DNA of 64,000 nt from Gemmatimonadetes bacterium T265 (GTDB taxonomy: Bacteria > Gemmatimonadota > Gemmatimonadetes > Gemmatimonadales > Gemmatimonadaceae): positions 1,872,342-1,936,341 of the forward strand of contig BPUI01000001.1 in NCBI GenBank assembly GCA_019973575.1, read 5' to 3'. This document shows positions 1 to 64,000 of the stretch, piece by piece; positions within the stretch are counted from its first letter, which is position 1; the number at the start of each line of letters is the position of its first letter. The notes beneath the pieces are model-generated. The model worked only from the letters and a program-made list of their open reading frames with translations, searched no databases and was not told the origin of the DNA. Both the position numbers and the translations under genes were made by a program.

Positions 1-441
1 GAGCTCGCGATCACCGTCGGCTCCACACACCGCGACGAGCCCGAGACCTACGGCGTCTCGTACTTCTCGAGCAAGGGCCCCACCGGCGACGGGCGCCACA
101 AACCGGACCTGGTCGCACCCGGCGAAAAAATCCTCTCCTGCGCCTCGGCCGCCAAGCGTGCCGCGCTCGCCCCGCAGCTCGCCGACGCGCTCGCCGCGAT
201 CAGCGCCGAGGGCGGCGACCCCGCCGCCGCCGGCGTCTACGTCGCCGACAGCGGGACCAGCATGGCCGCGCCCCACGTCTCGGGCGCGATCGCGGCCTTC
301 CTCTCCGTCCGCCCCGAGTTCGTCGGCCGTCCGCACGACGTCAAGCAGGTCTTCCTCGACGCCGCCGTCGACCTCCGCCGCGACCCGTACTTCCAGGGCC
401 GCGGCCTCGTCGACGTCATGGGCGCGATCCAGGCCGTCTGA
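1..441 (+). CDS. Subtilisin-like S8 serine peptidase, C-terminal part
   Basis: An open frame enters from the left edge and stops with TGA. The visible 146 residues match the end of an S8 (subtilase) catalytic domain. They include a KPDLVAPG stretch and the catalytic-serine motif GTSMAAPH (serine codon at 259-261), followed by the usual helix and a final short segment. The Asp and His of the catalytic triad must lie upstream, outside the window. Such enzymes are usually secreted or cell-envelope proteases, but the N-terminus and any signal peptide are not visible. The next gene starts 20 bp downstream in the same direction, so the two may be co-transcribed. The family assignment is firm; the substrate is unknown. 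Confidence 0.9.
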   Translation, partial: ELAITVGSTHRDEPETYGVSYFSSKGPTGDGRHKPDLVAPGEKILSCASAAKRAALAPQLADALAAISAEGGDPAAAGVYVADSGTSMAAPHVSGAIAAFLSVRPEFVGRPHDVKQVFLDAAVDLRRDPYFQGRGLVDVMGAIQAV

Positions 442-461
442 GCGCCGCGCGCCCCGTCCCC

Positions 462-1802
462 GTGCCCGACCTGAGCGGACTCCCCTACGCCGAGATCGCC
501 TTCGACCACGACGGCACGCCCGTCGACCCCGGCCAGGTCGACGACGCGCTCGACGCGGCCGCGGCGCCTAACAGCCCGGCCGACGACGTCGTCGTCGTGT
601 CCCACGGCTGGAACGACAGCGCGGACGAGGCGCGCGCCCTCTACGCGGGGTTCGGCGCCAACTTCGCCCCGGCGCTCACCGCGAACGGCGTCCTCCCCGG
701 CCGCCGGGTCGTCGTCGTCGGCCTGCTCTGGCCCTCGAAAGAGTTCGCCGACCCGCGCCTCGTCCCCACCGACGCCGTCATCCACGGCCAGCTCGACCGC
801 GTCGAAGCGCTCTCCGGCGCGGACCTCTCGCTCGCCCGCGCGCAGGTGCCCCGGCTTCGCGCGAGTCCGGCCGCCCGGCGTGCCTTCATCGACGACGTGC
901 TCGCCATCTTGCCGCCCACGGCCACGCAGGAGGAGGCGCAGCCGGCGCACGTCGTCCAAGTCTCCGGCGACCCTCAGTTCCTCGAACGACTCGGCACGCC
1001 GCTCGTCGCGCCCCCCGCGGCGCCGCGGGGCGGCGCCGCCGACGCGATCGGCGACCGCCCGATCGACGACCGTCAGTCGCCCGCGCCCGACCTCCCGCCG
1101 GGCGCGGCCCTGGGGATCGGTGGCTGGCTCGCCGGGGTCGAAGTGGGCGCGGTCAGCCTGCTCAACTACACCACCTACTACCTGATGAAGGACCGCGCCG
1201 CCCGCGTCGGCCGCGCCGGGCTCGCGCCCGTGCTCGCGCGCCTGCGCGCCGCGCTGCCTAACACTGCCACGCACCTCGTCGGCCACAGCTTCGGCGCGCG
1301 GCTCGTGACGGCGGCCGCGGCCGACGCGGCGGTCGACGCCGTCGACTCGCTCTCGCTCCTCCAGGCCGCCTTCTCCCACTACGCGTTCGCGCGCGGCTGG
1401 GACGACGGCGCCACGCGCGACGGCTTCTTCCGCGCCGTGGTCGCCGCCCCCGCGCCGCGCGTCCGCGGCCCCACCCTCGTCACCTTCACGCGCAACGACC
1501 ACGCGGTCGGCGTCGCCTACGCGATCGCCTCGCGCGTCGCCGGCCAGATCGCGAGCGCCGTCGGCGACGCGCACGACCCCTACGGCGCCCTCGGCGCCAA
1601 CGGGGCGCAGAAGACGCCCGAGGCGACCGTCCTGCGCCTGATCGCCGACGGCGCGCCCTACGCCTTCGCGCCGGGCGCCGTCTACAACCTCGACGGCAAC
1701 GGCACGCCCGGCGACCCCGGCGTCATCACCGGCCACACCGACGTGCGCCGCCCCGAGGTCGCGCACGCGGTGGCCGAGGCGGTGCGCGCCGCGGCCCGTT
1801 AG
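462..1802 (+). CDS. Alpha/beta-hydrolase-like serine hydrolase
   Basis: This 446-residue protein has a GTG start. An early beta strand ends in VVVVSHGW (residues 43-50, typical of the oxyanion-loop region). The nucleophile elbow is GHSFG with Ser276, followed by a small-residue helix. These are hallmarks of lipase/esterase-type alpha/beta hydrolases. A candidate acid/His region lies towards the C-terminus (FTRNDHAVG), but I cannot assign the triad with certainty. No signal peptide is evident, so it is probably cytoplasmic. It follows the S8 peptidase gene by 20 bp, suggesting one operon. Its end faces the GGDEF-EAL gene 13 bp away. The substrate cannot be deduced. Confidence 0.75.
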   Translation: MPDLSGLPYAEIAFDHDGTPVDPGQVDDALDAAAAPNSPADDVVVVSHGWNDSADEARALYAGFGANFAPALTANGVLPGRRVVVVGLLWPSKEFADPRLVPTDAVIHGQLDRVEALSGADLSLARAQVPRLRASPAARRAFIDDVLAILPPTATQEEAQPAHVVQVSGDPQFLERLGTPLVAPPAAPRGGAADAIGDRPIDDRQSPAPDLPPGAALGIGGWLAGVEVGAVSLLNYTTYYLMKDRAARVGRAGLAPVLARLRAALPNTATHLVGHSFGARLVTAAAADAAVDAVDSLSLLQAAFSHYAFARGWDDGATRDGFFRAVVAAPAPRVRGPTLVTFTRNDHAVGVAYAIASRVAGQIASAVGDAHDPYGALGANGAQKTPEATVLRLIADGAPYAFAPGAVYNLDGNGTPGDPGVITGHTDVRRPEVAHAVAEAVRAAAR

Positions 1803-1815
1803 CCGTTAGGCAACG

Positions 1816-3564
1816 TTAAACGCGGCCCGCCGCCGCGGCCGGCGCCGCGAGCGCTTCCGCGGCCGACGCGGTCCCCGGCCGCCCGAAGAGGTAGCCCTGC
1901 GCGAGGTCGCACCCGAGCGCCCGCAGCGTCGCGTGCTGCGCCGCCGTCTCCACGCCCTCGGCCACCGTCTGCAGCCCGAGCGCGGCCGCCATCTGCACCA
2001 CCGCCCGCACCAGCCCCGACGCCTGCGCCCCCGCCGCCCCGCCGAGCGCCAGCCCGTCGACGAAGCTCTTGTCGATCTTGAGCGCGGCGAGCGGGAACCG
2101 CTGCAGGTACGACAGCGACGAGTAGCCCGTCCCGAAGTCGTCGATCGCGAGCTGCACGCCCAACGCCGTGAGCGCGTTCAGCGTCGCCAGCACGCGCGCC
2201 GGGTCGCGCATCGCGACGCTCTCGGTGATCTCGAGCGTGAGGGTCGACGGGTCGGCCCCCGTCTCCTCCAGCACCGCGCGCACGGTCTCGACCAGTGTGC
2301 CGCGCTCGATCTGCCGCCCCGAGACGTTCACCGTGACGCCGATCGGCGCCGCGCCGGTCTGGCGCGCCGCGTCGGCCCACGCGCGCAGCTGTCGGCACCC
2401 GGCGCGCAGCATCACCGTCCCCAGCTCCTCGATCAGCCCGGTCTCCTCGGCGACCGGGATGAACACGCCCGGCGACACGGAGCCCCGCGTCGGGTGCTGC
2501 CAGCGCGCGAGCGCCTCGACCTTCACCGCCGCCCCGCTCGCGGCGTCGACGATCGGCTGGTAGACCGCGTACACCGCCCCGCCGTCCGCGTCGCCGCGCA
2601 GCGCGGCCCGCAGGTCGCTCGCGACCTCGAGCCGCTCGCGGGCCGCCGCCTGCATCCCCGCGTCGTAGACCGCGTGCCGCCCCTTGCCTAACGTCTTCGC
2701 GCGGTACATCGCGAGGTCCGCGTTCCGCAGCAGCTCGGCCGGCGTCGCCGCCCCGTCCCAGTGCGCGATCCCGACGCTCGCGACCATCGTGATCGAGCGG
2801 CCGTCGAGCACGAGCGGGTCGCCCAGCGCGGCGAAGATCCGCTCCACCACGACCGCGGCGTCGTCCGGCGAGGTCAGCGCGTCGAGTAGCACCGCGAACT
2901 CGTCCCCGCCGAGCCGCGCCGGGAGGTCCGCGCCGCGCGTCGCCCGCCGCAGCCGCGCCCCCATCGCCGCGAGCACCTGGTCGCCCGCCGCGTGCCCGAG
3001 TCCGTCGTTGACGAGCTTGAAGTCGTCGAGGTCGAGGAACACCATCGCGACCCCCGACGGCCGCTCGGCGCGGCGGCACGCGCGCGCGGCCGCCTCGAGC
3101 AGCTGCGTGCGACTCGCCAGCCCCGTGAGCGGGTCGGTGAAGACGCGCGCCTGCAGCTGCTCCTCGATCACTTGGTAGACCGTCACGTCGCGCGCGATCC
3201 CCTGCAGCCCGACGATCTGCTCCCCGACCGTCACCGGCACGAGCGTCACGTACGCGATGCTCACCGTGTCGTCCGGCCCGACGAACTCGGCCTGCCACGA
3301 CTGCGCGCGCCCCATCGACGCGAGCGCCCACGCCTGCTCCGCCGACGCGCGGTGCCCCGGCAGCACGAGCGACGCCAGCGACTCCCCGACGAGCGCCGCG
3401 CTCGGGCGCCCGACGAAGTGCGCGAACGCGCGGTTGCTCTCACGGATCGTCCCCGACCGGTCGAGCGTGAACGTCGGCTCCGGGTGCGAGTCGAGTAGCG
3501 CGCGGTAGAGGAGGGCCGCCTCAGGGGTCGCGGCCGCCGGCGCGCCGAGCGAGGTGTACGGCAC
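1816..3564 (-). CDS. PAS-GGDEF-EAL cyclic-di-GMP turnover protein
   Basis: This 582-residue soluble protein has a PAS domain (about residues 18-125), a GGDEF diguanylate cyclase domain (about 130-300) and an EAL phosphodiesterase domain (about 325-570). The GGDEF motif is exact at 219-223. An RxxD inhibitory I-site (R210, D213) lies the canonical five residues upstream. The EAL triplet is at 350-352, followed by ITES, DDFGTGYSSL and KID segments that hold metal-binding residues in active EAL domains. Both activities are therefore plausible, with the PAS domain as the switch. No membrane segment is seen. Its start lies only 10 bp downstream of the PYP-like gene, so the two are very likely co-transcribed and may form a light-to-c-di-GMP pathway (inference). 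Confidence 0.95.
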   Translation of the reverse strand: MPYTSLGAPAAATPEAALLYRALLDSHPEPTFTLDRSGTIRESNRAFAHFVGRPSAALVGESLASLVLPGHRASAEQAWALASMGRAQSWQAEFVGPDDTVSIAYVTLVPVTVGEQIVGLQGIARDVTVYQVIEEQLQARVFTDPLTGLASRTQLLEAAARACRRAERPSGVAMVFLDLDDFKLVNDGLGHAAGDQVLAAMGARLRRATRGADLPARLGGDEFAVLLDALTSPDDAAVVVERIFAALGDPLVLDGRSITMVASVGIAHWDGAATPAELLRNADLAMYRAKTLGKGRHAVYDAGMQAAARERLEVASDLRAALRGDADGGAVYAVYQPIVDAASGAAVKVEALARWQHPTRGSVSPGVFIPVAEETGLIEELGTVMLRAGCRQLRAWADAARQTGAAPIGVTVNVSGRQIERGTLVETVRAVLEETGADPSTLTLEITESVAMRDPARVLATLNALTALGVQLAIDDFGTGYSSLSYLQRFPLAALKIDKSFVDGLALGGAAGAQASGLVRAVVQMAAALGLQTVAEGVETAAQHATLRALGCDLAQGYLFGRPGTASAAEALAAPAAAAGRV

Positions 3565-3574
3565 GGGGCGCTCC

Positions 3575-3997
3575 TCAGCCAGGCAGGCCCGCGGCCTCGG
3601 CGTCGCCCGACTCGCTCAGGTCGACGACCTTCACCCACACCGAGCGCGTCGCCTTCGAGTAGAACAGGTGGATGCGCACGTCCTTCGGCGGGCGGAACGC
3701 GAAGCGGAAGTTGAACACCGCGTCGAGCTGCCGCGCGCGCACGCCGTCCTGAAAGCGGCCGAGGAACTCCCCGACCTGCGTGCACGGCGCGACCTCGCGG
3801 AAGAAGTTCCGCCCGACGGTCTCGCCCGCCGACAGCCCGCTCAGGCGCGCCTCCGCGCTGCTGTAGCGCAGGACCGTGCCCCGCGAGTCGAGTTGGATCA
3901 TGCCGTACGGCAGCGCGTCGAGCTCCGCGGAGCTGAGCGCGTCGGCGGCGTAGACCACGTGGTCGAGGCCGCGCTCGGGAGAGGTGTGGGTCGCCAT
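3575..3997 (-). CDS. Photoactive yellow protein-like PAS sensor
   Basis: This 140-residue single PAS domain resembles photoactive yellow protein (PYP, about 125 residues) along its length. The segments YGMIQLDSRG, NFFREVAPCT and WVKVVDL align with PYP without gaps in the core. With an offset of three, the chromophore cysteine Cys69 of the Halorhodospira protein corresponds to Cys72 here, Tyr42 to Tyr45 and Glu46 to Glu49. Thr50 becomes Ser53 and Arg52 becomes Leu55. PYP binds p-coumaric acid through that cysteine and responds to blue light. Genes for making and activating the chromophore (tyrosine ammonia lyase, p-coumaryl ligase) are not in this window. The ATG at 3997 gives the family's length. 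The gene runs straight into the PAS-GGDEF-EAL gene. Homology is firm; photochemistry is inferred. Confidence 0.88.
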   Translation of the reverse strand: MATHTSPERGLDHVVYAADALSSAELDALPYGMIQLDSRGTVLRYSSAEARLSGLSAGETVGRNFFREVAPCTQVGEFLGRFQDGVRARQLDAVFNFRFAFRPPKDVRIHLFYSKATRSVWVKVVDLSESGDAEAAGLPG

Positions 3998-4025
3998 GTC
4001 TCGCAGGGACGCGGGACCGGGCCCG

Positions 4026-4050
4026 ATGTCACCGCAGGATGTACCGCAGG
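4026..4050. repeat. Tandem imperfect direct repeat upstream of the PYP-like gene
   Basis: Two adjacent copies, ATGTCACCGCAGG (4026-4038) and ATGTACCGCAGG (4039-4050), differ by one inserted base. They begin 29 bp upstream of the PYP-like start codon, in the short gap after the ABC permease gene. The position would suit a regulator-binding site or a relic of slippage; no regulator is known. Confidence 0.5.
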
Positions 4051-4053
4051 GAG

Positions 4054-5871
4054 TCACGCCGCCGACTCGGGGGGGTCGGTGCGGTCGAACACGCGGCCGA
4101 GCCAACGGACGACCGGCCAGAGCACGGCCACGGCGCCGAGCGTGAAGAGGACGGCCGGCGGTACGGCGATCCACGGCCCGAGTCGCGCCGCGCTCGTCCG
4201 TTGCAGCGCCCACGCGATGCCGACGGCGACTCCCGCCGGCACGGCGAGCAGCACCGCCGACGTGGCGAGCGTGAGCGCCGATCCGACGAGGTTCTGCCCC
4301 GTCGCCTCGATGCCGCGCGCCGCCGCGCCCGGCGCCCGCGTCCACGCGGGGAAGAGCAGCGCCATTCCGTTCTGGACCGTGAGCGTCGCCGCGTTCAGCC
4401 CCGGCAGGGCGAGGGCGAGGGCGAGCGCGTACACCAGCCGCTCGCCCACGGTCAGGCCGAGTCCGTCGCGCGACCCGGCGGCCGCGGCGAGCAGGAAGAG
4501 CAGCGCCGCCACCTGCACCGCCGTGAGCGCGAGCACCGACGCGCCGATCTCCGCAGCGACGAGCGTGCGCCCGGCAAGCGGGACCGCCTTGAGGAAGGGC
4601 AGGTGCGGCAGGTCGTGCCGCAGGTCGTAGCGCACCCAGAGCGGCCCCGCCGCGACGAGCAGCGCCCCCCACGTCGCCGCGACGAGCGTCGCCAGCTCGG
4701 CGAAGCGCGGACTGCGCGCCGCGAGGACGAGGGTGCCCGCGGCCGCGACGCCGAGCACGGTGAGGATGCGCACGAGCGCCGTCGCGCGCGTGAACGCGAG
4801 CCAGTTCTTCCAGACGAGCGCCACCGCCGGCGCCCCGCCGGGCGCGAGTGGGATCGCGCGCCGGGCGGCGGCGCCCGGCGCCCGGGTGCGCGCCCGCGCG
4901 CGCGCCCGGCGCCGCGCCGCGCCCGCGTCGAGCGCCGCCTCCGTGATTCGCGCGTCGACGCGCACCACCCACGCGTAGTGCGCGACGACGAGCAGCACCG
5001 CGGCCGGGAGCGTCGCGGCCCACGCCCGCCGCGCGGCCCCGGCGCCGAACGCCGCCGCGCCATACGCGCCCGCGCTCGGTCCGCCTAACGCGAAGAACGG
5101 CCCGAGCAGCGCGCGCGTCGGCCAGAGCGCCCACCGCGCGGGCGTCCGGTCGAGCGCCGCGCCGAGCGCGGTCCCGAACACGAACGGCCCGGCGTCCCAC
5201 GCCGCCGCGAGCGCGCCCGCGCGCGGCGCGAGCGTGAAGGCGACCGCGCCGCCCAACGCCGCGAGGACCAGCGCGGGCGCCCAGCGCGCCGCGCGCGCCG
5301 GCGCCGCGCCGTCGCCGGCCGGCGCCGTGACGAGCGCGGCGGCCAGCCGGTGCAGCTGCAGCGTCGAGAGCAGCAGCCAGACCGCGAGCGCCCGCGCCCA
5401 CGCCCCCGCGTGCCCCGCGCCGCCGCGCAGCAGCACCGTAAAGAGCACCGTGTTGAACAGCACCGCGAGCTGCGCCCGCCACAGCTTCCAGTGCACCAGC
5501 CCGCGGCGCGAGACCGGGGCGGGGAAGAGCAGGTGCTCCTCCGCCGGCGTGAACGCGAGCACCGCCGACGCCGCCGTCCCGCCGCGCGCGAGCCACCAGA
5601 ACGCGGGCAGGCCTAACACGACGAGCGCGGCCACCGGCAGCGCCCACCCCGCGCCCGAGAGCAGCGCCCCCGCCGCGGGGCGCGCCGCCGGCCGGAACAG
5701 GAACCACCACATGTACGCCGCGCCCGCCGCCCCCGCGACGAGCGCCCGCGGCGAGCGCAGCCGCCGGAGCTGCACCACGACTCGGTTCTTGAGCGACGCG
5801 GCCGTGAGGTACGCGACCGCGCGGAGCGGCGCCCCCGCACCCGCCCCGCCACCGTCCACACCGCCGGTCAC
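4054..5871 (-). CDS. ABC exporter membrane subunit
   Basis: This polytopic membrane protein of about 605 residues is rich in hydrophobic segments (for example residues near LVAGAAGAAYMWWFLF, LPVAALVVLGLPAFWWL and the C-terminal block). It resembles the putative ABC-exporter permease family (ABC_export type). I chose the GTG at 5871 because it forms a GTGA overlap with the stop of the upstream ATPase gene, a classic translational-coupling arrangement; the frame stays open further upstream but inside that gene. It should pair with the ATPase at 5868-6629. Substrate unknown. The PYP-like gene begins 56 bp after its stop, so some co-transcription is possible. Confidence 0.75.
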   Translation of the reverse strand: MTGGVDGGGAGAGAPLRAVAYLTAASLKNRVVVQLRRLRSPRALVAGAAGAAYMWWFLFRPAARPAAGALLSGAGWALPVAALVVLGLPAFWWLARGGTAASAVLAFTPAEEHLLFPAPVSRRGLVHWKLWRAQLAVLFNTVLFTVLLRGGAGHAGAWARALAVWLLLSTLQLHRLAAALVTAPAGDGAAPARAARWAPALVLAALGGAVAFTLAPRAGALAAAWDAGPFVFGTALGAALDRTPARWALWPTRALLGPFFALGGPSAGAYGAAAFGAGAARRAWAATLPAAVLLVVAHYAWVVRVDARITEAALDAGAARRRARARARTRAPGAAARRAIPLAPGGAPAVALVWKNWLAFTRATALVRILTVLGVAAAGTLVLAARSPRFAELATLVAATWGALLVAAGPLWVRYDLRHDLPHLPFLKAVPLAGRTLVAAEIGASVLALTAVQVAALLFLLAAAAGSRDGLGLTVGERLVYALALALALPGLNAATLTVQNGMALLFPAWTRAPGAAARGIEATGQNLVGSALTLATSAVLLAVPAGVAVGIAWALQRTSAARLGPWIAVPPAVLFTLGAVAVLWPVVRWLGRVFDRTDPPESAA

Positions 5872-6629
5872 ACTACCCCGGCCGCCCCCGGCGCCGCCCC
5901 CGACGTGAGCGCCTCGAACACCTCCTCGAGCGAGCGTCCGGCGAGGTCGGGCCGCTCCGCGACGAGGTCGGCGAGCGCGCCCTGCGCCGCCACCGCCCCG
6001 CGGTGCAGCACCACGACCCGCGTGCAGAGCTCCTCCACCAGGTGCAGCAGGTGCGACGAGAGCACCACCGCCGCCCCCGCCGCCGCCCGCGCGGCGATCG
6101 TCGCCTTCATCCGCCGCATGCCTAACGGGTCCAGCCCCGTCAGCGGCTCGTCGAGCAGCAGCAGCCGCGGGTCGTGCAGCAGCGCGCACGCGATCGCGAG
6201 CTTCTGCCGCATCCCGCGCGACAGCTCGCCCGGCAGCGCCCCCCGCTTGTCCCCGAGCTCCAGCTCGCCCAGCAGCGCGGGCGCGCGCGCCGCGGCGTCG
6301 CGCACCCCGTACAGCCGCGCCACGAACCGCAGGTGCTCGTCCACCGTCAGGTAGTCGAACAGGTGCGGCTCGTCGGGCACGAAGGCGAGCGCGCGCTTCG
6401 CCGCGACCGGGTCGCGCGCCACGTCCACCCCCGCCACGTACACGCCCCCCGCGCTCGGGCTGAGGATCCCCGCCGCGCAGCGGAGCGTCGTCGTCTTGCC
6501 AGCGCCGTTCGGACCCACGAGTCCGACGATCTCCCCGGCCGCGACCGCGAACGAGACGCCGCGCACGGCCAGGTGGCCGTCGTAGCGCTTGCGCAGGTCG
6601 CGGAGCTCGAGCACGGTGTCGGGCGGCAC
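5868..6629 (-). CDS. ABC transporter ATP-binding protein
   Basis: This ATPase of about 253 residues has all core motifs: Walker A GPNGAGKT at residues 39-46, a signature in LSRGMRQKLAIA (degenerate LSGGQ) and Walker B LLLLDEP followed by the D-loop and a switch His (SSHLLH). It is typical of CcmA/NatA-like ATPases of two-component exporters. The GTG start at 6629 places the first strand where expected, and the frame is open further upstream without family similarity. It overlaps the permease gene by 4 bp. The 147-bp gap to the divergent EAL-HDOD gene should contain its promoter. Confidence 0.92.
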   Translation of the reverse strand: MPPDTVLELRDLRKRYDGHLAVRGVSFAVAAGEIVGLVGPNGAGKTTTLRCAAGILSPSAGGVYVAGVDVARDPVAAKRALAFVPDEPHLFDYLTVDEHLRFVARLYGVRDAAARAPALLGELELGDKRGALPGELSRGMRQKLAIACALLHDPRLLLLDEPLTGLDPLGMRRMKATIAARAAAGAAVVLSSHLLHLVEELCTRVVVLHRGAVAAQGALADLVAERPDLAGRSLEEVFEALTSGAAPGAAGVV

Positions 6630-6776
6630 GTAGCACAACGTAACCGCCCGGCCGGCCGCGCTCCGGACGCAGTCCAGGCGCGCCGCCCGCCGGGTGCCCG
6701 GGGGCGTGCCGTTACGCCCCCTGGCTCGTCCCAAAGCGGCATTCCCCCCTCCGCCCGCCGCCTCCCCCCCGCGCCA

Positions 6777-8126
6777 ATGCGCACCCTGTTCCGCCGCGCC
6801 GCGCCCGCCGCCCCCGCCGTCGTCCCCGCGCCGCCCGCGGCGCCCGCCCACACTGCGGCCGCGGACGGCGTGGGAGGGATCCACGACGTCTTCGTCGCGC
6901 GCCAGCCCATCTTCGGCGAAGACGACCGGCTGTTCGCGTACGAGCTGCTCTACCGCAGCAACGCGGTCCAGACGTTCGCCGACGGCGTGTCGCAGGACCA
7001 GATGTGCACCGACACGGTGCTGCACACGCTCATGACGATCGGGCTCGCGCCCCTCACCGGCGGCACGCTCGCCTTCGTCAACCTCACGCGCGAGTTCCTC
7101 CTCAACCGGCTCTACGAACTGTTCGAGCCGAGCACCGTGATGATCGAGCTGCTCGAGACCGTGGAGCCCGACGACGAGGTCGTCCGCGCGTGCGAGCGCC
7201 TCGTGTCGAGCGGGTACTCGCTCGCGCTCGATGACTTCGTCAACCGGCCCGCGTACGAGCCCCTGCTCAAGCTTGCGAGCGTCGTGAAGATCGACGTGCT
7301 CGGCAAGAGCGAGGCGGAGCTCAAGCGCACGGCCGACGAGCTGCGCCCCTACGGCGTCCGCCTCCTCGCCGAACGCGTCGAGACCTCCGAGGTCCGGGAC
7401 AGCTGCCGGCGGCTCGGCTACACGCTCTTCCAGGGCTACTTCTACAGCCGCCCGCAAGTCGTCTCCCACCGCGAACTCGGCGTCGAGCACTCGACGCTCG
7501 TACGCCTGATGAACATGCTCGATGACCCGGCTGCCGCGGACGCCGACATCGAACAGGCATTCAAGGGCGACCCGTCGCTCTCCTACAAGCTGCTCCGCAT
7601 CGCCAACTCCGCGGCGTTCTCGGGGCGCGAGGTGTCGTCGATCGGGTTCGCCCTGCGGATGGTCGGGCGCAAGCCGCTGCACCGCTGGCTCACCCTCCTC
7701 TTCGTGTCGAGCATGGCCGCACGCAGCGGCATTTCGCGCGAGCTGGTGCTGGCCGCACTCGCCCGCGGCCGCCTTTCCGAACTCGTCGGCGAGCGCGGCG
7801 CGCAGGCGCGCGGCCTGCGCGCGAGCATGGTTGCGACCGGGCCGCTCTTCCTCACCGGCCTCTTCTCGCTCCTCGACGTGCTGCTCCGCATGCCGATGGA
7901 CGGGGTGCTCGCGCGGCTCGCGATCTCGGCCGAGGTCAAGGCCGCGCTGCTCACCCGCTCCGGGCCGTACGCGGCGACCCTCGCGCTCGTCGAGGCGCAG
8001 GAGCGCGGCGACTGGGACGCGGTGGGCGACGCGGCGGCGGCGGTCGGCGTCGCGCCGTCTGTGGTCAGCAGCGACTACACCACGGCCCTCGGCTGGGCGC
8101 GCGACCGGCTCGCGAGCGCGGCGTAG
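6777..8126 (+). CDS. EAL-HDOD domain signalling protein (YuxH-like)
   Basis: This 449-residue protein has an Ala/Pro-rich leader (1-35), an EAL-like domain (about 38-245) and an HDOD domain (about 250-445). The EAL triplet region reads YELLYRS, as in the YuxH/CdgJ-type subgroup, and key metal ligands look incomplete. It is therefore more likely a c-di-GMP-related or protein-binding regulator than an active phosphodiesterase. The HDOD part (LMNMLDD through the helical C-terminus) is a metal-free HD-related fold used in regulation of motility and other behaviours. The start is the ATG at 6777; the frame is open upstream but without similarity. The gene diverges from the ABC exporter operon. Confidence 0.88.
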   Translation: MRTLFRRAAPAAPAVVPAPPAAPAHTAAADGVGGIHDVFVARQPIFGEDDRLFAYELLYRSNAVQTFADGVSQDQMCTDTVLHTLMTIGLAPLTGGTLAFVNLTREFLLNRLYELFEPSTVMIELLETVEPDDEVVRACERLVSSGYSLALDDFVNRPAYEPLLKLASVVKIDVLGKSEAELKRTADELRPYGVRLLAERVETSEVRDSCRRLGYTLFQGYFYSRPQVVSHRELGVEHSTLVRLMNMLDDPAAADADIEQAFKGDPSLSYKLLRIANSAAFSGREVSSIGFALRMVGRKPLHRWLTLLFVSSMAARSGISRELVLAALARGRLSELVGERGAQARGLRASMVATGPLFLTGLFSLLDVLLRMPMDGVLARLAISAEVKAALLTRSGPYAATLALVEAQERGDWDAVGDAAAAVGVAPSVVSSDYTTALGWARDRLASAA

Positions 8127-8182
8127 CCGTCCCGCTACGGTCGTGCGGCCGCGGGCCCGCGACCGCCGCCGCGGTACGCCCC

Positions 8183-9376
8183 ATGCCACCCGCCGCGCCC
8201 ATGTCCGACGACGCGTCGCAGCCCCCGCCTCACGTGCAGACCGGCGCGTGGTCCCCAGACCGCGTCCGCACCGCAAGCCTCGTCGTCCTCGCCGCCGTCG
8301 CCGCGTGCGCTGGGCTCTGGGCGGGGCGCGACGTCTTCGTGCCGCTCGCGCTCGCGGCGGCGTTCGCGTCCGTGCTCCGGCCCCTCGTGCGCGGGCTGCG
8401 CGACCACGCGCGGCTGCCGGTCCCGGCGGGCGCCGCGCTCGTCCTCTGCGCCCTGCTCGGCGCGTTAGGCGCGGCGGGCGTCGCGCTCGAGGAGCCCGCG
8501 CACGACCTGATGAACGACGCCCCGCAGCTCGTCGCGAAGGCGCGCACCCGCATCGACGAGCTCAGGCGCCCGCTCCAACGCGTGACGCAGGCGATCGACG
8601 GGAGCGGCGGCCGCGCGCGCGGCGGTCGCCGCTCCGCCGACGCCACCGCCGCGGGCGCCGCGGGCGCCGCGGGCGGCTCCGGGATCGGCCCGATCGCCGG
8701 GCCCGTGGCGGGGATCGCGGGCGTGCCCCCGAACGAAGTCGGCGTCGCGCTCGGCCGGCTGTTCGGGACGACCGCCGGGCTGATCGCGAGCGCGGCCGAG
8801 GTGCTGCTCCTCATGTACTTCCTGCTCGCCGGCGACGACCGCTTCCTGCGCCGCCTCGTCGGCGGCCTGCACGACGCGGGGGCGAAGCGCACCGCCGTCG
8901 AAGTTGTGCGCGAGTCGGAGGCGCACGTCGCGCGCTACCTCGGCACGCTGCTGCTCATCAGCACTGGACAGGGCGTCGTGGTCGCCCTCGCGCTCTGGGC
9001 GCTGCACGTCCCGAGCCCGATCGTCTGGGGGCTCGCGACGGTGGTACTCGAAACGCTCCCGTACCTCGGCGCGGCGGTGATGGTCACGGGCCTCACGATC
9101 ATCGGGCTCGCGTCGACCGGGTCGGTCGCCGGCGCGCTCGCGCCGCCCGCGACGTACCTCCTCGTGAGCACGCTGCAGAACAGCTTCGTGAGTCCGATCG
9201 CCTACGGCCGCCGCCTGCGCCTGAACCCGTTCGCGATCCTCGTCGCGGTGCTCGCCGGGTACGCGCTCTGGGGCGTCGCCGGCGTGTTCCTCGCCGTCCC
9301 CGCCGCCGCCGCGCTCAACGTGCTCGCCGAACACGTCGAGGCCCTCGCGCCCGTCGGGGCGTTCCTGCGGGAGTGA
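8183..9376 (+). CDS. AI-2E family (PerM-like) membrane protein
   Basis: This 397-residue multi-pass membrane protein has hydrophobic segments after a short polar N-terminus. It has the family layout: two or three N-terminal helices, a soluble middle region (about 110-190, including a Gly/Ala-rich insert) and a C-terminal helix block with the conserved LVSTLQNSFVSPIAYGRRL segment and final VFLAVPAAA. The family includes AI-2 exporter TqsA and Na+/H+ antiporter-like members, so the substrate cannot be stated. An alternative ATG six codons downstream (8201) is equally plausible. It is a single gene between EAL-HDOD and the pilin cluster. Confidence 0.85.
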   Translation: MPPAAPMSDDASQPPPHVQTGAWSPDRVRTASLVVLAAVAACAGLWAGRDVFVPLALAAAFASVLRPLVRGLRDHARLPVPAGAALVLCALLGALGAAGVALEEPAHDLMNDAPQLVAKARTRIDELRRPLQRVTQAIDGSGGRARGGRRSADATAAGAAGAAGGSGIGPIAGPVAGIAGVPPNEVGVALGRLFGTTAGLIASAAEVLLLMYFLLAGDDRFLRRLVGGLHDAGAKRTAVEVVRESEAHVARYLGTLLLISTGQGVVVALALWALHVPSPIVWGLATVVLETLPYLGAAVMVTGLTIIGLASTGSVAGALAPPATYLLVSTLQNSFVSPIAYGRRLRLNPFAILVAVLAGYALWGVAGVFLAVPAAAALNVLAEHVEALAPVGAFLRE

Positions 9377-9408
9377 CCCGGCCGCGCTGAGCGCGTCGCC
9401 GGGGCCGG

Positions 9409-10080
9409 GTGCGTGACCCGTCGGCGGGGGCGCGCGTCCCGGGTACGGACCCGTCCGCCCCCGTCGTCGTGCCGCCTGCCGTCGCCGCCCCGCCGCGCCC
9501 CCGCGCGCGTCCGGGGTATTCGCTCGTCGAGCTGTTCCTGACGCTCGTCATCATGGCCGTGGCGCTCGCCGCGGTCACCCCGCGCGTCAACCGCGCCGCG
9601 TACGACGCCGACGCCGCCGCGCGCGTCGTCGTCGGCACGCTCCAGGTCGCGCAGCGGCTCGCCGTCACGCAGCAGTCCACCGTCGTCGTCGGCTTCGACA
9701 CCGCGCGCCGCCGCATGCGCGTGCTCGAGGACCGCAACGGCAACCTCCAGTACGACCCCGCCGTCACCGACTCCGAGCGCGTGACCTGGCGCCCGGTCGA
9801 CCCGCCGACCGCGGTGTTCGCCACGCCGCCGTCCGGCGTCAACGGCGCGGTCGCCGCCGCCCTCGCGAGCTTCACGACCCCCGCGGCGACGACCGACGGG
9901 TTCCCGAGTGTCGCGTTCCGGCGCGACGGCGCGGCGAGCGACAACGTCGAGGTCTACGTGCGCGTCGTCCGCGGCGCGCTGACCGAGTGGCGCGCGGTCA
10001 CCGTGGCGCGTGCGACCGGGCGGGTGACGTGGTGGTCGCGCCCGACGGCCGGCGGCGCGTGGAAGCGGAGGAGCTTGTGA
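9409..10080 (+). CDS. GspH/FimT-type pseudopilin
   Basis: This protein of about 223 residues carries a class III (prepilin) signal: cleavage is predicted between Gly36 and Tyr37, with Glu at mature position +5 (YSLVE), followed by a hydrophobic helix. The long Pro-rich leader before the cleavage site suggests the true start may be an internal GTG. The globular part has the GspH/FimT look (LQVAQRLAVTQQSTVVV). It is the first of four consecutive minor pilin genes. The next gene overlaps it by 4 bp, so they are translationally coupled. It probably forms the tip of a type IV pilus or type II secretion pseudopilus whose assembly machinery is encoded elsewhere. Confidence 0.85.
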   Translation: MRDPSAGARVPGTDPSAPVVVPPAVAAPPRPRARPGYSLVELFLTLVIMAVALAAVTPRVNRAAYDADAAARVVVGTLQVAQRLAVTQQSTVVVGFDTARRRMRVLEDRNGNLQYDPAVTDSERVTWRPVDPPTAVFATPPSGVNGAVAAALASFTTPAATTDGFPSVAFRRDGAASDNVEVYVRVVRGALTEWRAVTVARATGRVTWWSRPTAGGAWKRRSL

Positions 10081-10466
10081 GGCGCCGCTCGGCGCCCGCG
10101 GCCCGCGGCGGGTTCACCCTCGTCGAGGTCGTCTTCGCGGTCGTGCTGCTCGGCGGCGTGTTGCTCGGCTTCGCGGCGTTCACGCGCAACTTCGTCCGCG
10201 CGTCCAACGCCGCCGCACTCCGCGCCGCGGCGAGCGACTGCGCCGTCGAGCGGATCGAGGCGGCGAAGGCCGCGACGACCTACGCCGCGCTCGACACGCT
10301 CGCCGGCACCGAACCGACCGTCCTCTGCGCGGCCGGCTACGCCCGCCGCACGGTCGTCCGGCAGACGCGCACCGCGCAGGTCGACTACAAGACCGTCACC
10401 GTCACCGTCACCCACCCGGCGCTCGGCACGACGGTGAGCAAGACCACCGCGATCGCGGCCTTCTGA
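10077..10466 (+). CDS. PilV/GspI-type minor pilin
   Basis: This 129-residue protein begins at a GTG within the GTGA overlap with the preceding stop codon. The prepilin peptidase site lies between Gly12 and Phe13, giving a mature N-terminus FTLVE with Glu at +5. About 20 hydrophobic residues follow. Two cysteines (in ASDCAVE and TVLCAAG) could form a disulfide. Size, position and motif fit PilV/GspI. It is membrane-anchored before assembly into the pilus tip complex. Confidence 0.85.
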   Translation: MRRRSAPAARGGFTLVEVVFAVVLLGGVLLGFAAFTRNFVRASNAAALRAAASDCAVERIEAAKAATTYAALDTLAGTEPTVLCAAGYARRTVVRQTRTAQVDYKTVTVTVTHPALGTTVSKTTAIAAF

Positions 10467-10468
10467 CC

Positions 10469-11710
10469 ATGCGGCGCCCACCACGGCAGTTCGGCAGCGG
10501 GCGGCCCGCGCGCCCCGGGTTTACGATCGTCGAGCTGCTCGTCGCCGCGGTGCTCACCGCCATCGTGGTCGGCGCGGCGCTGCCGTTCGTGACCGGGCAG
10601 CCCAAGGTCATCGCCGCCGCGGCCGCGCGCGGCGAGGCCGGGCAGAACGCCCGCTTCGCGCTCACCACGCTCGACCGCGAGCTGCGCATGGTCGGGACGG
10701 GCACCACCGCCACGCAGCCGATGCTCGTCGCGGCCGACCCGTACGCGATCACGTTCAACGCCGACCTCGTCACCTCCGACCCGGCCGACATCTGGGGCGT
10801 GAGCTACGACCCGAGCGTCGACACGACGGCGACGGTCGCGCTCCAGCCGCCCGCGGTGACGCTCCCGCGAGCGTTAGGCACCTACCCGCAGGCGGCGTTC
10901 CTCGACCGCGACGGCACGGTCGCCGGGGCGGAAACCATCTCGTACTGGGTGAGCGCCGACTCGTCGAGCCCGCGGCCCAACGAGTACGTCCTCTTCCGCC
11001 AGGTGAACCGCCTCGCCCCCGTCGTCGTCACGACGGGCGTCGTCCTCCAGCCCGGCCAGGTCTTCTTCAAGTACCTCTGGGCGAAGGATTCGAGCGCGAC
11101 GATCGACACGGTCCCCGCGAGCGCGTTCCCGCTCCGCCACCTCGCCGCGACCCACGGCTCGGCGGCCGACACGGGCGAGAACGGCCGCATCGCGGCGCAG
11201 GTGGACCGCGTGCGCAGCGTGATCGTGTACGCGACCGGCCAGTACCGCGACCCGCGCCGCGGCGGCGCGCTCGGCCAGCGCCCGGCGCGCGCGAGCACGA
11301 CCCTCATCAACGTCACCGCCCTGCGCCGCACCTCGTGCGGCACCGCGCCCGACCCGACGACCGTGAAGAGCGTCGTGCCCACGCCGACCACGGGCCCGCC
11401 GACCTCGGTGACGCTCACCTGGTCGGCGGTGACCGACGACGGGGCCGGCGAGCGCGACGTCGACCGCTACCTGATCTACCGCTCGATCAACGGCGCCCCG
11501 TTCCAGAACCCGATCGCCGACGTGCCCGCCACCGGCCGCGCGGGGCAGGCGTACACCTACGTCGACTACGACGTGAAGCGCGCGCCGGTGGCGCCGCAGA
11601 CGTCGACCGACAAGAACAGCTTCGTCTACGCCGTCGTCGCGCAGGACTGCCAGCCGCAGGTCGGCACGCCCGTGCCGACGCCGGCGCTGCAGCTCCAGGT
11701 TTCGCCGTGA
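10469..11710 (+). CDS. PilW/GspJ-type minor pilin with C-terminal FnIII-like domain
   Basis: This 413-residue protein has a prepilin site Gly17/Phe18 (FTIVE, Glu at +5) and a hydrophobic helix. The pilin part (about 18-285) is PilW-like, with QNARFALTTLDRELRM typical of the family. Residues from about 300 on (SVTLTWSAVTDDGAG, DRYLIYRS, YTYVDYDV, FVYAVVAQD) read like a fibronectin type III domain with its strand pattern, an unusual addition. This could be an adhesive or protein-contact module at the pilus tip (inference). It starts 2 bp after the PilV-like stop and ends overlapping a possible GTG start of the next gene. Confidence 0.82.
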   Translation: MRRPPRQFGSGRPARPGFTIVELLVAAVLTAIVVGAALPFVTGQPKVIAAAAARGEAGQNARFALTTLDRELRMVGTGTTATQPMLVAADPYAITFNADLVTSDPADIWGVSYDPSVDTTATVALQPPAVTLPRALGTYPQAAFLDRDGTVAGAETISYWVSADSSSPRPNEYVLFRQVNRLAPVVVTTGVVLQPGQVFFKYLWAKDSSATIDTVPASAFPLRHLAATHGSAADTGENGRIAAQVDRVRSVIVYATGQYRDPRRGGALGQRPARASTTLINVTALRRTSCGTAPDPTTVKSVVPTPTTGPPTSVTLTWSAVTDDGAGERDVDRYLIYRSINGAPFQNPIADVPATGRAGQAYTYVDYDVKRAPVAPQTSTDKNSFVYAVVAQDCQPQVGTPVPTPALQLQVSP

Positions 11711-11754
11711 CGCCCCGCCACCCGCGTTTTGTTAGGCATCTCCCGCCCGCCGCC

Positions 11755-13767
11755 ATGCGCCGCCCCGCCCCCCGCCGCCCGTCCCGCCGCCCCGACCGCC
11801 GGGGCGGCGCGCTGCTCCTCGTCCTCTTCGTCACCGTCGCGCTCGGCGCGGTCGCCGCGTCGGCGGTCGCGCTCACGCGCACGACGTCGCTCGTCGGCGC
11901 GTATTACGAGCGCGAGCGCGACTTCCGCTACGCCGCCGAGGCGGGGCTGGCCGTCGGGCGCAGCCGCGTGCAGCGCGACACCACGCTCGCGCTCCCCGAC
12001 AGCGGCTTCGTGACCGTCGCGCGCGCGCCGGTGCTCGACGCGAACGGCGTCGCGCTGCCCCGCGCGGGCGTCACGCTCTACATCGGTAAGTCGGGGATCA
12101 CGACCGGGCAGTACGGTCAGTTCGTCACCGTCGTCGCGCGCGCCGACGACGGCCGCAACACGCGCTACGTGCGGCGGCTCGAGCTCGCGGCCGAGAACTT
12201 CGCGCGCTTCGCCATGTTCACCAACACGTGGGCGAACGGGCTGGCGTACGGCACGGGCGAGTTCATCCGCGGGCTCGCGTGGAGCAACCAGACGTGGGCG
12301 TCGAACGGCGCGCCGACGTACTACGACACGGTCGGCGCCGTGGGCGCGATCACGGCCACCGGCGGCCCGCCCACGTACGTGAAGGGCCCGGGGGCGGTGA
12401 AGCCCAACCAGCCGGCGATCCCGATGCCGACCGTCGCGCGCCTTGCCTTCATGCCCGCCTACGCCGCCGGCGCGAACCTGTCGTTCACCCCCGCCGCGAA
12501 CGCCGCCATGCGCCTCGAATTCGTCGCGGCCGACCTCGACGGCAACGGCGATTCCACGGGCGTCGCCGACGGCTTCCTCCGCGTCTTCCAATCTTCCGCC
12601 GGCACGTCCAACGGCGTGAAGTTCAGCGACCGGGTCACGCTCCCCGACTGGAACTACGCGAGCGCGAACAACATCCCTGCGTGGAGCGATAGCCTGTGCG
12701 GCGACTTCCACGGCGGGAAGTTCTACCCCGCGGTCGTGCATAAGCAGTCGTGGTTCAAGGCCGACCTGACCAACCGCGGCATCGCGTCGACGTTCGAGAC
12801 AGGGATCGTCACCGACGACAGCAAGGCGTACGCGCCGCTCCCGGCGAGCGAACACGACCTCGTGATGCGCAACCCGACGGCGCGCTGCTACCCGGCCGGC
12901 GCGCCGCAACTCGTCGCGGTCGACCGCGTCCCGGGTGCGGATAACGGGAGCGGGGGGAAGTGGGCGGCCGGCAGTCAGCAGGTCGGGGGCGACGAAACGA
13001 CGTTCACGCCCAACGGCCGCTGGGGCTCGTGGAAGGCGTGGCCGGCGACGGTCGACACCTCGGTCTCGAACGGCAAGCGCGCGGCGCAGGCGAAGTGGCT
13101 GTTCCCGCTCAGCAAGCAGCTCAACTCGGGGTGGCGCGGCATCATCTACGTCGGCGGCGACGCGTACGTCTCCGGGCTCGTCCGGTCCCGCGTCACGCTC
13201 TACGGCGCGGGCGCGCTCACCTTCCTCGACGACCTCACGTACGTCGTCCCGCCCAACGCCCCGGGCGCCGACTGCAACGCCGACAACGCGAACATGCTCG
13301 GCGTCATCGCGGTCAACAACATCATGATCGACGACAACGCGCTGCAGCGGCCGGTGCGCATCCTCAACAGCAGCCCGCCGGCCGCGTACGACACGAACCA
13401 GGTGCGCTTCATGTCGGGCACCGGGCCGAACTTCCGCCTCAACGGCGTGCTCATGTCGCTCACCGGCACGGTCGGCGTGACGAACCCGCTCACCGGGCCG
13501 AGCGTGACTGCGGGCAACTGCGCGGGCCAGGCGACGTCGGGCGGCTGCATCGCGCAGGTCGGTGGCGTGATCGAGCAGTCGATCTCGGCGACGTGGACCG
13601 GCAAGGCGACGGGCTTCGCGGAGAACCGCGAGGTCGACCGGTGCATGCTGGTCACCTCGCCGCCGTACTTCCCGACGACGGGCCGGTACCTGATGAACCG
13701 GTACTACGAGAGCGACCCGTCGCGCTTCGACCCTGTGGCCCTGTTCCGGTCGCTGCAGGCGGGGTGA
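11755..13767 (+). CDS. PilX/GspK-like minor pilin, large
   Basis: This protein has about 670 residues when started at the ATG 11755; a GTG at 11707 overlapping the previous stop is an alternative. The N-terminus (arginine-rich, then GGALLLVLFVTVALGAVAASAV) is prepilin-like. It lacks Glu at mature +5, as is usual for PilX/GspK tip subunits. Early helix residues (YYERERDFRYAAEAGLAVGRS) match PilX N-terminal domains. The remaining 500 or so residues form a large domain I do not recognise, with paired cysteines in the C-terminal third. It closes the minor pilin cluster; a strong hairpin follows 39 bp downstream. Confidence 0.75.
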   Translation: MRRPAPRRPSRRPDRRGGALLLVLFVTVALGAVAASAVALTRTTSLVGAYYERERDFRYAAEAGLAVGRSRVQRDTTLALPDSGFVTVARAPVLDANGVALPRAGVTLYIGKSGITTGQYGQFVTVVARADDGRNTRYVRRLELAAENFARFAMFTNTWANGLAYGTGEFIRGLAWSNQTWASNGAPTYYDTVGAVGAITATGGPPTYVKGPGAVKPNQPAIPMPTVARLAFMPAYAAGANLSFTPAANAAMRLEFVAADLDGNGDSTGVADGFLRVFQSSAGTSNGVKFSDRVTLPDWNYASANNIPAWSDSLCGDFHGGKFYPAVVHKQSWFKADLTNRGIASTFETGIVTDDSKAYAPLPASEHDLVMRNPTARCYPAGAPQLVAVDRVPGADNGSGGKWAAGSQQVGGDETTFTPNGRWGSWKAWPATVDTSVSNGKRAAQAKWLFPLSKQLNSGWRGIIYVGGDAYVSGLVRSRVTLYGAGALTFLDDLTYVVPPNAPGADCNADNANMLGVIAVNNIMIDDNALQRPVRILNSSPPAAYDTNQVRFMSGTGPNFRLNGVLMSLTGTVGVTNPLTGPSVTAGNCAGQATSGGCIAQVGGVIEQSISATWTGKATGFAENREVDRCMLVTSPPYFPTTGRYLMNRYYESDPSRFDPVALFRSLQAG

Positions 13768-14140
13768 CGGCACGCGGCGGCGAGTGCCTAACATAACGGA
13801 AGACGACGGACGGCGGGCACACCGCCGTCCGTTTCGCGTTCCGGGGGCAGTAGCGACGGTGTTGCCGGATCCGTAGCACGGCCGCAACAGGTCGGCGCCG
13901 GGGTGGGGGCGCGCGCGCGCCGGCGTTCGATGTAAGCCGAACGGACGCAACGAGTTACGGCCGTAGACGCGCCCGGTCGCGTGCGCCCCGGCGCACGGCC
14001 CGGCAGCTGCTTTACGAGGGCGCGTCCCACCGGCGCGACGAGGTCGCGCCGCCTCCTGCCTAACGTCCACGCACCCGAGCCGCCCCGATGTCCGTCCGCA
14101 GCCTCGCCCACGCCGCCGCCCGCCGCCCGCTGGTGTCCGT
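13768..14140. other. Intergenic region after the pilin cluster
   Basis: These 373 bp lack a convincing gene. They hold a GCCTAAC word at 13786 and another at 14058, a strong hairpin at 13806-13832 and no clear promoter I would defend. The second half precedes the small HTH gene and presumably drives it. Confidence 0.6.
13806..13832 (+). terminator. Terminator-like hairpin after the minor pilin operon
   Basis: There is a perfect 11-bp stem, ACGGACGGCGG (13806-13816) with its complement at 13822-13832, around a 5-base loop. It is followed by a short TTTCGCGTT stretch. It lies 39 bp after the last pilin stop codon. The poly-T run is weak, but stem quality and position fit a transcription terminator. 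Confidence 0.65.
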
Positions 14141-14497
14141 ATGAGCCCCTTCACCTTCGCCGCCAACCACACCGCCGACCTCGTCCCCGCGCCCGCGCGC
14201 GCCGACGTGCCGGTGACCCGCCCGACGTACGCCGAGCCGGTGACACCCATGCGACGCCGCCCCGACCCGCGCGACGCGAGCGTGCACGCGGCGCTCGACG
14301 TGCCGCGCCTCACGATCACGCGCATGGCCGACGTCCTCGGCGTGCCCCGCGCGACCCTCGAGGCCTACCGCCTCGGCACCCGCCGCATGCCCCCCGCGGT
14401 GCGCGCGCGGCTGGCGGAGTTCCTCGCGCGCCACGCCGAGACGATGCGCGAGGTCTCCGCGGCGCTCCTCGCCGACGACACGCCGACCGACCGTTAG
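14141..14497 (+). CDS. Small HTH-like protein, function unknown
   Basis: This 118-residue protein has an N-terminal disordered-looking part. Its C-terminal half (about residues 55-100: ITRMADVLGVPRATLEAYRLG) reads like an XRE-type helix-turn-helix followed by a polar helix. It may bind DNA or act as a small adaptor; nothing shows its target. It ends tail-to-tail with motB, the two stop codons overlapping by 4 bp. An internal ATG at about codon 37 would give a more compact HTH protein. The call is moderate because the protein is short and in a high-G+C region, but its sequence is not low-complexity. Confidence 0.55.
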   Translation: MSPFTFAANHTADLVPAPARADVPVTRPTYAEPVTPMRRRPDPRDASVHAALDVPRLTITRMADVLGVPRATLEAYRLGTRRMPPAVRARLAEFLARHAETMREVSAALLADDTPTDR

Positions 14498-15354
14498 TCG
14501 CGCGGCCCGCCGGCCGCCGGACGTCCGCGGTCGAGCGCGGCCAGCTCCGGGGCCCCGGCGTCGTCGGGCGCCGGGGCCTGGCCGCGGTACGGCAGCAGGA
14601 TGCTGATCCGGCGGTTCGCGGCCGCGTACGGGTCGTCGGGCACGCGCGGGCGGCGGTCCGCCATCCCGCGCACCTCCTCGACGCGCGCGGCCGGCAGCCC
14701 GGAAGCCTCGAGCACGCGGCGCGCGGCGTTGGCCCGCTCGGCGGAGAGGTCCCAGTTGTTGTACGCCGCGCCGGCGCCGTACGTCGCGGCGTCCGTGTGC
14801 CCCTCGATGACCACCGGGTTGCCCAACGTGCTGACCGCCGGCGCGATGAGCTGCAGCGCGATCACCGCGGCGGGCTTCATCGCCGTCGACCCGACCGGGA
14901 AGAATGTCTCGCCGTCGCCGCTCTCGACGAGCTCGATGCGCAGCCCGTCGTTGGTGACGGTCACCTCGACTTTCGCGTGCAGCTGCCTCAGGCTTGGGTC
15001 GCCCGTGATGAGCTGCTTGATCTGCGCCGCGGCCTTCGACATGGCCTGCGACTCCGCGCCGCGCATGAGGATGCGCACCTGCTGGGTCGCCGCCTTGGCC
15101 GGGCTCGCGCCGCTGGAGATGGGGCTCGCGCCCGCGCCGTACCCCTTCTTGTAGCCGACCGGGTTGGAGAAGTAGCCCTCGACGGCCTGCTTGACCTTAT
15201 CGTCCATGCCGAGGATCCACATCACCATGAAGAAGGCCATCATCGCGGTGACGAAGTCGGCGTAGGCGACCTTCCACGAGCCGCCGTGGTGCCCGCCGCC
15301 CGCGACCTTCTTCTTGCGGACGATGACGATCTTTTTCGACTTGTCGGCGGCCAT
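14494..15354 (-). CDS. motB: Flagellar stator protein MotB
   Basis: This 286-residue protein has a Lys-rich cytoplasmic start, one transmembrane helix with the proton-binding aspartate (Asp33 in YADFVTAMMAFFMVMW), a linker/plug region and a C-terminal OmpA-like peptidoglycan-binding domain (VIEGHTDA, LSAERANAARRVLEASG). It anchors the stator to peptidoglycan and with MotA conducts ions to turn the flagellum. It lies 3 bp downstream of motA in the same operon. The transmembrane segment has no obvious sodium-type signature, so proton use is the default assumption. Confidence 0.96.
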   Translation of the reverse strand: MAADKSKKIVIVRKKKVAGGGHHGGSWKVAYADFVTAMMAFFMVMWILGMDDKVKQAVEGYFSNPVGYKKGYGAGASPISSGASPAKAATQQVRILMRGAESQAMSKAAAQIKQLITGDPSLRQLHAKVEVTVTNDGLRIELVESGDGETFFPVGSTAMKPAAVIALQLIAPAVSTLGNPVVIEGHTDAATYGAGAAYNNWDLSAERANAARRVLEASGLPAARVEEVRGMADRRPRVPDDPYAAANRRISILLPYRGQAPAPDDAGAPELAALDRGRPAAGGPRD

Positions 15355-15357
15355 CGG

Positions 15358-16215
15358 TTAAGCGGCCTTCTTGCGCGTGAGCTCCTCGAGTTCGGTGAAA
15401 CTCGGGCGCTCGTGCGGGTCGATGTTGCGGCGCGCGAACTCGACGGCGGTCATCGGGGCGTCGCCGCGCGCGAAGGAGAGGAGCGCGGTGCGGATGCAGC
15501 ACATGTAGGCGTGCTCCGCCTTCACGCGCCCCTCGATCGCCTTCGCGATCGGGCCCATCACCCCGTACGACATGAGGATGCCGAGGAACGTGCCGACGAG
15601 CGCGGCGGCGACGTGCTCGCCGATCTCGCTCGCCGCGCCGCCGATCGCGCCCATGGTGATGATCACGCCGAGCACCGCGGCGACGATCCCGAACCCGGGC
15701 ATCGCGTCCGAGACGCCGTTGATCGCGTGCGGGACGTGCATGTTGGCCTCGAGCTGCTGGTCGAGGTCGACGTCGAGGATCTCGGCGAGGTTGTGGTCCT
15801 CGACCGCGCCCGAGAGCAGCACCTTGAGCGTGTCTGCCAGCATGCAGAGCGCGTGGTGGTTCTTGACGAAGCTCGGGAACTTGGAGAAGATGTCGCTCTT
15901 CTCCGGGTCCTCGATGTGCGACTCGAGGCCGACGAGCCCGTCCTTGCGCGCCTTCTGGAACGTGTCGTAGAGGACCTGGAGGAGCTCCGAATACCCGGCC
16001 TTCGCGTACGGGTTAGGCTTGAGCAGCCCGACGGTCGCGGCGACGGCGCTCTTGAGCGTACCGAGGCCGTTGGCGATCACGAACGCGCCGAGCGCGGCCC
16101 CGCCGATGACGATGAATTCGTTGACCTGGACGAGCACGGCGAGGTGGCCGTGGTTCAGGACGTACCCGCCGATCACGCTTCCGAAGACGATCAGCAGTCC
16201 GATGGCGACGAACAC
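15358..16215 (-). CDS. motA: Flagellar stator protein MotA
   Basis: This 285-residue protein has four hydrophobic segments (near residues 2-20, 30-50, 170-195 and 200-220) and the long cytoplasmic loop that contacts the rotor protein FliG. MotA landmarks include GTLKSAVAATVG, the PGFGIVAAVLGVI helix and LVGTFLGILMSYG. It forms the stator pentamer around a MotB dimer. Its start faces the divergent histidine-kinase-like gene across about 100 bp, which should contain both promoters. Confidence 0.96.
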   Translation of the reverse strand: MFVAIGLLIVFGSVIGGYVLNHGHLAVLVQVNEFIVIGGAALGAFVIANGLGTLKSAVAATVGLLKPNPYAKAGYSELLQVLYDTFQKARKDGLVGLESHIEDPEKSDIFSKFPSFVKNHHALCMLADTLKVLLSGAVEDHNLAEILDVDLDQQLEANMHVPHAINGVSDAMPGFGIVAAVLGVIITMGAIGGAASEIGEHVAAALVGTFLGILMSYGVMGPIAKAIEGRVKAEHAYMCCIRTALLSFARGDAPMTAVEFARRNIDPHERPSFTELEELTRKKAA

Positions 16216-16316
16216 GGGGCGTGGGGCGGGAGTGCGGCGGGCGGGCGTACGGCGGGGGGACGTGCCGGGGGCGAGCCCTGTGGAGTATCGGCCACACCAG
16301 GGCCCCGCTGGACCGC

Positions 16317-16976
16317 ATGCGTAGCAGCGACGCCGCGGATTCCGTCACACCGGGCGGCCTCGGACCAGACGATCCCACGCCGGACGACGCCACGGCGTAT
16401 ACGTCGCTCCGCACATGGGTGGCCGCGCGCGACGCGGTGCTGCGCGGCCTCGTGCACGCGCTCAGCAACCGTGTGGGGACGGTGGTTGCCGCGGGCGGGA
16501 TGCTCGAGGCGGGGAGCGCCGAGGTCGCGGGCCGGGTGTTGGGCGGGGAGGCGGAGCGGCTCGAGGCGTTGCTCGCGCAGTTTCGCCTTGCCACGGCGGA
16601 TCCCTTCGGCGACGCGGCCGCGCCCGAGCCCCTGCTGCTGGCTGAGGTCGTCGGCGAGGCCGTCGCGCTGCACGGGTATGCGGACGCGGCGGGCGAGGGG
16701 GCCGTGGCGCTGGCGAGGGTGGGCGAGGCGCCGCCGGTGTTCGTGTCGCGCGTCGGGCTGCTGCACGCGCTGCTGGTCCTGCTCGCCGACGCGGGGGGCG
16801 GGACGACTACCCTGCGCGCCGACGTTGGGGGGGCGGGGGTCGTGGACGTGAGGACCGATCCGCCCCCGGGGGGCGCGGGCGCGAGCGCGGCCGCGTGGCT
16901 GCTGCGGGCGTCGGGTGTGCGGGCGGCGGGTGGCGCGTTGACGCTCCCGCAGTTGGGGGCTGAGCGCGCGCGTTGA
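16317..16976 (+). CDS. Orphan histidine-kinase/phosphotransferase-like protein
   Basis: This protein has about 219 residues when started at ATG 16317; the frame is open upstream to 16221 but with Gly/Arg-rich sequence unlike the rest. Residues 40-65 (VLRGLVHALSNRVG) look like a dimerisation and phosphotransfer helix with candidate phospho-His47 and an Asn four residues later. The C-terminal part has the outline of a HATPase fold but I cannot find N, G1 and G2 boxes. The architecture resembles ChpT-type histidine phosphotransferases or a degenerate kinase. No sensor domain is present. Location next to motA suggests, but does not prove, a motility role. Confidence 0.5.
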   Translation: MRSSDAADSVTPGGLGPDDPTPDDATAYTSLRTWVAARDAVLRGLVHALSNRVGTVVAAGGMLEAGSAEVAGRVLGGEAERLEALLAQFRLATADPFGDAAAPEPLLLAEVVGEAVALHGYADAAGEGAVALARVGEAPPVFVSRVGLLHALLVLLADAGGGTTTLRADVGGAGVVDVRTDPPPGGAGASAAAWLLRASGVRAAGGALTLPQLGAERAR

Positions 16977-17040
16977 CGACGCCGATTCGTCGGTGCGGGG
17001 AGCCGCGGGCGGCATGGCACATGCCCCTCGCCCGACCACC

Positions 17041-18186
17041 ATGACCAAGTTCGCCGTTGCTGTTGCCACGACGGCGGCCGCCGTGATCGCGGCCGCGCCG
17101 CACGTTGTGCCGAAGTCGCCCGCCGTCAGCTCTCGGAGTGCCGCGGTGCGCGCGCCGGCGCACCTCGCCCAAGTCGCGACGTTCCCGCACCAGGTGACCG
17201 GCGTGTCGGTCACCCGAGACGGCCGAATCTTCGTCAATTTCCCGCGCTGGACCGAGGACGCGCCGGTCTCGGTCGGCGAGGTGATGAAGGACGGGTCGGT
17301 GCGGCCGTATCCGGACGCCGAATGGAACGCGTGGCGGAACGCGAAGAAGAATCAGATCTCGCCCGCGGACCACTTCGTCTGCGTACAGAGCGTCGTCGCC
17401 GACGGGCGCGGGAACCTGTGGGTGCTCGACCCGGCGGCGCCGGCGAACGGCGCGCTGGTCCCCGGCGGGCCGAAGCTCGTGCGCATCGACCTCGCGACCA
17501 ACCGTCCCGCGCAGACGATCCGCTTCGACACCACGGTCGCGCCCAACGGCTCGTACCTGAACGACGTGCGCTTCAGCCCGGACGGGCGGACCGCGTACAT
17601 CACCGACTCGGGCGGGCAGGGCGCGCTCGTCGTCGTCGACCTGCAGGCCGGGACCGCGCGGCGGCTACTCTCGGCCCACCCGAGCGTGCAGGCGGAGAAG
17701 GACGTCGTCGTGCACGCGGACGGGCGCGAGCTGCGGCGCCCCGACGGGCGCGGCGTCGAGTTCGCGTCCGACGGCATCGCGCTCTCGCCCGACGGCGAGT
17801 ACCTGTATTACCAGGCGCTGACAGGGCGCACGCTGTACCGGATCGCGACGGCCGCGCTCCGCGACACGTCGTTGCCGGCCGACCAGCTCGCCGCGCGCGT
17901 GGAGCGCGTGGGAACGACGAACGTGGCCGACGGGCTCTGGATGACGCCCGAAGGGCGGCTCTACGTGAGCGCCCCGGAGGAGAACGCCGTGAAGGTGCGC
18001 GAGGCCGACGGCCGGATGACGACGGTGGTCCGCGACGCGCGCCTCCGCTGGCCCGACACGTTCTCCCAGGGGGCGGACGGGGCCGTGTACGTCACCGCCT
18101 CGCACATCCAAGACATGAACTGGTACAAGCCCGGCAACCCGAAGGCGCTGACGACGCAGCTCTTTCGAGTCGACGGGAGTCGTTAG
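17041..18186 (+). CDS. Yellow/major royal jelly protein family secreted beta-propeller
   Basis: This 381-residue protein has a Sec-type signal peptide (about residues 1-30, Ala-rich). Repeated blades follow, with phrases such as VTRDGRIFVNFPRW, NDVRFSPDGRTAYITDSG and GALVVVDL. These match bacterial members of the MRJP/Yellow family, which share the six-bladed propeller of SMP-30-like proteins. Likely periplasmic or secreted; the ligand is unknown. I preferred the ATG at 17041 over the upstream in-frame GTG because the signal peptide begins there. It converges on csrA with a 4-bp stop overlap. Confidence 0.85.
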   Translation: MTKFAVAVATTAAAVIAAAPHVVPKSPAVSSRSAAVRAPAHLAQVATFPHQVTGVSVTRDGRIFVNFPRWTEDAPVSVGEVMKDGSVRPYPDAEWNAWRNAKKNQISPADHFVCVQSVVADGRGNLWVLDPAAPANGALVPGGPKLVRIDLATNRPAQTIRFDTTVAPNGSYLNDVRFSPDGRTAYITDSGGQGALVVVDLQAGTARRLLSAHPSVQAEKDVVVHADGRELRRPDGRGVEFASDGIALSPDGEYLYYQALTGRTLYRIATAALRDTSLPADQLAARVERVGTTNVADGLWMTPEGRLYVSAPEENAVKVREADGRMTTVVRDARLRWPDTFSQGADGAVYVTASHIQDMNWYKPGNPKALTTQLFRVDGSR

Positions 18187-18452
18187 GCGTGCTCGGACGA
18201 CGGCCGGGCGGCGGTCGCGCCCGGTGCGGGCGGCAGCAGGGCGGCGAGCGCGGCGGCGGCGGCGGCGGCCGGCGCGGCGGCGCGGCGGTTCTCGTCGGCG
18301 ACCTGGCGCACGATCTCGCCGCGCAGGATCGTGACCTCGTCGGGCGCGGAGAAGCCGAGGCGCACGCCCCCCTTTTCGCAGGCGAGCACCATCACGGTGA
18401 TGCCGCCGTCGATGACGACGGTGTCGCCCGGCTTGCGGCCGAGGATCAGCAT
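18183..18452 (-). CDS. csrA: Carbon storage regulator CsrA
   Basis: This 89-residue protein has about 50 N-terminal residues matching CsrA (MLILGRKPGD, RLGFSAPDEV, ILRGEIV), including the RNA-contact residues Leu4, Arg6 and the Arg of ILRGEI. An Ala-rich tail of about 35 residues follows, longer than the usual 60-70-residue family members. CsrA binds GGA motifs in leader RNAs and often controls flagellin translation. It is the last gene of the flagellar operon, its start codon sharing one base with the flgK stop. No fliW (its usual antagonist) is seen in the window. Confidence 0.95.
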   Translation of the reverse strand: MLILGRKPGDTVVIDGGITVMVLACEKGGVRLGFSAPDEVTILRGEIVRQVADENRRAAAPAAAAAAALAALLPPAPGATAARPSSEHA

Positions 18453-19975
18453 CAGACCATCTCCACGAGCGTCTTCATCATGTCGTCGACCGTGGAGACG
18501 ATCTTGGCCGCGGCGGCGTACGCCTGCTGCGCCTGCATCAGGTTCGTCAGCTCCTCGTCCGTGTTCACGCCGTCCACGCTCTGGCGGCGCGTGCGGGCCT
18601 GGCCGGCGAGGGTCGTGTGGACCTGCGCGTCGTCCGTGGCGGCCTTGACCTGCACGCCGAGGCCGGTGACCGTCGCGTTGTAGAAGTCGGCGAACGTGGT
18701 CGCACCCGTGGAGGCCGCCCGCGCGGGCGTGGTGGTCCCGCCGGTCGCTGTGGCCGGCCGGCTGCGGTCGGGCACGGTGAAGCTGACGGTCACACCGCCG
18801 ACCGACGACGTCGACGCGGTGCGCAGCCCGGCCAGGGCGAGCGCGAGGTCGTTGTTACTCGGCTGCTGCACGCTGGACGAGGTCGGCAGCGCGGTGGCGT
18901 CGGCGACGAGGCTCGTGTTGACGCTGATCGTGCGCGCCGTGACGGTGCCGGCCGACGGCGGCGTGGCGAACGGGTCGGCGGTCGGCGTGAACGTGCTGTC
19001 GAGCTTGCTGACGAAGAACGGCCCCGCGCTCGCGCCCGAGGCGTCGTGGCCCTGCGCGACGACCTGATTCACGGCGGCGGCGAGCGTGTTGGCGAGCGCG
19101 TCGAGCTGGTCCTGCACCGACTGCGCGCCGCCGTTGAGGAAGTCGGCCATCGCCTGCGTCGAGCCGCCGGACGGCGCGAGCGCGTGGTTGGGCTGGTCGG
19201 CGAAAGCGAGCGCGACCTTGCCGTTCGCGTCGGTCGTGCGTTGCAGCTGACGCGCGTCGATCCCGTCGACGAGCGTGTAGGAGCCGAAGGTGACCTGCAT
19301 GGAGCCGTCGGCCTTCGTGAACGTCCGCACGGCGCCGAGCTTGGCGAGGTCGTCGACGGCGTTGTCGCGCGCGTCGCGGAGGTCGTTCGCCTGCTGGCCG
19401 CCCGCCTCGCTCGAGACGATGCGGCCGTTCAGGTCGGCAATCTGCTTGGCGAGGGTGTTCGCGCCCGCGAGGCTGTTGTCGAGCGCGGTGGTCGTCTGCG
19501 TGCGGAGGTCGGCGAGGCGCGAGTCGAACTGGTTGAGCATCGTCGCCGCCGCGGCGCCGCGCTGGACGACGACGGCCTTCGCCGCGCCGCTCGCCGGCTG
19601 GGCGGCGAGGTCGGACCAGCCGGACCAGAAGGCGTCCATCGCCGACGCGAGGCCGGTGTCGGACGGTTCGCCTAACACGTCCTGGACCGAGCTGAGGAGC
19701 GACTGGCTTTCCGTGGCCGCGCTCTCGCTCCCCGTCTCCTGGCGGACCGACGTGTCGAGGAGCTGGTCGCGGCTGCGGGTGATGCCGGCCACGGTCACGC
19801 CGCTCCCGACGGCGCCGTAGGTGAACTCGATCGGCGTGGAGGCCGCAAGGTCGACCGTCTGGCGCGAGTACCCGGGCGTCTGCGCGTTGGCGATGTTGTT
19901 GCCGACCGTCGAGATGACGACCTGCTGCGCCGTGAGCGCGGAGCGCGCGGTGCCGAGGACCGAGTTGAGCGACAT
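18452..19975 (-). CDS. flgK: Flagellar hook-associated protein 1
   Basis: This 507-residue protein has the N-terminal flagellar rod/hook motif (NNIANAQTPGYSRQ at about 27-40) and a C-terminal coiled heptad region ending LMQAQQAYAAAAKIVSTVDDM, the paired ends that form the D0 helices. It joins hook to filament after secretion through the flagellar export gate. The length is near the Salmonella protein. It lies downstream of flgN, its likely chaperone. Confidence 0.95.
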   Translation of the reverse strand: MSLNSVLGTARSALTAQQVVISTVGNNIANAQTPGYSRQTVDLAASTPIEFTYGAVGSGVTVAGITRSRDQLLDTSVRQETGSESAATESQSLLSSVQDVLGEPSDTGLASAMDAFWSGWSDLAAQPASGAAKAVVVQRGAAAATMLNQFDSRLADLRTQTTTALDNSLAGANTLAKQIADLNGRIVSSEAGGQQANDLRDARDNAVDDLAKLGAVRTFTKADGSMQVTFGSYTLVDGIDARQLQRTTDANGKVALAFADQPNHALAPSGGSTQAMADFLNGGAQSVQDQLDALANTLAAAVNQVVAQGHDASGASAGPFFVSKLDSTFTPTADPFATPPSAGTVTARTISVNTSLVADATALPTSSSVQQPSNNDLALALAGLRTASTSSVGGVTVSFTVPDRSRPATATGGTTTPARAASTGATTFADFYNATVTGLGVQVKAATDDAQVHTTLAGQARTRRQSVDGVNTDEELTNLMQAQQAYAAAAKIVSTVDDMMKTLVEMV

Positions 19976-19996
19976 GGGCGGGTGGCGCGCGGCGCG

Positions 19997-20521
19997 TCAG
20001 GCGCGGCGGTCGACGAGGGCCGCGGCGGCGCCGCCGGTCGCGCCCGCGGCGGGGAGGCCGCGCAGGGCGCGCGCGTGCGCGTCGCCCCCGGCGAGGGCGT
20101 CGCGCAGGACGCGGCGGTTGACGTCGACCTCGCGCGCGAGCGCGGTCGCCCCGGCGAGCAGGGCGTCGCAGGCGGCGCAGAGCGCGTCGGCGCCGGGGTC
20201 GACCACGGCGGCGGCCGCCGCGCGCTCGCGGAGGCGGCGGACCGGCACGTCGTCGCTGCCGGCGACGAGGCGCCCGAGCTGGCGGCGCCGCAGGCGCGCC
20301 TGGCCGAGCGTGGCGAGCAGGCGGTGCGTGGCGAAGACCGTGTCGTCGACCGTTTCGAGATCGTCGCCGCCCACGGCCGCGCGCTGGCGGCGCATGGTCG
20401 CCGCGAGGTCGTCGACGAGGCGCTGCTCGGTGCGCAGCGCGTCGAGCAGCGCGGCGACGACGGCCGGCGCCGCGGCCGCGGGTGCGGACGTGGGAACGGC
20501 GGGTAGGGGCAGCGTGACCAT
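19997..20521 (-). CDS. flgN: FlgN-like export chaperone
   Basis: This 174-residue, mostly helical Ala/Leu/Arg-rich protein has the family-like stretch VVAALLDALRTEQRLVDDLAATMRRQ. Conservation is weak, as usual for FlgN. The position directly before flgK, whose product FlgN binds and delivers to the export gate, is the strongest evidence. Confidence 0.7.
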   Translation of the reverse strand: MVTLPLPAVPTSAPAAAAPAVVAALLDALRTEQRLVDDLAATMRRQRAAVGGDDLETVDDTVFATHRLLATLGQARLRRRQLGRLVAGSDDVPVRRLRERAAAAAVVDPGADALCAACDALLAGATALAREVDVNRRVLRDALAGGDAHARALRGLPAAGATGGAAAALVDRRA

Positions 20522-20560
20522 GGCCGGGAGGACGGGGGAACGCGGACGCGGCGCGCGGGG

Positions 20561-20944
20561 CTAGGGCGTCGTGCGCTCGGGCGACTTGCGCAACGACGCC
20601 CCGCCCGTGGGCGGCGTCACGCCGGGGGCGGCCGCCGGGGCGGCGGCCGTGCCGCGGGCGCGGAGCAGGTGGTGGTAGATCGCCTCGCCGATGCCGTGCG
20701 TGCTCGCCGCGCGCGGGTCGCTCGCGAGGTGTTCGTCGAGCAGGCCGGTGAACATCTCCTGCGCGCTACTCCCGCCGACGACGCCCTGGTCCTCGGGAAC
20801 GGTCTCGCGCATGGCCTTGAAGAGCTGCTGCGTGAAGACGCCTTCGAGCTGGCGGGCGGCCTTGCGCAGCCGGCCGTCGTCGGTCGCGCCGGCGGCCGTC
20901 GAACTGCCGGGACCGGCGGGCGGGCGCGCGATCGGGTCGGTCAT
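20561..20944 (-). CDS. flgJ: Rod-binding protein FlgJ (short form)
   Basis: This 127-residue protein covers only the rod-binding/capping domain (LEGVFTQQLFKAMRETVPE, GSSAQEMFTGLLDEHLA). The C-terminal muramidase domain found in enterobacterial FlgJ is missing, as in many phyla where a separate enzyme opens the peptidoglycan. Its ATG overlaps the flgI stop by 4 bp. Confidence 0.88.
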   Translation of the reverse strand: MTDPIARPPAGPGSSTAAGATDDGRLRKAARQLEGVFTQQLFKAMRETVPEDQGVVGGSSAQEMFTGLLDEHLASDPRAASTHGIGEAIYHHLLRARGTAAAPAAAPGVTPPTGGASLRKSPERTTP

Positions 20945-22377
20945 CGCACGGTCACCTCGGCCGCGAGCGCGCCGACCTCGCGGAGGGCGGCGAAGATCGC
21001 CGCGATGTCGCCCGCCGGAGTTTGGACCGCGTGGAGCGCGGCCGCGACCTGCTGGACCGAGGTGCCGGGCGCGACACGGACGTCGCCCGACGGTGCGCCC
21101 GGCGCCGCGGCGCCGCCGGCCGCGATCGAGAGGGTGACCGCGCCGTGGCTCACGACGGCGGCGCCGACGACGAGGTCGCCGCCGGCGACGACGGTGCCAT
21201 CGCGCGCGTCGATGACGACGCGGGCGGCGCGGTCGGGGCTCACGCGGAGGTCGCCGAGGCGGGCGAGGGCGGCGGCGCGGCCGGCGGCGGGGAGGTTGAG
21301 CGTGACGGCGCCGGGGTCCTCGACCGCCGCGGCGGTCGGGCCTAACGCGGCGTTGACGGCGGCGGCGATCTTCGTCGCGGTGCCGATGTCGGGTTCGCGG
21401 AGGAGGAGGCGGTTGCTCTGGGCGAGCGTCGGGCGCGGCAGGTCGGCCTCGAGCTGGCCGCCGCCGGGGAGGCGCACGGTGGTCTCGACCGCGGGCGGGC
21501 CGTAGCGGTTGCGCGGGTCGACGCCGTCCGAGATCATCAGCGCGCCCTGCGCCGCGGCGACCGGGCGCCCGCCGGCCTCGGCGAGCAGGGGCGTCATGTA
21601 GAGCATCCCGCCGCGCAGCGAGCGCGCGTCGCCTAACGACGCGACCTGCACCTCGAACCGGCCGCCCGCGCGCAGGTAGGGCGAGACCTCGGCGGTGACG
21701 AGTACCGCGGCCGCGTTGCGGGTGCGGACGAGCGCCGAGGGCACCTCGACGTTGAAGTTGCGGAGCAGGTTGACGACGCTCTGCACGGTCATGCCGCCGG
21801 TGCCGGCCGCGCGGTCGCCGGAGCCGTCGAGGCCGACGGCGAGCCCGTAGCCCATGAGGCGGATCGGCGCGGCGCCCTCGGCCTGCGTGAGGTCGCGGAT
21901 GCGCACGCCGCCGTCCGGTCCCGCCGCCTGCGCGGCCGCCGGGCGCGCGCCCGCGAGTGCCGCGCCGAGTGCCGCGCCGAGCGCCCAGACGAAGGCGAGG
22001 GCGTAGCGCCGGCCGCGCCCGGTCGCGTCGCGCACGATGTCGACGCCGACCGGCGGCGTGAGGCGCTCGCGGTCGGCGACGCCGGGGATGCGGAATCCGA
22101 CCGGGCGGTCGCCGGACGTCGCGGCGGGGCCGTCCGCCGACGGGCGGCCGGCCGCGGCGTTGCGGCGGGCCTCGTCGGCGCGTTCCTGGGTGCGCTCGGG
22201 GGCGAGGCGGAGGAGCGCGCCGCGCGCCGCCGCGTCGGTCGCGCGGCGCGCGGCGAGGCGGCGGGCGTCTTCGGCCGCGAGGGCGCGGCCGATCGCGGCG
22301 TAGTCGGGGCGCGCGGCGGGGGCGGCCGGCGCGCGCCGGAGCGCGGCGCGGAGGCGGCGGGCGAGGGCGCGGAGCAT
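20941..22377 (-). CDS. flgI: Flagellar P-ring protein FlgI, with N-terminal extension or internal start
   Basis: The frame encodes 478 residues. From about residue 150 it is canonical FlgI (RIRDLTQAEG, NPLIGYGL-like LMGYGLAVGLDGSGD, NFNVEVP, ending VGALAAEVTVR). A secretion signal (YALAFVWALGAALGAALAG, cleavage after AAAQA) lies at about 124-150, which is abnormal for a protein exported by Sec. Starting at an internal GTG (22035) would give a normal FlgI of 364 residues. However, the first ATG lies only 8 bp after the flgH stop, as expected for operon coupling. The 114 extra codons are Arg/Ala-rich and unrecognised. They may be a cytoplasmic leader, a separate in-frame peptide or unused. Confidence 0.85.
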   Translation of the reverse strand: MLRALARRLRAALRRAPAAPAARPDYAAIGRALAAEDARRLAARRATDAAARGALLRLAPERTQERADEARRNAAAGRPSADGPAATSGDRPVGFRIPGVADRERLTPPVGVDIVRDATGRGRRYALAFVWALGAALGAALAGARPAAAQAAGPDGGVRIRDLTQAEGAAPIRLMGYGLAVGLDGSGDRAAGTGGMTVQSVVNLLRNFNVEVPSALVRTRNAAAVLVTAEVSPYLRAGGRFEVQVASLGDARSLRGGMLYMTPLLAEAGGRPVAAAQGALMISDGVDPRNRYGPPAVETTVRLPGGGQLEADLPRPTLAQSNRLLLREPDIGTATKIAAAVNAALGPTAAAVEDPGAVTLNLPAAGRAAALARLGDLRVSPDRAARVVIDARDGTVVAGGDLVVGAAVVSHGAVTLSIAAGGAAAPGAPSGDVRVAPGTSVQQVAAALHAVQTPAGDIAAIFAALREVGALAAEVTVR

Positions 22378-22385
22378 CGGCGCGG

Positions 22386-23084
22386 TCAGGGCCAGAAGAT
22401 GCTGATGACGCGGGTGAGGAGGCCCTGCTTCGGCTTGCCGAGCGGGCCGGGCGACTGGTAAGTGAGTTGCGCGTCGGCGAGGCGGGAGCTCTCGACGGTG
22501 TTGGCCGCGCTCACGTCCTGCGGGCGCACGTAGCCGGCGAGGGCGACGTTCTGCTGCCCCTTGTCGACGTCGATCCGCCGCACGCCCTTGACCTGGAGCG
22601 TGCCGTTAGGCGCGACGGCGACGACGCGGACGCTCATCTCGCTCTGGAAGCGGTTCTCGCGGCGCGCCTCGCCGCGGTTCTCCGCGTCGGCGTTGTTGTT
22701 GGAGTTGACGCCGGCCGAGGTGGAGAGGCCGGCGCCCGGCTTGGTGATCGTGAAGCCGAGGTCGCGCGTGCGGCGCTGCGAGTCGAGGTCGTCCTTGATC
22801 GCCGTCGAGATGGTGTAGTCGTCGACGAGGACGGTGAGGATGTCGCCGACGGCGAAGTCGCGCCGGTCGCCGGTCCAGGCGCGGAGGCCGGGGCGGAGCG
22901 GGGCGGGGGTCGCCGCGAACGCGGGCTCGGCCGGCGCCGCGGCCTGCGCGGCGACGTTAGGCGCGCCCGCGCCGGGTTTGGGCGCGGGGGCCTGCGCGGG
23001 CGCGATCGCGGGGGCGAGCGCGACGCCGCCCAGGCAGAGGCCGAGGCGGACGGGGAAGCGGAGGCCGAAGCGGGACGCGGTCAC
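22386..23084 (-). CDS. flgH: Flagellar L-ring protein FlgH
   Basis: This 232-residue protein has a signal peptide (residues 1 to about 31, probable cleavage after APAQA) and FlgH core segments (VGDILTVLVDDYTI, GEARRENRFQSEMSVRVVAVAPNG, GYVRPQDVSAANTV). It forms the outer-membrane ring, implying a didermic cell. Unlike enterobacterial FlgH it has no good lipobox: the only early cysteine (Cys17) follows Leu16. Its start overlaps the flgA stop by 4 bp. Confidence 0.93.
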   Translation of the reverse strand: MTASRFGLRFPVRLGLCLGGVALAPAIAPAQAPAPKPGAGAPNVAAQAAAPAEPAFAATPAPLRPGLRAWTGDRRDFAVGDILTVLVDDYTISTAIKDDLDSQRRTRDLGFTITKPGAGLSTSAGVNSNNNADAENRGEARRENRFQSEMSVRVVAVAPNGTLQVKGVRRIDVDKGQQNVALAGYVRPQDVSAANTVESSRLADAQLTYQSPGPLGKPKQGLLTRVISIFWP

Positions 23085-23632
23085 GGCAGGGTGACCACGC
23101 CGGGGGCGGCGACCGTCCCCTCGAGGCGGCGGCGGGCGTCGACGCGCACGGCGACGCGGGCGCCTAACGCGGCGTCGGCGGCCGCGGTCCCGGCGAGGCG
23201 GAGGGCGACGCCGCCCTGCCGCCAGACGACCGCGACGGCGTCGCCGGCGCGCACGGCGGCGGGCGGGACGACGGCCGGGGCGCGGAGCACCTCGCCCGCG
23301 GCGATCACGCGGCGCGTGGTCCAGCCGACGAGGCGCGGCGCGAGCGTGTCGCCCGGGGCCGCGTCGATGTCGGCGGCGGCGAGCGCCTCGCCGCGGGCGA
23401 GCGCCCGGGCGGCGCGCGGCGCCGATGCGGGCCGCGCGGACGTCGTCGGCGCGGACGCGGCCGGCTGCGCGAGCGCCGGGCGCGGGAGCGCGAGCCCCGC
23501 GGCGAGCAGCGGGAGCGGCGCCCAGCGGAGCACGGGCGGGACGGCGCGGCGAGCGGCGGTCCAGCCCGCGGGCCGGTAGCCGCGCCGCGGGCCGCGGGGC
23601 TGATGGAGGTGCTGGTCGACGGCGGCGCGCAT
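23081..23632 (-). CDS. flgA: P-ring assembly chaperone FlgA
   Basis: This protein of about 183 residues has a hydrophobic export segment (LRWAPLPLLAAGLALPRPALAQ at about 36-57, preceded by a longer than usual N-region). The C-terminal FlgA/SAF domain has ALARGEALAAADI, TTRRVIAAGEVLR and GVALRLAGTA. FlgA is a periplasmic chaperone for FlgI. The start shares one base with the flgG stop; the long N-region suggests a possible internal start. Confidence 0.85.
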   Translation of the reverse strand: MRAAVDQHLHQPRGPRRGYRPAGWTAARRAVPPVLRWAPLPLLAAGLALPRPALAQPAASAPTTSARPASAPRAARALARGEALAAADIDAAPGDTLAPRLVGWTTRRVIAAGEVLRAPAVVPPAAVRAGDAVAVVWRQGGVALRLAGTAAADAALGARVAVRVDARRRLEGTVAAPGVVTLP

Positions 23633-24423
23633 CACTTCACCAGGTTGTCGGCGATCTCCGACATGTCCTCGCTGTTCTTGATCGCCTTGGAGTTGATCTC
23701 GTAGGCGCGCATCGCGGTGATCATGTCGACCATCTCCTGCACGATCTCGACGTTGCTGCCTTCGAGCGACCCCTGCACGAGCGAGCCGATGCCGTCGTCG
23801 CCCGGGAAGCCGGCCTGGGCCTCGCCGCTCGCCGGCGTCGGCGAGTAGAGGTTCTGGCCGTCGGCCTGGAGGCCGGCCGGGTTGACGAAGCGGGCGAGCT
23901 CGAGGCGCCCGAGTTCCTGGGGCTTCGACGTGTCGTTGCCGCGCGTCGCGGTCACGACGCCGGTGCGCGAGATGCTGACCGTCGTCGCGTCCTGGGGGAT
24001 GCGGATCGACGGCTGGACGGTGTAGCCCTCGCTCGTCACGAGCACGCCCTGGTCGCTGATCTGGAGCGAGCCGTCGCGCGTGTAGGCGACCTGGCCCTGG
24101 CCGGTCTGGACCTGGAAGAAGCCCTCGCCCTCGATCGCGACGTCGAGCGGGCGGTTGGTCGTTTCGAGGGTGCCCTGCGTGTGGAGGCGGGTGACGGCGG
24201 TGAGCCGGGTGCCGCGGCCGACCTGCACGGCGGGGGTGGTCTGGCTCTCGGCGGCGCCGATAACGGCGGCGCCCTGGACGTTCTGGTAGAGCAGGTCCTC
24301 GAACTGGGCGCGGCTGCGCTTGAAGCCCGTCGTGTTGACGTTGGCGAGGTTGTTGGCGATGACCTCGCTGCGGGTCTGCTGGGCCATCATGCCGCTCGCG
24401 GCGGCGCGGAGTGCCGGATCCAT
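23632..24423 (-). CDS. flgG: Flagellar distal rod protein FlgG
   Basis: This 263-residue protein has the rod/hook N-terminal signature (VIANNLANVNTTGFKRSRAQFEDLLY) and the C-terminal ITAMRAYEINSKAIKNSEDM helix. The length equals typical FlgG (about 260). An AGGAG ribosome-binding site sits just upstream of the ATG. It follows flgF, the usual flgFG order. Confidence 0.96.
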   Translation of the reverse strand: MDPALRAAASGMMAQQTRSEVIANNLANVNTTGFKRSRAQFEDLLYQNVQGAAVIGAAESQTTPAVQVGRGTRLTAVTRLHTQGTLETTNRPLDVAIEGEGFFQVQTGQGQVAYTRDGSLQISDQGVLVTSEGYTVQPSIRIPQDATTVSISRTGVVTATRGNDTSKPQELGRLELARFVNPAGLQADGQNLYSPTPASGEAQAGFPGDDGIGSLVQGSLEGSNVEIVQEMVDMITAMRAYEINSKAIKNSEDMSEIADNLVK

Positions 24424-24444
24424 GCGGGGGTCTCCTGGTTCCCG

Positions 24445-25194
24445 TTAGACGGGTTTGCCGAGTTCGTTCGCGGCGAGGCCGCGGACGGCGTCCATCGTGG
24501 TAACGGCCTTCTGGACCGAGGCGTACGCGCGCTGCACGGCGATCATGTCGACGAGCGCGCCGACCGGGGTGACGTTGCTCTCTTCCAGGAAGCCCTGGCG
24601 CACGCGGCGGTCGGCGGGGGCCACGCTCTGGCGGGCGGCGGGCGGGACGAAGCGGGTCGCGCCGTCGTGGGCGAGCGAAGTGCCGGCCGGGGCCCGCTCG
24701 ACGCGCAGTTGGGCGATCACGCGGTCGCCGCCCGGCCCGCTCGCGCGCACGGTGCCGTCGGGGCCGACGGCGACGGTCGTATTGGGCGGGACGGTGATCG
24801 GACCCGAGGTGCCTAACACCGCGCTGCCGTCGGCGGCGACGAGCCGCCGGTCGGCGTCGAGCTGGAAGGAGCCGGCGCGCGTCCAGCGCTCGGCGGTGGC
24901 GTCTTGGGCTCCGGCCGGCCGGACGACGAAGAAGCCCTCGGACTGTAGGGCGACGTCGAGCGGGTTGCGCGTCTCGCGGAGCGAGCCGGCGGTGAGGTCG
25001 ACCGCGCTCTGGACGGCGGCGCTCTCGCCGGCCGTGCCCGCGCCGACGAGGCGGGCGAAGCCGCGGTCGCCCTTGAAGCCGTCGGTCGAGACGTTCGCGA
25101 GGTTGTTGGCGACGAGTTCCTGCCGGCGCTCCCAGTAGCGGAGCGCGCCGGCGGCGCTGGTGAGGCCGGTGGGGCGAGGCATGCCACGAGCCAA
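24445..25194 (-). CDS. flgF: Flagellar proximal rod protein FlgF
   Basis: This 249-residue protein has the same rod architecture as FlgG: LVANNLANVSTDGFKGDRGF near the N-terminus and VDMIAVQRAYASVQKAVTTMDAV at the C-terminus. Position upstream of flgG separates it from FlgG. It starts the flg run, 138 bp after the glucosidase gene, so a promoter may lie in that gap. Confidence 0.9.
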   Translation of the reverse strand: MARGMPRPTGLTSAAGALRYWERRQELVANNLANVSTDGFKGDRGFARLVGAGTAGESAAVQSAVDLTAGSLRETRNPLDVALQSEGFFVVRPAGAQDATAERWTRAGSFQLDADRRLVAADGSAVLGTSGPITVPPNTTVAVGPDGTVRASGPGGDRVIAQLRVERAPAGTSLAHDGATRFVPPAARQSVAPADRRVRQGFLEESNVTPVGALVDMIAVQRAYASVQKAVTTMDAVRGLAANELGKPV

Positions 25195-25297
25195 GGCAAG
25201 CCATACGCCCCCGACGGTCAGTTGGTCGTCACCGGTTAACTCGTTGTGATGACGCGACTTGACCGAACAGCTGGCGCAGAGGCGAGCGGGATTCCAC

Positions 25298-25314
25298 TCG
25301 GCAGGAACTGCCGA
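25298..25314 (-). terminator. Small hairpin after the GH13 gene
   Basis: There is a perfect 7-bp stem (TCGGCAG, 3-base loop, CTGCCGA) 19 bp beyond the GH13 stop codon on the minus strand. No T-run follows, so it may be a weak terminator or an RNA processing site separating GH13 from flgF. Confidence 0.35.
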
Positions 25315-25332
25315 TCCGGCCGGAGCTGCCGA

Positions 25333-27192
25333 TCACGGTTGCCGCAGCTCCAGCACGACCGCCTGGTACGGCTGCATGGCGAGCGTGCTCCCCTGCACGG
25401 GCGAGCCGGCGAGGTTGTTGAGGAGCGTGCGCCCGACCGTGTAGCCGGCGGGCACCGGCGCGCGCCCGCCGGCCGCGCTGAAGCTGAGCGCGACGAGCAG
25501 CGTCCGCCCGCCGAGCGTGCGCGTGTAGCTGAAGACGTGGGGGTTGTCGCGGTCGAGCAGCTGGTAGCGGCCGTAGACGAGCGTCGGCTCGGCGTGGCGG
25601 AGCGCGACCGCGCGCCGGAAGTAGTGCAGCACGGAGCCGGTGTCCCGCTCGGCGGCGGCGACGTTGATCGCGTCGTGGTTGGCGTTCACCGCGAGCCAGG
25701 GCGTGCCGGTCGTGAAGCCCGCGTTGGGCCCGGCGGTCCACTGCATCGGCGTGCGGCCGTTCTCGCGGGCGACCTCGGCCTGGCCGCGCAGGAAGGCGCG
25801 CAGCGAGTCCGCGCCGACGCCCTCGCGCTGCATGCGCGCGTAGCGGTTGCGCGTCTCGATGTCGCGGTAGTCCTCGATGCGCGCGAGGCGCGGGTTGGTC
25901 ATCCCGATCTCGTCGCCGTTGTAGACGTAGGGCGTCGCGCGCATCGTCAGCAGCAGTGTGTGGAGCATCTTGGCCGACGCGACGCGGTACTGGGGCGCGT
26001 CGTTGCCGAAGCGGCTCACCGCGCGCGCCTGGTCGTGCGTGCCCCAGTACACGGTGCCCCACCCGCGGTCGGCGAACACCGAGTCCCAGCGGGTGAAGAT
26101 CGCCTTGAGGTCGGGGAGGCGCCGGTTGGCGCTGTCGGGGTAGGCCCCGTCCGTCGGGTTGCGCCCCCAGCCCTGCACGTCGAAGTGGTAGAACGTCTGC
26201 AGCTCCTGCCGCGCCGGGTCGACGAACTTGAGCGCGTCCTGGATCTGCACGCCCGCGCCCTCGCCCACGGTCATCACGTCGTACTTGCTGAGGACCTCGC
26301 GGTTCATCTCGTGGAGGTACTCGTGCAGGTGCGGGCCGCTGGCGTAGAAGCGGCCCCAGTCGCCGCCGTACTCGGCCGGAATCGGCGGGTAGGTCGTGTC
26401 CTTCGAGATGAACGGGATGACGTCCATGCGGAAGCCGTCGACGCCCTTGTCGAACCAGAACTTCATCAGGGCGTAGACTTCCTGCCGGAGCTTCGGGTTC
26501 TCCCACTTCAGGTCGGGCTGTTTGCGGCTGAAGTAGTGCAGGTAGTACGCGCTGGTCGTCGAGTCGAAGCGCCACGCGTCGCCGTTCACGTCGAAGAAGC
26601 TGACGCGTTTGGGGGGCGTGCCCTTTTCCGCGGGCCACCAGTGGTAGTAGTCGCGGTACGGGTTCGTGCGACTCTTCCGGGACTCCTGGAACCAGCGGTG
26701 CTCGTCGCTCGAGTGGTTGACGACGAGGTCCATGACGAGCTTGATGCCGCGCGCGTGCATCCCCTTGAGCAGCGCGTCGAAGTCGGCCATGGTGCCCATC
26801 TGCGCCATGATGCCGCGGTAGTCGCTGATGTCGTAGCCGTTGTCGTCGTTGGGCGACCCGTAGATCGGGTTGAGCCAGACCACGTCGACGCCGAGCGACT
26901 TCAGGTAGTCGAGGTGCCGGATGATGCCCCGGAGGTCGCCGACGCCGTCGCCGTTCGTGTCCTGGAACGAGCGCGGGTAGATCTGGTAGACGACGGCCTC
27001 CTTCCACCAGGCGCGCTGCGGCGCGGCGCCGCCCGCGAGCGCGCGGGGCAGGCCGTTGCCGCGGGTCACGCGCCGCGTCGGCGCGGCGGGGGCGGGGGCC
27101 GTCGTGCCCTGGGCGCGTGCGGCGGGGGCGACGGCCGCGAGCGGCGGGGCGGCGAGCAGGGCGGCGGCGAGCAGCGGGCGGGCGCGGGGCAT
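25333..27192 (-). CDS. Secreted GH13 alpha-glucosidase/amylase family enzyme
   Basis: This 619-residue protein has a signal peptide (cleavage about residue 27, ARA/Q) and a (beta/alpha)8 GH13 barrel. The catalytic set is visible: nucleophile Asp257 (VDGFRMD), acid/base Glu311 (VGE) and transition-state His386-Asp387 (GTHDQ), with DLVVNHSSDEH as conserved region I. The short loops and IYPRSFQDTNGDGVGDL point to the oligo-1,6-glucosidase/alpha-glucosidase/trehalose-related subgroup; specificity is undecided. The ATG at 27192 gives a clean signal peptide. It is placed between fliA and flgF in the same direction, an unexpected metabolic gene inside a flagellar cluster. Confidence 0.93.
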   Translation of the reverse strand: MPRARPLLAAALLAAPPLAAVAPAARAQGTTAPAPAAPTRRVTRGNGLPRALAGGAAPQRAWWKEAVVYQIYPRSFQDTNGDGVGDLRGIIRHLDYLKSLGVDVVWLNPIYGSPNDDNGYDISDYRGIMAQMGTMADFDALLKGMHARGIKLVMDLVVNHSSDEHRWFQESRKSRTNPYRDYYHWWPAEKGTPPKRVSFFDVNGDAWRFDSTTSAYYLHYFSRKQPDLKWENPKLRQEVYALMKFWFDKGVDGFRMDVIPFISKDTTYPPIPAEYGGDWGRFYASGPHLHEYLHEMNREVLSKYDVMTVGEGAGVQIQDALKFVDPARQELQTFYHFDVQGWGRNPTDGAYPDSANRRLPDLKAIFTRWDSVFADRGWGTVYWGTHDQARAVSRFGNDAPQYRVASAKMLHTLLLTMRATPYVYNGDEIGMTNPRLARIEDYRDIETRNRYARMQREGVGADSLRAFLRGQAEVARENGRTPMQWTAGPNAGFTTGTPWLAVNANHDAINVAAAERDTGSVLHYFRRAVALRHAEPTLVYGRYQLLDRDNPHVFSYTRTLGGRTLLVALSFSAAGGRAPVPAGYTVGRTLLNNLAGSPVQGSTLAMQPYQAVVLELRQP

Positions 27193-27271
27193 CGGGGGGC
27201 GTGGTCCGTCGGCACGAGGGCGGGCGTCGGGCGGGCGCCCGCAGCTTGCCCGCCGCGCCACGTGCCGTCAA

Positions 27272-27295
27272 GCGCCCCGTCGAGCGGCGGGGCGC
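27272..27295 (-). terminator. Hairpin after fliA
   Basis: An 8-bp GC stem (GCGCCCCG with its complement 27288-27295) and 8-base loop lie 18 bp beyond the fliA stop codon on the minus strand. There is no T-run. It could attenuate transcription into the GH13 gene. Confidence 0.35.
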
Positions 27296-27312
27296 GGCCT
27301 ACCCCACCCGCC

Positions 27313-28143
27313 CTACGCCACCCGCGCCCCGCGGAGCGGCGCGAGCTGCCCGCGTAGCTTGCCTAACGCCTTGCTGCGGATCTGCGAGACGCGGCTCTCG
27401 GTGAGCTCGAGCACGGTCGCGATCTCGTGCAGCTTGAGCTCCTCGAAGTAGTAGAGCGAGAGCACGACGCGCTCCTGCTCCTTGAGCTTGAGGATCGCCT
27501 CGCGGAGGATGGCGACCTCCTGCTCGTGGTTGATGCGGTCGTCGACGCCGCCCTTCTGCTCCTCGTGCGCGAGCACGTCGGCCGGGGCGGGGGCCGCGCC
27601 GTCGCGCTCGCCCGGCCCGCGCTCGAGCGGCACCTGGTGCGCGCTCTCGATGTCGCCCTTCCACTTCCAGAGCGTCGCGACGTCGATGCCGAGGTGTTCG
27701 GCGACTTCCTGGTCCTCGGGGGCGCGGCCGAGCACGCGCATGAGCGTCTCGCGGGCGGCGTGGATCTCGCGCGTCTTGCGGCGCACCGAGCGCGGCACGT
27801 GGTCCTGCCGCCGGAGGTCGTCGAGGATCGCGCCCCGGATGCGCGGCGCGGCGAAGGTGCTGAAGGCGAGCCCGCGGCCGTGGTCGAACGCCTCGATCGC
27901 GGCCATGAGTCCCATCGTCCCGGCGCTCACGAGTTCGTCGAAGTCGGCCTTCACGGCGAGCGTGCGCGACATCTGGCGCGCGACGTGGTGGACGAGGCCG
28001 AGGTGCTCGGTGATGAGGTGGTTGCGGGCGGCGATGTCGCCGGCGGCCATGCGGGCCCACCAGTTGGGCTCGTCGCCGGCGGCGGGGCTGAGTGGGGGCG
28101 GGCCGGCGGGGCGGACGCGGGATGGGAGTGCGGCGGAGGTCAT
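27313..28143 (-). CDS. fliA: Flagellar sigma factor FliA (sigma-28)
   Basis: This 276-residue sigma-70 family protein has region 2 (VKADFDELVSAGTMGLMAAIEAFD, FSTFAAPRIRGAILDDLRRQD), region 3 (VPRSVRRK) and region 4 (EERVVLSLYYFEE-like segment, LTESRVSQIRSKAL). It resembles FliA/WhiG. It directs late flagellar and chemotaxis promoters. The start overlaps the flhG-like stop by 4 bp (ATGA), so the two are coupled. The N-terminal 30 residues are Pro/Ala-rich. Confidence 0.94.
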   Translation of the reverse strand: MTSAALPSRVRPAGPPPLSPAAGDEPNWWARMAAGDIAARNHLITEHLGLVHHVARQMSRTLAVKADFDELVSAGTMGLMAAIEAFDHGRGLAFSTFAAPRIRGAILDDLRRQDHVPRSVRRKTREIHAARETLMRVLGRAPEDQEVAEHLGIDVATLWKWKGDIESAHQVPLERGPGERDGAAPAPADVLAHEEQKGGVDDRINHEQEVAILREAILKLKEQERVVLSLYYFEELKLHEIATVLELTESRVSQIRSKALGKLRGQLAPLRGARVA

Positions 28144-29081
28144 CGCGCGGGGGCGGCGGCGAAAGCGAGGGGGCCGGAGAGGCCGGGGACGGCGGGACGG
28201 CGGGTCGCGGGCGCGGCCGGGCGCGGGGCGGCCGCACGCGCGGTCGTGGGCGCGTGACGTGACGGCGCGGCCGCCGCGTCGGTCACGGGCGCGGCGGCCG
28301 GCGCGCCCGCCCAACGCTCAGCGAGGGCGGCGAGGGCCGCCGCGGCGGGCGAGCCGGCCGCCGCGTCGTGCACGGACATGCCGGCGGCGAGCGCGACGGC
28401 GAGCGAAGGGTCTTCGGGGACGTGCGCCGCGAGGGCGAGCGGGCGGTCGAGGAAGCGGCGCACGCCGGCGGTGAGCAGCGCGAACGCGTCGCGCGCCTCC
28501 GCGGCGTCGCCGCCGACGACGACGACTTCGGTCGCGGTGGTGAGCCCGCGTTCGGCCGCGACCTTGATGAGCGCGTAGGCGGCCGCGAGCTGCGCGGCGT
28601 CGGTGCCGGTGACGACGAGGAGTCCCGGCGCGAGCCCGGCCGCGAGCGCGGCGGCCAGGGCGCCTAACACGGTGCCGAGCCGCGCGCCGGCGTCGACGAG
28701 GACGGCGGCGCCGGCCGCGGCCGGCGGGGCTTCGAGCAGCGGGAAGAGCGCGGAGACGTCCGCCGCGGCGGCGGTGAGGGTCGGGCTGACCGCGGCGGCC
28801 GCGTCGTGCGCGCCGACGAGCGGCAGCAGCGTGCCGGACCGGGTCGCGTCGACGAGCAGCACGTCGCGGCCGAGCGACGACGCGGCGACGGCGAGGATGG
28901 CGCTGGCGAGGGTGGTGCCGCAGCGGCTCGCCCCGCTGGCGGCGACGAGGACCGAGGGCAGCGGCTCGTCGCCCGTCCGAGTGCGCGCGGTGCCGCCCGG
29001 CGCATGTCTGCCCGGCGCGTGGCCGCCCGACGACGTGGCCGGGCGGGCGGTGCGGTGCGCGGGCACGGAGGAGCTGCTCAC
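28140..29081 (-). CDS. FlhG/MinD-like protein with degenerate P-loop
   Basis: This protein of about 313 residues starts at GTG 29081. The middle (40-250) has the MinD/ParA strand-helix order: SVLVAASGASRCGTTLAS, DVLLVDAT, and later LLVVTGTDA. Aligned to the family motif KGGxGKTT, both lysines are lost (Gly50 and Gly55 here), so ATP hydrolysis and membrane-dimer switching are doubtful. N- and C-termini are low-complexity Ala/Pro regions. Position directly before fliA is the classic flhG place, hence the assignment. FlhG normally works with FlhF to set flagellar number; flhF is not in the window. Confidence 0.7.
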   Translation of the reverse strand: MSSSSVPAHRTARPATSSGGHAPGRHAPGGTARTRTGDEPLPSVLVAASGASRCGTTLASAILAVAASSLGRDVLLVDATRSGTLLPLVGAHDAAAAVSPTLTAAAADVSALFPLLEAPPAAAGAAVLVDAGARLGTVLGALAAALAAGLAPGLLVVTGTDAAQLAAAYALIKVAAERGLTTATEVVVVGGDAAEARDAFALLTAGVRRFLDRPLALAAHVPEDPSLAVALAAGMSVHDAAAGSPAAAALAALAERWAGAPAAAPVTDAAAAPSRHAPTTARAAAPRPAAPATRRPAVPGLSGPLAFAAAPAR

Positions 29082-29433
29082 GACGGCGGGGGACGGGGAG
29101 GATGTCGCGCGCGGGCTACGGCGCCGGCGCGATGGCGGGGCGGGGCCACAGTGAGATCGGTCACAGGACGAACGAAGCCGGGGCTGGCAAAATCGCCCGC
29201 GCATCTGCTCCCGCAATCGCGTGCATGCTGCGGCGGGGCCATACGCCGGGCGCCACGCGGCGCGGTGCGGGCGTGTGCATGTCTTGACACGCGCGGACCG
29301 CGTCCCCACAATCGGCCCGTCTTCGCGGGCCCTGCGCCGCGACCGGCTTGTCGAGGCCGGCAGGCCGTGCGTGCCCTCCGCCGGCCCCGACCCACGCCCA
29401 GCTCGGGAGCGGCGCGCGCCGCCGACATCGCCC
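29082..29433. other. Divergent intergenic region between flhG-like and the T6SS kinase
   Basis: These 352 bp are without a credible gene, between the minus-strand flagellar operon and the plus-strand T6SS. They contain one good vegetative-type promoter towards the kinase (29284-29312) and no convincing sigma-28 or sigma-54 promoter for the flagellar side. This is the left border of the T6SS block. Confidence 0.6.
29284..29312 (+). promoter_or_regulatory. Sigma-70-type promoter for the T6SS kinase
   Basis: A perfect -35 TTGACA (29284-29289), a 17-bp spacer and CACAAT (29307-29312, four of six consensus bases) lie about 120 bp before the kinase ATG. In such G+C-rich DNA a perfect TTGACA at correct spacing is uncommon. 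The predicted leader is about 115 nt. Confidence 0.55.
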
Positions 29434-31908
29434 ATGCGGTCTACGACGCCTGCCACGTTTTGTCCGTCCTGCGGATTTACCTCCGGGGCGGACGCACGCT
29501 TCTGCTCGAACTGCGCGACGCCGTTGGTCGTCCCCGGGGCCGACCCGCTGTTCACGCGGGTGCGCAACGCCCTCGCCCACGAGTTCGAGGTGTTGCGCGA
29601 GATCGGCCGCGGGGGGATGGCCGCCGTGTTCCTGGCGCGCGAGCTGACGCCGCGGCGGATGGTCGCGATCAAGGTCATGCTGCCCGAGCTGGCCTACTCC
29701 GACTCGATGCCGCAGCGGTTCCTGGCCGAGGCGCAGACGGCGGCGATGCTCGAGCACCCGAACATCGTGACGATCTTCCGCACCGGCGAGGCGGGCGGGG
29801 TACGGTACTTCGCGATGCGCTACATCGACGGCGCCTCGCTCGAGCAGTTGCTGCTCGTCGGCGGCCGGTTTCCGGTCCGGCTCGCCTGCTACGTGCTCGC
29901 GGAGATGGCGCGGGCGCTCGACTTCGCGCACGGGGAGGGCGTCGTGCACCGCGACGTGAAGCCCGGCAACGTGATGCTCGACCGGCGCTGGGGGCGGGCG
30001 ATCGTGACCGACTTCGGGATCGCGAAGGTGGCCGACGGGGCCAACCTGACGCGGACCGGGCTCACGATCGGCACGCCGTCGTACATGAGTCCGGAGCTCT
30101 GCCGCGGCCTGCCGCCGACGAGCGCCTCGGACCAGTACGCGCTCGGCGTGGTCGCATATCAGCTCTTTACCGGCGCGCCGACCTTCGTCGGCACGCCACT
30201 CGATGTGCAGAACGCTCACGTGCGCGAGGCGCCGCGCCCGCTGCGGGACCTCTGTCCGGAGTGTCCGGAGTCGCTTGAGCGTGCGATCCAGCGCATGCTG
30301 GAGAAGCGGCCCGAGGACCGGTGGCCGCGCCTCGCCGACGCCATCCCGGCGCTGCTGGCCCACGTCGGCCCGGAGGCGGAGTGTCAGGAGGAGTTGCGCG
30401 CGCGGCTCTCGCGACTCGGGCACGCGTGGGAGGGGTCGCCGTACGACCGGCGCACGCACGAGCGGCGGTCGGGGCAGGACGAGGTGGTGGTCGACGCCCT
30501 GCCGGGCGCACCGGCCGTCGCGCCCGCGACCGCCGAGCCGTTACGGGCCGACCCGGTGCCGGCCGCCTCGGTGCCGGCCGCCTCGGTGCCGGCCGTCTCG
30601 CTGCCGGCCGACCCGCTGCCGGCCGACCCGCTGCCGGCCGACCCGCTGCGCGACGCGCGGCCCGTTCCGGTAGCGTCGGTCGACGTGTTGCCGCGCGTCG
30701 TCCACCTCGCGCCGGGGCAGACCGCCACGCTCCGCGCGCTCGCGCTGAGCGCGGAAGGCGTCGTGCTCGACGGGCGGGAGGTCGAGTGGTCGGTGAGTGA
30801 CCCGGCGGTGGCCGTCGTCGATCGCCAGGGGTCGGTTCAGGCGACGGCGCCCGGGCGCGTGCTCGTCCGCGCGGCCTGCGGGCCGGCCAGCGCGACGGCC
30901 GAAGTCGCCGTCGCGCCGTCGGTCGCGGCGCCCCTGGTGGACGACGGTTCGGCGGCCGACGGGGTCGGGAGTGCGGCGCCGGGCGTTCGACCGGCGTCGG
31001 TCGCGCCGGCGCTCAACCTCACCTACGTCCAGGCGCCGCGTCCGGCGACCCCGGACGTCACGCACGGGGGGAACGGGATCGCGGCCGAGCCGCTCACTCC
31101 GCCCGCCGCCGCCCCGTCGTCCGCGCCAGTTCCTCCACCGCTTCCTCCACCGCTCCCGACGCCGTCCCTGGTGATGCCGGCGGCTCCCGAAGTCCCCGAG
31201 CTCGACGACGAGGGCGACCTCGGGTCGGGGCGGTGGCACGCGCCGGCGGACGTGTGGCGTGAGCCGGCGGTGCCGGCCGCGGCGTGGACGGAGACGGCGG
31301 GGCCGCGACGGGCCGGTCGCGCCGTCGCGCTCGGCGGCGCGGCGCTCGCGGTGATCGCGTTAGGCGCCGCGGTGGTCTACGGCAGACGTGGGGTGGACGG
31401 CGGCGACGTCAAGGCTCCGGGGGCCGCGCCCGTGGTCACCGCGCCCGTGCTCACCGCGCCGGTGGTCACCCCGCCGGCCGTGCCCGCGGGCGCCGCGCCG
31501 TCGACGCCGGCCGTGGACAGCGGCGTGCCGGCGGCGGTCGCGTCCACGCCCGGCGCGGACAGCGCGGCGGCCGCGGCCGCGCACCGCGACAGCGTGCGGC
31601 GCGCGGCCGCGCGCCGCCGAGCCGACCCGCTCGCCAAGGCGCGCGTGCTCATCGAGCGGCACACCGGGGTCCCAACCCTCCACGTCGGCGAGACGATGCC
31701 GCTGGTCGCCTGGCTCGTCGACAGCACGGGGAAGGTCGTCGGCTCGGGCACGGTCCACTGGACGTCGAGCGATCCGTCGGCGCTCGACGTCTCGGGCGGG
31801 GTCGCGCGCGCCAAACGGGCCCAGGCGGACGAGGTGGTCGTCACCGCGCGCATCGGGAGCAAGCGCGGCCAACTGCGAGTGCGGACGGTCGCGGCCGGCG
31901 AGGGCTGA
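29434..31908 (+). CDS. Transmembrane Ser/Thr protein kinase (PpkA-type) with zinc ribbon and Ig-like domains
   Basis: This 824-residue protein begins with a zinc ribbon (Cys10, Cys13, Cys24, Cys27). The kinase domain (about 50-320) is complete: Gly-loop GRGGMAAV, Lys80, Glu99, HRD Asp174, Asn179 and DFG Asp193. A repetitive linker (375-404) follows, then a Big-like beta domain (about 425-500), a Pro-rich stretch, one transmembrane helix (about 630-650) and a periplasmic Ig-like domain at the C-terminus (VHWTSSDPSALDVSGG). In several bacteria such kinases post-translationally activate T6SS. The usual partners (FHA protein, PppA phosphatase) were not recognised here. It is the first gene of the T6SS block. 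Confidence 0.9.
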   Translation: MRSTTPATFCPSCGFTSGADARFCSNCATPLVVPGADPLFTRVRNALAHEFEVLREIGRGGMAAVFLARELTPRRMVAIKVMLPELAYSDSMPQRFLAEAQTAAMLEHPNIVTIFRTGEAGGVRYFAMRYIDGASLEQLLLVGGRFPVRLACYVLAEMARALDFAHGEGVVHRDVKPGNVMLDRRWGRAIVTDFGIAKVADGANLTRTGLTIGTPSYMSPELCRGLPPTSASDQYALGVVAYQLFTGAPTFVGTPLDVQNAHVREAPRPLRDLCPECPESLERAIQRMLEKRPEDRWPRLADAIPALLAHVGPEAECQEELRARLSRLGHAWEGSPYDRRTHERRSGQDEVVVDALPGAPAVAPATAEPLRADPVPAASVPAASVPAVSLPADPLPADPLPADPLRDARPVPVASVDVLPRVVHLAPGQTATLRALALSAEGVVLDGREVEWSVSDPAVAVVDRQGSVQATAPGRVLVRAACGPASATAEVAVAPSVAAPLVDDGSAADGVGSAAPGVRPASVAPALNLTYVQAPRPATPDVTHGGNGIAAEPLTPPAAAPSSAPVPPPLPPPLPTPSLVMPAAPEVPELDDEGDLGSGRWHAPADVWREPAVPAAAWTETAGPRRAGRAVALGGAALAVIALGAAVVYGRRGVDGGDVKAPGAAPVVTAPVLTAPVVTPPAVPAGAAPSTPAVDSGVPAAVASTPGADSAAAAAAHRDSVRRAAARRRADPLAKARVLIERHTGVPTLHVGETMPLVAWLVDSTGKVVGSGTVHWTSSDPSALDVSGGVARAKRAQADEVVVTARIGSKRGQLRVRTVAAGEG
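30556..30645 (+). repeat. Six tandem 15-bp coding repeats in the kinase linker
   Basis: There are six consecutive 15-bp units: three of the type GTGCCGGCCGCCTCG and three of the type CTGCCGGCCGACCCG. They encode VPAAS/VPAVS then LPADP pentapeptides (residues 375-404). Such in-frame units can change number by slippage and so alter linker length. Confidence 0.9.
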
Positions 31909-31932
31909 CGGGCGGCGGCGGGCGACGCGCGG

Positions 31933-34900
31933 TCAGCGCGTGACCTGCGCCGCGCAGGCCATGCCGCCGAGCCACCCGCGCTGGAGCACCGGCGCGCCGT
32001 TGGCGAAGGTGAACTCGACCGCGACGGGGCCCTGGCCGCCGGCGTTCCACTCGGCCCGCCAGGTGCCGCCGCCGCCCTCCCACTTGGTCGCCTGCGCGAC
32101 GACGCGGAAGAGCGCCCACTCGCCGCCGGCGCGCGCGACGGCCTTCGTGCGCCCGAAGACCACGAGGTTCCGGTAGCCGACGTCGAGGCGCGCCTCGCGG
32201 CCGCTCGTCGACGGCCAGACGAACTGCGCGGGCGGGGCGTCCTTGCCGAAGTGCGCCACCTGTGCGCCCTGGACGAGCGTGGCGGCCTTGTCGCCCGCGC
32301 CGCGCGCGGTGAAGACGACGTTCGGCGTCGGCGCGTCGCCGTAGAGCGCGGTCGACACCTGGAGGGCGCGGTTGAGGAAGGCGAGGAAGGGGGCCGAGAG
32401 GGCGACGGGTGCGCCGGGGCGCGGTACGAAGCGGGCGCCCTGCTTTTCGCCCTGTTTCTCGACGAGGCCTTCGAGTCGTTCCTGCTCGAGCGCCCAGAGC
32501 GCGCCGGTGCCGGGGGCGAACATCGCGTTCACCTCGGCGAGCGACGCCTCCGCCGGCGCGTCGGGGTTGAACGGGAATTTCGCGAGCACGGGCGTCATCG
32601 CCGCGCAGAGGGCGCGACCGCGCTCGTTGAGGGCGGCCGCGAGGGCGGCGGCGTCGCCGCGCGGCACGGGGGCGGGGCCGCCGGTCGCCGCGGCGACGCG
32701 CGCCGGCGGACGCGTGGCCGCGACGCCGCGCAGTACGCCTTCGGCGCTCTCGATGGGCGCGACGAGGAGCGCCGCGACGGCCGGACCGACGGCCGCCGCG
32801 GCCGTGTCGGCGGAGAACTTCTGCGCGAGCTGGCGCGCGGCCACCTTGGCCTGCGCGGCCTGCCCGAGCGCCTGCTGCCCCGCCTGCGCCACCTGCAGCG
32901 CGCTCGCCGTGTCGACCGGGGGCGGCAGGTTGCCGACCTGCTCCACCGCGCCCTGGAGGGCGAGCAGCGCTCCCGCGTACGGCCGGTTGGCCTCGGTGAC
33001 CAGCTCGCCGGCCGGCGCGGACGACGCGACGGCGTGCACGGGCTGGAACGCGGCCTTCATCGCGGAGTCGACCGCCGTGTTGCGCGCGGCGAGCGCGAGC
33101 CCGGCGAGGAGCGGCGACTGTGCACCGCCTAACGTGCCGAGTTTCTGCGCGGCGTCGCGCGCGCCGGCCGCGCGCGCGACCGCGAGGCCGCGCACGTACG
33201 AGCGCCAGCGCGCCACGTAGTCGGCGCGGTAGCGCGCGCGCAGTTCGGCGAGCACACGGTCGCGGTCCTGCCCCTGCGCCGCGACGGCGTCGCCGACGAC
33301 CCAGCGCTCCCCCGCGAAGAAGCGGTCGGCGTGGCGGAAGGCGTCCTGCATGAACGCCCAGCCGCGCGCCGTGAACGCGCCGGGCATGTCGCCGGGCGTG
33401 GTCACCACGCCCGCCGCGAGCGGCGCCACGTCGGCGAGCCGCGCCGGTGGGACGCCCTTCGAGGCCTCCGCCAGCATGTACTGGTAGATGCGCTCCGGGC
33501 CGGTAAAGCGGGCGAGGAAGTCGCGCGCGTGTCCGACGAGCGCGGCGTCGGCCGCGGCGGGCCACGGGTTCGCCACGGGCAGCTCGCGCGCGTAGAAGTC
33601 GAGTTGTCGGCGGAGCAGCGCGTTAGGCTCGGCGCCGACCGGCTGGTCGCGCGTCCAACTCGCGAGCAGCACCGGGGTGAGGAACTCGGGGGTGCTCCGC
33701 ACGGGCTCCGCGGTCGTGACGAGGTACGCCTTGAGCTGGGCGTAGGCGCGCCCGTAGTCGTCGCTCGGGGTCGGCGCGTCGGGGAGGGCGCGGAGCGCGG
33801 CGGCGAGGGTGCGGCGGGCCTGGCCGAGGCCCTGGCGGTCGAGCGCGGCGAAGTAGGCGGCGCGCGTGGGCGCGGCGAGCGGGTCGCCGGCGTACAGACC
33901 CCAGCGTAGCCCGAGCGGCGCGCCTTCACGCGCGTAGTCGTCGAGCAGCGCGGCACGCGCGCGGAGGGTGTCGAGGCGGCGGAGCGACTCCGTGCTCGGC
34001 AGGTCGGCGCCCGGCGCGGGGAGCGCGGCGACGTCGGCGAGCGCGGCACGCGTGTCGTCGGCGAGGGCGCGGTTGTTGGCGTACGAAACGGTGAACGCGA
34101 CGGCCAAGCCTAACGCGAGCGCGGCCGCGCCGGCGCCGATCGCACGCCGGGCGAGGCGGACGCGCACGCCCGCGCCGGTGACCGCTGCGGCCGCCGCGTC
34201 GGCGAGCAGCAGCTCGTCGAACAGCCGGCCGAGGAAGAGCCAGCGCGGCACCTTGCGGGGCGGGCGGAGGGGCGTGGCGCCGTACGGCGCGGCACCGTAG
34301 GGCGAGGCCGCGAGCGCGGGCGCCTCGGCCACGGCGCCGAGGCGGAAGACGCCGGTCGCATCGGTCGCGCGGGCAACCGCGGGGCGTCCACCGACGGCCG
34401 CGGCCGCCGCAGGAGCCGGCGCCTCGTCGCGCACGACCACGGCCTGCACCCCGGAGAAGTAGAAACCGCGCAGGAACGGGCTCACGCCGAGCTGGCTCGG
34501 CCGGCACAGCTCGACGAGGAAGCGCGTGACCGGGGGGCCGAGCTTGCGGAACTCGCGCGGGAACTCGAACGCGTCCCAGCGGCGCTCCTCCGCGTGCTCG
34601 CGGGCGAGCAGCGGTGTGCGCCGCTCGGCGAGAGCACCGAACAGGCGGGCGAACGCGTCGCCCACGCGAGCCGTCTCGCGCTCGGCGTAGAGGCCCGCGT
34701 CGGCGGAGGCGGGGAGGGGGAGTGTCTCGCCGAACACGGCGAGCGACTCCTCGCGCGTGAGGGTTTGGGTGTATTCGGCGAAGAAGCGGACGCGGTCGAG
34801 CTTGGTGAACAGCACGTAGACGGGCACGGGCACGCCGAGCTGCTCGGAGAGCTCGGCGAGGCGGGCGCGGAGGGCGCGCGCGGTGGCCTCGAGCGCGCCG

Positions 34901-35517
34901 CCGTCGGGGCGAAGCAGCTCCTCGCAGCTGAGGCAGACGAGCGCGACGCGCTTGGCCGCCGCGCCGCGGCCGACGACGGCGGCGCGGCGGTCGGGCTGGA
35001 GGCGGCGCACGACGTGCGCCCACCGCTCGGGCGCGCCGCTCACGGCGGGGCCGGCCTCGACGAGCACGGTGCCGCGCGCGTACCAGACGTTGACGGTCGG
35101 CGTCGGCGCGACGAGGTCGTCCTGGTAGACCGCGCCGGCGAGCAGTTCGGGTTCGAGGCCGGAGTGAACGACGCTCGTCGTTTTCGCGCTCGCCTCGGGG
35201 CCGAGGACGACGACGGCCGGCAGGCGCGCGAAGGGCGCGCGGCCGAGGGGGCGGTCGCCCGCGCGGCGCGTGGCGAGGCGCTCGGCGGCCGCGGCGAGCA
35301 GGGTGTCGACGTCGTCGGCGACGGGGCGGACGGTCTTGCGCGGGAGCAGGAACCAGAGGAGCGCGACGGCGGCTACCGCGCCGAGGGCCCAGAGGACGTC
35401 GGTGAGCACCGCGCGGTCGGCCGGCCCCGCCAGGCGGCGCCCCGCCCACCACGTCGCGGCCGCGTAGGCGACGAAGCCGAGGACGACGCCGATCCAGACC
35501 TTGAGCGTGCGCGACAT
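31933..35517 (-). CDS. tssM: T6SS inner-membrane core protein TssM (IcmF)
   Basis: This 1194-residue protein has two N-terminal transmembrane helices (about 7-27 and 40-58), a cytoplasmic GTPase-like region with P-loop GPEASAKT (106-113, Ala instead of the usual Gly before Lys), a third helix (around 455-480) and a long periplasmic part ending in the IcmF C-terminal beta-rich domain (REARLDVGYRNLVVFGR). It forms the envelope channel with TssL. It converges on the kinase gene and is transcribed after tssL (19 bp gap). Confidence 0.93.
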   Translation of the reverse strand: MSRTLKVWIGVVLGFVAYAAATWWAGRRLAGPADRAVLTDVLWALGAVAAVALLWFLLPRKTVRPVADDVDTLLAAAAERLATRRAGDRPLGRAPFARLPAVVVLGPEASAKTTSVVHSGLEPELLAGAVYQDDLVAPTPTVNVWYARGTVLVEAGPAVSGAPERWAHVVRRLQPDRRAAVVGRGAAAKRVALVCLSCEELLRPDGGALEATARALRARLAELSEQLGVPVPVYVLFTKLDRVRFFAEYTQTLTREESLAVFGETLPLPASADAGLYAERETARVGDAFARLFGALAERRTPLLAREHAEERRWDAFEFPREFRKLGPPVTRFLVELCRPSQLGVSPFLRGFYFSGVQAVVVRDEAPAPAAAAAVGGRPAVARATDATGVFRLGAVAEAPALAASPYGAAPYGATPLRPPRKVPRWLFLGRLFDELLLADAAAAAVTGAGVRVRLARRAIGAGAAALALGLAVAFTVSYANNRALADDTRAALADVAALPAPGADLPSTESLRRLDTLRARAALLDDYAREGAPLGLRWGLYAGDPLAAPTRAAYFAALDRQGLGQARRTLAAALRALPDAPTPSDDYGRAYAQLKAYLVTTAEPVRSTPEFLTPVLLASWTRDQPVGAEPNALLRRQLDFYARELPVANPWPAAADAALVGHARDFLARFTGPERIYQYMLAEASKGVPPARLADVAPLAAGVVTTPGDMPGAFTARGWAFMQDAFRHADRFFAGERWVVGDAVAAQGQDRDRVLAELRARYRADYVARWRSYVRGLAVARAAGARDAAQKLGTLGGAQSPLLAGLALAARNTAVDSAMKAAFQPVHAVASSAPAGELVTEANRPYAGALLALQGAVEQVGNLPPPVDTASALQVAQAGQQALGQAAQAKVAARQLAQKFSADTAAAAVGPAVAALLVAPIESAEGVLRGVAATRPPARVAAATGGPAPVPRGDAAALAAALNERGRALCAAMTPVLAKFPFNPDAPAEASLAEVNAMFAPGTGALWALEQERLEGLVEKQGEKQGARFVPRPGAPVALSAPFLAFLNRALQVSTALYGDAPTPNVVFTARGAGDKAATLVQGAQVAHFGKDAPPAQFVWPSTSGREARLDVGYRNLVVFGRTKAVARAGGEWALFRVVAQATKWEGGGGTWRAEWNAGGQGPVAVEFTFANGAPVLQRGWLGGMACAAQVTR

Positions 35518-35536
35518 TGGAAGCGGGCCGTGCCGC

Positions 35537-36295
35537 CTAACGTGAAGCCGCGGCGGCCGCGGGCGCGACCTGGGCGGCCGCGGCGTCGGCGTCGCGCACG
35601 TCGCCCGCGAGCGCGACGCGGTACGCGCCGAAGAGCACGGCGGCGAGCCCGGCCGCGGCGGCGGTGCCTAACGCGAGGCGGCGCGCCCAGGGGTCGCGGG
35701 GCGCCGCCGGGCGCTCCCCGTCGGGGAGCCGCCACGCGGGCGAGAGGTCGTCGGGCAGCGCGCGCGCGCGCCGGATCTTGTCGTCCACCGCGGCGAGGAG
35801 GCCGTGGAAGTCGCCGTTGTCGCCGGCCCCGTAGCGGCCGCGGAAGCCGAGCAGCAGGCAGAGCTCGTAGACCTCGAGCAGGTCGGCGGACGCGGGGTCG
35901 TCGGGCCCGGCGAGGAGTTGGCGCAGCTGGCGGAAGAAGTGCTCGCCGCCGACGTGGCCGCCGAACAGCTCGTTCTGTAGCGGCTGGCGCGCCCAGTCCG
36001 CGAGCGCGGGCTGGGCGCTGTTGAGCACGGACTCGTCGAGCAGGGCCGTCACGGCGTAGAGCGCCAGCCGCGCGTGCTCGGCCGAGTACCCGGCGCGGCG
36101 CGCCTCCTGCTCGGCGGCGAGCAGCAGCTGACGGATCTGGTCGCGGAAGGCGGCCGCGTCGGTCACGGCCTGGCGGCGCGCGCGGAGGCGCACGGTGGCC
36201 GTGAGGACTTCCTGCAGGATGAGCGCGAGCGGCGCGGGGCCGCGCCGCGCCGTCGCGCCGTTGGCCGGCGCGTCCGACGACGCTCGAACGTTCAC
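35537..36295 (-). CDS. tssL: T6SS inner-membrane protein TssL (DotU)
   Basis: This 252-residue protein has a DotU cytoplasmic helical domain (YAVTALLDESVLNS, NELFGGHVGGEHFFRQL, VYELCLLLGFRGRY) followed by a single C-terminal transmembrane helix (about 208-232) and a short tail. There is no peptidoglycan-binding extension. It pairs with TssM and contacts TssK. Confidence 0.95.
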   Translation of the reverse strand: MNVRASSDAPANGATARRGPAPLALILQEVLTATVRLRARRQAVTDAAAFRDQIRQLLLAAEQEARRAGYSAEHARLALYAVTALLDESVLNSAQPALADWARQPLQNELFGGHVGGEHFFRQLRQLLAGPDDPASADLLEVYELCLLLGFRGRYGAGDNGDFHGLLAAVDDKIRRARALPDDLSPAWRLPDGERPAAPRDPWARRLALGTAAAAGLAAVLFGAYRVALAGDVRDADAAAAQVAPAAAAASR

Positions 36296-36458
36296 GCGTG
36301 CGTCCTCCCGTGCCGGCGCGCGTGCCGGGTTCGCGTTAGACGCCCGCCGCCGGCCGGGTGCGCGGCCGCGGGCGCCCTACATTGGGGCGCGCCGCTCGGC
36401 CTGGCAAGCAGCGGCGGACCGCGCGCGCGTCGGCGCGATCGTCCGCGTGCCGACTGTG

Positions 36459-37817
36459 TCAGCTGTCGAGCAACACGGCCAGCTCGAGCTCGGCGCCGGG
36501 GAGTTCGGCCGGCACGAACACGCCGACCGCGCGCGTCATGCGCACGTGCTCCCAGCAGGGCCCGTCGGTGTTCACGGCGAAGTAGCGCGTGTCGACGCGG
36601 GGGGCGATCGCGGCGGGGGGCACGGGCAGGTACGTCAGGCCCATCCCGGGCAGCGCGCGTTGGACGAGCTTCGCGACGCCCTCGGCCGAGCAGACCTTCA
36701 GCAGCCGCGGCACGCGCTCGGCGACCTCGGCCTCGCCGAGCCGCGCGCGCACGCCGAGGATCCAGCGCGACGGCCCGAGCGTGCGTGCGTCGGCGAGGGC
36801 GCCCTCGCGCAGGTACTCCGCCGCGGCGCGCAGCGGCACGCGCACGCAGGTGGTGGGCACGACGAGCTCGAGGTGCGCGCGCACGTGCCGCTCGAGCGCG
36901 TCGACGCACTCGCCAAGATGTTCGTGGTCGTACGCGGGCAGTTGGGCCGGGTCGGCGTCGAGGGCGAAGGTGCAGAGCGCGCCGGCGAGGCGGGCGAGCT
37001 CGACGTAGAGGCGCTCCGGGTGCAGCTCGCGCGCGGCCAGCAGGTGGCGGAGCGGGGGGAGCGCGCTGTGCACGGCGTGGAGGAGCCAGTACGTCGTGAT
37101 CTCGTGCGTGCCGAACGCGGCGGCCATCGACGCCGGTCGCTCGCCGAGGAGGGCGAGGCGCTTGGCGTCGAGCACCTCGACGGTGCGCCGCAGCCCCGCG
37201 AGGAGCCGCGGGCTCGCCCCGATTTGGAGCGAAGGTGGGACGTAATCCGCGTCGTAGGCGAGTGCGCCGCCGGTGCCGCGCCGCACGCGCGCGATCGGGA
37301 GGGTGACGAGGTCGGTGTCCGCCGCCTCGCGTGCGAGCTCGTGCGCGAAGAGGAGGCGGAAGTTCTTGCGGCCGAGGAGTACCGGGCGCACGTCGCGGCC
37401 GAGCACGTCGTCGGGCACGTCGCGTGGGACGGCGGTGAAGCGCGCGCCGTCGGGTTCGTCGCCGTCGGCGACGTTCGCCCCGTCGGCGCGGTACGGCGGG
37501 ATGGCGAGCAGGAGCAGCGACGCGTCGGCGCGCGGCGCGAGCGCGTCGGCGGCGGCGCGGGACGGCGGGAGCGGGTCGCCGTCGGGCATGTCGAAGGCGA
37601 GTCCGTCGGGCATCACGCCGCGCGCCTGGCGCAGCGCGACGACGCCGTTGCCGAGCGCCTCGGCGTCGAGGGCGAGCGCGGTCACGCCGTACGCGGCGTA
37701 AAAGAGTCGCGTCAGCGCGAAATCGACGGACGCCTCGAGGTGCCGGGCCTGCGCCTGGAAGTGGTGCTGGGCCAGGTGCATGCCTTCCTGCCAGACCACC
37801 TTCGAGAGCCGCGTCAT
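36459..37817 (-). CDS. tssK: T6SS baseplate protein TssK, copy 1
   Basis: This 452-residue protein matches TssK: VVWQEGMHLAQHHFQAQARHLE at the N-terminus, AIPPYRAD, GRKNFRLLF, the HEITTYWLLHAVHSALPPLRHL helix and VPRLLKVCSAEGV and YFAVNTDGPCWEH in the C-terminal domain. TssK trimers link the baseplate to TssL/TssM. I used ATG 37817, as upstream in-frame sequence has no similarity. A 163-bp gap with a short GC hairpin (36372-36390) separates it from tssL. Confidence 0.94.
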   Translation of the reverse strand: MTRLSKVVWQEGMHLAQHHFQAQARHLEASVDFALTRLFYAAYGVTALALDAEALGNGVVALRQARGVMPDGLAFDMPDGDPLPPSRAAADALAPRADASLLLLAIPPYRADGANVADGDEPDGARFTAVPRDVPDDVLGRDVRPVLLGRKNFRLLFAHELAREAADTDLVTLPIARVRRGTGGALAYDADYVPPSLQIGASPRLLAGLRRTVEVLDAKRLALLGERPASMAAAFGTHEITTYWLLHAVHSALPPLRHLLAARELHPERLYVELARLAGALCTFALDADPAQLPAYDHEHLGECVDALERHVRAHLELVVPTTCVRVPLRAAAEYLREGALADARTLGPSRWILGVRARLGEAEVAERVPRLLKVCSAEGVAKLVQRALPGMGLTYLPVPPAAIAPRVDTRYFAVNTDGPCWEHVRMTRAVGVFVPAELPGAELELAVLLDS

Positions 37818-37918
37818 CGCTGCCTCCACTCTTGCTGCCCGCGCCGGCGGCCTGCATTGTTGGGCGCCCGCGGCCGAGGCGCGGGCGCGGTCCCCAACGT
37901 AGGCGCGATCACCGGCCC

Positions 37919-39298
37919 ATGACAAGCGAACAATTCGCGCGCGAGTACGAACTCCTCCGGCGGCTGACGACCGCGGGCGTCCAGACGTTCGAGGCGCGCC
38001 GGGTCGGCGCGCCGGCGCTGCTGCTCGCGCACTGGATGGGGAGCGGTGGGGACGACGCGACGCAGGCGCTGCTCACGCGCGTGCTCGGCCTCCCCGCGCC
38101 GGCGTGCGACGCGGTCGAGGCGATCGTCGACGTGGAGGGGGCGACGGTCGTGATGACGACTGCGCTGCCCGGCTTCACCTCGGTCGAGTCGTGGTTGGAC
38201 GAGGCCGAGCGGCCGGCCGCCGCGCCCGCCCCGCCGCTCGTGCCGCAGCTGGTCGTACCGGAGCCGGCCGTGCCGGAGCCAGAGCAGGTGTTGCATCACG
38301 CGCCGGTTGCCGGCGAGTTCACGCAGCTCTTCCAGGGACTCGACGCACGGGCGCCGGCTCCGAGCCCGCCTCCGGACGCGAAGCCGGCGCCTGCGCCCTC
38401 GGACGGGATGCGGCCGGTTGACGGCGAGCCCGGCACGTTCACTCGCCTGTTCCAGCCGCTCGCGGCTGCGCCACCCGCTGCACCACCGGCGCCGCCGCCC
38501 GCGGCACCCGCGGCACCGGCGATGCCGGCCGCGCCGGCGAGCGAGCCCGGCGAGTTCACGCGGCTTTTCGCGGCCGGCTTCGGCGCGTCGGACTTGGGCA
38601 GGTCCGAGCCGGCGCGCCCGCCGGCGCCGTTCGGCGACGGGCGACCGGCCGCGCCCCCGCCCGCGTGGCCGGCGTTCGAACCGCCGCCCGCGGCCCCGCC
38701 CGCGCTGCCGGTGTTACGCGCGGTCCCGCCGCCCGCCGCGCCCCCGGCGGCGCGCGGCGGGTCGGGCGCGACCGGCGTGTTCCGCGAGCTGCCGCGTGCC
38801 GCGCCCGGCCCGCTCGGCGCTTTCGCCGGGAACGGCGACGCCGGGCCCGGCCCGGTCCCCTTCCCGCGCGCCGCCGACGGCCTGCGCGCCCCGCCGCTCG
38901 CGCTCGACGACGCGCTGTTCGCCGCGCCCGCGGGGCCGAGCGAGTTCACGCGCGTGATCGCGACGCGGCCGAGCACGTCGGCGCGCCTGGCCGACCCGTT
39001 AGTCACGGCACCGCCCCGGACGGGGGCGGCGGACGCGGCCGGCGGCGCCGGCGCGCCCGCCGGCGCGCGCCGGCGCTCGATCGTCCCGCTGGTCATCCTC
39101 TTGAACGTGCTCCTGCTGATCGTCGTCGTGCTCCTCGCCGTGTTCGCGATGCGCCGCACGCGTCAGTCGCCGTCGGGGAGTACGACGACGAGTTCGAGCC
39201 GCGGGTTGGGCACGTCGGCCGGCACGTACGCGGCCACGGTGCGCGAGCGCCGGATGGCGTCCCAGGCGGGGCCCGACTGGTTGAGCGAGAAGTACTGA
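37919..39298 (+). CDS. T6SS-locus membrane protein with repeated EFTRLF motif, undescribed
   Basis: This 459-residue protein's N-terminus (1-95) faintly resembles a protein-kinase N-lobe up to the hinge (VVMTTALPGFTSVESWL) but has no catalytic region. A Pro/Ala-rich linker holds recurring short motifs: GEFTQLF (132), GTFTRLF (172), GEFTRLF (211), a diverged GVFREL (286) and SEFTRVI (341). A transmembrane helix follows at 388-411. The layout suggests several identical docking sites on a tethered flexible arm. Residues after 412 are encoded opposite the 3' end of the second tssK (136-bp overlap) and may be read-through. It starts divergently from tssK1. Function unknown; a T6SS scaffold role is inference from position. 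Confidence 0.72.
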   Translation: MTSEQFAREYELLRRLTTAGVQTFEARRVGAPALLLAHWMGSGGDDATQALLTRVLGLPAPACDAVEAIVDVEGATVVMTTALPGFTSVESWLDEAERPAAAPAPPLVPQLVVPEPAVPEPEQVLHHAPVAGEFTQLFQGLDARAPAPSPPPDAKPAPAPSDGMRPVDGEPGTFTRLFQPLAAAPPAAPPAPPPAAPAAPAMPAAPASEPGEFTRLFAAGFGASDLGRSEPARPPAPFGDGRPAAPPPAWPAFEPPPAAPPALPVLRAVPPPAAPPAARGGSGATGVFRELPRAAPGPLGAFAGNGDAGPGPVPFPRAADGLRAPPLALDDALFAAPAGPSEFTRVIATRPSTSARLADPLVTAPPRTGAADAAGGAGAPAGARRRSIVPLVILLNVLLLIVVVLLAVFAMRRTRQSPSGSTTTSSSRGLGTSAGTYAATVRERRMASQAGPDWLSEKY

Positions 39299-40515
39299 TA
39301 TTCGAGCTGCACCGGCACGGCCGCGGCCGGGACGGGCGCGTGCGCGAGCGGCACGCCGGGGAGCGCCTGCCGGATGAGCGCGTCGACGCCGTCGGCCGAG
39401 CAGACCTTGACGAGCTGCGGCACGCGCTGGAGGAGCGTGGGGCGGTCGACGTCGGCGGCGACGGCGAGGTAGAGCTGCGGGGCGGCGAGGTAGCGGTCGT
39501 CGTCGAGCGCGGCCGCGTAGACGGACGCGCGCGTCGGGCGGAGCGGCAGCGAGACCGCGCGCGTCGGCAGCGCGGTCTGGAGCAGCTCGCGCACGCGCGC
39601 GTCGAGCGCGCCGAAGCAGCGGCCTAACTCGCCGTGGTCGTACGCCGGCAGCGCGGCCGCGCCGTCGGGGGCGAAGGTCGCGAGCGCGCCGGCGAGTGAG
39701 AGCATCGTCGCGTAGAGCGTCTCCGGGTGCCCGCGGCGCGTCTCCGCGAGGTGGCGGACGACGGGGAGGAAGCTGTTCACCGTGTACAAGAGCCAGAACG
39801 GCGCGACGTCCGCCGCGCCGAATTCGGCGAGGCCCTGGTTGCGCTGGCGGCGCCCGGTCGCGAGCGCCGCGCTCCGCGAGGCGAGGAGTTCGGCGAGGCG
39901 CTGGGCCATCGCGACGAGCGCGTCGCTCCCGGCGAGGTCGACGAGCGGCGGGACGACGGCCGGGTCGAGCTCGTAGGCGCCTGCCGCGCCGCGCCGCACG
40001 CGCGCGACGCGGATCGCGGCGCTCCCCTCCAGCGGCTCGCCGTCGAAGAGCAGGCGCACGTTCTTGCGGGCGAGCTGGACCGGGCGCTCGGCGAGCCCGG
40101 TCGTCTCGTCGCGTCGCATGACGACCTCGATCGTGTAGCGCGTACCGTGGCCGTCGCGCGAGTCCGAGGTGACGTGGCCGCCGGCGCGCTGCTCGGCGAT
40201 GGCGAGGTAGACGTCGAGCGCGGCGCGGTCGGCGTCCCACGCCGGTTCGACCGGGCGCGGCGGCGGGAGCGCGTCGGCGCCCGGCGCGTCGTAGAGCAGC
40301 CCGTCGGGGAAGATCGCGGCCGCGCGCGTGAGGGCGAAGCGCCCGGCGGCGAGCGCCTCGCGGTCGATCTGGAGACGGTGCATCCCCCACGCGTCGGGCG
40401 CGAGCGTCGCGAGCCGGAACGCGAGCTGGTCCTCGAGGAAGCGGTCCTGCGTCTGCAGGTGCTGCGGCGTGAGCAGCACCCCCTTGGTCCAGAGGACCGG
40501 CTGCATCTGGCGCAT
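39163..40515 (-). CDS. tssK: T6SS baseplate protein TssK, copy 2
   Basis: This 450-residue protein is a second full-length TssK (VLWTKGVLLTPQHLQTQDRFLEDQ, GRFALTRA, ARKNVRLLFDG, WLLYTVNSFLPVVRHL, VPQLVKVCSADGVDALIRQALPGV, YQYFSLNQSGPAWD). It is clearly paralogous to the copy at 36459-37817 but diverged over the middle domain. The final residues differ in length. It is transcribed after the unknown gene at 40583-41575. Confidence 0.93.
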   Translation of the reverse strand: MRQMQPVLWTKGVLLTPQHLQTQDRFLEDQLAFRLATLAPDAWGMHRLQIDREALAAGRFALTRAAAIFPDGLLYDAPGADALPPPRPVEPAWDADRAALDVYLAIAEQRAGGHVTSDSRDGHGTRYTIEVVMRRDETTGLAERPVQLARKNVRLLFDGEPLEGSAAIRVARVRRGAAGAYELDPAVVPPLVDLAGSDALVAMAQRLAELLASRSAALATGRRQRNQGLAEFGAADVAPFWLLYTVNSFLPVVRHLAETRRGHPETLYATMLSLAGALATFAPDGAAALPAYDHGELGRCFGALDARVRELLQTALPTRAVSLPLRPTRASVYAAALDDDRYLAAPQLYLAVAADVDRPTLLQRVPQLVKVCSADGVDALIRQALPGVPLAHAPVPAAAVPVQLEYQYFSLNQSGPAWDAIRRSRTVAAYVPADVPNPRLELVVVLPDGD

Positions 40516-40582
40516 GCGCCAAAGTACGCCCGGCCCCCGCGCGCGCCAGGCGTGGGGCCGCGCCGGCGCCGGCGGCCGCGAG

Positions 40583-41575
40583 TTAGGCGAGGCCGACGAC
40601 GGCGAGCTCGAGGCTCGCGCGCACCCGGACGAGACAGTAGCCGGGCGGTACTAACGAGCCGCGGTCGTGCGCGGGCGAGAGGTGCGCGGGCGACGACGCG
40701 CCCGGGCGCGCGGCCCGGCGCGCGAGGAACGCGGGCGTGACGTGCCCGACGACGCGCCCGCGCTCTTCGAAGCGCTCCCACGCGGGCGCGAACCAGTAGC
40801 GGTCGGCCGCGCCGCCCGCGGGCGCGCCGCTCGCGGCGCCGGCGCGCCCTGTGAGGCGGGCGTACGCGGCCGCGGCGTCCGGCGTCATCGCGTCGAACGC
40901 CGCGGTGTCGGGGAGGAGCACGTCGGCCGTGAACCACGCCGCTGGCGTGCCGGCCGCCGGCGCACCGGCGGGCGCGCACAGCGTGGCGTCGTCGAGGGGC
41001 GGCGCGGCCGGCGGCGCGCCGGTTCCGGCGACGAGCACGAGCCGGTACGCGGCCGCCGCCGCGAAGGCGGGGCCGTCGCCCGGTGCGCGCGCGATCACCA
41101 CGCGCGTAGGCTCGCAGAGCACGAGCGCGCGCCACTGCGCGCCCGCGCGCGCCAGGGGGGCGCGTGCGCTCGGTGGGAGCGCGTCGAGCACCTCACGCGC
41201 GCGGCGCTCGTCGGTGTCCGTCCGCGTGTCGCGGCCGAGTGCCGCGGTGTACGGCGGGACGGCGCGGCGCGGCGCGGCGAAGTCGCCGCGCAGAAGGCCG
41301 CGGGCCGCGGACGCGACGCCCGGCGGCAGCGACGCGGCGTGCCCGGGGTTGAGGACGACGAGCTTGCCGTGGAGCGCGCGCAGCGCGCGCGCGAGCGCCG
41401 GCGGCACGGGCAGGCGCGGCGATGCGCGGTGCGTCGCGTACGTCCCGGCCCAGGTGGGGAGCCGGCGGGGGCGGCCGAGGAACGCGCCGAGCGCGCCGGC
41501 GCCCGGCGCCCCGGCCCAAGCGGCCGGGGCACGCGCGGCCGTGCGGTCAACGACGTGAAAGGGCTGCGGCCTCAT
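40583..41575 (-). CDS. Unknown protein of the T6SS locus
   Basis: This 330-residue protein is Ala/Pro/Arg-rich with some ordered-looking segments (LARALRALHGKLVVLNPGH, WRALVLCEPTRVVIARAPGDG, YRLVLVAG, YWFAPAWERFEERG, CLVRVRASLELAVVGLA). There is no signal peptide, transmembrane helix or recognisable motif. It does not look like TssJ, TagF or an FHA protein. It precedes tssK2 by 67 bp in the same direction and diverges from tssB, so it probably shares the T6SS regulatory region. The coding call rests on length, position and codon pattern. Confidence 0.6.
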   Translation of the reverse strand: MRPQPFHVVDRTAARAPAAWAGAPGAGALGAFLGRPRRLPTWAGTYATHRASPRLPVPPALARALRALHGKLVVLNPGHAASLPPGVASAARGLLRGDFAAPRRAVPPYTAALGRDTRTDTDERRAREVLDALPPSARAPLARAGAQWRALVLCEPTRVVIARAPGDGPAFAAAAAYRLVLVAGTGAPPAAPPLDDATLCAPAGAPAAGTPAAWFTADVLLPDTAAFDAMTPDAAAAYARLTGRAGAASGAPAGGAADRYWFAPAWERFEERGRVVGHVTPAFLARRAARPGASSPAHLSPAHDRGSLVPPGYCLVRVRASLELAVVGLA

Positions 41576-41892
41576 GCGTGCGCGTCAGATTTCACGCGAT
41601 GTGACACGATGTGAGGTGCGAAACGCGCCGCAGTTGGTGGAATTGCAATAAAAGCTGCTTGACAATTTCGCGTATGCACCCGCAGTGTAGCGCCGTCGTT
41701 GCGGGTGATGCCGCGCCGGCCGCGCGGCGCCCGCCCCGGCGGCGCGGCCGCCGAGCCGCGACGGACCCCGCCGCCCGCGCCCGTTCACGGGCGCCGCGGC
41801 CGCGCGCGACGTCGCGCGGCGCCCGCGCGGGGCGCCCTACCGCCGCGCGCCGACGTCCGCCGCGCCCACCGACCAGCCGAGGACCGCCGTAG
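41576..41892. other. Divergent T6SS regulatory region
   Basis: These 317 bp lie between the unknown gene (minus) and tssB (plus). It has one of the most A+T-rich stretches of the window (41640-41675). Near the unknown gene's start are a TCAC-N5-GTGA inverted repeat (41592-41604) and a further GTGA at 41611-41614, a possible operator. A GAGGA ribosome-binding site (41879-41883) precedes tssB. Confidence 0.55.
41659..41664 (+). promoter_or_regulatory. Possible -35 element for the tssB operon
   Basis: A perfect TTGACA lies in the A+T-rich part of the divergent region, 229 bp before tssB. No good -10 is found at 16-18 bp (the nearest candidate, TGTAGC at 41686, is 21 bp away), so an activator-dependent promoter is possible. 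Confidence 0.3.
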
Positions 41893-42456
41893 ATGCCCGA
41901 GAGCACGCAGAAGAAGTTGGAGCGCGTCCGCCCGCCGCGCGTGAACATCACGTACGAGGTGGAGACGGGCGGCGCGATCGAGCTGAAGGAGCTGCCGTTC
42001 GTGATGGGCGTCCTCGCCGACTTCACCGGCCAGCCGACGGAGCCGCTGCCGCGGCTCAAGGAGCGCAAGTTCGTCGAGGTCACGCCCGACAACTTCGACG
42101 AGGTGCTGGCGAGCATGGCGCCGCACGCGGCCTACACGGTCGAGAACGTGCTGAGCGACGCGCCCGACGCGCCGCGGCTGGCCGTCGACCTCACGTTCAA
42201 GTCGCTCGACGACTTCAGCCCCGACGCGGTGGCGCGCCAGGTCGGCCCGCTGCGCGAGCTGCTCGAGCTGCGCACGAAGCTGGCCGACCTGCGCGGGCGG
42301 CTACAGGGGAACGACCGGCTCGACGACGTGCTGCAGGCGACGCTGCGCGACGCGGACAAGATGGCGCAGCTGCGCGCCGAGCTCGGCGGGGGCGCCGCGA
42401 ACGGCGCCGCGGCGAACGGCGCGACGCCTAACGGCGAGGGCCCGGCCCATGGCTGA
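41893..42456 (+). CDS. tssB: T6SS contractile sheath protein TssB (VipA)
   Basis: This 187-residue protein has the TssB core (VNITYEVETGGAIELKELPF, VMGVLADFTG, LKERKFVEVTPDNFDEVL, LTFKSLDDFSP). The C-terminus is extended by an Ala/Asn-Gly linker. It forms the sheath with TssC. A GAGGA site lies 9 bp before the ATG. tssC begins 8 bp before its end. Confidence 0.97.
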   Translation: MPESTQKKLERVRPPRVNITYEVETGGAIELKELPFVMGVLADFTGQPTEPLPRLKERKFVEVTPDNFDEVLASMAPHAAYTVENVLSDAPDAPRLAVDLTFKSLDDFSPDAVARQVGPLRELLELRTKLADLRGRLQGNDRLDDVLQATLRDADKMAQLRAELGGGAANGAAANGATPNGEGPAHG

Positions 42457-43942
42457 GACCCAGGCGGCGCAGCCGCAGTCGTACGCGCCCGACGCCGCGG
42501 CGGCACCCGCGCTCCTCGACCAGATCGTCGCCGAGGGGCGGCTCGGGCGCGGCGACGAGGCCGCGCGGGACCGCGGGCGCGAACTCGTGCGCCGCTTCGT
42601 CGAGCAGGTGCTCGAGGGCGCGATCACCGTCGGCCGCGACACCGAGGCGATGGTCAACGCGCGCATCGCGCAGATCGACGACCTCATCTCGCGCCAGCTG
42701 AACGCGGTGATGCACGCGCCGCAGTTCCAGAAGCTCGAGGGCACGTGGCGCGGGCTCAAGTACCTGATCTCGCAGACGGAGACGAGCGACAAGCTGAAGA
42801 TCAAAGTCCTCAACGTCTCGAAGAAGGAGCTGCTGAAGGACCTCCGCGGCGCGTCCGAGTTCGACCAGAGCGCACTCTTCAAGCGGGTCTACGAGGAGGA
42901 GTACGGCACGCTGGGCGGGGCGCCGTTCAGCGCGATGGTCGGCGACTACGAGTTCGACCGCGGCGGGCAGGACGTCGAGCTGCTCGAGCGCATCTCGCAG
43001 GTGGCCGCCGCCGCACACGCGCCGTTCCTGACCGCGGCGGCGCCGGCGATGTTCGACATGGACAGCTTCTCCCAGCTCGACCAGCCGCGCGACCTCGCGA
43101 AGATCTTCGACACGACCGAGTACGCGAAGTGGAAGGCCTTCCGGCAGACGGAGGACTCCCGCTACGTCGCGCTCACCTGCCCGCGCGTGCTGCTGCGCGT
43201 GCCCTACGGCCCGGGGGAGAACGAGGAGCCGGTCGAGGCGTTCGACTTCCACGAGCACGTCACCGGCCGCGCGCACGACGACTACCTGTGGGGGAACGCG
43301 GCCTGGGCGCTCGCGGCCCGGGTGACCAACGCGTTCGCGCTCTCGGGCTGGTGCGCGATGATCCGCGGCGTGGAGGGGGGCGGCCGGGTCGAGGGGCTCC
43401 CGGTGCACACGTTCCAGACCGACGCCGGCGAGACGGTGCTCAAGTGCCCGACCGAGGTGCAACTCACCGACCGGCGCGAGCACGAGCTGGCGAACCTCGG
43501 CTTCGTCGGGCTCGTGCACGAGAAGGAGACGCCCAACGCGGTGTTCCTCAGCGTGCAGTCGGGGCAGAAGCCCAAGCTCTACGACACGCCCTCGGCCACC
43601 GCCAACGCCCGCCTCTCGGCGCAGCTGCCCTACATCTTCGCCGTGTCGCGCTTCGCGCACTACCTGAAGGTGATGATGCGCGACAAGATCGGCAGCTACA
43701 CGTCGCGCGCGGAGACCGAGGCGTTCCTCAACCGCTGGATCTCCAACTACGTGGTGGGCAACGCCGACGCGCCGATCTCGGTGAAGGCGAAGCGCCCGCT
43801 CAGCGACGCGCGCGTCGAGGTGGCCGAGGTGCCGGGCAAGCCGGGCGCCTACCGCGCGATCGCGTACCTCCGGCCGCACTTCCAGCTCGACGAGATCAAC
43901 ATCTCGATGCGCCTCGTCGCCGAGCTCCCGTCGGCGAAGTAG
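42449..43942 (+). CDS. tssC: T6SS contractile sheath protein TssC (VipB)
   Basis: This 497-residue large sheath subunit has family landmarks LEGTWRGLKYLI, VYEEEYGTLGG, FGALIGDYEF-like AMVGDYEFDRG, the HYLKVMMRDKIGSYTSR segment and AYLRPHFQLDEINISMRLVAELP at the end. Together with TssB it polymerises around the Hcp tube and contracts; ClpV recycles it. Confidence 0.97.
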   Translation: MAETQAAQPQSYAPDAAAAPALLDQIVAEGRLGRGDEAARDRGRELVRRFVEQVLEGAITVGRDTEAMVNARIAQIDDLISRQLNAVMHAPQFQKLEGTWRGLKYLISQTETSDKLKIKVLNVSKKELLKDLRGASEFDQSALFKRVYEEEYGTLGGAPFSAMVGDYEFDRGGQDVELLERISQVAAAAHAPFLTAAAPAMFDMDSFSQLDQPRDLAKIFDTTEYAKWKAFRQTEDSRYVALTCPRVLLRVPYGPGENEEPVEAFDFHEHVTGRAHDDYLWGNAAWALAARVTNAFALSGWCAMIRGVEGGGRVEGLPVHTFQTDAGETVLKCPTEVQLTDRREHELANLGFVGLVHEKETPNAVFLSVQSGQKPKLYDTPSATANARLSAQLPYIFAVSRFAHYLKVMMRDKIGSYTSRAETEAFLNRWISNYVVGNADAPISVKAKRPLSDARVEVAEVPGKPGAYRAIAYLRPHFQLDEINISMRLVAELPSAK

Positions 43943-43988
43943 CGCCCCCACGACCACCACCCCGACCACCGCACGAGGACCACCGACA

Positions 43989-44486
43989 ATGGCGTTCGAC
44001 ACGTACATGAAGATCCAGGGCATCGACGGCGAAGCCACCGCGAAGGGCATGGAGAAGCAGGTCGCCCTCCAGAGCTTCAGCTGGGGCGCCTCCAACCCGA
44101 CCAACCACAACCCGGGCACCACCGGGCTCGCCGCGAGCCGCGTCACGGTGAGCAGCTTTAGCTGCCTCAAGCAGACGGACAAGACGAGCGCGCCGCTCTT
44201 CCTCGCCTGCTGCAAGGGGACGCACATCCCCGAGATCGACGTGACGATGCGCAAGGCGGCCGGCGACGCCGGGCAGGCGCCCTTCCTCGTCTACAAGTTC
44301 AAGAACTGCCTCGTCGAGAGCGTGCAGTGGGCGGGCTCGAGCGGCGGCGACGACACCCCGACGGAGTCGGTCTCGATCGCCTTCGACGAGGTCGAGATCA
44401 CGTACAGCCAGCAGGACACGAAGGGCGGCGCGGTCGGCAAGCCGGCCGTCGGGGCCTGGAATCTCGCCACGTTGGACGGCAAGTAG
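43989..44486 (+). CDS. hcp: T6SS tube protein Hcp (TssD)
   Basis: This 165-residue Hcp-family protein has MAFDTYMKIQGIDGEA, LQSFSWGAS, GTHIPEIDVTMRKA, VYKFKNCLVESV and VSIAFDEVEITYSQQD. It forms hexameric rings of the inner tube. A GAGGA ribosome-binding site lies 9 bp before the ATG, fitting high expression. It is followed immediately by tagJ. Confidence 0.97.
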   Translation: MAFDTYMKIQGIDGEATAKGMEKQVALQSFSWGASNPTNHNPGTTGLAASRVTVSSFSCLKQTDKTSAPLFLACCKGTHIPEIDVTMRKAAGDAGQAPFLVYKFKNCLVESVQWAGSSGGDDTPTESVSIAFDEVEITYSQQDTKGGAVGKPAVGAWNLATLDGK

Positions 44487-45299
44487 GTGCCGCCCGCCGT
44501 GCACGCCCAGGAACTCTTCCGCGCCGCCCGGCTCGACGCGGCGATCGAGGCGTTGGGCGGCGAGCTGCGCGAGCGCCCGTCGGACGCGCGCGGGCGCACG
44601 TTCCTCTTCGAGCTGCTCGCCTTCGCCGGCCAGTACGACCGCGCCGCCCGGCAGCTCGACGTGCTCGGCGCGGCGGGGCCCGGCGCGGAGGGCGGCGCGC
44701 TGCTCTACAAGAGCGCGCTCCACGCCGAGCGCGAGCGGCGCGAGCTGTTCGAGCGCGGCGGGGTCCCGGCGGCCGCGGACGGGGGCGCGGAGGCGGAGGG
44801 CGCCGTCGCGTCCGACGGGCCCGGCCTAACGAGCGACGCCCCAACGGGCGGCACCCTCAACGGCCGGCGCTTCGCGTCGATCGCGGACGCCGACCCGCGC
44901 ATCGGGGCGCGCCTCGAACTCTACGCGGCGGGGCGCTACCTGCTCCTGCCCTTCGTCCACGTCGCCTCGGTGCGCCTGGAGCCGCCGCAGCGCCTGCGCG
45001 ACCTGCTGTGGGCGCCCGCCGTGGTGCGCACCGGCCCGCGCTTCCGCGGCCGCGAGCTCGGCGAGGTGCTGCTCCCGGTGATGACGCCGCTCGCGAGCGC
45101 GCATCCGCACGACGAGGTGCGGCTCGGGCGCGTGACAGAGTGGGTGGCGCTCGACGCGCCGGCCGGGGGCGAGGCGCCGGTCGGGCAGAAGCTGCTGCTC
45201 GTCGACGGCGACGAGGTGCCGCTGCTCGAGGTGCGCGAGCTCGTCATCGACGCGCCCGACGTTCCGGCCGTGCGGCACGCCGCGCCGCAGGCCGCCTGA
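44487..45299 (+). CDS. tagJ: T6SS accessory protein TagJ (ImpE)
   Basis: This 270-residue protein starts at a GTG directly after the hcp stop. The N-terminal helical repeats (ELFRAARLDAAIEALGGELRERPSDARGRTFLFELLAFAGQYDRAARQLDV) are diagnostic of ImpE/TagJ, with the C-terminal ImpE domain after about 120. In other species TagJ binds the TssB N-terminus and aids sheath recycling by ClpV. Confidence 0.92.
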   Translation: MPPAVHAQELFRAARLDAAIEALGGELRERPSDARGRTFLFELLAFAGQYDRAARQLDVLGAAGPGAEGGALLYKSALHAERERRELFERGGVPAAADGGAEAEGAVASDGPGLTSDAPTGGTLNGRRFASIADADPRIGARLELYAAGRYLLLPFVHVASVRLEPPQRLRDLLWAPAVVRTGPRFRGRELGEVLLPVMTPLASAHPHDEVRLGRVTEWVALDAPAGGEAPVGQKLLLVDGDEVPLLEVRELVIDAPDVPAVRHAAPQAA

Positions 45300-45311
45300 C
45301 CCGGGCCGCGC

Positions 45312-47186
45312 GTGCCGCTTCCCGCCGACCTGCTGACGCCGATCCCCGGGGCGAATCCGGCCGGCGTCTACCTCGCGTACGACTCGGCCGACGACACGTA
45401 CGCCCGCATCCAACAGGCGCGGCGCGAGGAGGTGGTCGGCAGCCTCGACGGCCCGGCCCGGCCGGCCGACCAGGGCGAGGTGATCCGCCTCGCGGCCGGC
45501 GCGCTCGCGGCGAGGACGAAGGACCTGCAGCTCGCCGCGTGGCTCGCCGAGGCGCTGCTCAAGCGCGACGGGTTCGCCGGACTGCGCGAGGGCCTCGGCG
45601 TGCTGCTCGCCCTTGTCGAGCGCTTCTGGGACGTGGTGTACCCGGAGCCCGAGGACGGCGACCTGGAGCTGCGCACCGCACCGTTAGGCATGATCGCGAC
45701 CGGCCTCCTCGCCGCGGTCCGGCTCGCGCCGCTCACGCCGTCGGGGTACGGCTTCCTGAAGTATGCCGAGTCGCGCGACGTCGGCTACGAGGCCGACGCG
45801 GACGACGACGAGGACCGACGGGCGCGCCGCGCGGCCCGCCTCGCGGACGGGCAGCTCGCCGCCGAGGACTTCGACCGCGCCGTGTCGGCCGCGCCGATGG
45901 CGTTCTACGAGCAGCTCGTGGCCGACCTCGGCGCGTGCCTCGGCGCGGTCGACGCGCTCGAGCGGGCGGCGGCCGACCGCGCGGGCGACGCGGCGCCGAG
46001 CTTCGGCCGCCTGCGCGACGCGCTCGGCGAGGTCGCGCTCGCGGCGCGCGCGCTGTGCGTGCGGCGGCGCGCGCAGGAGCCCGGCGCGGCGCCCGCCGAC
46101 GCCCCGGCGCCGCCCGCGCCCGAGACCGGCGGGGCGCGGGCTGTGCCGATGCCTAACGTGCAGGCGCTGGACGGAGCGCCGTCGGGAGCGGCGCCCACCG
46201 CCCCCGCGCCGGTCGCCGCGCCCGCAATCACCGCCCCCGCGATCCCGGGCGGGCCGGAGGGGCAGCTCGTCGCCGCCGCGCACGCGCTGCGCCGCGCGCG
46301 GCCGCACGACCCGGCGCCCTACCTCGCGCTCCGCGGGCTCCGCTGGGGCGAGCTGCGCGCGGGGGTGCCGGACGGCGGGCCGTTCGGGTCGCCCGCGGCC
46401 GCCCCCGCGCCCACGCTGCTCGAAGCGCCGCCGACCGCGGTGCGCGCGCACCTCAAGACACTCGCCCTCGCTGAACGTTGGGCCGAGCTGCTCGACGCCG
46501 CCGAGCAGGTGATGGGCGCGGCGCACGGGCGCGGGTGGCTCGACCTGCAGCGGCACGTGCTCGCCGCCTGCGCCGGCCTCGGCACCGACTACGACGCGGT
46601 CGCGCACGCGGTGCGTGGCGCACTCGGCGCGCTGCTCGCCGACTTCCCGGGGCTGCCGGGGGCCGCGCTCATGGACGACACGCCGGCGGCCGGGGCCGAG
46701 ACGCGGCGCTGGCTCGCCGCGGTCGGGCTCGCGCCCGCGTCGGACGGCGCGACGTCCAACGGCCTCGCGCCCGCCGACGAGGGGGCCGCCGACGACGCGC
46801 CGGCGGCCTACACCCGCGCGCTCGCCGCCGCCCGCGGCGGGCGCCCCGAGCGCGGCGTCGCGCTGCTCGCCGACGCGCTCGCGCGCGAGCGGAGCCCGCG
46901 CGGGCGCTACCTCCGCAAGACGGAGATCGCGGCGGTGATGGTCGAGGCCGGGCTCGACGCGGCCGCGACGCCGATCCTCGAAGAGCTGATCGAGCTCGCC
47001 GAGGCGCACAAGCTGGAGGCCTGGGAGGCGGGCGACGTGGTCGCGCGCCCGATCGTCCTCCTCTGCCGCTGCCTGGACCGCGCGGGCGGCGACGCCGACG
47101 CGCGGCGCGCGCTCTACCTGCGCGCTTGCCGCCTCGACCCGCTCGAGGCGCTTACCCTGCCGGGCGGCGCGACCGCGGGCGCGTGA
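45312..47186 (+). CDS. tssA: T6SS cap/baseplate protein TssA (ImpA)
   Basis: This 624-residue protein has an ImpA_N domain (DLLTPIPGANPAGVYLAYDS, RFWDVVYPEPEDGD) in the first 130 residues. A long middle part and a C-terminal helical domain (LARERSPRGRYLRKTEIAAVMVEAG, LEELIELAEAHKLEAWE) follow. It coordinates tube/sheath polymerisation. The length suggests the long TssA class with VasJ-like C-terminus. GTG start. Confidence 0.9.
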   Translation: MPLPADLLTPIPGANPAGVYLAYDSADDTYARIQQARREEVVGSLDGPARPADQGEVIRLAAGALAARTKDLQLAAWLAEALLKRDGFAGLREGLGVLLALVERFWDVVYPEPEDGDLELRTAPLGMIATGLLAAVRLAPLTPSGYGFLKYAESRDVGYEADADDDEDRRARRAARLADGQLAAEDFDRAVSAAPMAFYEQLVADLGACLGAVDALERAAADRAGDAAPSFGRLRDALGEVALAARALCVRRRAQEPGAAPADAPAPPAPETGGARAVPMPNVQALDGAPSGAAPTAPAPVAAPAITAPAIPGGPEGQLVAAAHALRRARPHDPAPYLALRGLRWGELRAGVPDGGPFGSPAAAPAPTLLEAPPTAVRAHLKTLALAERWAELLDAAEQVMGAAHGRGWLDLQRHVLAACAGLGTDYDAVAHAVRGALGALLADFPGLPGAALMDDTPAAGAETRRWLAAVGLAPASDGATSNGLAPADEGAADDAPAAYTRALAAARGGRPERGVALLADALARERSPRGRYLRKTEIAAVMVEAGLDAAATPILEELIELAEAHKLEAWEAGDVVARPIVLLCRCLDRAGGDADARRALYLRACRLDPLEALTLPGGATAGA

Positions 47187-47195
47187 CTTCGGCGC

Positions 47196-47765
47196 ATGCC
47201 TAACACGCCGGCCCCCACGCCGTCCGCCCGCCGGGGAGCGCTCGAGCGCCCTGTCCGCCCGTCGCTGCTCGACCGGCTCACTGACGCCGCGCCGCACGCG
47301 GCGGCCGAGCGCATGCCGACTCGCCGCGAGTCGGTGGAGGCGTACACGCAGGCGCTGCGGCGCGACCTCGAGTGGCTCCTCAACACGCGCCGCCAGCTGG
47401 CCGACGTGCCCGAGGGCCTCGACGAGCTGCGGCGCTCGCTCGTCCGCTACGGCCTCCCCGACAGCGCCTCGCTGCTCCGCGACGCGCCCGAGGCCCGCGC
47501 GCGCCTGCTGCGCGCGGTCGAGGAGGCGGTGACCGCGTTCGAGCCGCGGCTCGCGGGCGTGCGCGTCGTACTGCGCGACGCGGCCGACGGCGCGCCGCTG
47601 CCGGCGAACCCGGGGGGCGCGCGCGCGGCCGGGGCGCTGCGCTTCACCGTCGAGGGAATCCTCCGCCTGGAGCCGGAGCCCGAGCGCGTCGTCTTCGACA
47701 CCGTATTTGAGCCGAGTCGCTCCGAATACCAGGTGCGCGGCGGCGGGGGGCTCCCGGATGCGTGA
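47196..47765 (+). CDS. tssE: T6SS baseplate protein TssE (gp25-like)
   Basis: This 189-residue protein has RPSLLDRLTD near the start and the gp25/TssE segment (VRRDLEWLLNTRR-like RDLEWLLNTRRQLAD, SLVRYGLPD, IRRAVEEAVTAFEPRL-like stretch). It links baseplate and sheath initiation. It overlaps tssF by 8 bp. Confidence 0.93.
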   Translation: MPNTPAPTPSARRGALERPVRPSLLDRLTDAAPHAAAERMPTRRESVEAYTQALRRDLEWLLNTRRQLADVPEGLDELRRSLVRYGLPDSASLLRDAPEARARLLRAVEEAVTAFEPRLAGVRVVLRDAADGAPLPANPGGARAAGALRFTVEGILRLEPEPERVVFDTVFEPSRSEYQVRGGGGLPDA

Positions 47766-49590
47766 GGACCTGGTCGACTACTACGAGCAGGAGCTGCGCT
47801 TCCTGCGGCGCATGGGGGCGACGTTCGCCGAGCGCTATCCCAAGGTGGCCGCGCGCCTGCAGCTCGAGCCGACCAAGTGCGAGGACCCGCACGTCGAGCG
47901 GCTGCTCGAGGGCTTCGCGCTGCTCGCCGCGCGCGTGCACCTCAAGCTCGACGACGACTTCCCCGAGGTGAGCGAGGCTCTGCTCGGCGTCGTCTACCCG
48001 CACCACCTCCGCCCGCTCCCCGCCTGCTCGGTGGTCCAGTTCCAGCTCGACCCCGAGCAGGGGCGCCTCACGACCGGGCTGCGCGTGCCGCGCGGGTCGG
48101 TCTTGCACTCGCCGCCGGTGCAGGGGACGCGCTGCGCGTTCCGCACGTGCTACGACACGACCGTCTGGCCGGTGACCGTCGCGGCCGCGCAGTGGGTGGC
48201 GCCCGAGGCGCTGCGCCCGGCCGTGCGCGCGGGCGAGGCCGTGGGCGCGCTCCGCCTCGAGCTGCGCTGCGCGCCCGGGCTCACCTTCGCCGCGCTCGAC
48301 CTGAGCGCGCTGCGCCTCTACCTGCACGGCGAGGGCGGGCTGCCGGCCACGCTCTACGAGCTGCTCTGCCGGAGTTGCACGCGCGTGCTCGTCCGCGAGC
48401 CGGGGGGCGGGCGGGTCGTCGAGCTGTCGCCGTCGGTCGTGCGCCCCGTGGGCTTCGAGGAGGACGAGCGCCTGCTGCCGTACCCCGGCCAGTCGCTCGC
48501 CGCGTACGGGCTGCTGCAGGACTACTTCGCGCTGCCGCAGAAGTACCAGTTCCTCGACCTCGCCGCGTTCGACGCCGTACGCGCGGCGGGCTTCGGCGAG
48601 GCGGTCGAGGTGGTCTTCCTGGTCGGCGCCTTCGAGCGGCCCGAACGCCGGCAGGCGCTCGCGACGGCGGTCGACGAGCGCGTCGTGCAGCTCGGCTGCG
48701 CGCCGGTCGTCAACCTCTTCGCCCAGACGTCCGAACCGATCCTGCTGACGCAGAAGCGCGAGGCGTACCCGTTAGTCCCGGACGCGCGCCGGCGCCTCAC
48801 GGTCGACGTCTTCTCGGTCGACGCGGTGACGGCGGTGACGCCGGGCGAGGGGGAGCCGGTGCGCGTGGAGCCGCTCTACGCGCACCGGCACGGGGGCGAC
48901 CAGTCGCGGGCGCGCGTGTACTGGTACGCGCGGCGGCGCGCGGCGGACTGGCGGCCGGACGGCGGCACGGAGGTCACGCTCTCCTTCGTCGACCCCGCCG
49001 GCCGGCTCGCGCGCCCCGACCGCGACGCGGCCACCGCGCACCTCACCTGCCACAACGGCTCGCTCCCCTCGCGGCTGCCGTTAGGCGGCACGGCGGGGGA
49101 CCTCACGCTGCAGGGCGGCGGGCCGCTGCGCCGCGTGACCGCCCTCGTGCAGCCCACCGACGTCGTACACCCGCCGCTCGGCAAACCGCTCCTCTGGCGG
49201 CTCGTCTCGCAGCTCTCGCTCAACTACCTCTCGCTCGCCGACGGCGACCCGGCGCCGCTGCGCGAGCTGCTGCGGCTGCACGTCGTGCGCGACGAGCCGG
49301 CCGCCGAGCGCCAGATCGCGGGCGTCGTCGGCGTGCGCGGCAGCCCGGTCTACGCGCGCGTGGCGAGCGACTACGGGCTCGGCTTCGCGCGCGGGCGGCG
49401 GATCGACCTCGAGCTCGACGAGGAGCAGTTCGCCGGCGGGGGGGCCTACCTGTTCGCGAGCGTGCTGGAGCGCTTCCTCGCGCTCTACGCGTCGCTCAAC
49501 AGCTTCACCGCCCTCACCGCGCGGACGCGCCAGCGCGTCGCCCCGCTCGGCGAGTGGGCCCCGAGGGCCGGATGCCGGGTCCTGGTCTGA
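47758..49590 (+). CDS. tssF: T6SS baseplate protein TssF
   Basis: This 610-residue protein starts MREDLVDYYEQELRFLRR, the TssF signature, followed by FAERYPKVAARL, EGFALLAARVHLKLDDDFPE and LLGVVYPHHLRPLPA. The C-terminal YLFASVLERFLALYASLNSFT is typical. It forms the baseplate wedge with TssG. The start overlaps the tssE end. Confidence 0.96.
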   Translation: MREDLVDYYEQELRFLRRMGATFAERYPKVAARLQLEPTKCEDPHVERLLEGFALLAARVHLKLDDDFPEVSEALLGVVYPHHLRPLPACSVVQFQLDPEQGRLTTGLRVPRGSVLHSPPVQGTRCAFRTCYDTTVWPVTVAAAQWVAPEALRPAVRAGEAVGALRLELRCAPGLTFAALDLSALRLYLHGEGGLPATLYELLCRSCTRVLVREPGGGRVVELSPSVVRPVGFEEDERLLPYPGQSLAAYGLLQDYFALPQKYQFLDLAAFDAVRAAGFGEAVEVVFLVGAFERPERRQALATAVDERVVQLGCAPVVNLFAQTSEPILLTQKREAYPLVPDARRRLTVDVFSVDAVTAVTPGEGEPVRVEPLYAHRHGGDQSRARVYWYARRRAADWRPDGGTEVTLSFVDPAGRLARPDRDAATAHLTCHNGSLPSRLPLGGTAGDLTLQGGGPLRRVTALVQPTDVVHPPLGKPLLWRLVSQLSLNYLSLADGDPAPLRELLRLHVVRDEPAAERQIAGVVGVRGSPVYARVASDYGLGFARGRRIDLELDEEQFAGGGAYLFASVLERFLALYASLNSFTALTARTRQRVAPLGEWAPRAGCRVLV

Positions 49591-50645
49591 CGCCCGCCTC
49601 TGAAGTGTCTAACGTCGTGGCGGGCGACGCGCCGGGGCGCGTGCCCGCGCGCGACCGGCTGCGCGCGCTGCTCGCGGCCGAGGACACGAGCTTCGGCTTC
49701 TTCCGGGCGGTCGAGCTGCTGGAGCAGCTGCACCCGGAGCGCGCCCCCGTGGGCGGCTTCGGCGACCCGGCCGACGAGGTCGCGCGCTTCGGCGCGAAGC
49801 CGTCGCTCGCCTTCCCGGCCGCCGAGCTGCGTGTGGTCGACCTGCCGGCCGACGCGCCCGCGGCGCTCGAGGTGACGTTCCTGGGCCTCACCGGCCCGTC
49901 GGGCGTGCTGCCCAACTACTACACCGAGCAGGTGATGGCCCGCGTGGCCGCGCGCGACACGACCCTGCGCGACTTCCTCGACCTGTTCCACCACCGCCTC
50001 GTCTCGCTCTTCTACCGCGCGTGGCGCAAGACGCGTCCGCAGGGGACCGGGGCGGGCGCGCTCGCCGGCGGTTCGGCGTGGCTCACCGCGCACCTGCGCG
50101 ACCTCGTCGGCCTCGGCACGCCGGGGCTGCAGGACCGGCTCCCGGTGCCGGACGAGGCGCTGCTCTACTACGCGGGGCTGCTCGTCCCGCAGCCGCGCTC
50201 CGCGTCCGCGCTCCGTCAGCTGCTGTCGGAGTACTTCGGCGTGCACACGGAGGTCGAGCAGTTCGTCGGCGGCTGGTACGCGCTCGCGCCGGGCACGCAG
50301 TGCGCCCTCGGCGAGGACGACGCGTCGACCCGGCTGGGCGACGGCGCGGTCGCGGGCGACGAGGTGTACGACCAGCAGGGGCGCGTCCGCGTGCGCCTCG
50401 GGCCGCTCACGCGCGCGCAGTACGCCAGCTTCCTGCCCACGGGCGGCGCGCGCGCCGCGCTCGGCGCGCTGGTGCGGCTGTTCGCGGGCGACGCGCTCGA
50501 CGTCGAGCTGCAGCTCGTACTCGCCCGCGACGAGGTGCCCGCGCTCGTGCTCGGCGACCCGGACGCGCCGCCGCTCGGCTGGTGCACGTGGCTCCGCGCC
50601 CGGCCGATGGCGCGCGACCCCGACGACGCCGTGCTCGCCCTGTGA
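49572..50645 (+). CDS. tssG: T6SS baseplate protein TssG
   Basis: This protein of about 357 residues starts at ATG 49572, inside the tssF end (19-bp overlap). TssG hallmarks are FFRAVELLEQLHP, VTFLGLTGPSGVLPNYYTE, FLDLFHHRLVSLFYRAWRK and LLSEYFGVHTEVEQFVGGWYAL. It is the wedge partner of TssF. Confidence 0.95.
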   Translation: MPGPGLTPASEVSNVVAGDAPGRVPARDRLRALLAAEDTSFGFFRAVELLEQLHPERAPVGGFGDPADEVARFGAKPSLAFPAAELRVVDLPADAPAALEVTFLGLTGPSGVLPNYYTEQVMARVAARDTTLRDFLDLFHHRLVSLFYRAWRKTRPQGTGAGALAGGSAWLTAHLRDLVGLGTPGLQDRLPVPDEALLYYAGLLVPQPRSASALRQLLSEYFGVHTEVEQFVGGWYALAPGTQCALGEDDASTRLGDGAVAGDEVYDQQGRVRVRLGPLTRAQYASFLPTGGARAALGALVRLFAGDALDVELQLVLARDEVPALVLGDPDAPPLGWCTWLRARPMARDPDDAVLAL

Positions 50646-50709
50646 TCCGCCTTCGTATTTGCCGCGGCGCCCCGCGCGCCTAACGCTTCCCCCATTTCCG
50701 AGCCGCCGC

Positions 50710-53430
50710 ATGTCGGTCGACCTGCGAGCCCTGATCGCGAAGCTGAACGACGAGACCCGCGCCACCCTCGAGGCGGCGGCCGGGCTCTGCCTCGCGCGCA
50801 CGCACTACGACGTCGAGGTCGAGCACTTTCTGCTGAAGCTGCTCGACCAGCCCGCGGGCGACGCCGCGCCGATCCTCCGCCAGTACGGCGTGGACCGCGC
50901 GCGGCTCGCCGCCGACCTGCAGCGCGGGCTCGACCGGCTCAAGTCGGGGAACGCACGCACGCCCGCGCTGAGCCCGTCGCTCGTGCGCATGCTCACCGTC
51001 GCGTGGACGGCGGGCTCGCTCGACTACGGCGCGCCACGCGTGCGGACGGGGCACGCGCTGCTCGCGCTCGTCACCGACGAGGAGCTCGGGCGCCTCGCCC
51101 GCGACGTGAGCCGCGAGTTCCAGAAGATTCCGCCCGAGGCGCTGCGTCGCGACTTCGCCGCGCTCGTCGCCGCGTCGCCCGAGGGCGAGGCGGGTGCGGC
51201 CGCCGCGGGCGACGGCAACGCGCCTAACGATGCGCCGCGCCCCGGCGGCCGCACGCCCGCCCTCGACCAGTACACCGTCGACCTCACCGCCCGCGCGCGC
51301 GACGGGCGCATCGACCCCGTGCTCGGCCGCGACGCCGAGGTGCGGCAGGTGGTCGACATCCTGACGCGGCGGCGGCAGAACAACCCGATCCTCGTCGGCG
51401 AGGCGGGTGTCGGCAAGACGGCGATCGTCGAGGGGTTGGCGATGCGGATCGCCGCGGGCGACGTGCCGCCGCCGCTGCGGAGTGTCGCGCTCCGCACGCT
51501 CGACCTCGCGCTGCTGCAGGCGGGCGCGGGGGTGAAAGGGGAGTTCGAGTCGCGCCTCAAGGGGCTCATCGCCGAGGTCGCAGGCTCGCCGACGCCGGTG
51601 ATCCTGTTCATCGACGAGGCCCACACGATGATCGGCGCGGGCGGCGCGGCCGGGCAGAACGACGCCGCCAACCTGCTCAAGCCCGCGCTCGCGCGCGGCG
51701 AGCTGCGTACGATCGCGGCGACGACGTGGAGCGAGTACAAGAAGTACTTCGAAAAGGATCCCGCGCTCACGCGCCGCTTCCAGGTCGTCAAGGTCGACGA
51801 GCCGGACGAAGAGCGCTGCCTGCTGATGATGCGCGCCGTCGTCCCCGCGCTCGAGGCGCACCACGGCGTGCGCGTGCTCGACGCGGGCGTCGAGGCGGCG
51901 GTGCGCTTCTCGCACCGCTACCTCCCGGACCGCCAGCTCCCCGACAAGGCGGTGAGCGTGCTCGACACCGCGTGCGCGCGCCTCGCATTAGGCCAGAGCG
52001 CGACGCCCGGCGCGGTCGAGGACGCGCGCCGCCGGCTCGACGACCTCGCCGTGCAGGCCCGCGTGCTCGGCCGCGAGCAGGCGACCGGCGCCGACCACGG
52101 CGAGCGGCTGGCGCAGATCGCGGCCGCGCGCGCGGCGGCCGAGGCGTCGCTCGCCGACCTGGAGCGGCGGTGGGAGGCGGAACGCACGCTCGTCGAGCGC
52201 GTCCGCGCCGTGCGAGAAGCGCTCGAGCGCGACCGGTCCGAACACGAAGGGGGCGAGGTCGTCGCGGCGGGAGCGGACGGCGACGCGCGGCGCGCCGAAC
52301 TCGGCGCGCTCACCGCGGAGCTCGACGCGCTGCAGGGCGAGTCCGCGCTCGTGCGCGTCTGCGTCGACGCGCACACCGTCGGCGAGGTGATCTCCGGCTG
52401 GACCGGCGTGCCCGTCGGCAAGATGCTGCGCGACGAGTTAGGCGTGATGCTCGAGCTGGAGCGTCACCTCGGCCAGCGCGTCATCGGCCAGACGCACGCG
52501 CTGGAGCAGATCGCGCGGCGCGTGCGCACGTCCAGGGCGGGCATCGAGGACCCGTCGAAGCCCAAGGGCGTCTTCCTGCTCGTCGGCCCGTCGGGCGTGG
52601 GGAAGACCGAGACCGCGCTCGCCCTCGCCGACCTGCTCTACGGCGGCGACCGCAACCTCGTGACGATCAACATGAGCGAGTTCCAGGAGGCGCACACCGT
52701 CTCGACGCTCAAGGGCTCGCCGCCCGGCTACGTCGGCTACGGCGAGGGCGGCGTGCTCACCGAGGCCGTCCGGCGCCGCCCGTACTCGGTCGTGTTGCTC
52801 GACGAGGTCGAGAAGGCGCACCCCGACGTGCTCGAACTCTTCTTCCAGGTGTTCGACAAGGGCACGATGGAGGACGGCGAGGGGCGCGCGATCGACTTCA
52901 AGAACACGGTCATCCTGCTGACGACGAACGCGGGCACGGACACGATCATGAAGCTGACTGCCGACCCCGAGACGGCGCCGTCCGCGGAGGCGCTCGCGCG
53001 CGCGCTCAAGCCGGAGCTCGACAAGGTGTTCAAGCCCGCGTTCCTCGGCCGGCTCGTCGTGGTGCCCTACTACCCCGTACGCGACGAGGCGCTCCGGCAC
53101 ATCGTCCGTCTCAAGCTCGCCCGCGTGCGGCGGCGCCTGTTCGACGCGCACCGGGTAGAGCTGTTGCACGACGAGGCGCTCGTCGACCAGGTCGCGGCGC
53201 GCTGCACGGAGGTCGAGAGCGGCGCACGCAACGTCGACAACATCCTGACCAACACGCTCCTCCCCGAGGTCTCGCGCATGCTGCTGGCCGCGATGGCGGA
53301 GGGGACGCGCCCCGGCGCGATCCGGGTCGCGGTGGACGCGCGCGGCACGTTCACCTACGAACCGGCGCCGCTCGTCGGCGGGGCGCTGGCCGCGCCCGCC
53401 CACGCGGCGCCCGCGCTCGCCGCCACATGA
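50710..53430 (+). CDS. clpV: T6SS sheath-recycling ATPase ClpV (TssH)
   Basis: This 906-residue AAA+ protein has a Clp N-domain (1-150), a first ATPase with Walker A GEAGVGKT (230-237) and Walker B LFIDEAHT, a coiled-coil middle domain (about 420-560) and a second ATPase with Walker A GPSGVGKT (626-633), the pore-loop region GSPPGYVGYGEGG and the arginine-finger area (NILTNTLLPEVS). It is the ClpV rather than ClpB type by T6SS context. It disassembles contracted TssB/TssC. Confidence 0.96.
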   Translation: MSVDLRALIAKLNDETRATLEAAAGLCLARTHYDVEVEHFLLKLLDQPAGDAAPILRQYGVDRARLAADLQRGLDRLKSGNARTPALSPSLVRMLTVAWTAGSLDYGAPRVRTGHALLALVTDEELGRLARDVSREFQKIPPEALRRDFAALVAASPEGEAGAAAAGDGNAPNDAPRPGGRTPALDQYTVDLTARARDGRIDPVLGRDAEVRQVVDILTRRRQNNPILVGEAGVGKTAIVEGLAMRIAAGDVPPPLRSVALRTLDLALLQAGAGVKGEFESRLKGLIAEVAGSPTPVILFIDEAHTMIGAGGAAGQNDAANLLKPALARGELRTIAATTWSEYKKYFEKDPALTRRFQVVKVDEPDEERCLLMMRAVVPALEAHHGVRVLDAGVEAAVRFSHRYLPDRQLPDKAVSVLDTACARLALGQSATPGAVEDARRRLDDLAVQARVLGREQATGADHGERLAQIAAARAAAEASLADLERRWEAERTLVERVRAVREALERDRSEHEGGEVVAAGADGDARRAELGALTAELDALQGESALVRVCVDAHTVGEVISGWTGVPVGKMLRDELGVMLELERHLGQRVIGQTHALEQIARRVRTSRAGIEDPSKPKGVFLLVGPSGVGKTETALALADLLYGGDRNLVTINMSEFQEAHTVSTLKGSPPGYVGYGEGGVLTEAVRRRPYSVVLLDEVEKAHPDVLELFFQVFDKGTMEDGEGRAIDFKNTVILLTTNAGTDTIMKLTADPETAPSAEALARALKPELDKVFKPAFLGRLVVVPYYPVRDEALRHIVRLKLARVRRRLFDAHRVELLHDEALVDQVAARCTEVESGARNVDNILTNTLLPEVSRMLLAAMAEGTRPGAIRVAVDARGTFTYEPAPLVGGALAAPAHAAPALAAT

Positions 53431-53452
53431 CCACCGGCCCCGTGGCGGCCCG

Positions 53453-55600
53453 ATGAGCGCCCCGTCGCAGAAGCACCGCCCGTTCGCGGTTCGCACTCCG
53501 TTAGGCGACGACGCGCTCCTCCTCGAGCGGTTCGAGGGGGAGGAGGGCGTGTCGCGCCCGTTCCGCTTCTCCCTCGACCTGCTCTCGCCCGACCCGTGCG
53601 TGAACGCCGAGCGGCTGCTCGGCCAGCCGGCGTCGCTCGTCATGGCGCTCGAGGACGACGCGGAGCGCGTGCTGCACGCGCGCGTGAGCCGCTTCGCGCA
53701 GCTCGGCGCGCGCGACGGGATGACGGCGTACCGCGCGGAGTTGGTCCCGTGGCTCTGGTTCCTCTCGCTCGGCAGCGACTGCCGCGTCTTCCAGCACCGG
53801 AGCGTCCCCGAGATCGTCGAGCAGGTCTTCAAGGAGCTGCCGTTCGCCAAGTTCGAGAGCCGGCTACTCGGCTCCTACGCGCCGCGCGAGTACTGCGTGC
53901 AATACCGCGAGACGCACCTCGCCTTCGTCTCGCGCCTGCTCGAGGAGGAGGGGATCTACTACTTCTTCCGGCACGAGCCGAACCAGCACACGCTGGTGCT
54001 CGCCGACGCGCCGAGCGCGGCGCGGCCGGCGTGGGGCAAGACGACGGCGTCGATGACGCCCGCGGGCGGCACGTGGCACGAGGACCGCGTCATCGAGGCG
54101 TGGCGCGAGCACGCCGTGCAGCCCGGGCGCGTGACGCTGACGAGCTACGACTACCTGAAGCCGAGCCACGCGCTGCTGAGCACCGTGGGCGACGGCGGGG
54201 CCGAGGTGCACGACTACGCGGCGGACTTCCTCGAACACGCCGAGGGCGACCGCTACGCGCGGCTCCGGCTCGAGGCGCGCGAGGCGCTACGGCAGGTGGT
54301 CTACGGGCGGAGCGCCTGCCGCGCGTTCCAGAGCGGCGCGTCGTTCGAGCTGCGCGACCACTACCGGCCGGACTTCAACGGGGCGTACCAGCTGCTCAGC
54401 GTTAGGCACGCCGGCGCGAACGGCTCGTACGGGGGCGGCGACGACACGCCCGCCGCGTACTCGAACGCGTTCGAGGCGGTGCCCGGCGGGGTGCCGTACC
54501 GCCCGCCGTGCGCGACGCCGCGGCCGTTCATCTACGGCACGCAGAGCGCCGTCGTGGTGGGCAAGGCCGGGGAGGAGATCTGGACCGACGCGCACGGGCG
54601 CGTGAAGCTGCACTTCCACTGGGACCGCCACGGCAAGCGCGACGAGAACAGCTCGTGCTGGGTGCGCGTGTCGACGGCGTGGGCGGGGAAGGGGTGGGGG
54701 CAGTTCTCGGTGCCGCGCATCGGGCAGGAGGTGCTCGTCGAGTTCCTCGACGGGGACCCGGACCGGCCGGTCGTCGTCGGGCGCGTCTACAACGCGGAGC
54801 AGACGCCGCCGTGCAACCCGGGCGCCGGCGGGGTGGTGAGCGGGATGCGCTCGAAGACGCACAAGGGCGGCGGCTACAACGCGATGGAGATGGACGACAC
54901 CGCGGGGAAGGAGCAGATCGCCGTGCACGCGCAGCACGACATGGGGACGACGGTGCTGCACGACTACGCGCTGTCGGTGGGGAACGACCGGCAGGAGACG
55001 ATCGCCAAGAACCGCACGAAGAAGGTCGGGGTCAACGAGTCGGTCACGATCGGCGCGAACCGCACCGAACAGGTGGGCGCGGACGAGAGCATCGCGGTCA
55101 TCGGGTCGCGCACGCGCAGCGTCGGGGGGAGCGAGACGGTGAAGGTGGCGCGGTCGCGGACGCACAGCGTGGCGATCAACGAGGCGATCAACGTCGGCGC
55201 GGCGCAGGAGGTCTCGGTGGGCGGCCTGCGCGCGGTCACGGTCGGTGCGGTGCAGACCATCACGGTCGGGGCCGCGCAGATGATCACGGTCGGCGGGCCG
55301 CAGATGATCACCGTCGGCAGGTCACAGAAGACGACGATTGGCGGGTCGCACGCGGAGAAGGTCGCCGCCAACCGGACGCTCGCCGCCGGCGGGAAGATCG
55401 GCGCGAAGGCCCGCGGCTCGGTCACCATCGTGTCGAGCGACCAGATCGTGCTCAAGGCCGGCGCCGCGTCCCTCACGCTGAAGAAGGACGGCACCGTGCT
55501 GCTCAAGGGAAAGGACGTGACCGTCAAGGGCAGCGGGGACGTCACCCACAAGGCGGGCGGGAACGTCACGATCAAGGGCTCGAAGATCGCGGAGAACTGA
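53453..55600 (+). CDS. vgrG: T6SS spike protein VgrG (TssI)
   Basis: This 715-residue protein has gp27/gp44-like domains (LLERFEGEEGVSRPFRFSLDLLS, EYCVQYRETHLAFVSRLLEEEGIYYFF), a gp5 OB-fold (WTDAHGRVKLHFHWDRHGKRDENSSCWVRVS cut by conserved VPRIGQEVLVEFLDGDPDRPVVVGRVYN) and a long C-terminal needle of gp5-type repeats with many xVGxxxTxT units, ending in a short DUF2345-like tip. No toxin domain follows, so cargo is probably delivered through the adjacent PAAR-like protein. It begins 23 bp after clpV. Confidence 0.96.
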   Translation: MSAPSQKHRPFAVRTPLGDDALLLERFEGEEGVSRPFRFSLDLLSPDPCVNAERLLGQPASLVMALEDDAERVLHARVSRFAQLGARDGMTAYRAELVPWLWFLSLGSDCRVFQHRSVPEIVEQVFKELPFAKFESRLLGSYAPREYCVQYRETHLAFVSRLLEEEGIYYFFRHEPNQHTLVLADAPSAARPAWGKTTASMTPAGGTWHEDRVIEAWREHAVQPGRVTLTSYDYLKPSHALLSTVGDGGAEVHDYAADFLEHAEGDRYARLRLEAREALRQVVYGRSACRAFQSGASFELRDHYRPDFNGAYQLLSVRHAGANGSYGGGDDTPAAYSNAFEAVPGGVPYRPPCATPRPFIYGTQSAVVVGKAGEEIWTDAHGRVKLHFHWDRHGKRDENSSCWVRVSTAWAGKGWGQFSVPRIGQEVLVEFLDGDPDRPVVVGRVYNAEQTPPCNPGAGGVVSGMRSKTHKGGGYNAMEMDDTAGKEQIAVHAQHDMGTTVLHDYALSVGNDRQETIAKNRTKKVGVNESVTIGANRTEQVGADESIAVIGSRTRSVGGSETVKVARSRTHSVAINEAINVGAAQEVSVGGLRAVTVGAVQTITVGAAQMITVGGPQMITVGRSQKTTIGGSHAEKVAANRTLAAGGKIGAKARGSVTIVSSDQIVLKAGAASLTLKKDGTVLLKGKDVTVKGSGDVTHKAGGNVTIKGSKIAEN

Positions 55601-55601
55601 G

Positions 55602-56150
55602 ATGACGCCTTACGCCACGGAGTCGGCCCCCGCGCCGGACGCGCGCGCGCGGCGCGCGGGGGCCGGCGAGACGCCTAACGTTTCGACCGGGCCCGCGGGG
55701 CGCCGCCGGCGGCGCATCGACGGCCTCGTGGTCGGCACGCTCACCGCCGTCGACGTGCGGGGGCGGCCCCGGGTCGCGTGGCCCGCGACGGCCCCGGGCG
55801 CGCCCGTGCCCGCGCGCTCGGTCGTGCCGCTCGGCGCGCCGCACGTCGGCCGCGAGGTGGCCCTCCTGTTCGACGGCGGCGACGCGCGCCGGCCCGTGGT
55901 GATGGGCGTGCTCGAGCCGCCCCGCCGGGAGCTGCCCCACACGGATGACCGTGACGCCGCCGACGTGGTGACTGTCGAGGCGGACGACGAGCGCGTCGTG
56001 CTCACGGCCGAGCGCGAGATCGTCTTGCGCTGCGGCGAGGCGAGCATCACGCTCACCCGCGCCGGCAAGGTCCTCATCAAGGGCGAGTACGTCCTCACCC
56101 GCGCCAACGGCGTGAACCGGATCCGCGGCGGCTCGGTCCAGATCAACTGA
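55602..56150 (+). CDS. DUF6484-domain protein of the VgrG module
   Basis: This 182-residue protein's core (about 40-105: IDGLVVGTLTAVDVRGRPRV, PARSVVPLGAPHVGREVALLFDGGDARRPVVMGVLE) fits DUF6484, a small beta-rich domain often found next to VgrG. It resembles the OB-fold/gp5 logic of VgrG (GREV, RPVVMG). The C-terminal 60 residues form a further beta segment (VLTAEREIVLRCGEASITL) like the VgrG needle end. It may cap or extend the spike; inference. Confidence 0.75.
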   Translation: MTPYATESAPAPDARARRAGAGETPNVSTGPAGRRRRRIDGLVVGTLTAVDVRGRPRVAWPATAPGAPVPARSVVPLGAPHVGREVALLFDGGDARRPVVMGVLEPPRRELPHTDDRDAADVVTVEADDERVVLTAEREIVLRCGEASITLTRAGKVLIKGEYVLTRANGVNRIRGGSVQIN

Positions 56151-56162
56151 CCCGGCACAGCC

Positions 56163-57197
56163 ATGTGGATGGTGGAGAACGAGACGCCGTTCGCCGCGGA
56201 CCGCAACTGGGCGATCGACAAGCACGGCGCCAAGAGCTGGATCGTTGTCGTGCGCGCCACGTTCGACGTCCTCCCCGACGGCTCGACGCAGCCCGCCGCC
56301 GAGCAGCCGCCGCCGCTGCTCGACGGTGCGTTCCGCGGCGACCCCGCTACGTCGAGCCTCGTCTACGAGGCGGACCTGATCTACGACAAGCAGCGCACCG
56401 ACGTCCTGCTCAACGGGCACGCCTACGCGCCGCGCGGCGCGGCGGCGGCCGAGTCGCTGGTCATGTTGCGCGTCGGCGCGCTTTCCAAGACGCTGCGGAT
56501 CACCGGCGACCGCGTGTGGGAGGACAGCGTCGTCGGGCCGGTCCTCACCGAGCCGCAGCCGTTCACGCACATGCCGATCACGTACGAGCGGGCGTTCGGC
56601 GGCTTCGACACGCTTCCGCCGGACCCGAAGGACCACCGGATGGAGCCGCGCAACCCGGTCGGCACCGGCTTCGTCGTCCGCCGCGAGCACCTGATCGGAC
56701 GGCCGGCGCCTAACGTGGAGCTCCCCGACCGGCCGGGCGCGCCCGCCGGCTTCGGCGCGATCGCGAGCTTCTGGCAGCCGCGCCAGCGCTACGCCGGCAC
56801 GTACGACGACGCGTGGATGCGCGACCGCATGCCGCTGCTCGCCGAGGACTTCGACGAGCAATACTTCCAGTGCGCGCCGGAGGACCAGCAGACGCGCGGC
56901 TTTCTGCGCGGCGGCGAGGCCGTCGAGCTGACCAACCTCACTCCGGGCGGCCGCTCGGCGTTCGCGCTCCCGCGCGTCCACCCGTCGTTCGTCACACACT
57001 TCGGCCGCGAGACCGTGGCGCACGGCGGGCGGCTCCACACCGTAATCCTGGAGCCCGACGGCCCGCGCGTGACGCTCGTCGTTCACACGCGGCTCCCCTG
57101 CCACCACAAGGTGGACCGGCTCGACGTCACGGTCGTCCGCGACCGGACGTGGGCGCCGGGCCGGGCCGCGGCGGCGGCACCGGGGGCCCGGTCGTGA
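56163..57197 (+). CDS. DUF2169 protein (putative effector-loading adaptor)
   Basis: This 344-residue protein has DUF2169 signatures FAADRNWAIDKHGAKSWIVVVRATFD, YERAFGG and NPVGTGF, with GFGAIASFWQPRQRYAGTYD. DUF2169 proteins occur with PAAR-like (DUF4150) toxins in T6SS islands and are thought to help load them. It ends in a GTGA overlap with the ketosynthase-like gene. Confidence 0.88.
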   Translation: MWMVENETPFAADRNWAIDKHGAKSWIVVVRATFDVLPDGSTQPAAEQPPPLLDGAFRGDPATSSLVYEADLIYDKQRTDVLLNGHAYAPRGAAAAESLVMLRVGALSKTLRITGDRVWEDSVVGPVLTEPQPFTHMPITYERAFGGFDTLPPDPKDHRMEPRNPVGTGFVVRREHLIGRPAPNVELPDRPGAPAGFGAIASFWQPRQRYAGTYDDAWMRDRMPLLAEDFDEQYFQCAPEDQQTRGFLRGGEAVELTNLTPGGRSAFALPRVHPSFVTHFGRETVAHGGRLHTVILEPDGPRVTLVVHTRLPCHHKVDRLDVTVVRDRTWAPGRAAAAAPGARS

Positions 57198-58246
57198 CCG
57201 AGCCGGTTGCCGTCGTGGCCTGCGGCGCGCGAACGCCGCTCGGCGCGAACCTCGCCGCGTCCGCGGCGGCGGTGCGGGCCGGGATGTCGGCGGTTCGCAC
57301 GCACCGCGCGCCGGTCGACGCGGCGGGCGAGCCGATGTCGTACGCGGCGGATACCTTCCTCGCGCCACACGCGCCGGTCGACGAGCGCCTCGCGAGCCTC
57401 GCGGCGACGGCGCTCGCCGAGGCGCTCGCGCCCCTCGCGGGGCACGTGCACGGTGGCGCGTTGCCGCTCTTCCTCGGCCTCCCCGAGCCGAAGCCCGGGC
57501 TACCCCCGGGCCTCGGCGCCCGGCTCGCGACGTCGATCGACCAGCGCGCGCCGCACGGCGCTCGCGTCACGACGGCCGTCGTCTTCCCGTACGGACACGC
57601 GGCCGGGCTGATGGCGCTCGAGCACGGCTGGCGTTACGTCCAAGACGGGCACGCGGAGCTGTGCGTCGTCGGCGGCGTGGACTCGTACCTCGCACCCGAG
57701 ACGCTCGAGTGGCTCGACGCCGAGGGGCAGCTCATGTCGGCCCGCCATCGCGCCGGATTTCCGCCCGGCGAAGCGGCGGGATTTTGCTTGCTCGCCAGCG
57801 CGCGCGCGACACGCCGCTACGGGCTCCGCGCACCGGCGTATGTCGCGCGCGTCGCGACCGCGCTGGAGGCGTGCCGCATCAAGACGGAGACGGTCTGCGT
57901 GGGGCTCGGCCTCACGCAGGCGATCCGCGACGCGCTCGGCGCGCTGCGGCCGTCACAGGAGCGCGTCGCGCGCACCTACTGCGACCTGAACGGCGAGCGG
58001 TACCGGAGCGAGGAGTTCACGTACGCCGTGCTGCGCACGCACAAGGCGTTCGTCGACGCGAACGATTACGTGCACCCGGCGGACGGCTGGGGCGACGTCG
58101 GCGCGGCGACCGGGCCGCTGCTCGCGGGGCTCGCCGTCACGGCAGCCGCGCGGGGGTACGCGAACGGGGCGAACGTGCTCCTCTGGGCGAGTTCGGAAGG
58201 CGGCCAGCGGAGCGCGGCCGTGCTGCGCCTCGCCCCGCGGGAGTGA
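57194..58246 (+). CDS. Beta-ketoacyl-synthase-like protein, apparently inactive
   Basis: This 350-residue thiolase-fold protein starts at GTG 57194. The order of strands and helices (VAVVACGARTPLGANLAAS, ALEHGWRYVQDGHAELCVVGGVDS, FPPGEAAGFCLLAS, DVGAATGPLLAGLAV) matches ketosynthases. By my alignment the nucleophile cysteine of the CSSS-type elbow is replaced by His135 (PYGHAAGLMAL), and the two catalytic histidine motifs are not evident. It is unlikely to condense acyl chains. It lies between DUF2169 and the PAAR-like effector, a recurrent T6SS neighbourhood, so a structural or chaperone role is plausible. Confidence 0.82.
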   Translation: MTEPVAVVACGARTPLGANLAASAAAVRAGMSAVRTHRAPVDAAGEPMSYAADTFLAPHAPVDERLASLAATALAEALAPLAGHVHGGALPLFLGLPEPKPGLPPGLGARLATSIDQRAPHGARVTTAVVFPYGHAAGLMALEHGWRYVQDGHAELCVVGGVDSYLAPETLEWLDAEGQLMSARHRAGFPPGEAAGFCLLASARATRRYGLRAPAYVARVATALEACRIKTETVCVGLGLTQAIRDALGALRPSQERVARTYCDLNGERYRSEEFTYAVLRTHKAFVDANDYVHPADGWGDVGAATGPLLAGLAVTAAARGYANGANVLLWASSEGGQRSAAVLRLAPRE

Positions 58247-58250
58247 GCGC

Positions 58251-59180
58251 GTGTCCATTTCCGTCGCCGTCAACCCGCCGAAGACGCCCGTCACCGAGGG
58301 GAGCGGGGACAAGGCGCTCGCCACGTTGCCCAACGTCTGCAAGATGCCCGGGCCGCCCGCGCCGTTCGTGCCGACGCCGCTGCCGAACGTCGGCGCGTCG
58401 TCCGACCGGCTCGGCGACGGCACGACGTCGGTCACCATCGAGGGGAGCAAGGTCGCGCTCAAGGGATCCTACTTCATGAGCATGCCGTCGGGCGACGTGG
58501 CGAGCCAGGGCACGGGCGGCGGCGTGCTGTCCTCGTGCGTGCAGGGGAAGACCGAGTTCACCGCGCCGGGGTCGATGAACGTCAAGGCCGAGGGGAAGAA
58601 CATCCAGCTCCTCGGCGACGCGATGACGAACAACGGCAGCTCGAAGAACACCGGCGCCACGCTCCCCGGGAACATCCAGCCGGCGCTGATCGCCGCCCTC
58701 GGTGACGAGGACGCGAAGGCGCTGTGCGAGGCGATGTGCGCCGCGAAGAAGGACCCGAAAGCCGTACGGAAGCAGGACGCCGTGACGAAGGCGATGAGCA
58801 GCGACAAGTACCCGAGGTGGCAGGCGAAGGACGGCAGCCGCATGATCCCCGAGGTCAGCTACGAGATTCCGTCAGGCCCCGGCAAGGGGGCGCTCACCCT
58901 GCTGCGCTCGGCCGAACGCGTCGTGGAGAGCGGTCAGAAGGCGGCGGCGTCACTCTTCAGCGGGTTGCAGCAGGCGGCGGCGCTCGGCAAAGGCAACGTG
59001 GTCCGCTGGGACTTCGTACAGGTCATCAACCCCGACCGGGCGCCGACGCCCGGGAACGTCAGCAAGTACGTCGAGTGCAAGTTTGAGGACGAACTCACCC
59101 CAAACCAGCAGCGGGCGAGCAACAAGATGCGCGACCGGGACAAGCTCCTCATCGTCCGGCCGGAGGACTGCGGATGTTGA
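58251..59180 (+). CDS. PAAR-like (DUF4150) effector with C-terminal nuclease-like domain
   Basis: This 309-residue protein has an N-terminal DUF4150/PAAR-like tip domain (about 5-130: PNVCKMPGPPAPFVPTPLPN, TIEGSKVALKGSYF, LLGDAMTNN). A middle part has Cys159 and Cys163 (linker). The C-terminal domain (about 245-309) shows a PD-(D/E)xK pattern: Asp254, Glu275-x-Lys277 in YVECKFEDELTPNQQ, and Gln286. This looks like VRR-NUC-type nucleases. It would sit on VgrG and carry a DNA-cleaving toxin into rivals. The start is GTG 58251. The downstream immunity-type gene overlaps its end by 7 bp. The nuclease call is moderate. Confidence 0.8.
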   Translation: MSISVAVNPPKTPVTEGSGDKALATLPNVCKMPGPPAPFVPTPLPNVGASSDRLGDGTTSVTIEGSKVALKGSYFMSMPSGDVASQGTGGGVLSSCVQGKTEFTAPGSMNVKAEGKNIQLLGDAMTNNGSSKNTGATLPGNIQPALIAALGDEDAKALCEAMCAAKKDPKAVRKQDAVTKAMSSDKYPRWQAKDGSRMIPEVSYEIPSGPGKGALTLLRSAERVVESGQKAAASLFSGLQQAAALGKGNVVRWDFVQVINPDRAPTPGNVSKYVECKFEDELTPNQQRASNKMRDRDKLLIVRPEDCGC

Positions 59181-60097
59181 ACGTCGACCCCCTTCCGCCG
59201 CTCGAAACCTTCGTGCGGCAACGTGACGGGGTGCCGATTGTGGTGCCCTGCCTGGAACTCGTCGCCTTCTCCAAAGCGCCGGTCGAGAAAGCGGGGGCGG
59301 GCTTCGCGAGGTTCTTCGCCGCCTTCCGCGCGCGCTTCGGCGACCAACTCGCGCTCTACAACACCGCGGACATGAAGGGGATGAAGCGCGTGGGGGCGGA
59401 CACGCTCGACATGGTCCCGTTCTGGTTCGAAGGCGGCCGCGGTACGCCGAAGGGAAACCTCGCGTTCTACGCTCACAGCGGCGCGAGCCCGGAGGCGGTG
59501 TGGCCGCCGGCGTTCGAGATGTTCTGTGACCGGATCTCGGACGTGCCAAACGCATTCTTCCGCATGGTCCTGCCGGCCGACCGATCGGGGGGCGACGCGG
59601 ATCCGTTCCTCGCCCTCGTGCACGACGCCCTCGACGAGTTCCCGCTCCTCTCGGGCTACGCGGGCTACTCTTTTCTCTGGCGCACGCTCAACGTCGGCGT
59701 CAACGCGGAGGCGATCGCGCACTACGCGCCGCTGCTCCGGCGGCACCCCGGCTTCGTGCACGGTAAAACGATGGAGTTCATCGAGACGGCCCTGTTCGGG
59801 GTCGTGACCGTGGACTGGTTGACGCTGCTCGGCCCGGAGCTGGCGAAGAAGGCGGGCGGAGCCGAGAAACTCGCGGGCGCGCTCGCGCCGGACGCCACGG
59901 TCCAACCGTTAGGTAAGGGCCTGATGCTGCGGGCCGGGCCGCGGCCCCAATTCGGCGACGTCAACCGCCACGACCGGCTGCCGGCGTACCAGAGGGTGGC
60001 AAGGGCCCTGAAGAAGCTCCGCGCGCCGGCCGACCAGGCGTACATCGAGGGGCTCACCGAAGAGCAGCGGGAGGAGTGGTTTGCCCGCTTCGACTGA
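59174..60097 (+). CDS. DUF3396 (type VI immunity family) protein
   Basis: This 307-residue protein has no signal peptide. Segments PVEKAGAGFARFFAAFRARFG, FFRMVLPADR and SGYAGYSFLW resemble DUF3396, a family found as cognate immunity next to T6SS toxins. Cytoplasmic location fits protection against a nuclease. It overlaps the effector stop by 7 bp, the tightest coupling in the operon, supporting an effector-immunity pair. Assignment to the family is from memory of its pattern. Confidence 0.75.
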   Translation: MLNVDPLPPLETFVRQRDGVPIVVPCLELVAFSKAPVEKAGAGFARFFAAFRARFGDQLALYNTADMKGMKRVGADTLDMVPFWFEGGRGTPKGNLAFYAHSGASPEAVWPPAFEMFCDRISDVPNAFFRMVLPADRSGGDADPFLALVHDALDEFPLLSGYAGYSFLWRTLNVGVNAEAIAHYAPLLRRHPGFVHGKTMEFIETALFGVVTVDWLTLLGPELAKKAGGAEKLAGALAPDATVQPLGKGLMLRAGPRPQFGDVNRHDRLPAYQRVARALKKLRAPADQAYIEGLTEEQREEWFARFD

Positions 60098-60800
60098 GCG
60101 TCAGTTAGGCGGCAGCTTCCGCGTCGAGTGCCGTGCCGCGGCCGACCTCCCCGACGACGCGCTGCAGAAGCTCGACGCCGTGCTCCAGGGCTTCGTCGAC
60201 TCGATCCCGGCCGGCCTGTTCTACCCGGCGCGGTCGGGGGACGCGGCCGTACTCCCCCCCGCGCCGGGCGACGAGCGACGCTACCGCGGCCGAGTCTTTT
60301 CCGCGGAGCGCCTCACGCCCGGCGCCTTCCGCGTGCTCAACGGGATGCTCGCATCCTTCCACACGATGACCGCCCCGCTCGCCACGGCCGCCGCGTACCT
60401 GAACGACGGCCCCGTGAACCTGCTCCGCGTGCGGGCGCCCTACCCTACGGCGCCGACGGCTCTCCCGTTCGAAGTAGAGATCGCCGAGCCCGCGGAAGGA
60501 GTCGCGCCGCCGGCGAGCGTCCGCGTCGAGTTCGTCACCCCGCCGCCGGCCGAGGAGCGTGAGACGTTTCTGCCCCCGTTCGCGACCTGGAACCGCCTAG
60601 TCTGGGGCGGCTACCCGGTCGACGACGACCCGCCCGGCGAGTCGGGCGTCGGCGCGACCGAGACGCACTTTCTCACGCCGCGGGTGTTGGAGCACGCGAT
60701 CGAGAGCTACCGGGCCGACGCGCGCTGCTTCGACCTGATCGTCAACCTCGCGACCGCCTGGTCGGCGCGGCACCAGATCCGCGCGGTGTACGTCGAGTGA
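60081..60800 (+). CDS. Unknown protein downstream of the effector-immunity pair
   Basis: This 239-residue soluble protein has no motif I recognise. It is well ordered by composition (DLPDDALQKLDAVLQGFVDS, RLTPGAFRVLNGMLASFHTM, VEFVTPPPAEERETFLPPF, YRADARCFDLIVNLATAW). It overlaps the previous gene by 17 bp and the next by 4 bp, so it is part of the operon. It could be a second immunity protein or an accessory of the PAAR module. Confidence 0.65.
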   Translation: MPASTERQLGGSFRVECRAAADLPDDALQKLDAVLQGFVDSIPAGLFYPARSGDAAVLPPAPGDERRYRGRVFSAERLTPGAFRVLNGMLASFHTMTAPLATAAAYLNDGPVNLLRVRAPYPTAPTALPFEVEIAEPAEGVAPPASVRVEFVTPPPAEERETFLPPFATWNRLVWGGYPVDDDPPGESGVGATETHFLTPRVLEHAIESYRADARCFDLIVNLATAWSARHQIRAVYVE

Positions 60801-62089
60801 CCGCCGGCACCGCGCACGACCAAGTGATCGCCCGCTTCGTCGCCCAACACGCCGACGACGCGGCCTTCCTCTGGTCAGTGCGTGACGGCCGCCTCCGCGC
60901 GCCGCACGTCGCCCTCTCCGACCTGCGCCGCCACGACGAGCGGATCGAGGCGCACCTCGACGGGCTGCGCATTGCTGGCGACGCCGGGTGGGCCGTCTGC
61001 CGCGAGGCGCTCGCCGAGCAGGAACCCGGCGAGGTCTTCGCCGCGGCGGTGCTCGCCTTCGAGAGCGCGCGCGTCGACCGGATCCGCGACGCGCTCACCG
61101 AGGCCCGCGCGGGCCCGCCGCTCGCCCGCGCCGCCGTCTCAGCGTTAGGCTGGCTGCCGACGCGCCCGGCGTGCGGCCTCGCCGAACGCCTCACGACCGC
61201 CGCCGATCCGGTGCTCCAGCGCATTGGCCTCGCCGCGCTCGCGGTGCACCGGGTCGACCCCGGCGTCGCGCTCGGGCGGGCGCTGACCGCCGACGACCCC
61301 GCGCTGCTCGCCCGCGCGCTGCGCGCAGCTGGCGAGCTCGGGCGCGCCGACACGCTGCCGCTCGTGCGCGCGCACTGCGTCGCGGAGAACCCGGCCGTGC
61401 GGGTCGAAGCGGCGTGGTCGGCCGCGCTGCTCGCCCGTGATCCCGCCGCGGTCGCCCTGCTGCTTCGCGTCGTCGAGGTCCCCGCGCCGTCCAACGGTGC
61501 GAACCGGGACGTTCGCCGCCGCGATCGCATGCTGCACCTCGCCGTCCGCCGCCTCGATCCGGCGCCGGCGCTCCACTGGGTGCAACACCTCGCCGCGCAT
61601 GTCGACCTGCAGCGCGACGCGATTGCCGCCGCCGGCGCCCTCGGCGACCCGGCCCTGGTGCCGTGGCTGCTCGACCTGATGCGCGCCGCACCGCTTGCGC
61701 GCGTCGCCGGCGCGGCGTTCACCGACATCACCGGGGCCGACATCGGCCGGGAGCAATTACGTGGCAGTCCACCGCCCGACTTTCACGCCGGCCCCACCGA
61801 AGACCCCGACGACGAGAACGTCACCCTCGACCCCGACGAGCACCTCCCCTGGCCTAACCCCGCCGCGGTCGAACACTGGTGGACCCACCACCGCGCCTCC
61901 CTCCCCGCCGGCACCCGCCACCTCCTCGGCCGCCCGATCACCGACGACTGGCTCGCGCACGTCCTCCGCCACGCCCACCAGCCCCAGCGCGCCGCCACCG
62001 CCCTCGAACTCGCCCTCCGCCACCCCGGCACCCCGCTCTTCGAGGTCCGCGCCCCCGGGTCCCGCCAGCAGCGCGCACTCGGCGCCTAA
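60797..62089 (+). CDS. TIGR02270-family HEAT-like repeat protein of T6SS loci
   Basis: This 430-residue helical protein has HEAT/PBS-type repeats (about 90-290: AVSALGWLPTRPACGLAERL, LARALRAAGELGRADTLPLVRAH, DAIAAAGALGDPALVPWLLDLM). The ending LEVRAPGSRQQ-like FEVRAPGSRQQRALG and the DITGADI, LPWPNPAAVEHWW phrases are typical of TIGR02270, a family restricted to T6SS neighbourhoods. The biochemical role is unknown. It is the last T6SS gene. Confidence 0.85.
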   Translation: MTAGTAHDQVIARFVAQHADDAAFLWSVRDGRLRAPHVALSDLRRHDERIEAHLDGLRIAGDAGWAVCREALAEQEPGEVFAAAVLAFESARVDRIRDALTEARAGPPLARAAVSALGWLPTRPACGLAERLTTAADPVLQRIGLAALAVHRVDPGVALGRALTADDPALLARALRAAGELGRADTLPLVRAHCVAENPAVRVEAAWSAALLARDPAAVALLLRVVEVPAPSNGANRDVRRRDRMLHLAVRRLDPAPALHWVQHLAAHVDLQRDAIAAAGALGDPALVPWLLDLMRAAPLARVAGAAFTDITGADIGREQLRGSPPPDFHAGPTEDPDDENVTLDPDEHLPWPNPAAVEHWWTHHRASLPAGTRHLLGRPITDDWLAHVLRHAHQPQRAATALELALRHPGTPLFEVRAPGSRQQRALGA

Positions 62090-62318
62090 CAGCGCCGCCT
62101 CCGTCCCGCGCCTCTCGCCCGACCAGCCGCTCTCCTCGCGTCGTGGCACTCGCCACGGTTCGACCCGGAACGCCCCACCCGTGCCGCGCCATTTCGCACG
62201 TCCCGCTGCGCCCCCCGGCGTACACGCCCGCCCAATGTCCCGCCCCGCCCGTCACCACACCCGACCCTGCACCACCGGGTCTTCGATCGACCAGTCCCGC
62301 CCCGACCCGCCCCGGGCT
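62090..62318. other. Convergent gap, right border of the T6SS block
   Basis: These 229 bp lie between the T6SS operon end and the flhA stop. I see no gene, clear terminator, inverted repeat or attachment site. It marks the right border of the T6SS block within the flagellar genes. Confidence 0.5.
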
Positions 62319-64000
62319 CTACGCCCCCATCTCCCACATCCCCTCGCTCTGCAACGTCACGTGCGCCGGCAGCTCCGCCAGCGACACCACCGCCAGCGCC
62401 GGCAGCACCGGCTCCACCAGCCGCCGCACCCCCACCCGCAGCGACGGCGGCACGATCAGCGGCAGCGGCCGCCCGTCCACCGACCCCGCCGTCGCCTGCG
62501 CGTTCAGGTCCCGCAGCATCCCCGCCAGCCCGTCCGGCGTCAGCAGCGCCATCGCCTGCTGCTGCCCCCCCGCCCGCGGGGAGAACAGCGCCGCGAGCGC
62601 CTGCTCCAGCCGCGGGCCTAACGTGATCCCCCGCACCGCCCCCGCCGGGTCCGCGAACAGCCGCGCGATCACGTTCGCCAGCGCGCGCCGCGCGTGCTCC
62701 GTCAGGTGCTCCGGGTCCTTCGTCGACTCGGCCGCGTCGCCGAGCGCCTCGAGGATCGTCACGAGGTCGCGGATCGGGATCCGCTCCCGCAGCAGCCGCT
62801 GCAGCACCCGGTGCAGCGTGCCGAGCGAGACCTTGTTCGGCACCACCTCCTCCACGAGCGCGGGGTGCGACTTCTTGAGCGTCTCGACCATCTCCTGCAC
62901 GTCCTGCCGCCCGAGCAGCTCCGCCGCGTTCCCCTTCAGCACCTCGATCAGGTGCGTCGCGATCACCGTCGTAGGCTCGACCACCACGTAGCCGTTCCCC
63001 TCCGCCTCGGCGCGGCGCGAGGCGGGGATCCACTTCGCCGACATCCCGAAGCTCGGGTCGACCGTGTCCATCCCGTCGACCGCCTGCACCACCCCGCCCG
63101 TGTCCAGCGCCATGAGGAAGCGCGGCAGCACCTCCGCCCGCGCGCACTCGCTCCCGCGCAGCTTCACGAGGTACTCGTTGCTCGGCAGGCGGATGTCGTC
63201 GCGGATACGGATCGGCGGGATCAGAATGCCTAACTCCAGCGCGCTCTGCTTGCGCAGCAAGGAAATCCGTTCCAGCAAGTCGCCCCCCTGCTTCTCGTCG
63301 ACGAGCGGGATCAGCGCGTAGCCGACCTCCAGCTCGATCGGGTCGAGCTGCAGCAGGTCCCGCATCGGGTCCGGCGCGGGCGGCGGCGCCTCGGCCGGGG
63401 CCGACTCGGCCCGCTCGACCACCGCGCGGCGCTTCTTCTGCGCCGTGTCGGCCACGCGGCCTAACATGCCCATGCCGCCCGCGAGGGCGAGGAACGGCAC
63501 CGCCGGCAGCCCCGGCGCGAGCGCGAACGCGCCGAGCACGCCGGCCGCGAGGTACATCGCCCGCGGGTGCGCGCCGAGCTGCCCGGTGATCACCGACCCA
63601 ATGCGCGCCTCCTGCCCCGCGGCCGTGACCATCAGGCCCGCCGCCGTGCTCGTGACGAGCGCCGGCACCTGCGACACGAGCCCGTCGCCGACCGTGAGGA
63701 TCGTGTACGTCGCGGCCGCCTTGCCGATCGGCATCCCGCGCTGCACCACGCCGATGAAGATCCCGCCGACGATGTTGATCCCCGTGATGAGCAGCGCGGC
63801 GACCGCGTCCCCCTTCACGAACTTCGACGACCCGTCCATCGCGCCGTGGAAGTCGGCGAGGCGCGAGATCTCCGACCGCCGCCGCCGCGCCTCCTTCTCG
63901 TCGATCAGCCCCGCGCCGAGGTCCGCGTCGATCGCCATCTGCTTGCCCGGCATCGCGTCGAGCGTGAACCGCGCCGCGACCTCCGCGACCCGCCCCGCGC
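62319..64000 (-). CDS. flhA: Flagellar export gate protein FlhA, N-terminus beyond window
   Basis: The C-terminal 560 or so residues of FlhA are visible. The last membrane helices (AALLITGINIVGGIFIGVVQRG, TILTVGDGLVSQVPALVTSTAAG) are preceded by the conserved RFTLDAMPGKQMAIDADLGAG. The cytoplasmic domain follows (LLRKQSALELGILIPPIRIRDD, MGGVVQAVDGM-like segment, LGTLHRVLQRLLRERIPIRDL). It forms the flagellar type III export nonamer. Its frame is open to the edge. The next gene downstream on this strand is 33 kb away. Confidence 0.97.
   Translation of the reverse strand, partial: AGRVAEVAARFTLDAMPGKQMAIDADLGAGLIDEKEARRRRSEISRLADFHGAMDGSSKFVKGDAVAALLITGINIVGGIFIGVVQRGMPIGKAAATYTILTVGDGLVSQVPALVTSTAAGLMVTAAGQEARIGSVITGQLGAHPRAMYLAAGVLGAFALAPGLPAVPFLALAGGMGMLGRVADTAQKKRRAVVERAESAPAEAPPPAPDPMRDLLQLDPIELEVGYALIPLVDEKQGGDLLERISLLRKQSALELGILIPPIRIRDDIRLPSNEYLVKLRGSECARAEVLPRFLMALDTGGVVQAVDGMDTVDPSFGMSAKWIPASRRAEAEGNGYVVVEPTTVIATHLIEVLKGNAAELLGRQDVQEMVETLKKSHPALVEEVVPNKVSLGTLHRVLQRLLRERIPIRDLVTILEALGDAAESTKDPEHLTEHARRALANVIARLFADPAGAVRGITLGPRLEQALAALFSPRAGGQQQAMALLTPDGLAGMLRDLNAQATAGSVDGRPLPLIVPPSLRVGVRRLVEPVLPALAVVSLAELPAHVTLQSEGMWEMGA

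Follow-up and report, generated by a model that had tools for sequence, protein, structure and literature searches.

What does a homologue of photoactive yellow protein (PYP) bind and sense in a Gemmatimonadota genome, where no chromophore genes lie next to it? A preliminary description raised this question for a gene in a 64,000-nucleotide stretch of the genome of Gemmatimonadetes bacterium T265, hereafter the window. We followed the gene through the whole host genome (G000; 5.63 Mb on six contigs, 97.6% complete) and through 395 Gemmatimonadota genomes. The features of the locus are collected in Table 1. Residue numbers such as Cys69, Tyr42 and Glu46 follow the PYP of H. halophila; those of the window protein itself are Cys72, Tyr45 and Glu49.

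Table 1. Coordinates of the pyp gene, its pocket codons and its neighbours in the window
Feature	Position	Strand	Basis and remarks
pyp paralogue, 140 aa	3575..3997	-	ATG at 3997, TGA 3577-3575; TIGR02373, PDB phmmer, tree, fold
Cys72 codon TGC (= Cys69, thioester site)	3782..3784	-	alignment, codon read
Glu49 codon GAG (= Glu46)	3851..3853	-	alignment, codon read
Ser46 codon (position 43)	3860..3862	-	alignment; Asn in all but one other Gemmatimonadota PYP compared
Tyr45 codon TAC (= Tyr42)	3863..3865	-	alignment, codon read
GGAG, ribosome-binding-site-like	3571..3574	-	sequence; follows the pyp stop without a gap, 6 nt separate it from the GTG of the PAS-GGDEF-EAL gene
PAS-GGDEF-EAL protein, 582 aa	1816..3564	-	Pfam EAL 238 bits, GGDEF 133 bits, PAS_4
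Putative ABC-2 type exporter permease	4054..5859	-	weak PF16962, gene calls; 56 nt upstream of pyp
ABC transporter ATPase	5868..6629	-	PF00005 104 bits; first gene of the co-directional run
EAL-HDOD protein, divergent neighbour outside the operon	6777..8126	+	PF08668, PF00563

The gene encodes a member of the PYP family

The gene, for which the preliminary description gave no strand, is read on the minus strand, and the plus-strand frame over 3575-3997 is a meaningless reading. Against the TIGR02373 profile its product scores 103.1 bits (E 1.1e-29, profile positions 9-121 of 124), far above the 33.5 bits reached with the generic Pfam PAS profile. A phmmer search of the PDB returned 33 hits, all of them PYPs, led by the PYP domain of R. 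centenum Ppr (E 1.8e-24) and including H. halophila PYP at about 1e-22. The AlphaFold model of the protein is of moderate confidence (pLDDT 65, pTM 0.59). Its top 40 PDB matches are all PYP or PYP-derived, with best TM scores of about 0.69-0.78, ahead of other PAS structures. In the tree, the window copy nests with the PYPs of Gemmatimonadaceae.

We define the family as PYP homologues with a conserved Cys69 (PMC9664959) and additionally require at least one of Tyr42 and Glu46. The window protein has similarity over the whole domain, Cys69, both Tyr42 and Glu46, and a PAS fold whose nearest structures are PYPs. Based on profile, PDB matches, tree and fold, the gene encodes a true PYP-family member, as the preliminary description had proposed, and an ordinary PAS domain is ruled out.

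The score is below the curated equivalog cut-off of TIGR02373 (143.05 bits), which is passed by none of the 395 Gemmatimonadota genomes. This NCBI equivalog is a narrow model with four seeds that recovers about 20% of PYP homologues (PMC9664959), so missing the cut-off means failing the narrow model and not the PYP family. The suspected Gemmatimonadota affiliation also held: of the 24 full-length relatives, one is in a Kuenenia-labelled MAG and nearly all come from Gemmatimonadota-labelled or unnamed bacterial MAGs, and these labels support a Gemmatimonadota origin of the gene.

The chromophore pocket is intact in a divergent protein

Cys72, Tyr45 and Glu49, which had been singled out as the conserved pocket residues, indeed align with Cys69, Tyr42 and Glu46, and their codons were confirmed. 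The conservation reaches further: all nine pocket residues listed for PYP in PMC12826048 are kept in the alignment (Ile31, Tyr42, Glu46, Phe62, Val66, Ala67, Pro68, Cys69 and Phe96). The preliminary description had also pointed to Thr50→Ser and Arg52→Leu as deviations. The protein does have Ser at position 50 and Leu at position 52, but neither is unusual or a sign of altered function: Leu is the consensus residue of the family at position 52, and Ser50 is a natural variant in two characterised PYPs with absorbance maxima of 432-434 nm (PMC12826048).

The actual oddities of the window copy had been overlooked. They are a long branch, the change of Asn43 to Ser and a β4-β5 loop that is one residue shorter (FRPPKD, compared to FKQxPRD in relatives). 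Furthermore, the protein combines Ala47 with Ser50 where close relatives combine Ser47 with Ala50, and it has neither a Met100 equivalent nor a second pocket cysteine. From work on H. halophila PYP, slow dark recovery is expected when the Met100 equivalent is missing.

Compared to H. halophila PYP (PDB 1nwz/2phy), the window protein aligns over its whole length and has the PAS fold, Cys69, Tyr42 and Glu46 in common, but identity is only ~31-40% and it differs by Ser50, Leu52, Ser43, the missing Met100 and the lack of linked genes for p-coumarate ligase (pCL) or tyrosine ammonia-lyase (TAL). The PYP domain of Rhodospirillum centenum Ppr (PDB 1mzu; ~44-47% identity in the fold alignment) shares Ser50 in addition to Cys69, Tyr42 and Glu46; Ppr is fused to a phytochrome and a histidine kinase, whereas the window protein has a single domain.

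The host genome carries two PYP copies

The preliminary description, confined to the window, missed a second, canonical PYP in the host genome (C1:2700465-2700803), to which the window copy is 53% identical. Both copies fall in the core Gemmatimonadaceae clade, where they pair with a support of 67/82. The terminal branch of the window copy amounts to 0.8-1.25 substitutions per site, compared to almost zero private change in the second copy. The window copy is most likely an accelerated, lineage-specific paralogue of the canonical PYP, the pairing being suggestive and not proof. An ancestral or horizontally acquired copy is, with the same caution about the support value, not supported by a position inside the core clade and nearest to the second copy.

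The window copy shares its clade and the Phe98 and Tyr28 variant with the core Gemmatimonadaceae PYPs, including the second copy. Unlike the window copy, these have Asn43, Ser47, Ala50 and a full-length loop, and they usually lie beside dnaE2.

PYP follows phototrophy in Gemmatimonadota

The view that PYPs are mainly proteobacterial, with scattered cases elsewhere, does not do justice to this phylum. PYP had already been reported there, in fewer than five genomes of a 2022 survey (PMC9664959). We found strong homologues (E < 1e-15) in 51 of 395 Gemmatimonadota genomes, with a total of 67 copies, 53 of which have Cys69. An even draw of 398 genomes from Pseudomonadota, the phylum of the Acetobacteraceae-labelled G395, has PYP in four.

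Within Gemmatimonadota, PYP follows phototrophy: it is present in 31 of the 44 genomes with pufLM and in 20 of the 351 without (Fisher test, p = 1.7e-22, uncorrected for ancestry). Counting by genus, the only correction for ancestry, gives 10 of 14 puf-positive versus 7 of 124 puf-negative genera (p = 3e-8). The photosynthesis genes of Gemmatimonadota came by horizontal transfer. The host itself carries pufL and pufM (C1:2208425-2210153), which makes it a probable anoxygenic phototroph.

A paralogous clade of PYPs in the phylum has lost Cys69 (replaced by Ser or Gly) and has gained Cys98 at a chromophore-pocket position, often together with Cys42 or Cys67 (loci L101, L105, L108, L111-L114, L117, L118, L121 and L123-L126). 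The loss of Cys69 comes with other pocket changes, and Cys98 is a candidate for a relocated attachment site or a redox pair. In one genome without pufLM (G019), a protein of this clade is the only PYP.

Chromophore supply

Chromophore genes are absent from the vicinity of pyp, as the preliminary description had stated: the PF00221 and PF00501 matches of the genome all lie outside the window. Presented as an oddity, this absence loses its force. Among 113 pyp operons, TAL is found in only 5% and pCL in 32% (PMC12826048), so that a lack of linked chromophore genes is normal.

The rest of the genome, to which the preliminary description had looked for TAL and p-coumaryl ligase, did not supply them either. 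A TAL-type aromatic ammonia-lyase was not found in the 97.6% complete genome, where the only PF00221 protein is HutH (TIGR01225 702 bits, cut-off 539; Ser-His selectivity pair), and the PYP-type p-coumarate:CoA ligase model TIGR02372 has no match at E ≤ 1e-20. The host has 25 general AMP-binding proteins. The seven classified are acetate, fatty-acid, o-succinylbenzoate or NRPS-type with no 4-coumarate ligase among them, so a generalist ligase that activates p-coumarate is possible among the 25.

Chromophore supply is a puzzle for the phylum as a whole. Most PYP-bearing genomes have a single aromatic ammonia-lyase, of the histidine type, and one PYP clade comes with a TAL-type lyase. Three genomes have a second aromatic ammonia-lyase (L204 and L210 in G039 and G281, L206 in G244) with a His-Leu pair, which we take to be typical of TAL. 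In G039 and G281, this TAL-like lyase has a Met100-bearing PYP from another clade (L093, L086) within ~4 kb.

A predicted operon with a c-di-GMP gene

Another feature absent from the preliminary description is the gene that follows pyp. On the same strand and only 10 nt after the pyp stop, a GTG starts the gene for a PAS-GGDEF-EAL protein, whose GGDEF, upstream RxxD, EAL and DDFGTG motifs are intact. This protein is likely to be a c-di-GMP cyclase/phosphodiesterase, and the 10-nt spacer with its GGAG points to co-translation with pyp.

A co-directional GGDEF/EAL gene immediately adjacent to pyp is what defines the predicted pyp-GGDEF/EAL operons of PMC12826048, so the arrangement predicted here would be of a known kind. 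Such operons represent 29 of 113 predicted pyp operons and are among the most frequent types; the PYP of I. loihiensis controls biofilm (as cited in PMC12826048). Those operons likewise have a single-domain PYP with GGDEF-EAL immediately downstream on the same strand. The window differs by its phototrophic Gemmatimonadota host, its divergent PYP (Asn43Ser, shortened β4-β5 loop) and the lack of pCL or TAL nearby, and would add a photosynthetic Gemmatimonadota bacterium to the hosts of pyp-c-di-GMP operons.

With a GGDEF/EAL gene adjacent in only two of the 67 Gemmatimonadota PYP loci (the window and L110, a distant relative), a partnership conserved across the phylum is rejected. None of the other genomes searched pairs a GGDEF/EAL gene with the PYP type of the window. 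The host genus is represented by a single genome, so selection on the window copy is not measurable and conservation cannot support the GGDEF-EAL partnership. In L110 (5004-8489), a different type of PYP precedes genes for a GGDEF and a GGDEF-EAL protein, in this order and all co-directional. The L110 PYP groups with a PYP from the Pseudomonadota draw (L134).

MotA/MotB, CsrA and flagellar genes are found within 25 kb of pyp. Together with the EAL-HDOD gene they fit a motility output, as weak evidence. This part of the window (14494-28143) encodes MotA/MotB, CsrA, FlgK, other flagellar proteins and a flagellar-type sigma factor, with an alpha-amylase gene (25333-27192) among them. The window, with 75% G+C, also has a Type VI secretion cluster at 31933-53430 (IcmF-like, VipA, VipB, ClpV-like).

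Proposed mechanism and alternatives

The reading we favour, with a probability of about 0.55, is that the window gene encodes a PYP-family blue-light photoreceptor, a fast-evolving duplicate that switches c-di-GMP with light through the co-translated PAS-GGDEF-EAL protein and hence acts on motility or biofilm. In this reading we infer the holo-protein, the photocycle, the contact with the partner and the direction of the c-di-GMP change. Cys72 would carry p-coumaric acid in thioester linkage, its phenolate held by Tyr45 and Glu49; TAL-type lyase and PYP-type ligase not having been found in the host, p-coumarate would come from uptake or another enzyme. Light would isomerise the chromophore, Glu49 would give up a proton, and the partly unfolded signalling state would act on the PAS-GGDEF-EAL protein, changing the level of c-di-GMP and thereby affecting motility or biofilm. 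The predicted absorbance maximum is near 430-440 nm (from Ser50), and dark recovery is predicted to be slow (from the lack of a Met100 equivalent).

The long branch, Asn43Ser and the shortened loop could also reflect loss of function. The window copy may no longer be a photoreceptor but a relaxed or repurposed duplicate, either decaying or serving as a regulatory subunit in apo form, with light sensing left to the PYP at C1:2700465. Such a fate would fit the contrast in branch length between the two copies, a Ser at an almost invariant position, the deletion of one residue in the loop that covers the chromophore, and the chromophore genes not found in the host genome. We nonetheless consider it doubtful. 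The nine residues of the pocket, Cys69, Tyr42 and Glu46 among them, are all kept despite a terminal branch of 0.8-1.25, which we count in favour of a working photoreceptor; no stop interrupts the reading frame, an intact gene follows closely downstream, and the other pocket changes that come with Cys69 loss in the Cys98 clade are absent here.

A working PYP might instead have the GGDEF-EAL gene as a chance neighbour and its output elsewhere, for example near DNA-damage functions as in the core clade. PYPs of the phylum usually lie beside dnaE2 or uvdE, or alone, and the two GGDEF/EAL loci out of 67 fit this picture, but the 10-nt spacing with a ribosome-binding-site-like motif and the place of pyp-GGDEF/EAL among the most frequent published operon types (PMC12826048) make coincidence unlikely. 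An alternative function for Cys72, with a different ligand or as a sensor of redox state or electrophiles and not of light, seems to us very improbable. No TAL-type lyase was found in the host genome, and methylobacterial PYPs without Cys69 have been suggested to act in redox sensing (PMC9664959), but those proteins have extra cysteines, while the window protein has a complete p-coumarate pocket and no second cysteine in it.

Related PYPs are linked to UV-damage genes

The most interesting lead comes from relatives and not from the window gene. In 30 of 32 core-clade loci from eight genera (window copy not counted), dnaE2 is found 5′ of pyp and runs in the opposite direction, within 250 bp in 27 of the 30 (for example L075, L069, L061 and L100). 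The gene is identified as an error-prone DNA polymerase by NF004225 (1237 bits). Nine core-clade loci also have an imuB-like gene within 600 bp on the 3′ side, which places pyp antisense between imuB and dnaE2. In a second PYP clade, pyp is found 120-225 bp upstream of a co-directional uvdE (uvsE) gene for a UV endonuclease in seven of eight loci (L088, L089, L091, L094, L097, L102 and L103; TIGR00629 159 bits, over the cut-off). In the host, neither PYP lies beside dnaE2 or uvdE, and dnaE2 is on contig C2.

The main texts of the two PYP surveys (PMC9664959, PMC12826048) make no mention of repair genes or polymerases. We did not find the linkage of PYP with UV-damage genes reported, and it is new relative to both surveys. 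The dnaE2, imuB and uvdE neighbours suggest a PYP output absent from these surveys; as two independent linkages, dnaE2 and uvdE are suggestive but not conclusive. We tentatively propose that phototrophic Gemmatimonadota and related members of the phylum may use PYP as the light sensor that governs tolerance of UV damage, with the window copy as a duplicate taken out of this circuit and rewired to c-di-GMP. Blue light would then serve as an early warning of UV, by which lesion bypass or repair is adjusted.

In Gemmatimonas phototrophica, the levels of two photolyases go up within hours of exposure to high light (PMC11406998). Among the terms sought in that paper, none names a light sensor for this response, for which PYPs are an obvious candidate.

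Beyond dnaE2, gene order in the core clade is scrambled, with the most widespread neighbour found in only 3 of 18 loci, so pyp and dnaE2 stay together although the genes around them change. Among relatives that have no PYP, 6 of 11 loci have imuB immediately beside dnaE2.

What the first reader, a model, noticed from the sequence alone, without database searches (positions are those of the whole stretch)
36459..40515. Two full-length, diverged tssK genes in one T6SS and no tssJ
Both TssK copies keep N-terminal and C-terminal hallmarks but differ widely. One T6SS normally has one tssK, forming two trimers per baseplate wedge. Heterotypic TssK trimers or alternative baseplates are possible. tssJ, the outer-membrane lipoprotein, was not recognised, so outer-membrane contact may be made differently.
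Basis: partly seen in the sequence, partly recalled or inferred. Interest (0 to 1): 0.6.

Follow-up and report, generated by a model that had tools for sequence, protein, structure and literature searches.

The report
Type VI baseplate with two TssKs
Gemmatimonadota and many Acidobacteriota build a toxin-injecting type VI secretion machine with two different versions of the baseplate part TssK, always inherited together, so the two TssK positions of each baseplate wedge, which are identical in the studied machines, may have become two specialised parts.

Summary
The window has two full-length tssK genes, TssK-B (36459-37817) and TssK-A (39163-40515), 40% identical, in one T6SS; they are the genome's only tssKs. 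The pair is ancient: 45 of 46 Gemmatimonadota genomes with a strong TssK hit have both, and 30 of 30 genomes reached through TssK-A loci carry exactly two, up to 313 kb apart. A, B and A+B are supported clades. Seventy of 72 dual genomes with TssG have one TssG.

The paralogues differ most in the ~20 N-terminal residues that in E. coli dock on TssG. A is basic where B and nearly all single TssKs are acidic; TssG foot 1 is acidic in dual systems, basic in single-TssK ones. Best reading: one wedge carries an A trimer and a B trimer on its two TssG feet. Which foot takes which is inferred; covariation tests did not settle it.

TssJ is undetected in all 74 dual genomes, but also in 44 of 51 single-TssK ones. 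Between the tssKs lies a conserved tail-anchored protein with GEFTRxF repeats.

The parts
36459..37817 (-). tssK-B: full-length TssK, retains the usual W-x-E-G...HFQ docking motif; first of tssK-B-tssL-tssM
39163..40515 (-). tssK-A: full-length TssK with altered docking motif (W-T-K-G...HLQ)
37919..39298 (+). gene X between the two tssK genes, opposite strand: kinase-N-lobe-like N-terminus (37919-38206), Pro/Ala-rich linker with GEFTRLF-type repeats, one hydrophobic C-terminal helix
35537..36295 (-). tssL (DotU)
   Evidence: PF09850 E 4.8e-49
31933..35517 (-). tssM (IcmF), aligned to TIGR03348 to within 2 positions of its C-terminus (score just under that model's cut-off)
49641..50642 (+). tssG: the single copy; acidic foot 1
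   Evidence: PF06996
47707..49590 (+). tssF
   Evidence: PF05947 E 1.5e-212
47196..47765 (+). tssE (gp25-like)
   Evidence: PF04965
41893..42456 (+). tssB
   Evidence: PF05591
42449..43942 (+). tssC
   Evidence: PF05943/PF18945
43989..44486 (+). hcp (tssD)
   Evidence: PF05638
44487..45299 (+). tagJ (ImpE)
   Evidence: PF07024
45312..47186 (+). tssA
   Evidence: PF06812/PF16989
50659..53430 (+). tssH (ClpV)
   Evidence: AAA_2/AAA_lid_9/ClpB_D2-small
53453..55600 (+). vgrG (tssI)
   Evidence: PF05954/PF22178
29221..31908 (+). Ser/Thr protein kinase gene next to tssM (kinase hits also near tssM in many relatives)
   Evidence: PF00069 E 1.1e-41

Best explanation
One T6SS whose baseplate uses two specialised TssK paralogues at once. 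SHOWN by sequence: one TssK gene was duplicated once before the dual systems of Gemmatimonadota and Acidobacteriota diverged; both copies were then kept together as full-length genes, with a single TssG; the copies diverged most in the N-terminal segment that in EAEC forms the pocket for TssG; and TssG foot 1 differs from that of single-TssK systems (2-3 residues longer, charge reversed). INFERRED: each wedge (in EAEC TssK6-TssF2-TssG1, with one TssK trimer on each of two TssG feet) carries one A homotrimer and one B homotrimer, most likely A on foot 1 (A pocket more basic, foot 1 acidic) and B on foot 2 (B keeps the usual pocket). B, encoded with tssL-tssM, would keep the ordinary link to the membrane complex. 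A is free for another link, possibly to the tail-anchored repeat protein X encoded between the two genes.
For: Only two TssKs in the genome, both here. 45 of 46 strong-hit Gemmatimonadota genomes have both (38 full-length, 7 with the second in pieces). 30 of 30 genomes behind TssK-A loci have exactly two, even 313 kb apart. No TssK extracted from a single-copy genome was of A or B type. A 100/99, B 100/100, A+B 99/92 support. One TssG in 70 of 72 dual genomes with a match. A-B divergence 0.413 in residues 1-21 against 0.247-0.278 elsewhere; A departs from single TssKs there (0.338), B less (0.234). W+2 basic in 47/47 A, acidic in 47/47 B and 19/20 singles; F19 equivalent is Leu in 46/47 A, Phe in 47/47 B and 19/20 singles. 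TssG foot 1 net charge negative in 46/46 dual rows, positive in 13/13 single rows, while the rest of TssG is alike in acidobacterial dual and single rows (-2.0 and -1.9 per 100 aa). Foot 1 columns differ more between dual and single TssG than the rest (p 0.0097; foot 2 p 0.07). Wedge anatomy: PMC6300606, PMC8406304.
Against: All dual systems share one origin, so the docking changes are essentially one event and the p-values overstate independence. Foot 2 also lost positive charge (+4.3 to about -1), so charge alone does not single out foot 1. Within 56 dual genomes N-terminal and foot charges do not correlate. Block covariation does not favour A-foot1/B-foot2 over the crossed pairing; A-foot2 even ranks higher than A-foot1 (0.014 against 0.079 of windows). 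No structure or interaction was computed for the complex; the AlphaFold model of TssK-A was poor (pLDDT 52.8).
Confidence: 0.66

Rival explanations
1. Mixed trimers: A and B co-assemble in fixed ratio (such as 2A:1B) in every TssK trimer, matching the three non-identical LG repeats of a TssG foot.
For: Both copies full-length and together; each foot has three unequal contact points (PMC8406304).
Against: No positive evidence. A departs at several pocket positions while B keeps the residues of single TssKs; the two feet differ in charge in dual systems, which mixed trimers alone would not predict.
Confidence: 0.15
2. Alternative baseplates: A-only and B-only machines are built under different conditions from one set of TssE/F/G.
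For: Gene X, on the other strand, separates tssK-A from tssK-B-tssL-tssM, so the two may be transcribed separately (inference).
Against: Neither copy was found alone, apart from one 730-contig draft; swappable copies should be lost sometimes. TssG foot 1 differs from the single-TssK state in all 46 dual rows.
Confidence: 0.1
3. One copy is not a baseplate part any more but an adaptor or regulator (for instance a membrane-tethering or assembly factor working with gene X).
For: A shows the altered docking pocket; the gene X motif co-occurs with the pair.
Against: A keeps the whole TssK length and the pocket Trp and Leu and is the more conserved copy (54.5% against 47.9% mean identity); TssG foot 1 still has its LG repeats in most dual rows.
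Confidence: 0.08

Closest known systems
Canonical T6SS(i) wedge TssK6-TssF2-TssG1(-TssE) of enteroaggregative E. coli (PDB 6N38; PMC6300606)
   Same: TssF, TssG with two feet carrying LG-type repeats, TssE, TssL, TssM and two three-domain TssK-type proteins by sequence
   Different: EAEC fills both TssG feet with trimers of one TssK; here there are two diverged TssKs per single TssG, and foot 1 is acidic and longer than in single-TssK relatives
T6SS subtype i4b of Proteobacteria and the plasmid T6SSs of Acidobacteria and Gemmatimonadetes (PMC9113992)
   Same: That paper puts the one acidobacterial and one gemmatimonadete plasmid T6SS in a branch of i4b by TssB (passages read). Here three plasmid proteobacterial TssKs (L229, L230, L232) join A+B with 97/86 support; that these three are i4b was not tested
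   Different: The passages read name only tssA and tssC as duplicated; the two tssKs on the Granulicella plasmid pACIX901 and the Gemmatirosa plasmid are not mentioned in them
TssJ-less T6SS of Acinetobacter (PMC10564176)
   Same: TssM and TssL without a recognisable TssJ
   Different: Acinetobacter uses TsmK and a TssM Gly-Ser linker, by that paper (passages); I did not search for these here. The passages say 27.5% of non-Acinetobacter genomes lack TssJ, TsmK and the linker
Single-TssK T6SSs of Acidobacteriota
   Same: Same core gene families where covered, mostly no TssJ (44 of 51 genomes)
   Different: One TssK, basic TssG feet (13 of 13 TssG rows), different gene order, no GEFTRxF DNA pattern in 15 of 15 searched

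Membership tests
TssK (PF05936 / TIGR03353) | Full-length match above curated cut-off, both copies | tested here: met
   both over cut-off, profile positions 1 to 427-429 of 429
TssK (PF05936 / TIGR03353) | Shoulder, neck and head domains present | tested here: met
   by sequence profiles against 5m30/6giy/5y0e; the AlphaFold model of A was too poor to add to this
TssK (PF05936 / TIGR03353) | Pocket residues W8, L14, F19 (EAEC numbering) | tested here: inconclusive
   W and L are invariant or nearly so in the 20-row A1 and A2 alignments; F19 equivalent is Phe in 47/47 B but Leu in 46/47 A
T6SS subtype i, 13 core parts | TssA-I, K, L, M present in one cluster | tested here: met
T6SS subtype i, 13 core parts | TssJ lipoprotein | tested here: not met
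   PF12790: no match in own genome at E<=1, match in 0 of 74 dual genomes at E<=0.01; the search does find TssJ in 7 of 51 single-TssK genomes
T6SS subtype i, 13 core parts | One TssK occupying both TssG feet | tested here: not met
   two TssK genes to one TssG; occupancy itself not testable here
TssK-A on foot 1, TssK-B on foot 2 | Covariation of each N-terminus with its own foot across dual genomes | tested here: inconclusive
Protein kinase (gene X N-terminus) | N-lobe fold | tested here: met
   AF2 pLDDT 89.4; the 50 listed Foldseek PDB matches are kinase chains, E 1.4e-3 to 1.2e-2, TMq 0.45-0.64
Protein kinase (gene X N-terminus) | Significant kinase profile match by sequence, and a C-lobe | tested here: not met
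   No Pfam kinase match to X or to the 29 N-domains; best kinase in the PDB sequence search E 0.026. No C-lobe: the domain is followed by the Pro/Ala-rich repeat region

The most novel reading that the evidence does not exclude
An asymmetric T6SS baseplate with a division of labour: TssK-B trimers on TssG foot 2 hold the TssL-TssM complex as usual, while TssK-A trimers on foot 1 bind the GEFTR(L/M)F repeats of gene X, a new T6SS part with a stand-alone kinase-N-lobe-like domain that is anchored in the inner membrane by its tail, forming a second, multivalent link between baseplate and membrane that perhaps the neighbouring Ser/Thr kinase controls through the near-invariant Thr of the repeats.
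Probability: 0.25. Interest if true: 0.87.

Novelty: new variant of a known kind. Interest (0 to 1): 0.7.

Why it matters
In the studied machines the two TssK trimers of a wedge are the same protein, so their separate jobs cannot be told apart by mutating tssK. Here evolution appears to have split them into two genes, which can be deleted, tagged or mutated one at a time. That would make directly testable what each TssG foot and each TssK trimer does. It also names a conserved candidate T6SS part (gene X) and shows how a genome survey that counts a core gene as present or absent (as Boyer 2009 did) passes over such duplications.

Tried and rejected
Second T6SS as source of one tssK: rejected, only two PF05936 matches in the genome.

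Recent or chance duplication: rejected (A-B identity 33-41% within genomes; deep clades).

Diverged TssJ: PF12790 negative. A rule-based lipobox scan of window 27000-61000 found none, but it may miss signals. A gene directly after tssM, with a recognisable lipobox in most rows, was found in 12 Gemmatimonadota loci and, by strong match (E<=1e-39), in 16 of 18 dual genomes outside the window's family. At that level it is in 0 of 20 dual genomes of the window's own family (weak off-locus matches in G000 and G080) and 0 of 13 acidobacterial dual genomes, so it does not explain this window.

Charge-charge correlation inside the dual clade: none. Mutual information with a 56-genome concatenation: feet stand somewhat above background but do not discriminate; the three strongest B pairs fall in foot 2, which I do not count as evidence.

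AlphaFold of TssK-A: unusable. Viral contigs scan with TssK-B: nothing. Reaching phyla other than Gemmatimonadota and Acidobacteriota: the one genome-contig scan kept 80 of 316 relatives, so absence elsewhere is not shown. L103, titled Betaproteobacteria, groups with acidobacterial G421 and is probably mislabelled (inference).

Rows dropped: 66 of 121 rows were used (long-branched rows, near-duplicates and others thinned out). In one search, 51 of the 58 single-copy genomes were given (seven with weak matches, best E 1.3e-33 or worse, left out). In the TssG comparisons D_L049 (partial) was left out. G395 appears twice among the 46 dual TssG rows (L204, L278). In one search I gave 30 of the 80 loci, mostly those whose B lay outside the fetched stretch. 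In one search one of seven proteobacterial rows (L231) failed the motif search and was not counted. In one search two long-branched singles (L225, L226) were left out.

Full report
Observation. The two tssK genes are real and full-length. TssK-A is 39163-40515 and TssK-B 36459-37817, both on the minus strand; both pass the Pfam and NCBIfam TssK cut-offs over nearly the whole profile and profiles of both align to solved TssK over shoulder, neck and head. They are 40% identical. The cluster holds tssM, tssL, tssB, tssC, hcp, tagJ, tssA, tssE, tssF, tssG, tssH, vgrG and a Tox-PAAR-like gene with a TsiV-like neighbour. The 5.63-Mb genome has no other tssK and no PF12790 TssJ at E<=1.

Who else has it. 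In a sample of 395 genomes of the window's phylum, 65 have a PF05936 match and 46 have one better than 1e-100. Of these 46, 38 have two full-length copies, 7 have the second in pieces, and one 730-contig draft (G362) has a single copy with an internal stop. The phylum is Gemmatimonadota (inference from lengths): G080 contig 3 has the length of the Gemmatirosa kalamazoonensis plasmid NZ_CP007129.1, and contigs of G323, G364 and G036 match named Gemmatimonadota loci in length. A scan of genome contigs with TssK-A kept the best 80 of 316 relatives; their titles are of Gemmatimonadota and Acidobacteriota, plus one Betaproteobacteria. Thirty of those 80 genomes, mostly ones where B was not in the fetched stretch, were searched whole: 30 of 30 have exactly two TssKs, in Bryobacterales F-183 313 kb apart. 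In a sample of 396 Acidobacteriota, 65 have a match, 7 of them with two or more copies and 58 with one. The TssKs that I extracted from single-copy genomes score about alike against the A and B profiles and belong to neither.

History. With 121 TssKs, acidobacterial and gemmatimonadete A form one group and likewise B. In a careful tree of 66 of these rows A has support 100/99, B 100/100 and A+B 99/92; adding three plasmid proteobacterial TssKs gives 97/86. So one duplication preceded the dual systems of both phyla, whether spread by descent or by transfer. The synteny is also kept in most loci: sheath and baseplate genes on one strand, tssK-A on the other, then gene X opposite to it, then tssK-B, tssL, tssM.

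Two TssKs, one TssG. TssG was found in 72 of 74 dual genomes, one copy in 70 of them; the exceptions, G272 and G537, carry further TssK matches. In enteroaggregative E. coli one TssG holds two TssK trimers, one on each of two loops, through the first 15-18 residues of TssK (PMC6300606, section 8 and passages; PMC8406304, passages). A pair of TssKs per TssG therefore fits the two existing places.

Where A and B differ. The A-B divergence is highest in residues 1-21 (0.413 against 0.247-0.278 in the other domains); in that segment B resembles single TssKs more (0.234) than A does (0.338). Two positions past the pocket Trp, A is basic in 47 of 47, B acidic in 47 of 47, single TssKs acidic in 19 of 20; the F19 equivalent, reported as highly conserved (PMC8406304), is Leu in 46 of 47 A and Phe in 47 of 47 B and 19 of 20 singles. 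On the other side, TssG foot 1 carries net charge -7 to -1 in 46 of 46 dual rows and +1 to +4 in 13 of 13 single rows; foot 2 averages about -1 against +4.3; the rest of TssG does not differ between acidobacterial dual and single rows (-2.0 and -1.9 per 100 residues). Foot 1 is also 2-3 residues longer in dual rows, and holds 9 of the 30 most discriminating TssG columns while making up 36 of 351. I read this as a rebuilt A-foot 1 contact with B left on foot 2. It is an inference: the change is one event on the tree, foot 2 also changed, and neither charge correlation nor mutual information across 56 dual genomes separates the two pairings. In one search, with more genomes, foot 1 is negative in 55 of 56 and zero in one (G776).

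Gene X. The gene between the tssKs (37919-39298) encodes an N-terminal domain of about 96 residues, a Pro/Ala-rich linker and a C-terminal hydrophobic helix. Of 57 locus rows with both tssKs (several are the same genome twice), 47 have at least one motif of the GEFTR(L/M)F type in the intervening opposite-strand frame, consensus P-G-E-F-T-R/Q-M/L-F, with Thr in 236 of 238 instances (the pattern allowed Thr or Ser there). As a DNA pattern, GEFTRxF occurs in 27 of 35 dual genomes, 0 of 15 single-TssK genomes, and 1 of 30 genomes in which no T6SS TssK was found; a few matches (for example in G039 and G379) are not at an X-like place. The N-terminal domain models with mean pLDDT 89.4, and the 50 listed PDB fold matches are kinase chains, although E-values are only 1.4e-3 to 1.2e-2; sequence searches give only weak kinase hits (E 0.026 and worse) or none. 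No Pfam or NCBIfam family fits X. That it works with the TssK pair is inferred from place and co-occurrence.

TssJ. PF12790 matched none of 74 dual genomes at E<=0.01, but only 7 of 51 single-TssK acidobacterial genomes have it either; TssJ-less systems are in print (PMC10564176, passages). So the lack is real at profile level and is not a mark of the pair. TssM still aligns to its full-length model to within two positions of the end.

Literature. Searches of the held library for duplicated or second tssK, T6SS with Acidobacteria/Gemmatimonadetes and TssK, TssJ with Acidobacteria, COG3522 with Solibacter and the motif gave no paper describing the pair or gene X among the titles, abstract starts and passages seen. 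PMC9113992 passages mention duplications of tssA and tssC only; Boyer 2009 (PMC2660368) counted duplicated genes once (passage). Subscription journals are mostly missing from that library and preprints are not in it.

Verdict. A new, ancient and strictly kept variant of the T6SS baseplate. Two TssKs in one machine is well supported; one trimer of each per wedge is likely; which foot takes which, and the role of gene X, remain open.

Noticed in passing
window 37919-39298 (+): Conserved tail-anchored protein with kinase-N-lobe-like head and GEFTR(L/M)F repeats, found with TssK pairs in two phyla; no Pfam or NCBIfam family.
   Followed up: partly
L038:2112-2711, and after tssM in L032, L034, L039, L040, L042, L044-L049: Conserved lipoprotein gene after tssM in Gemmatimonadota dual systems outside the window's family (strong match in 16 of 18 such genomes); possible stand-in for TssJ; no Pfam or PDB sequence match of note.
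   Followed up: partly
window 40583-41575 (-): 330-aa protein of no known family upstream of tssK-A; a 39% identical one found only in L035 (G080) among the 20 loci. In several other loci (e.g. L032 12085-13143) a second, ~30% identical TssC-like gene lies in this place.
   Followed up: no
G027, G144, G250, G254, G346 and others: Weaker TssK-like proteins (E about 1e-40, matching profile positions 1 to about 340-373) in Gemmatimonadota without a strong TssK; perhaps another contractile system lacking the end of the TssK head.
   Followed up: no
window 58251-60097 (+): Tox-PAAR-like gene followed by a TsiV-like (VRR-NUC immunity family) gene at the end of the T6SS cluster; likely effector and immunity pair.
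   Followed up: no
window 55602-57197 (+): DUF6484 and DUF2169 genes directly after vgrG, candidates for effector loading.
   Followed up: no
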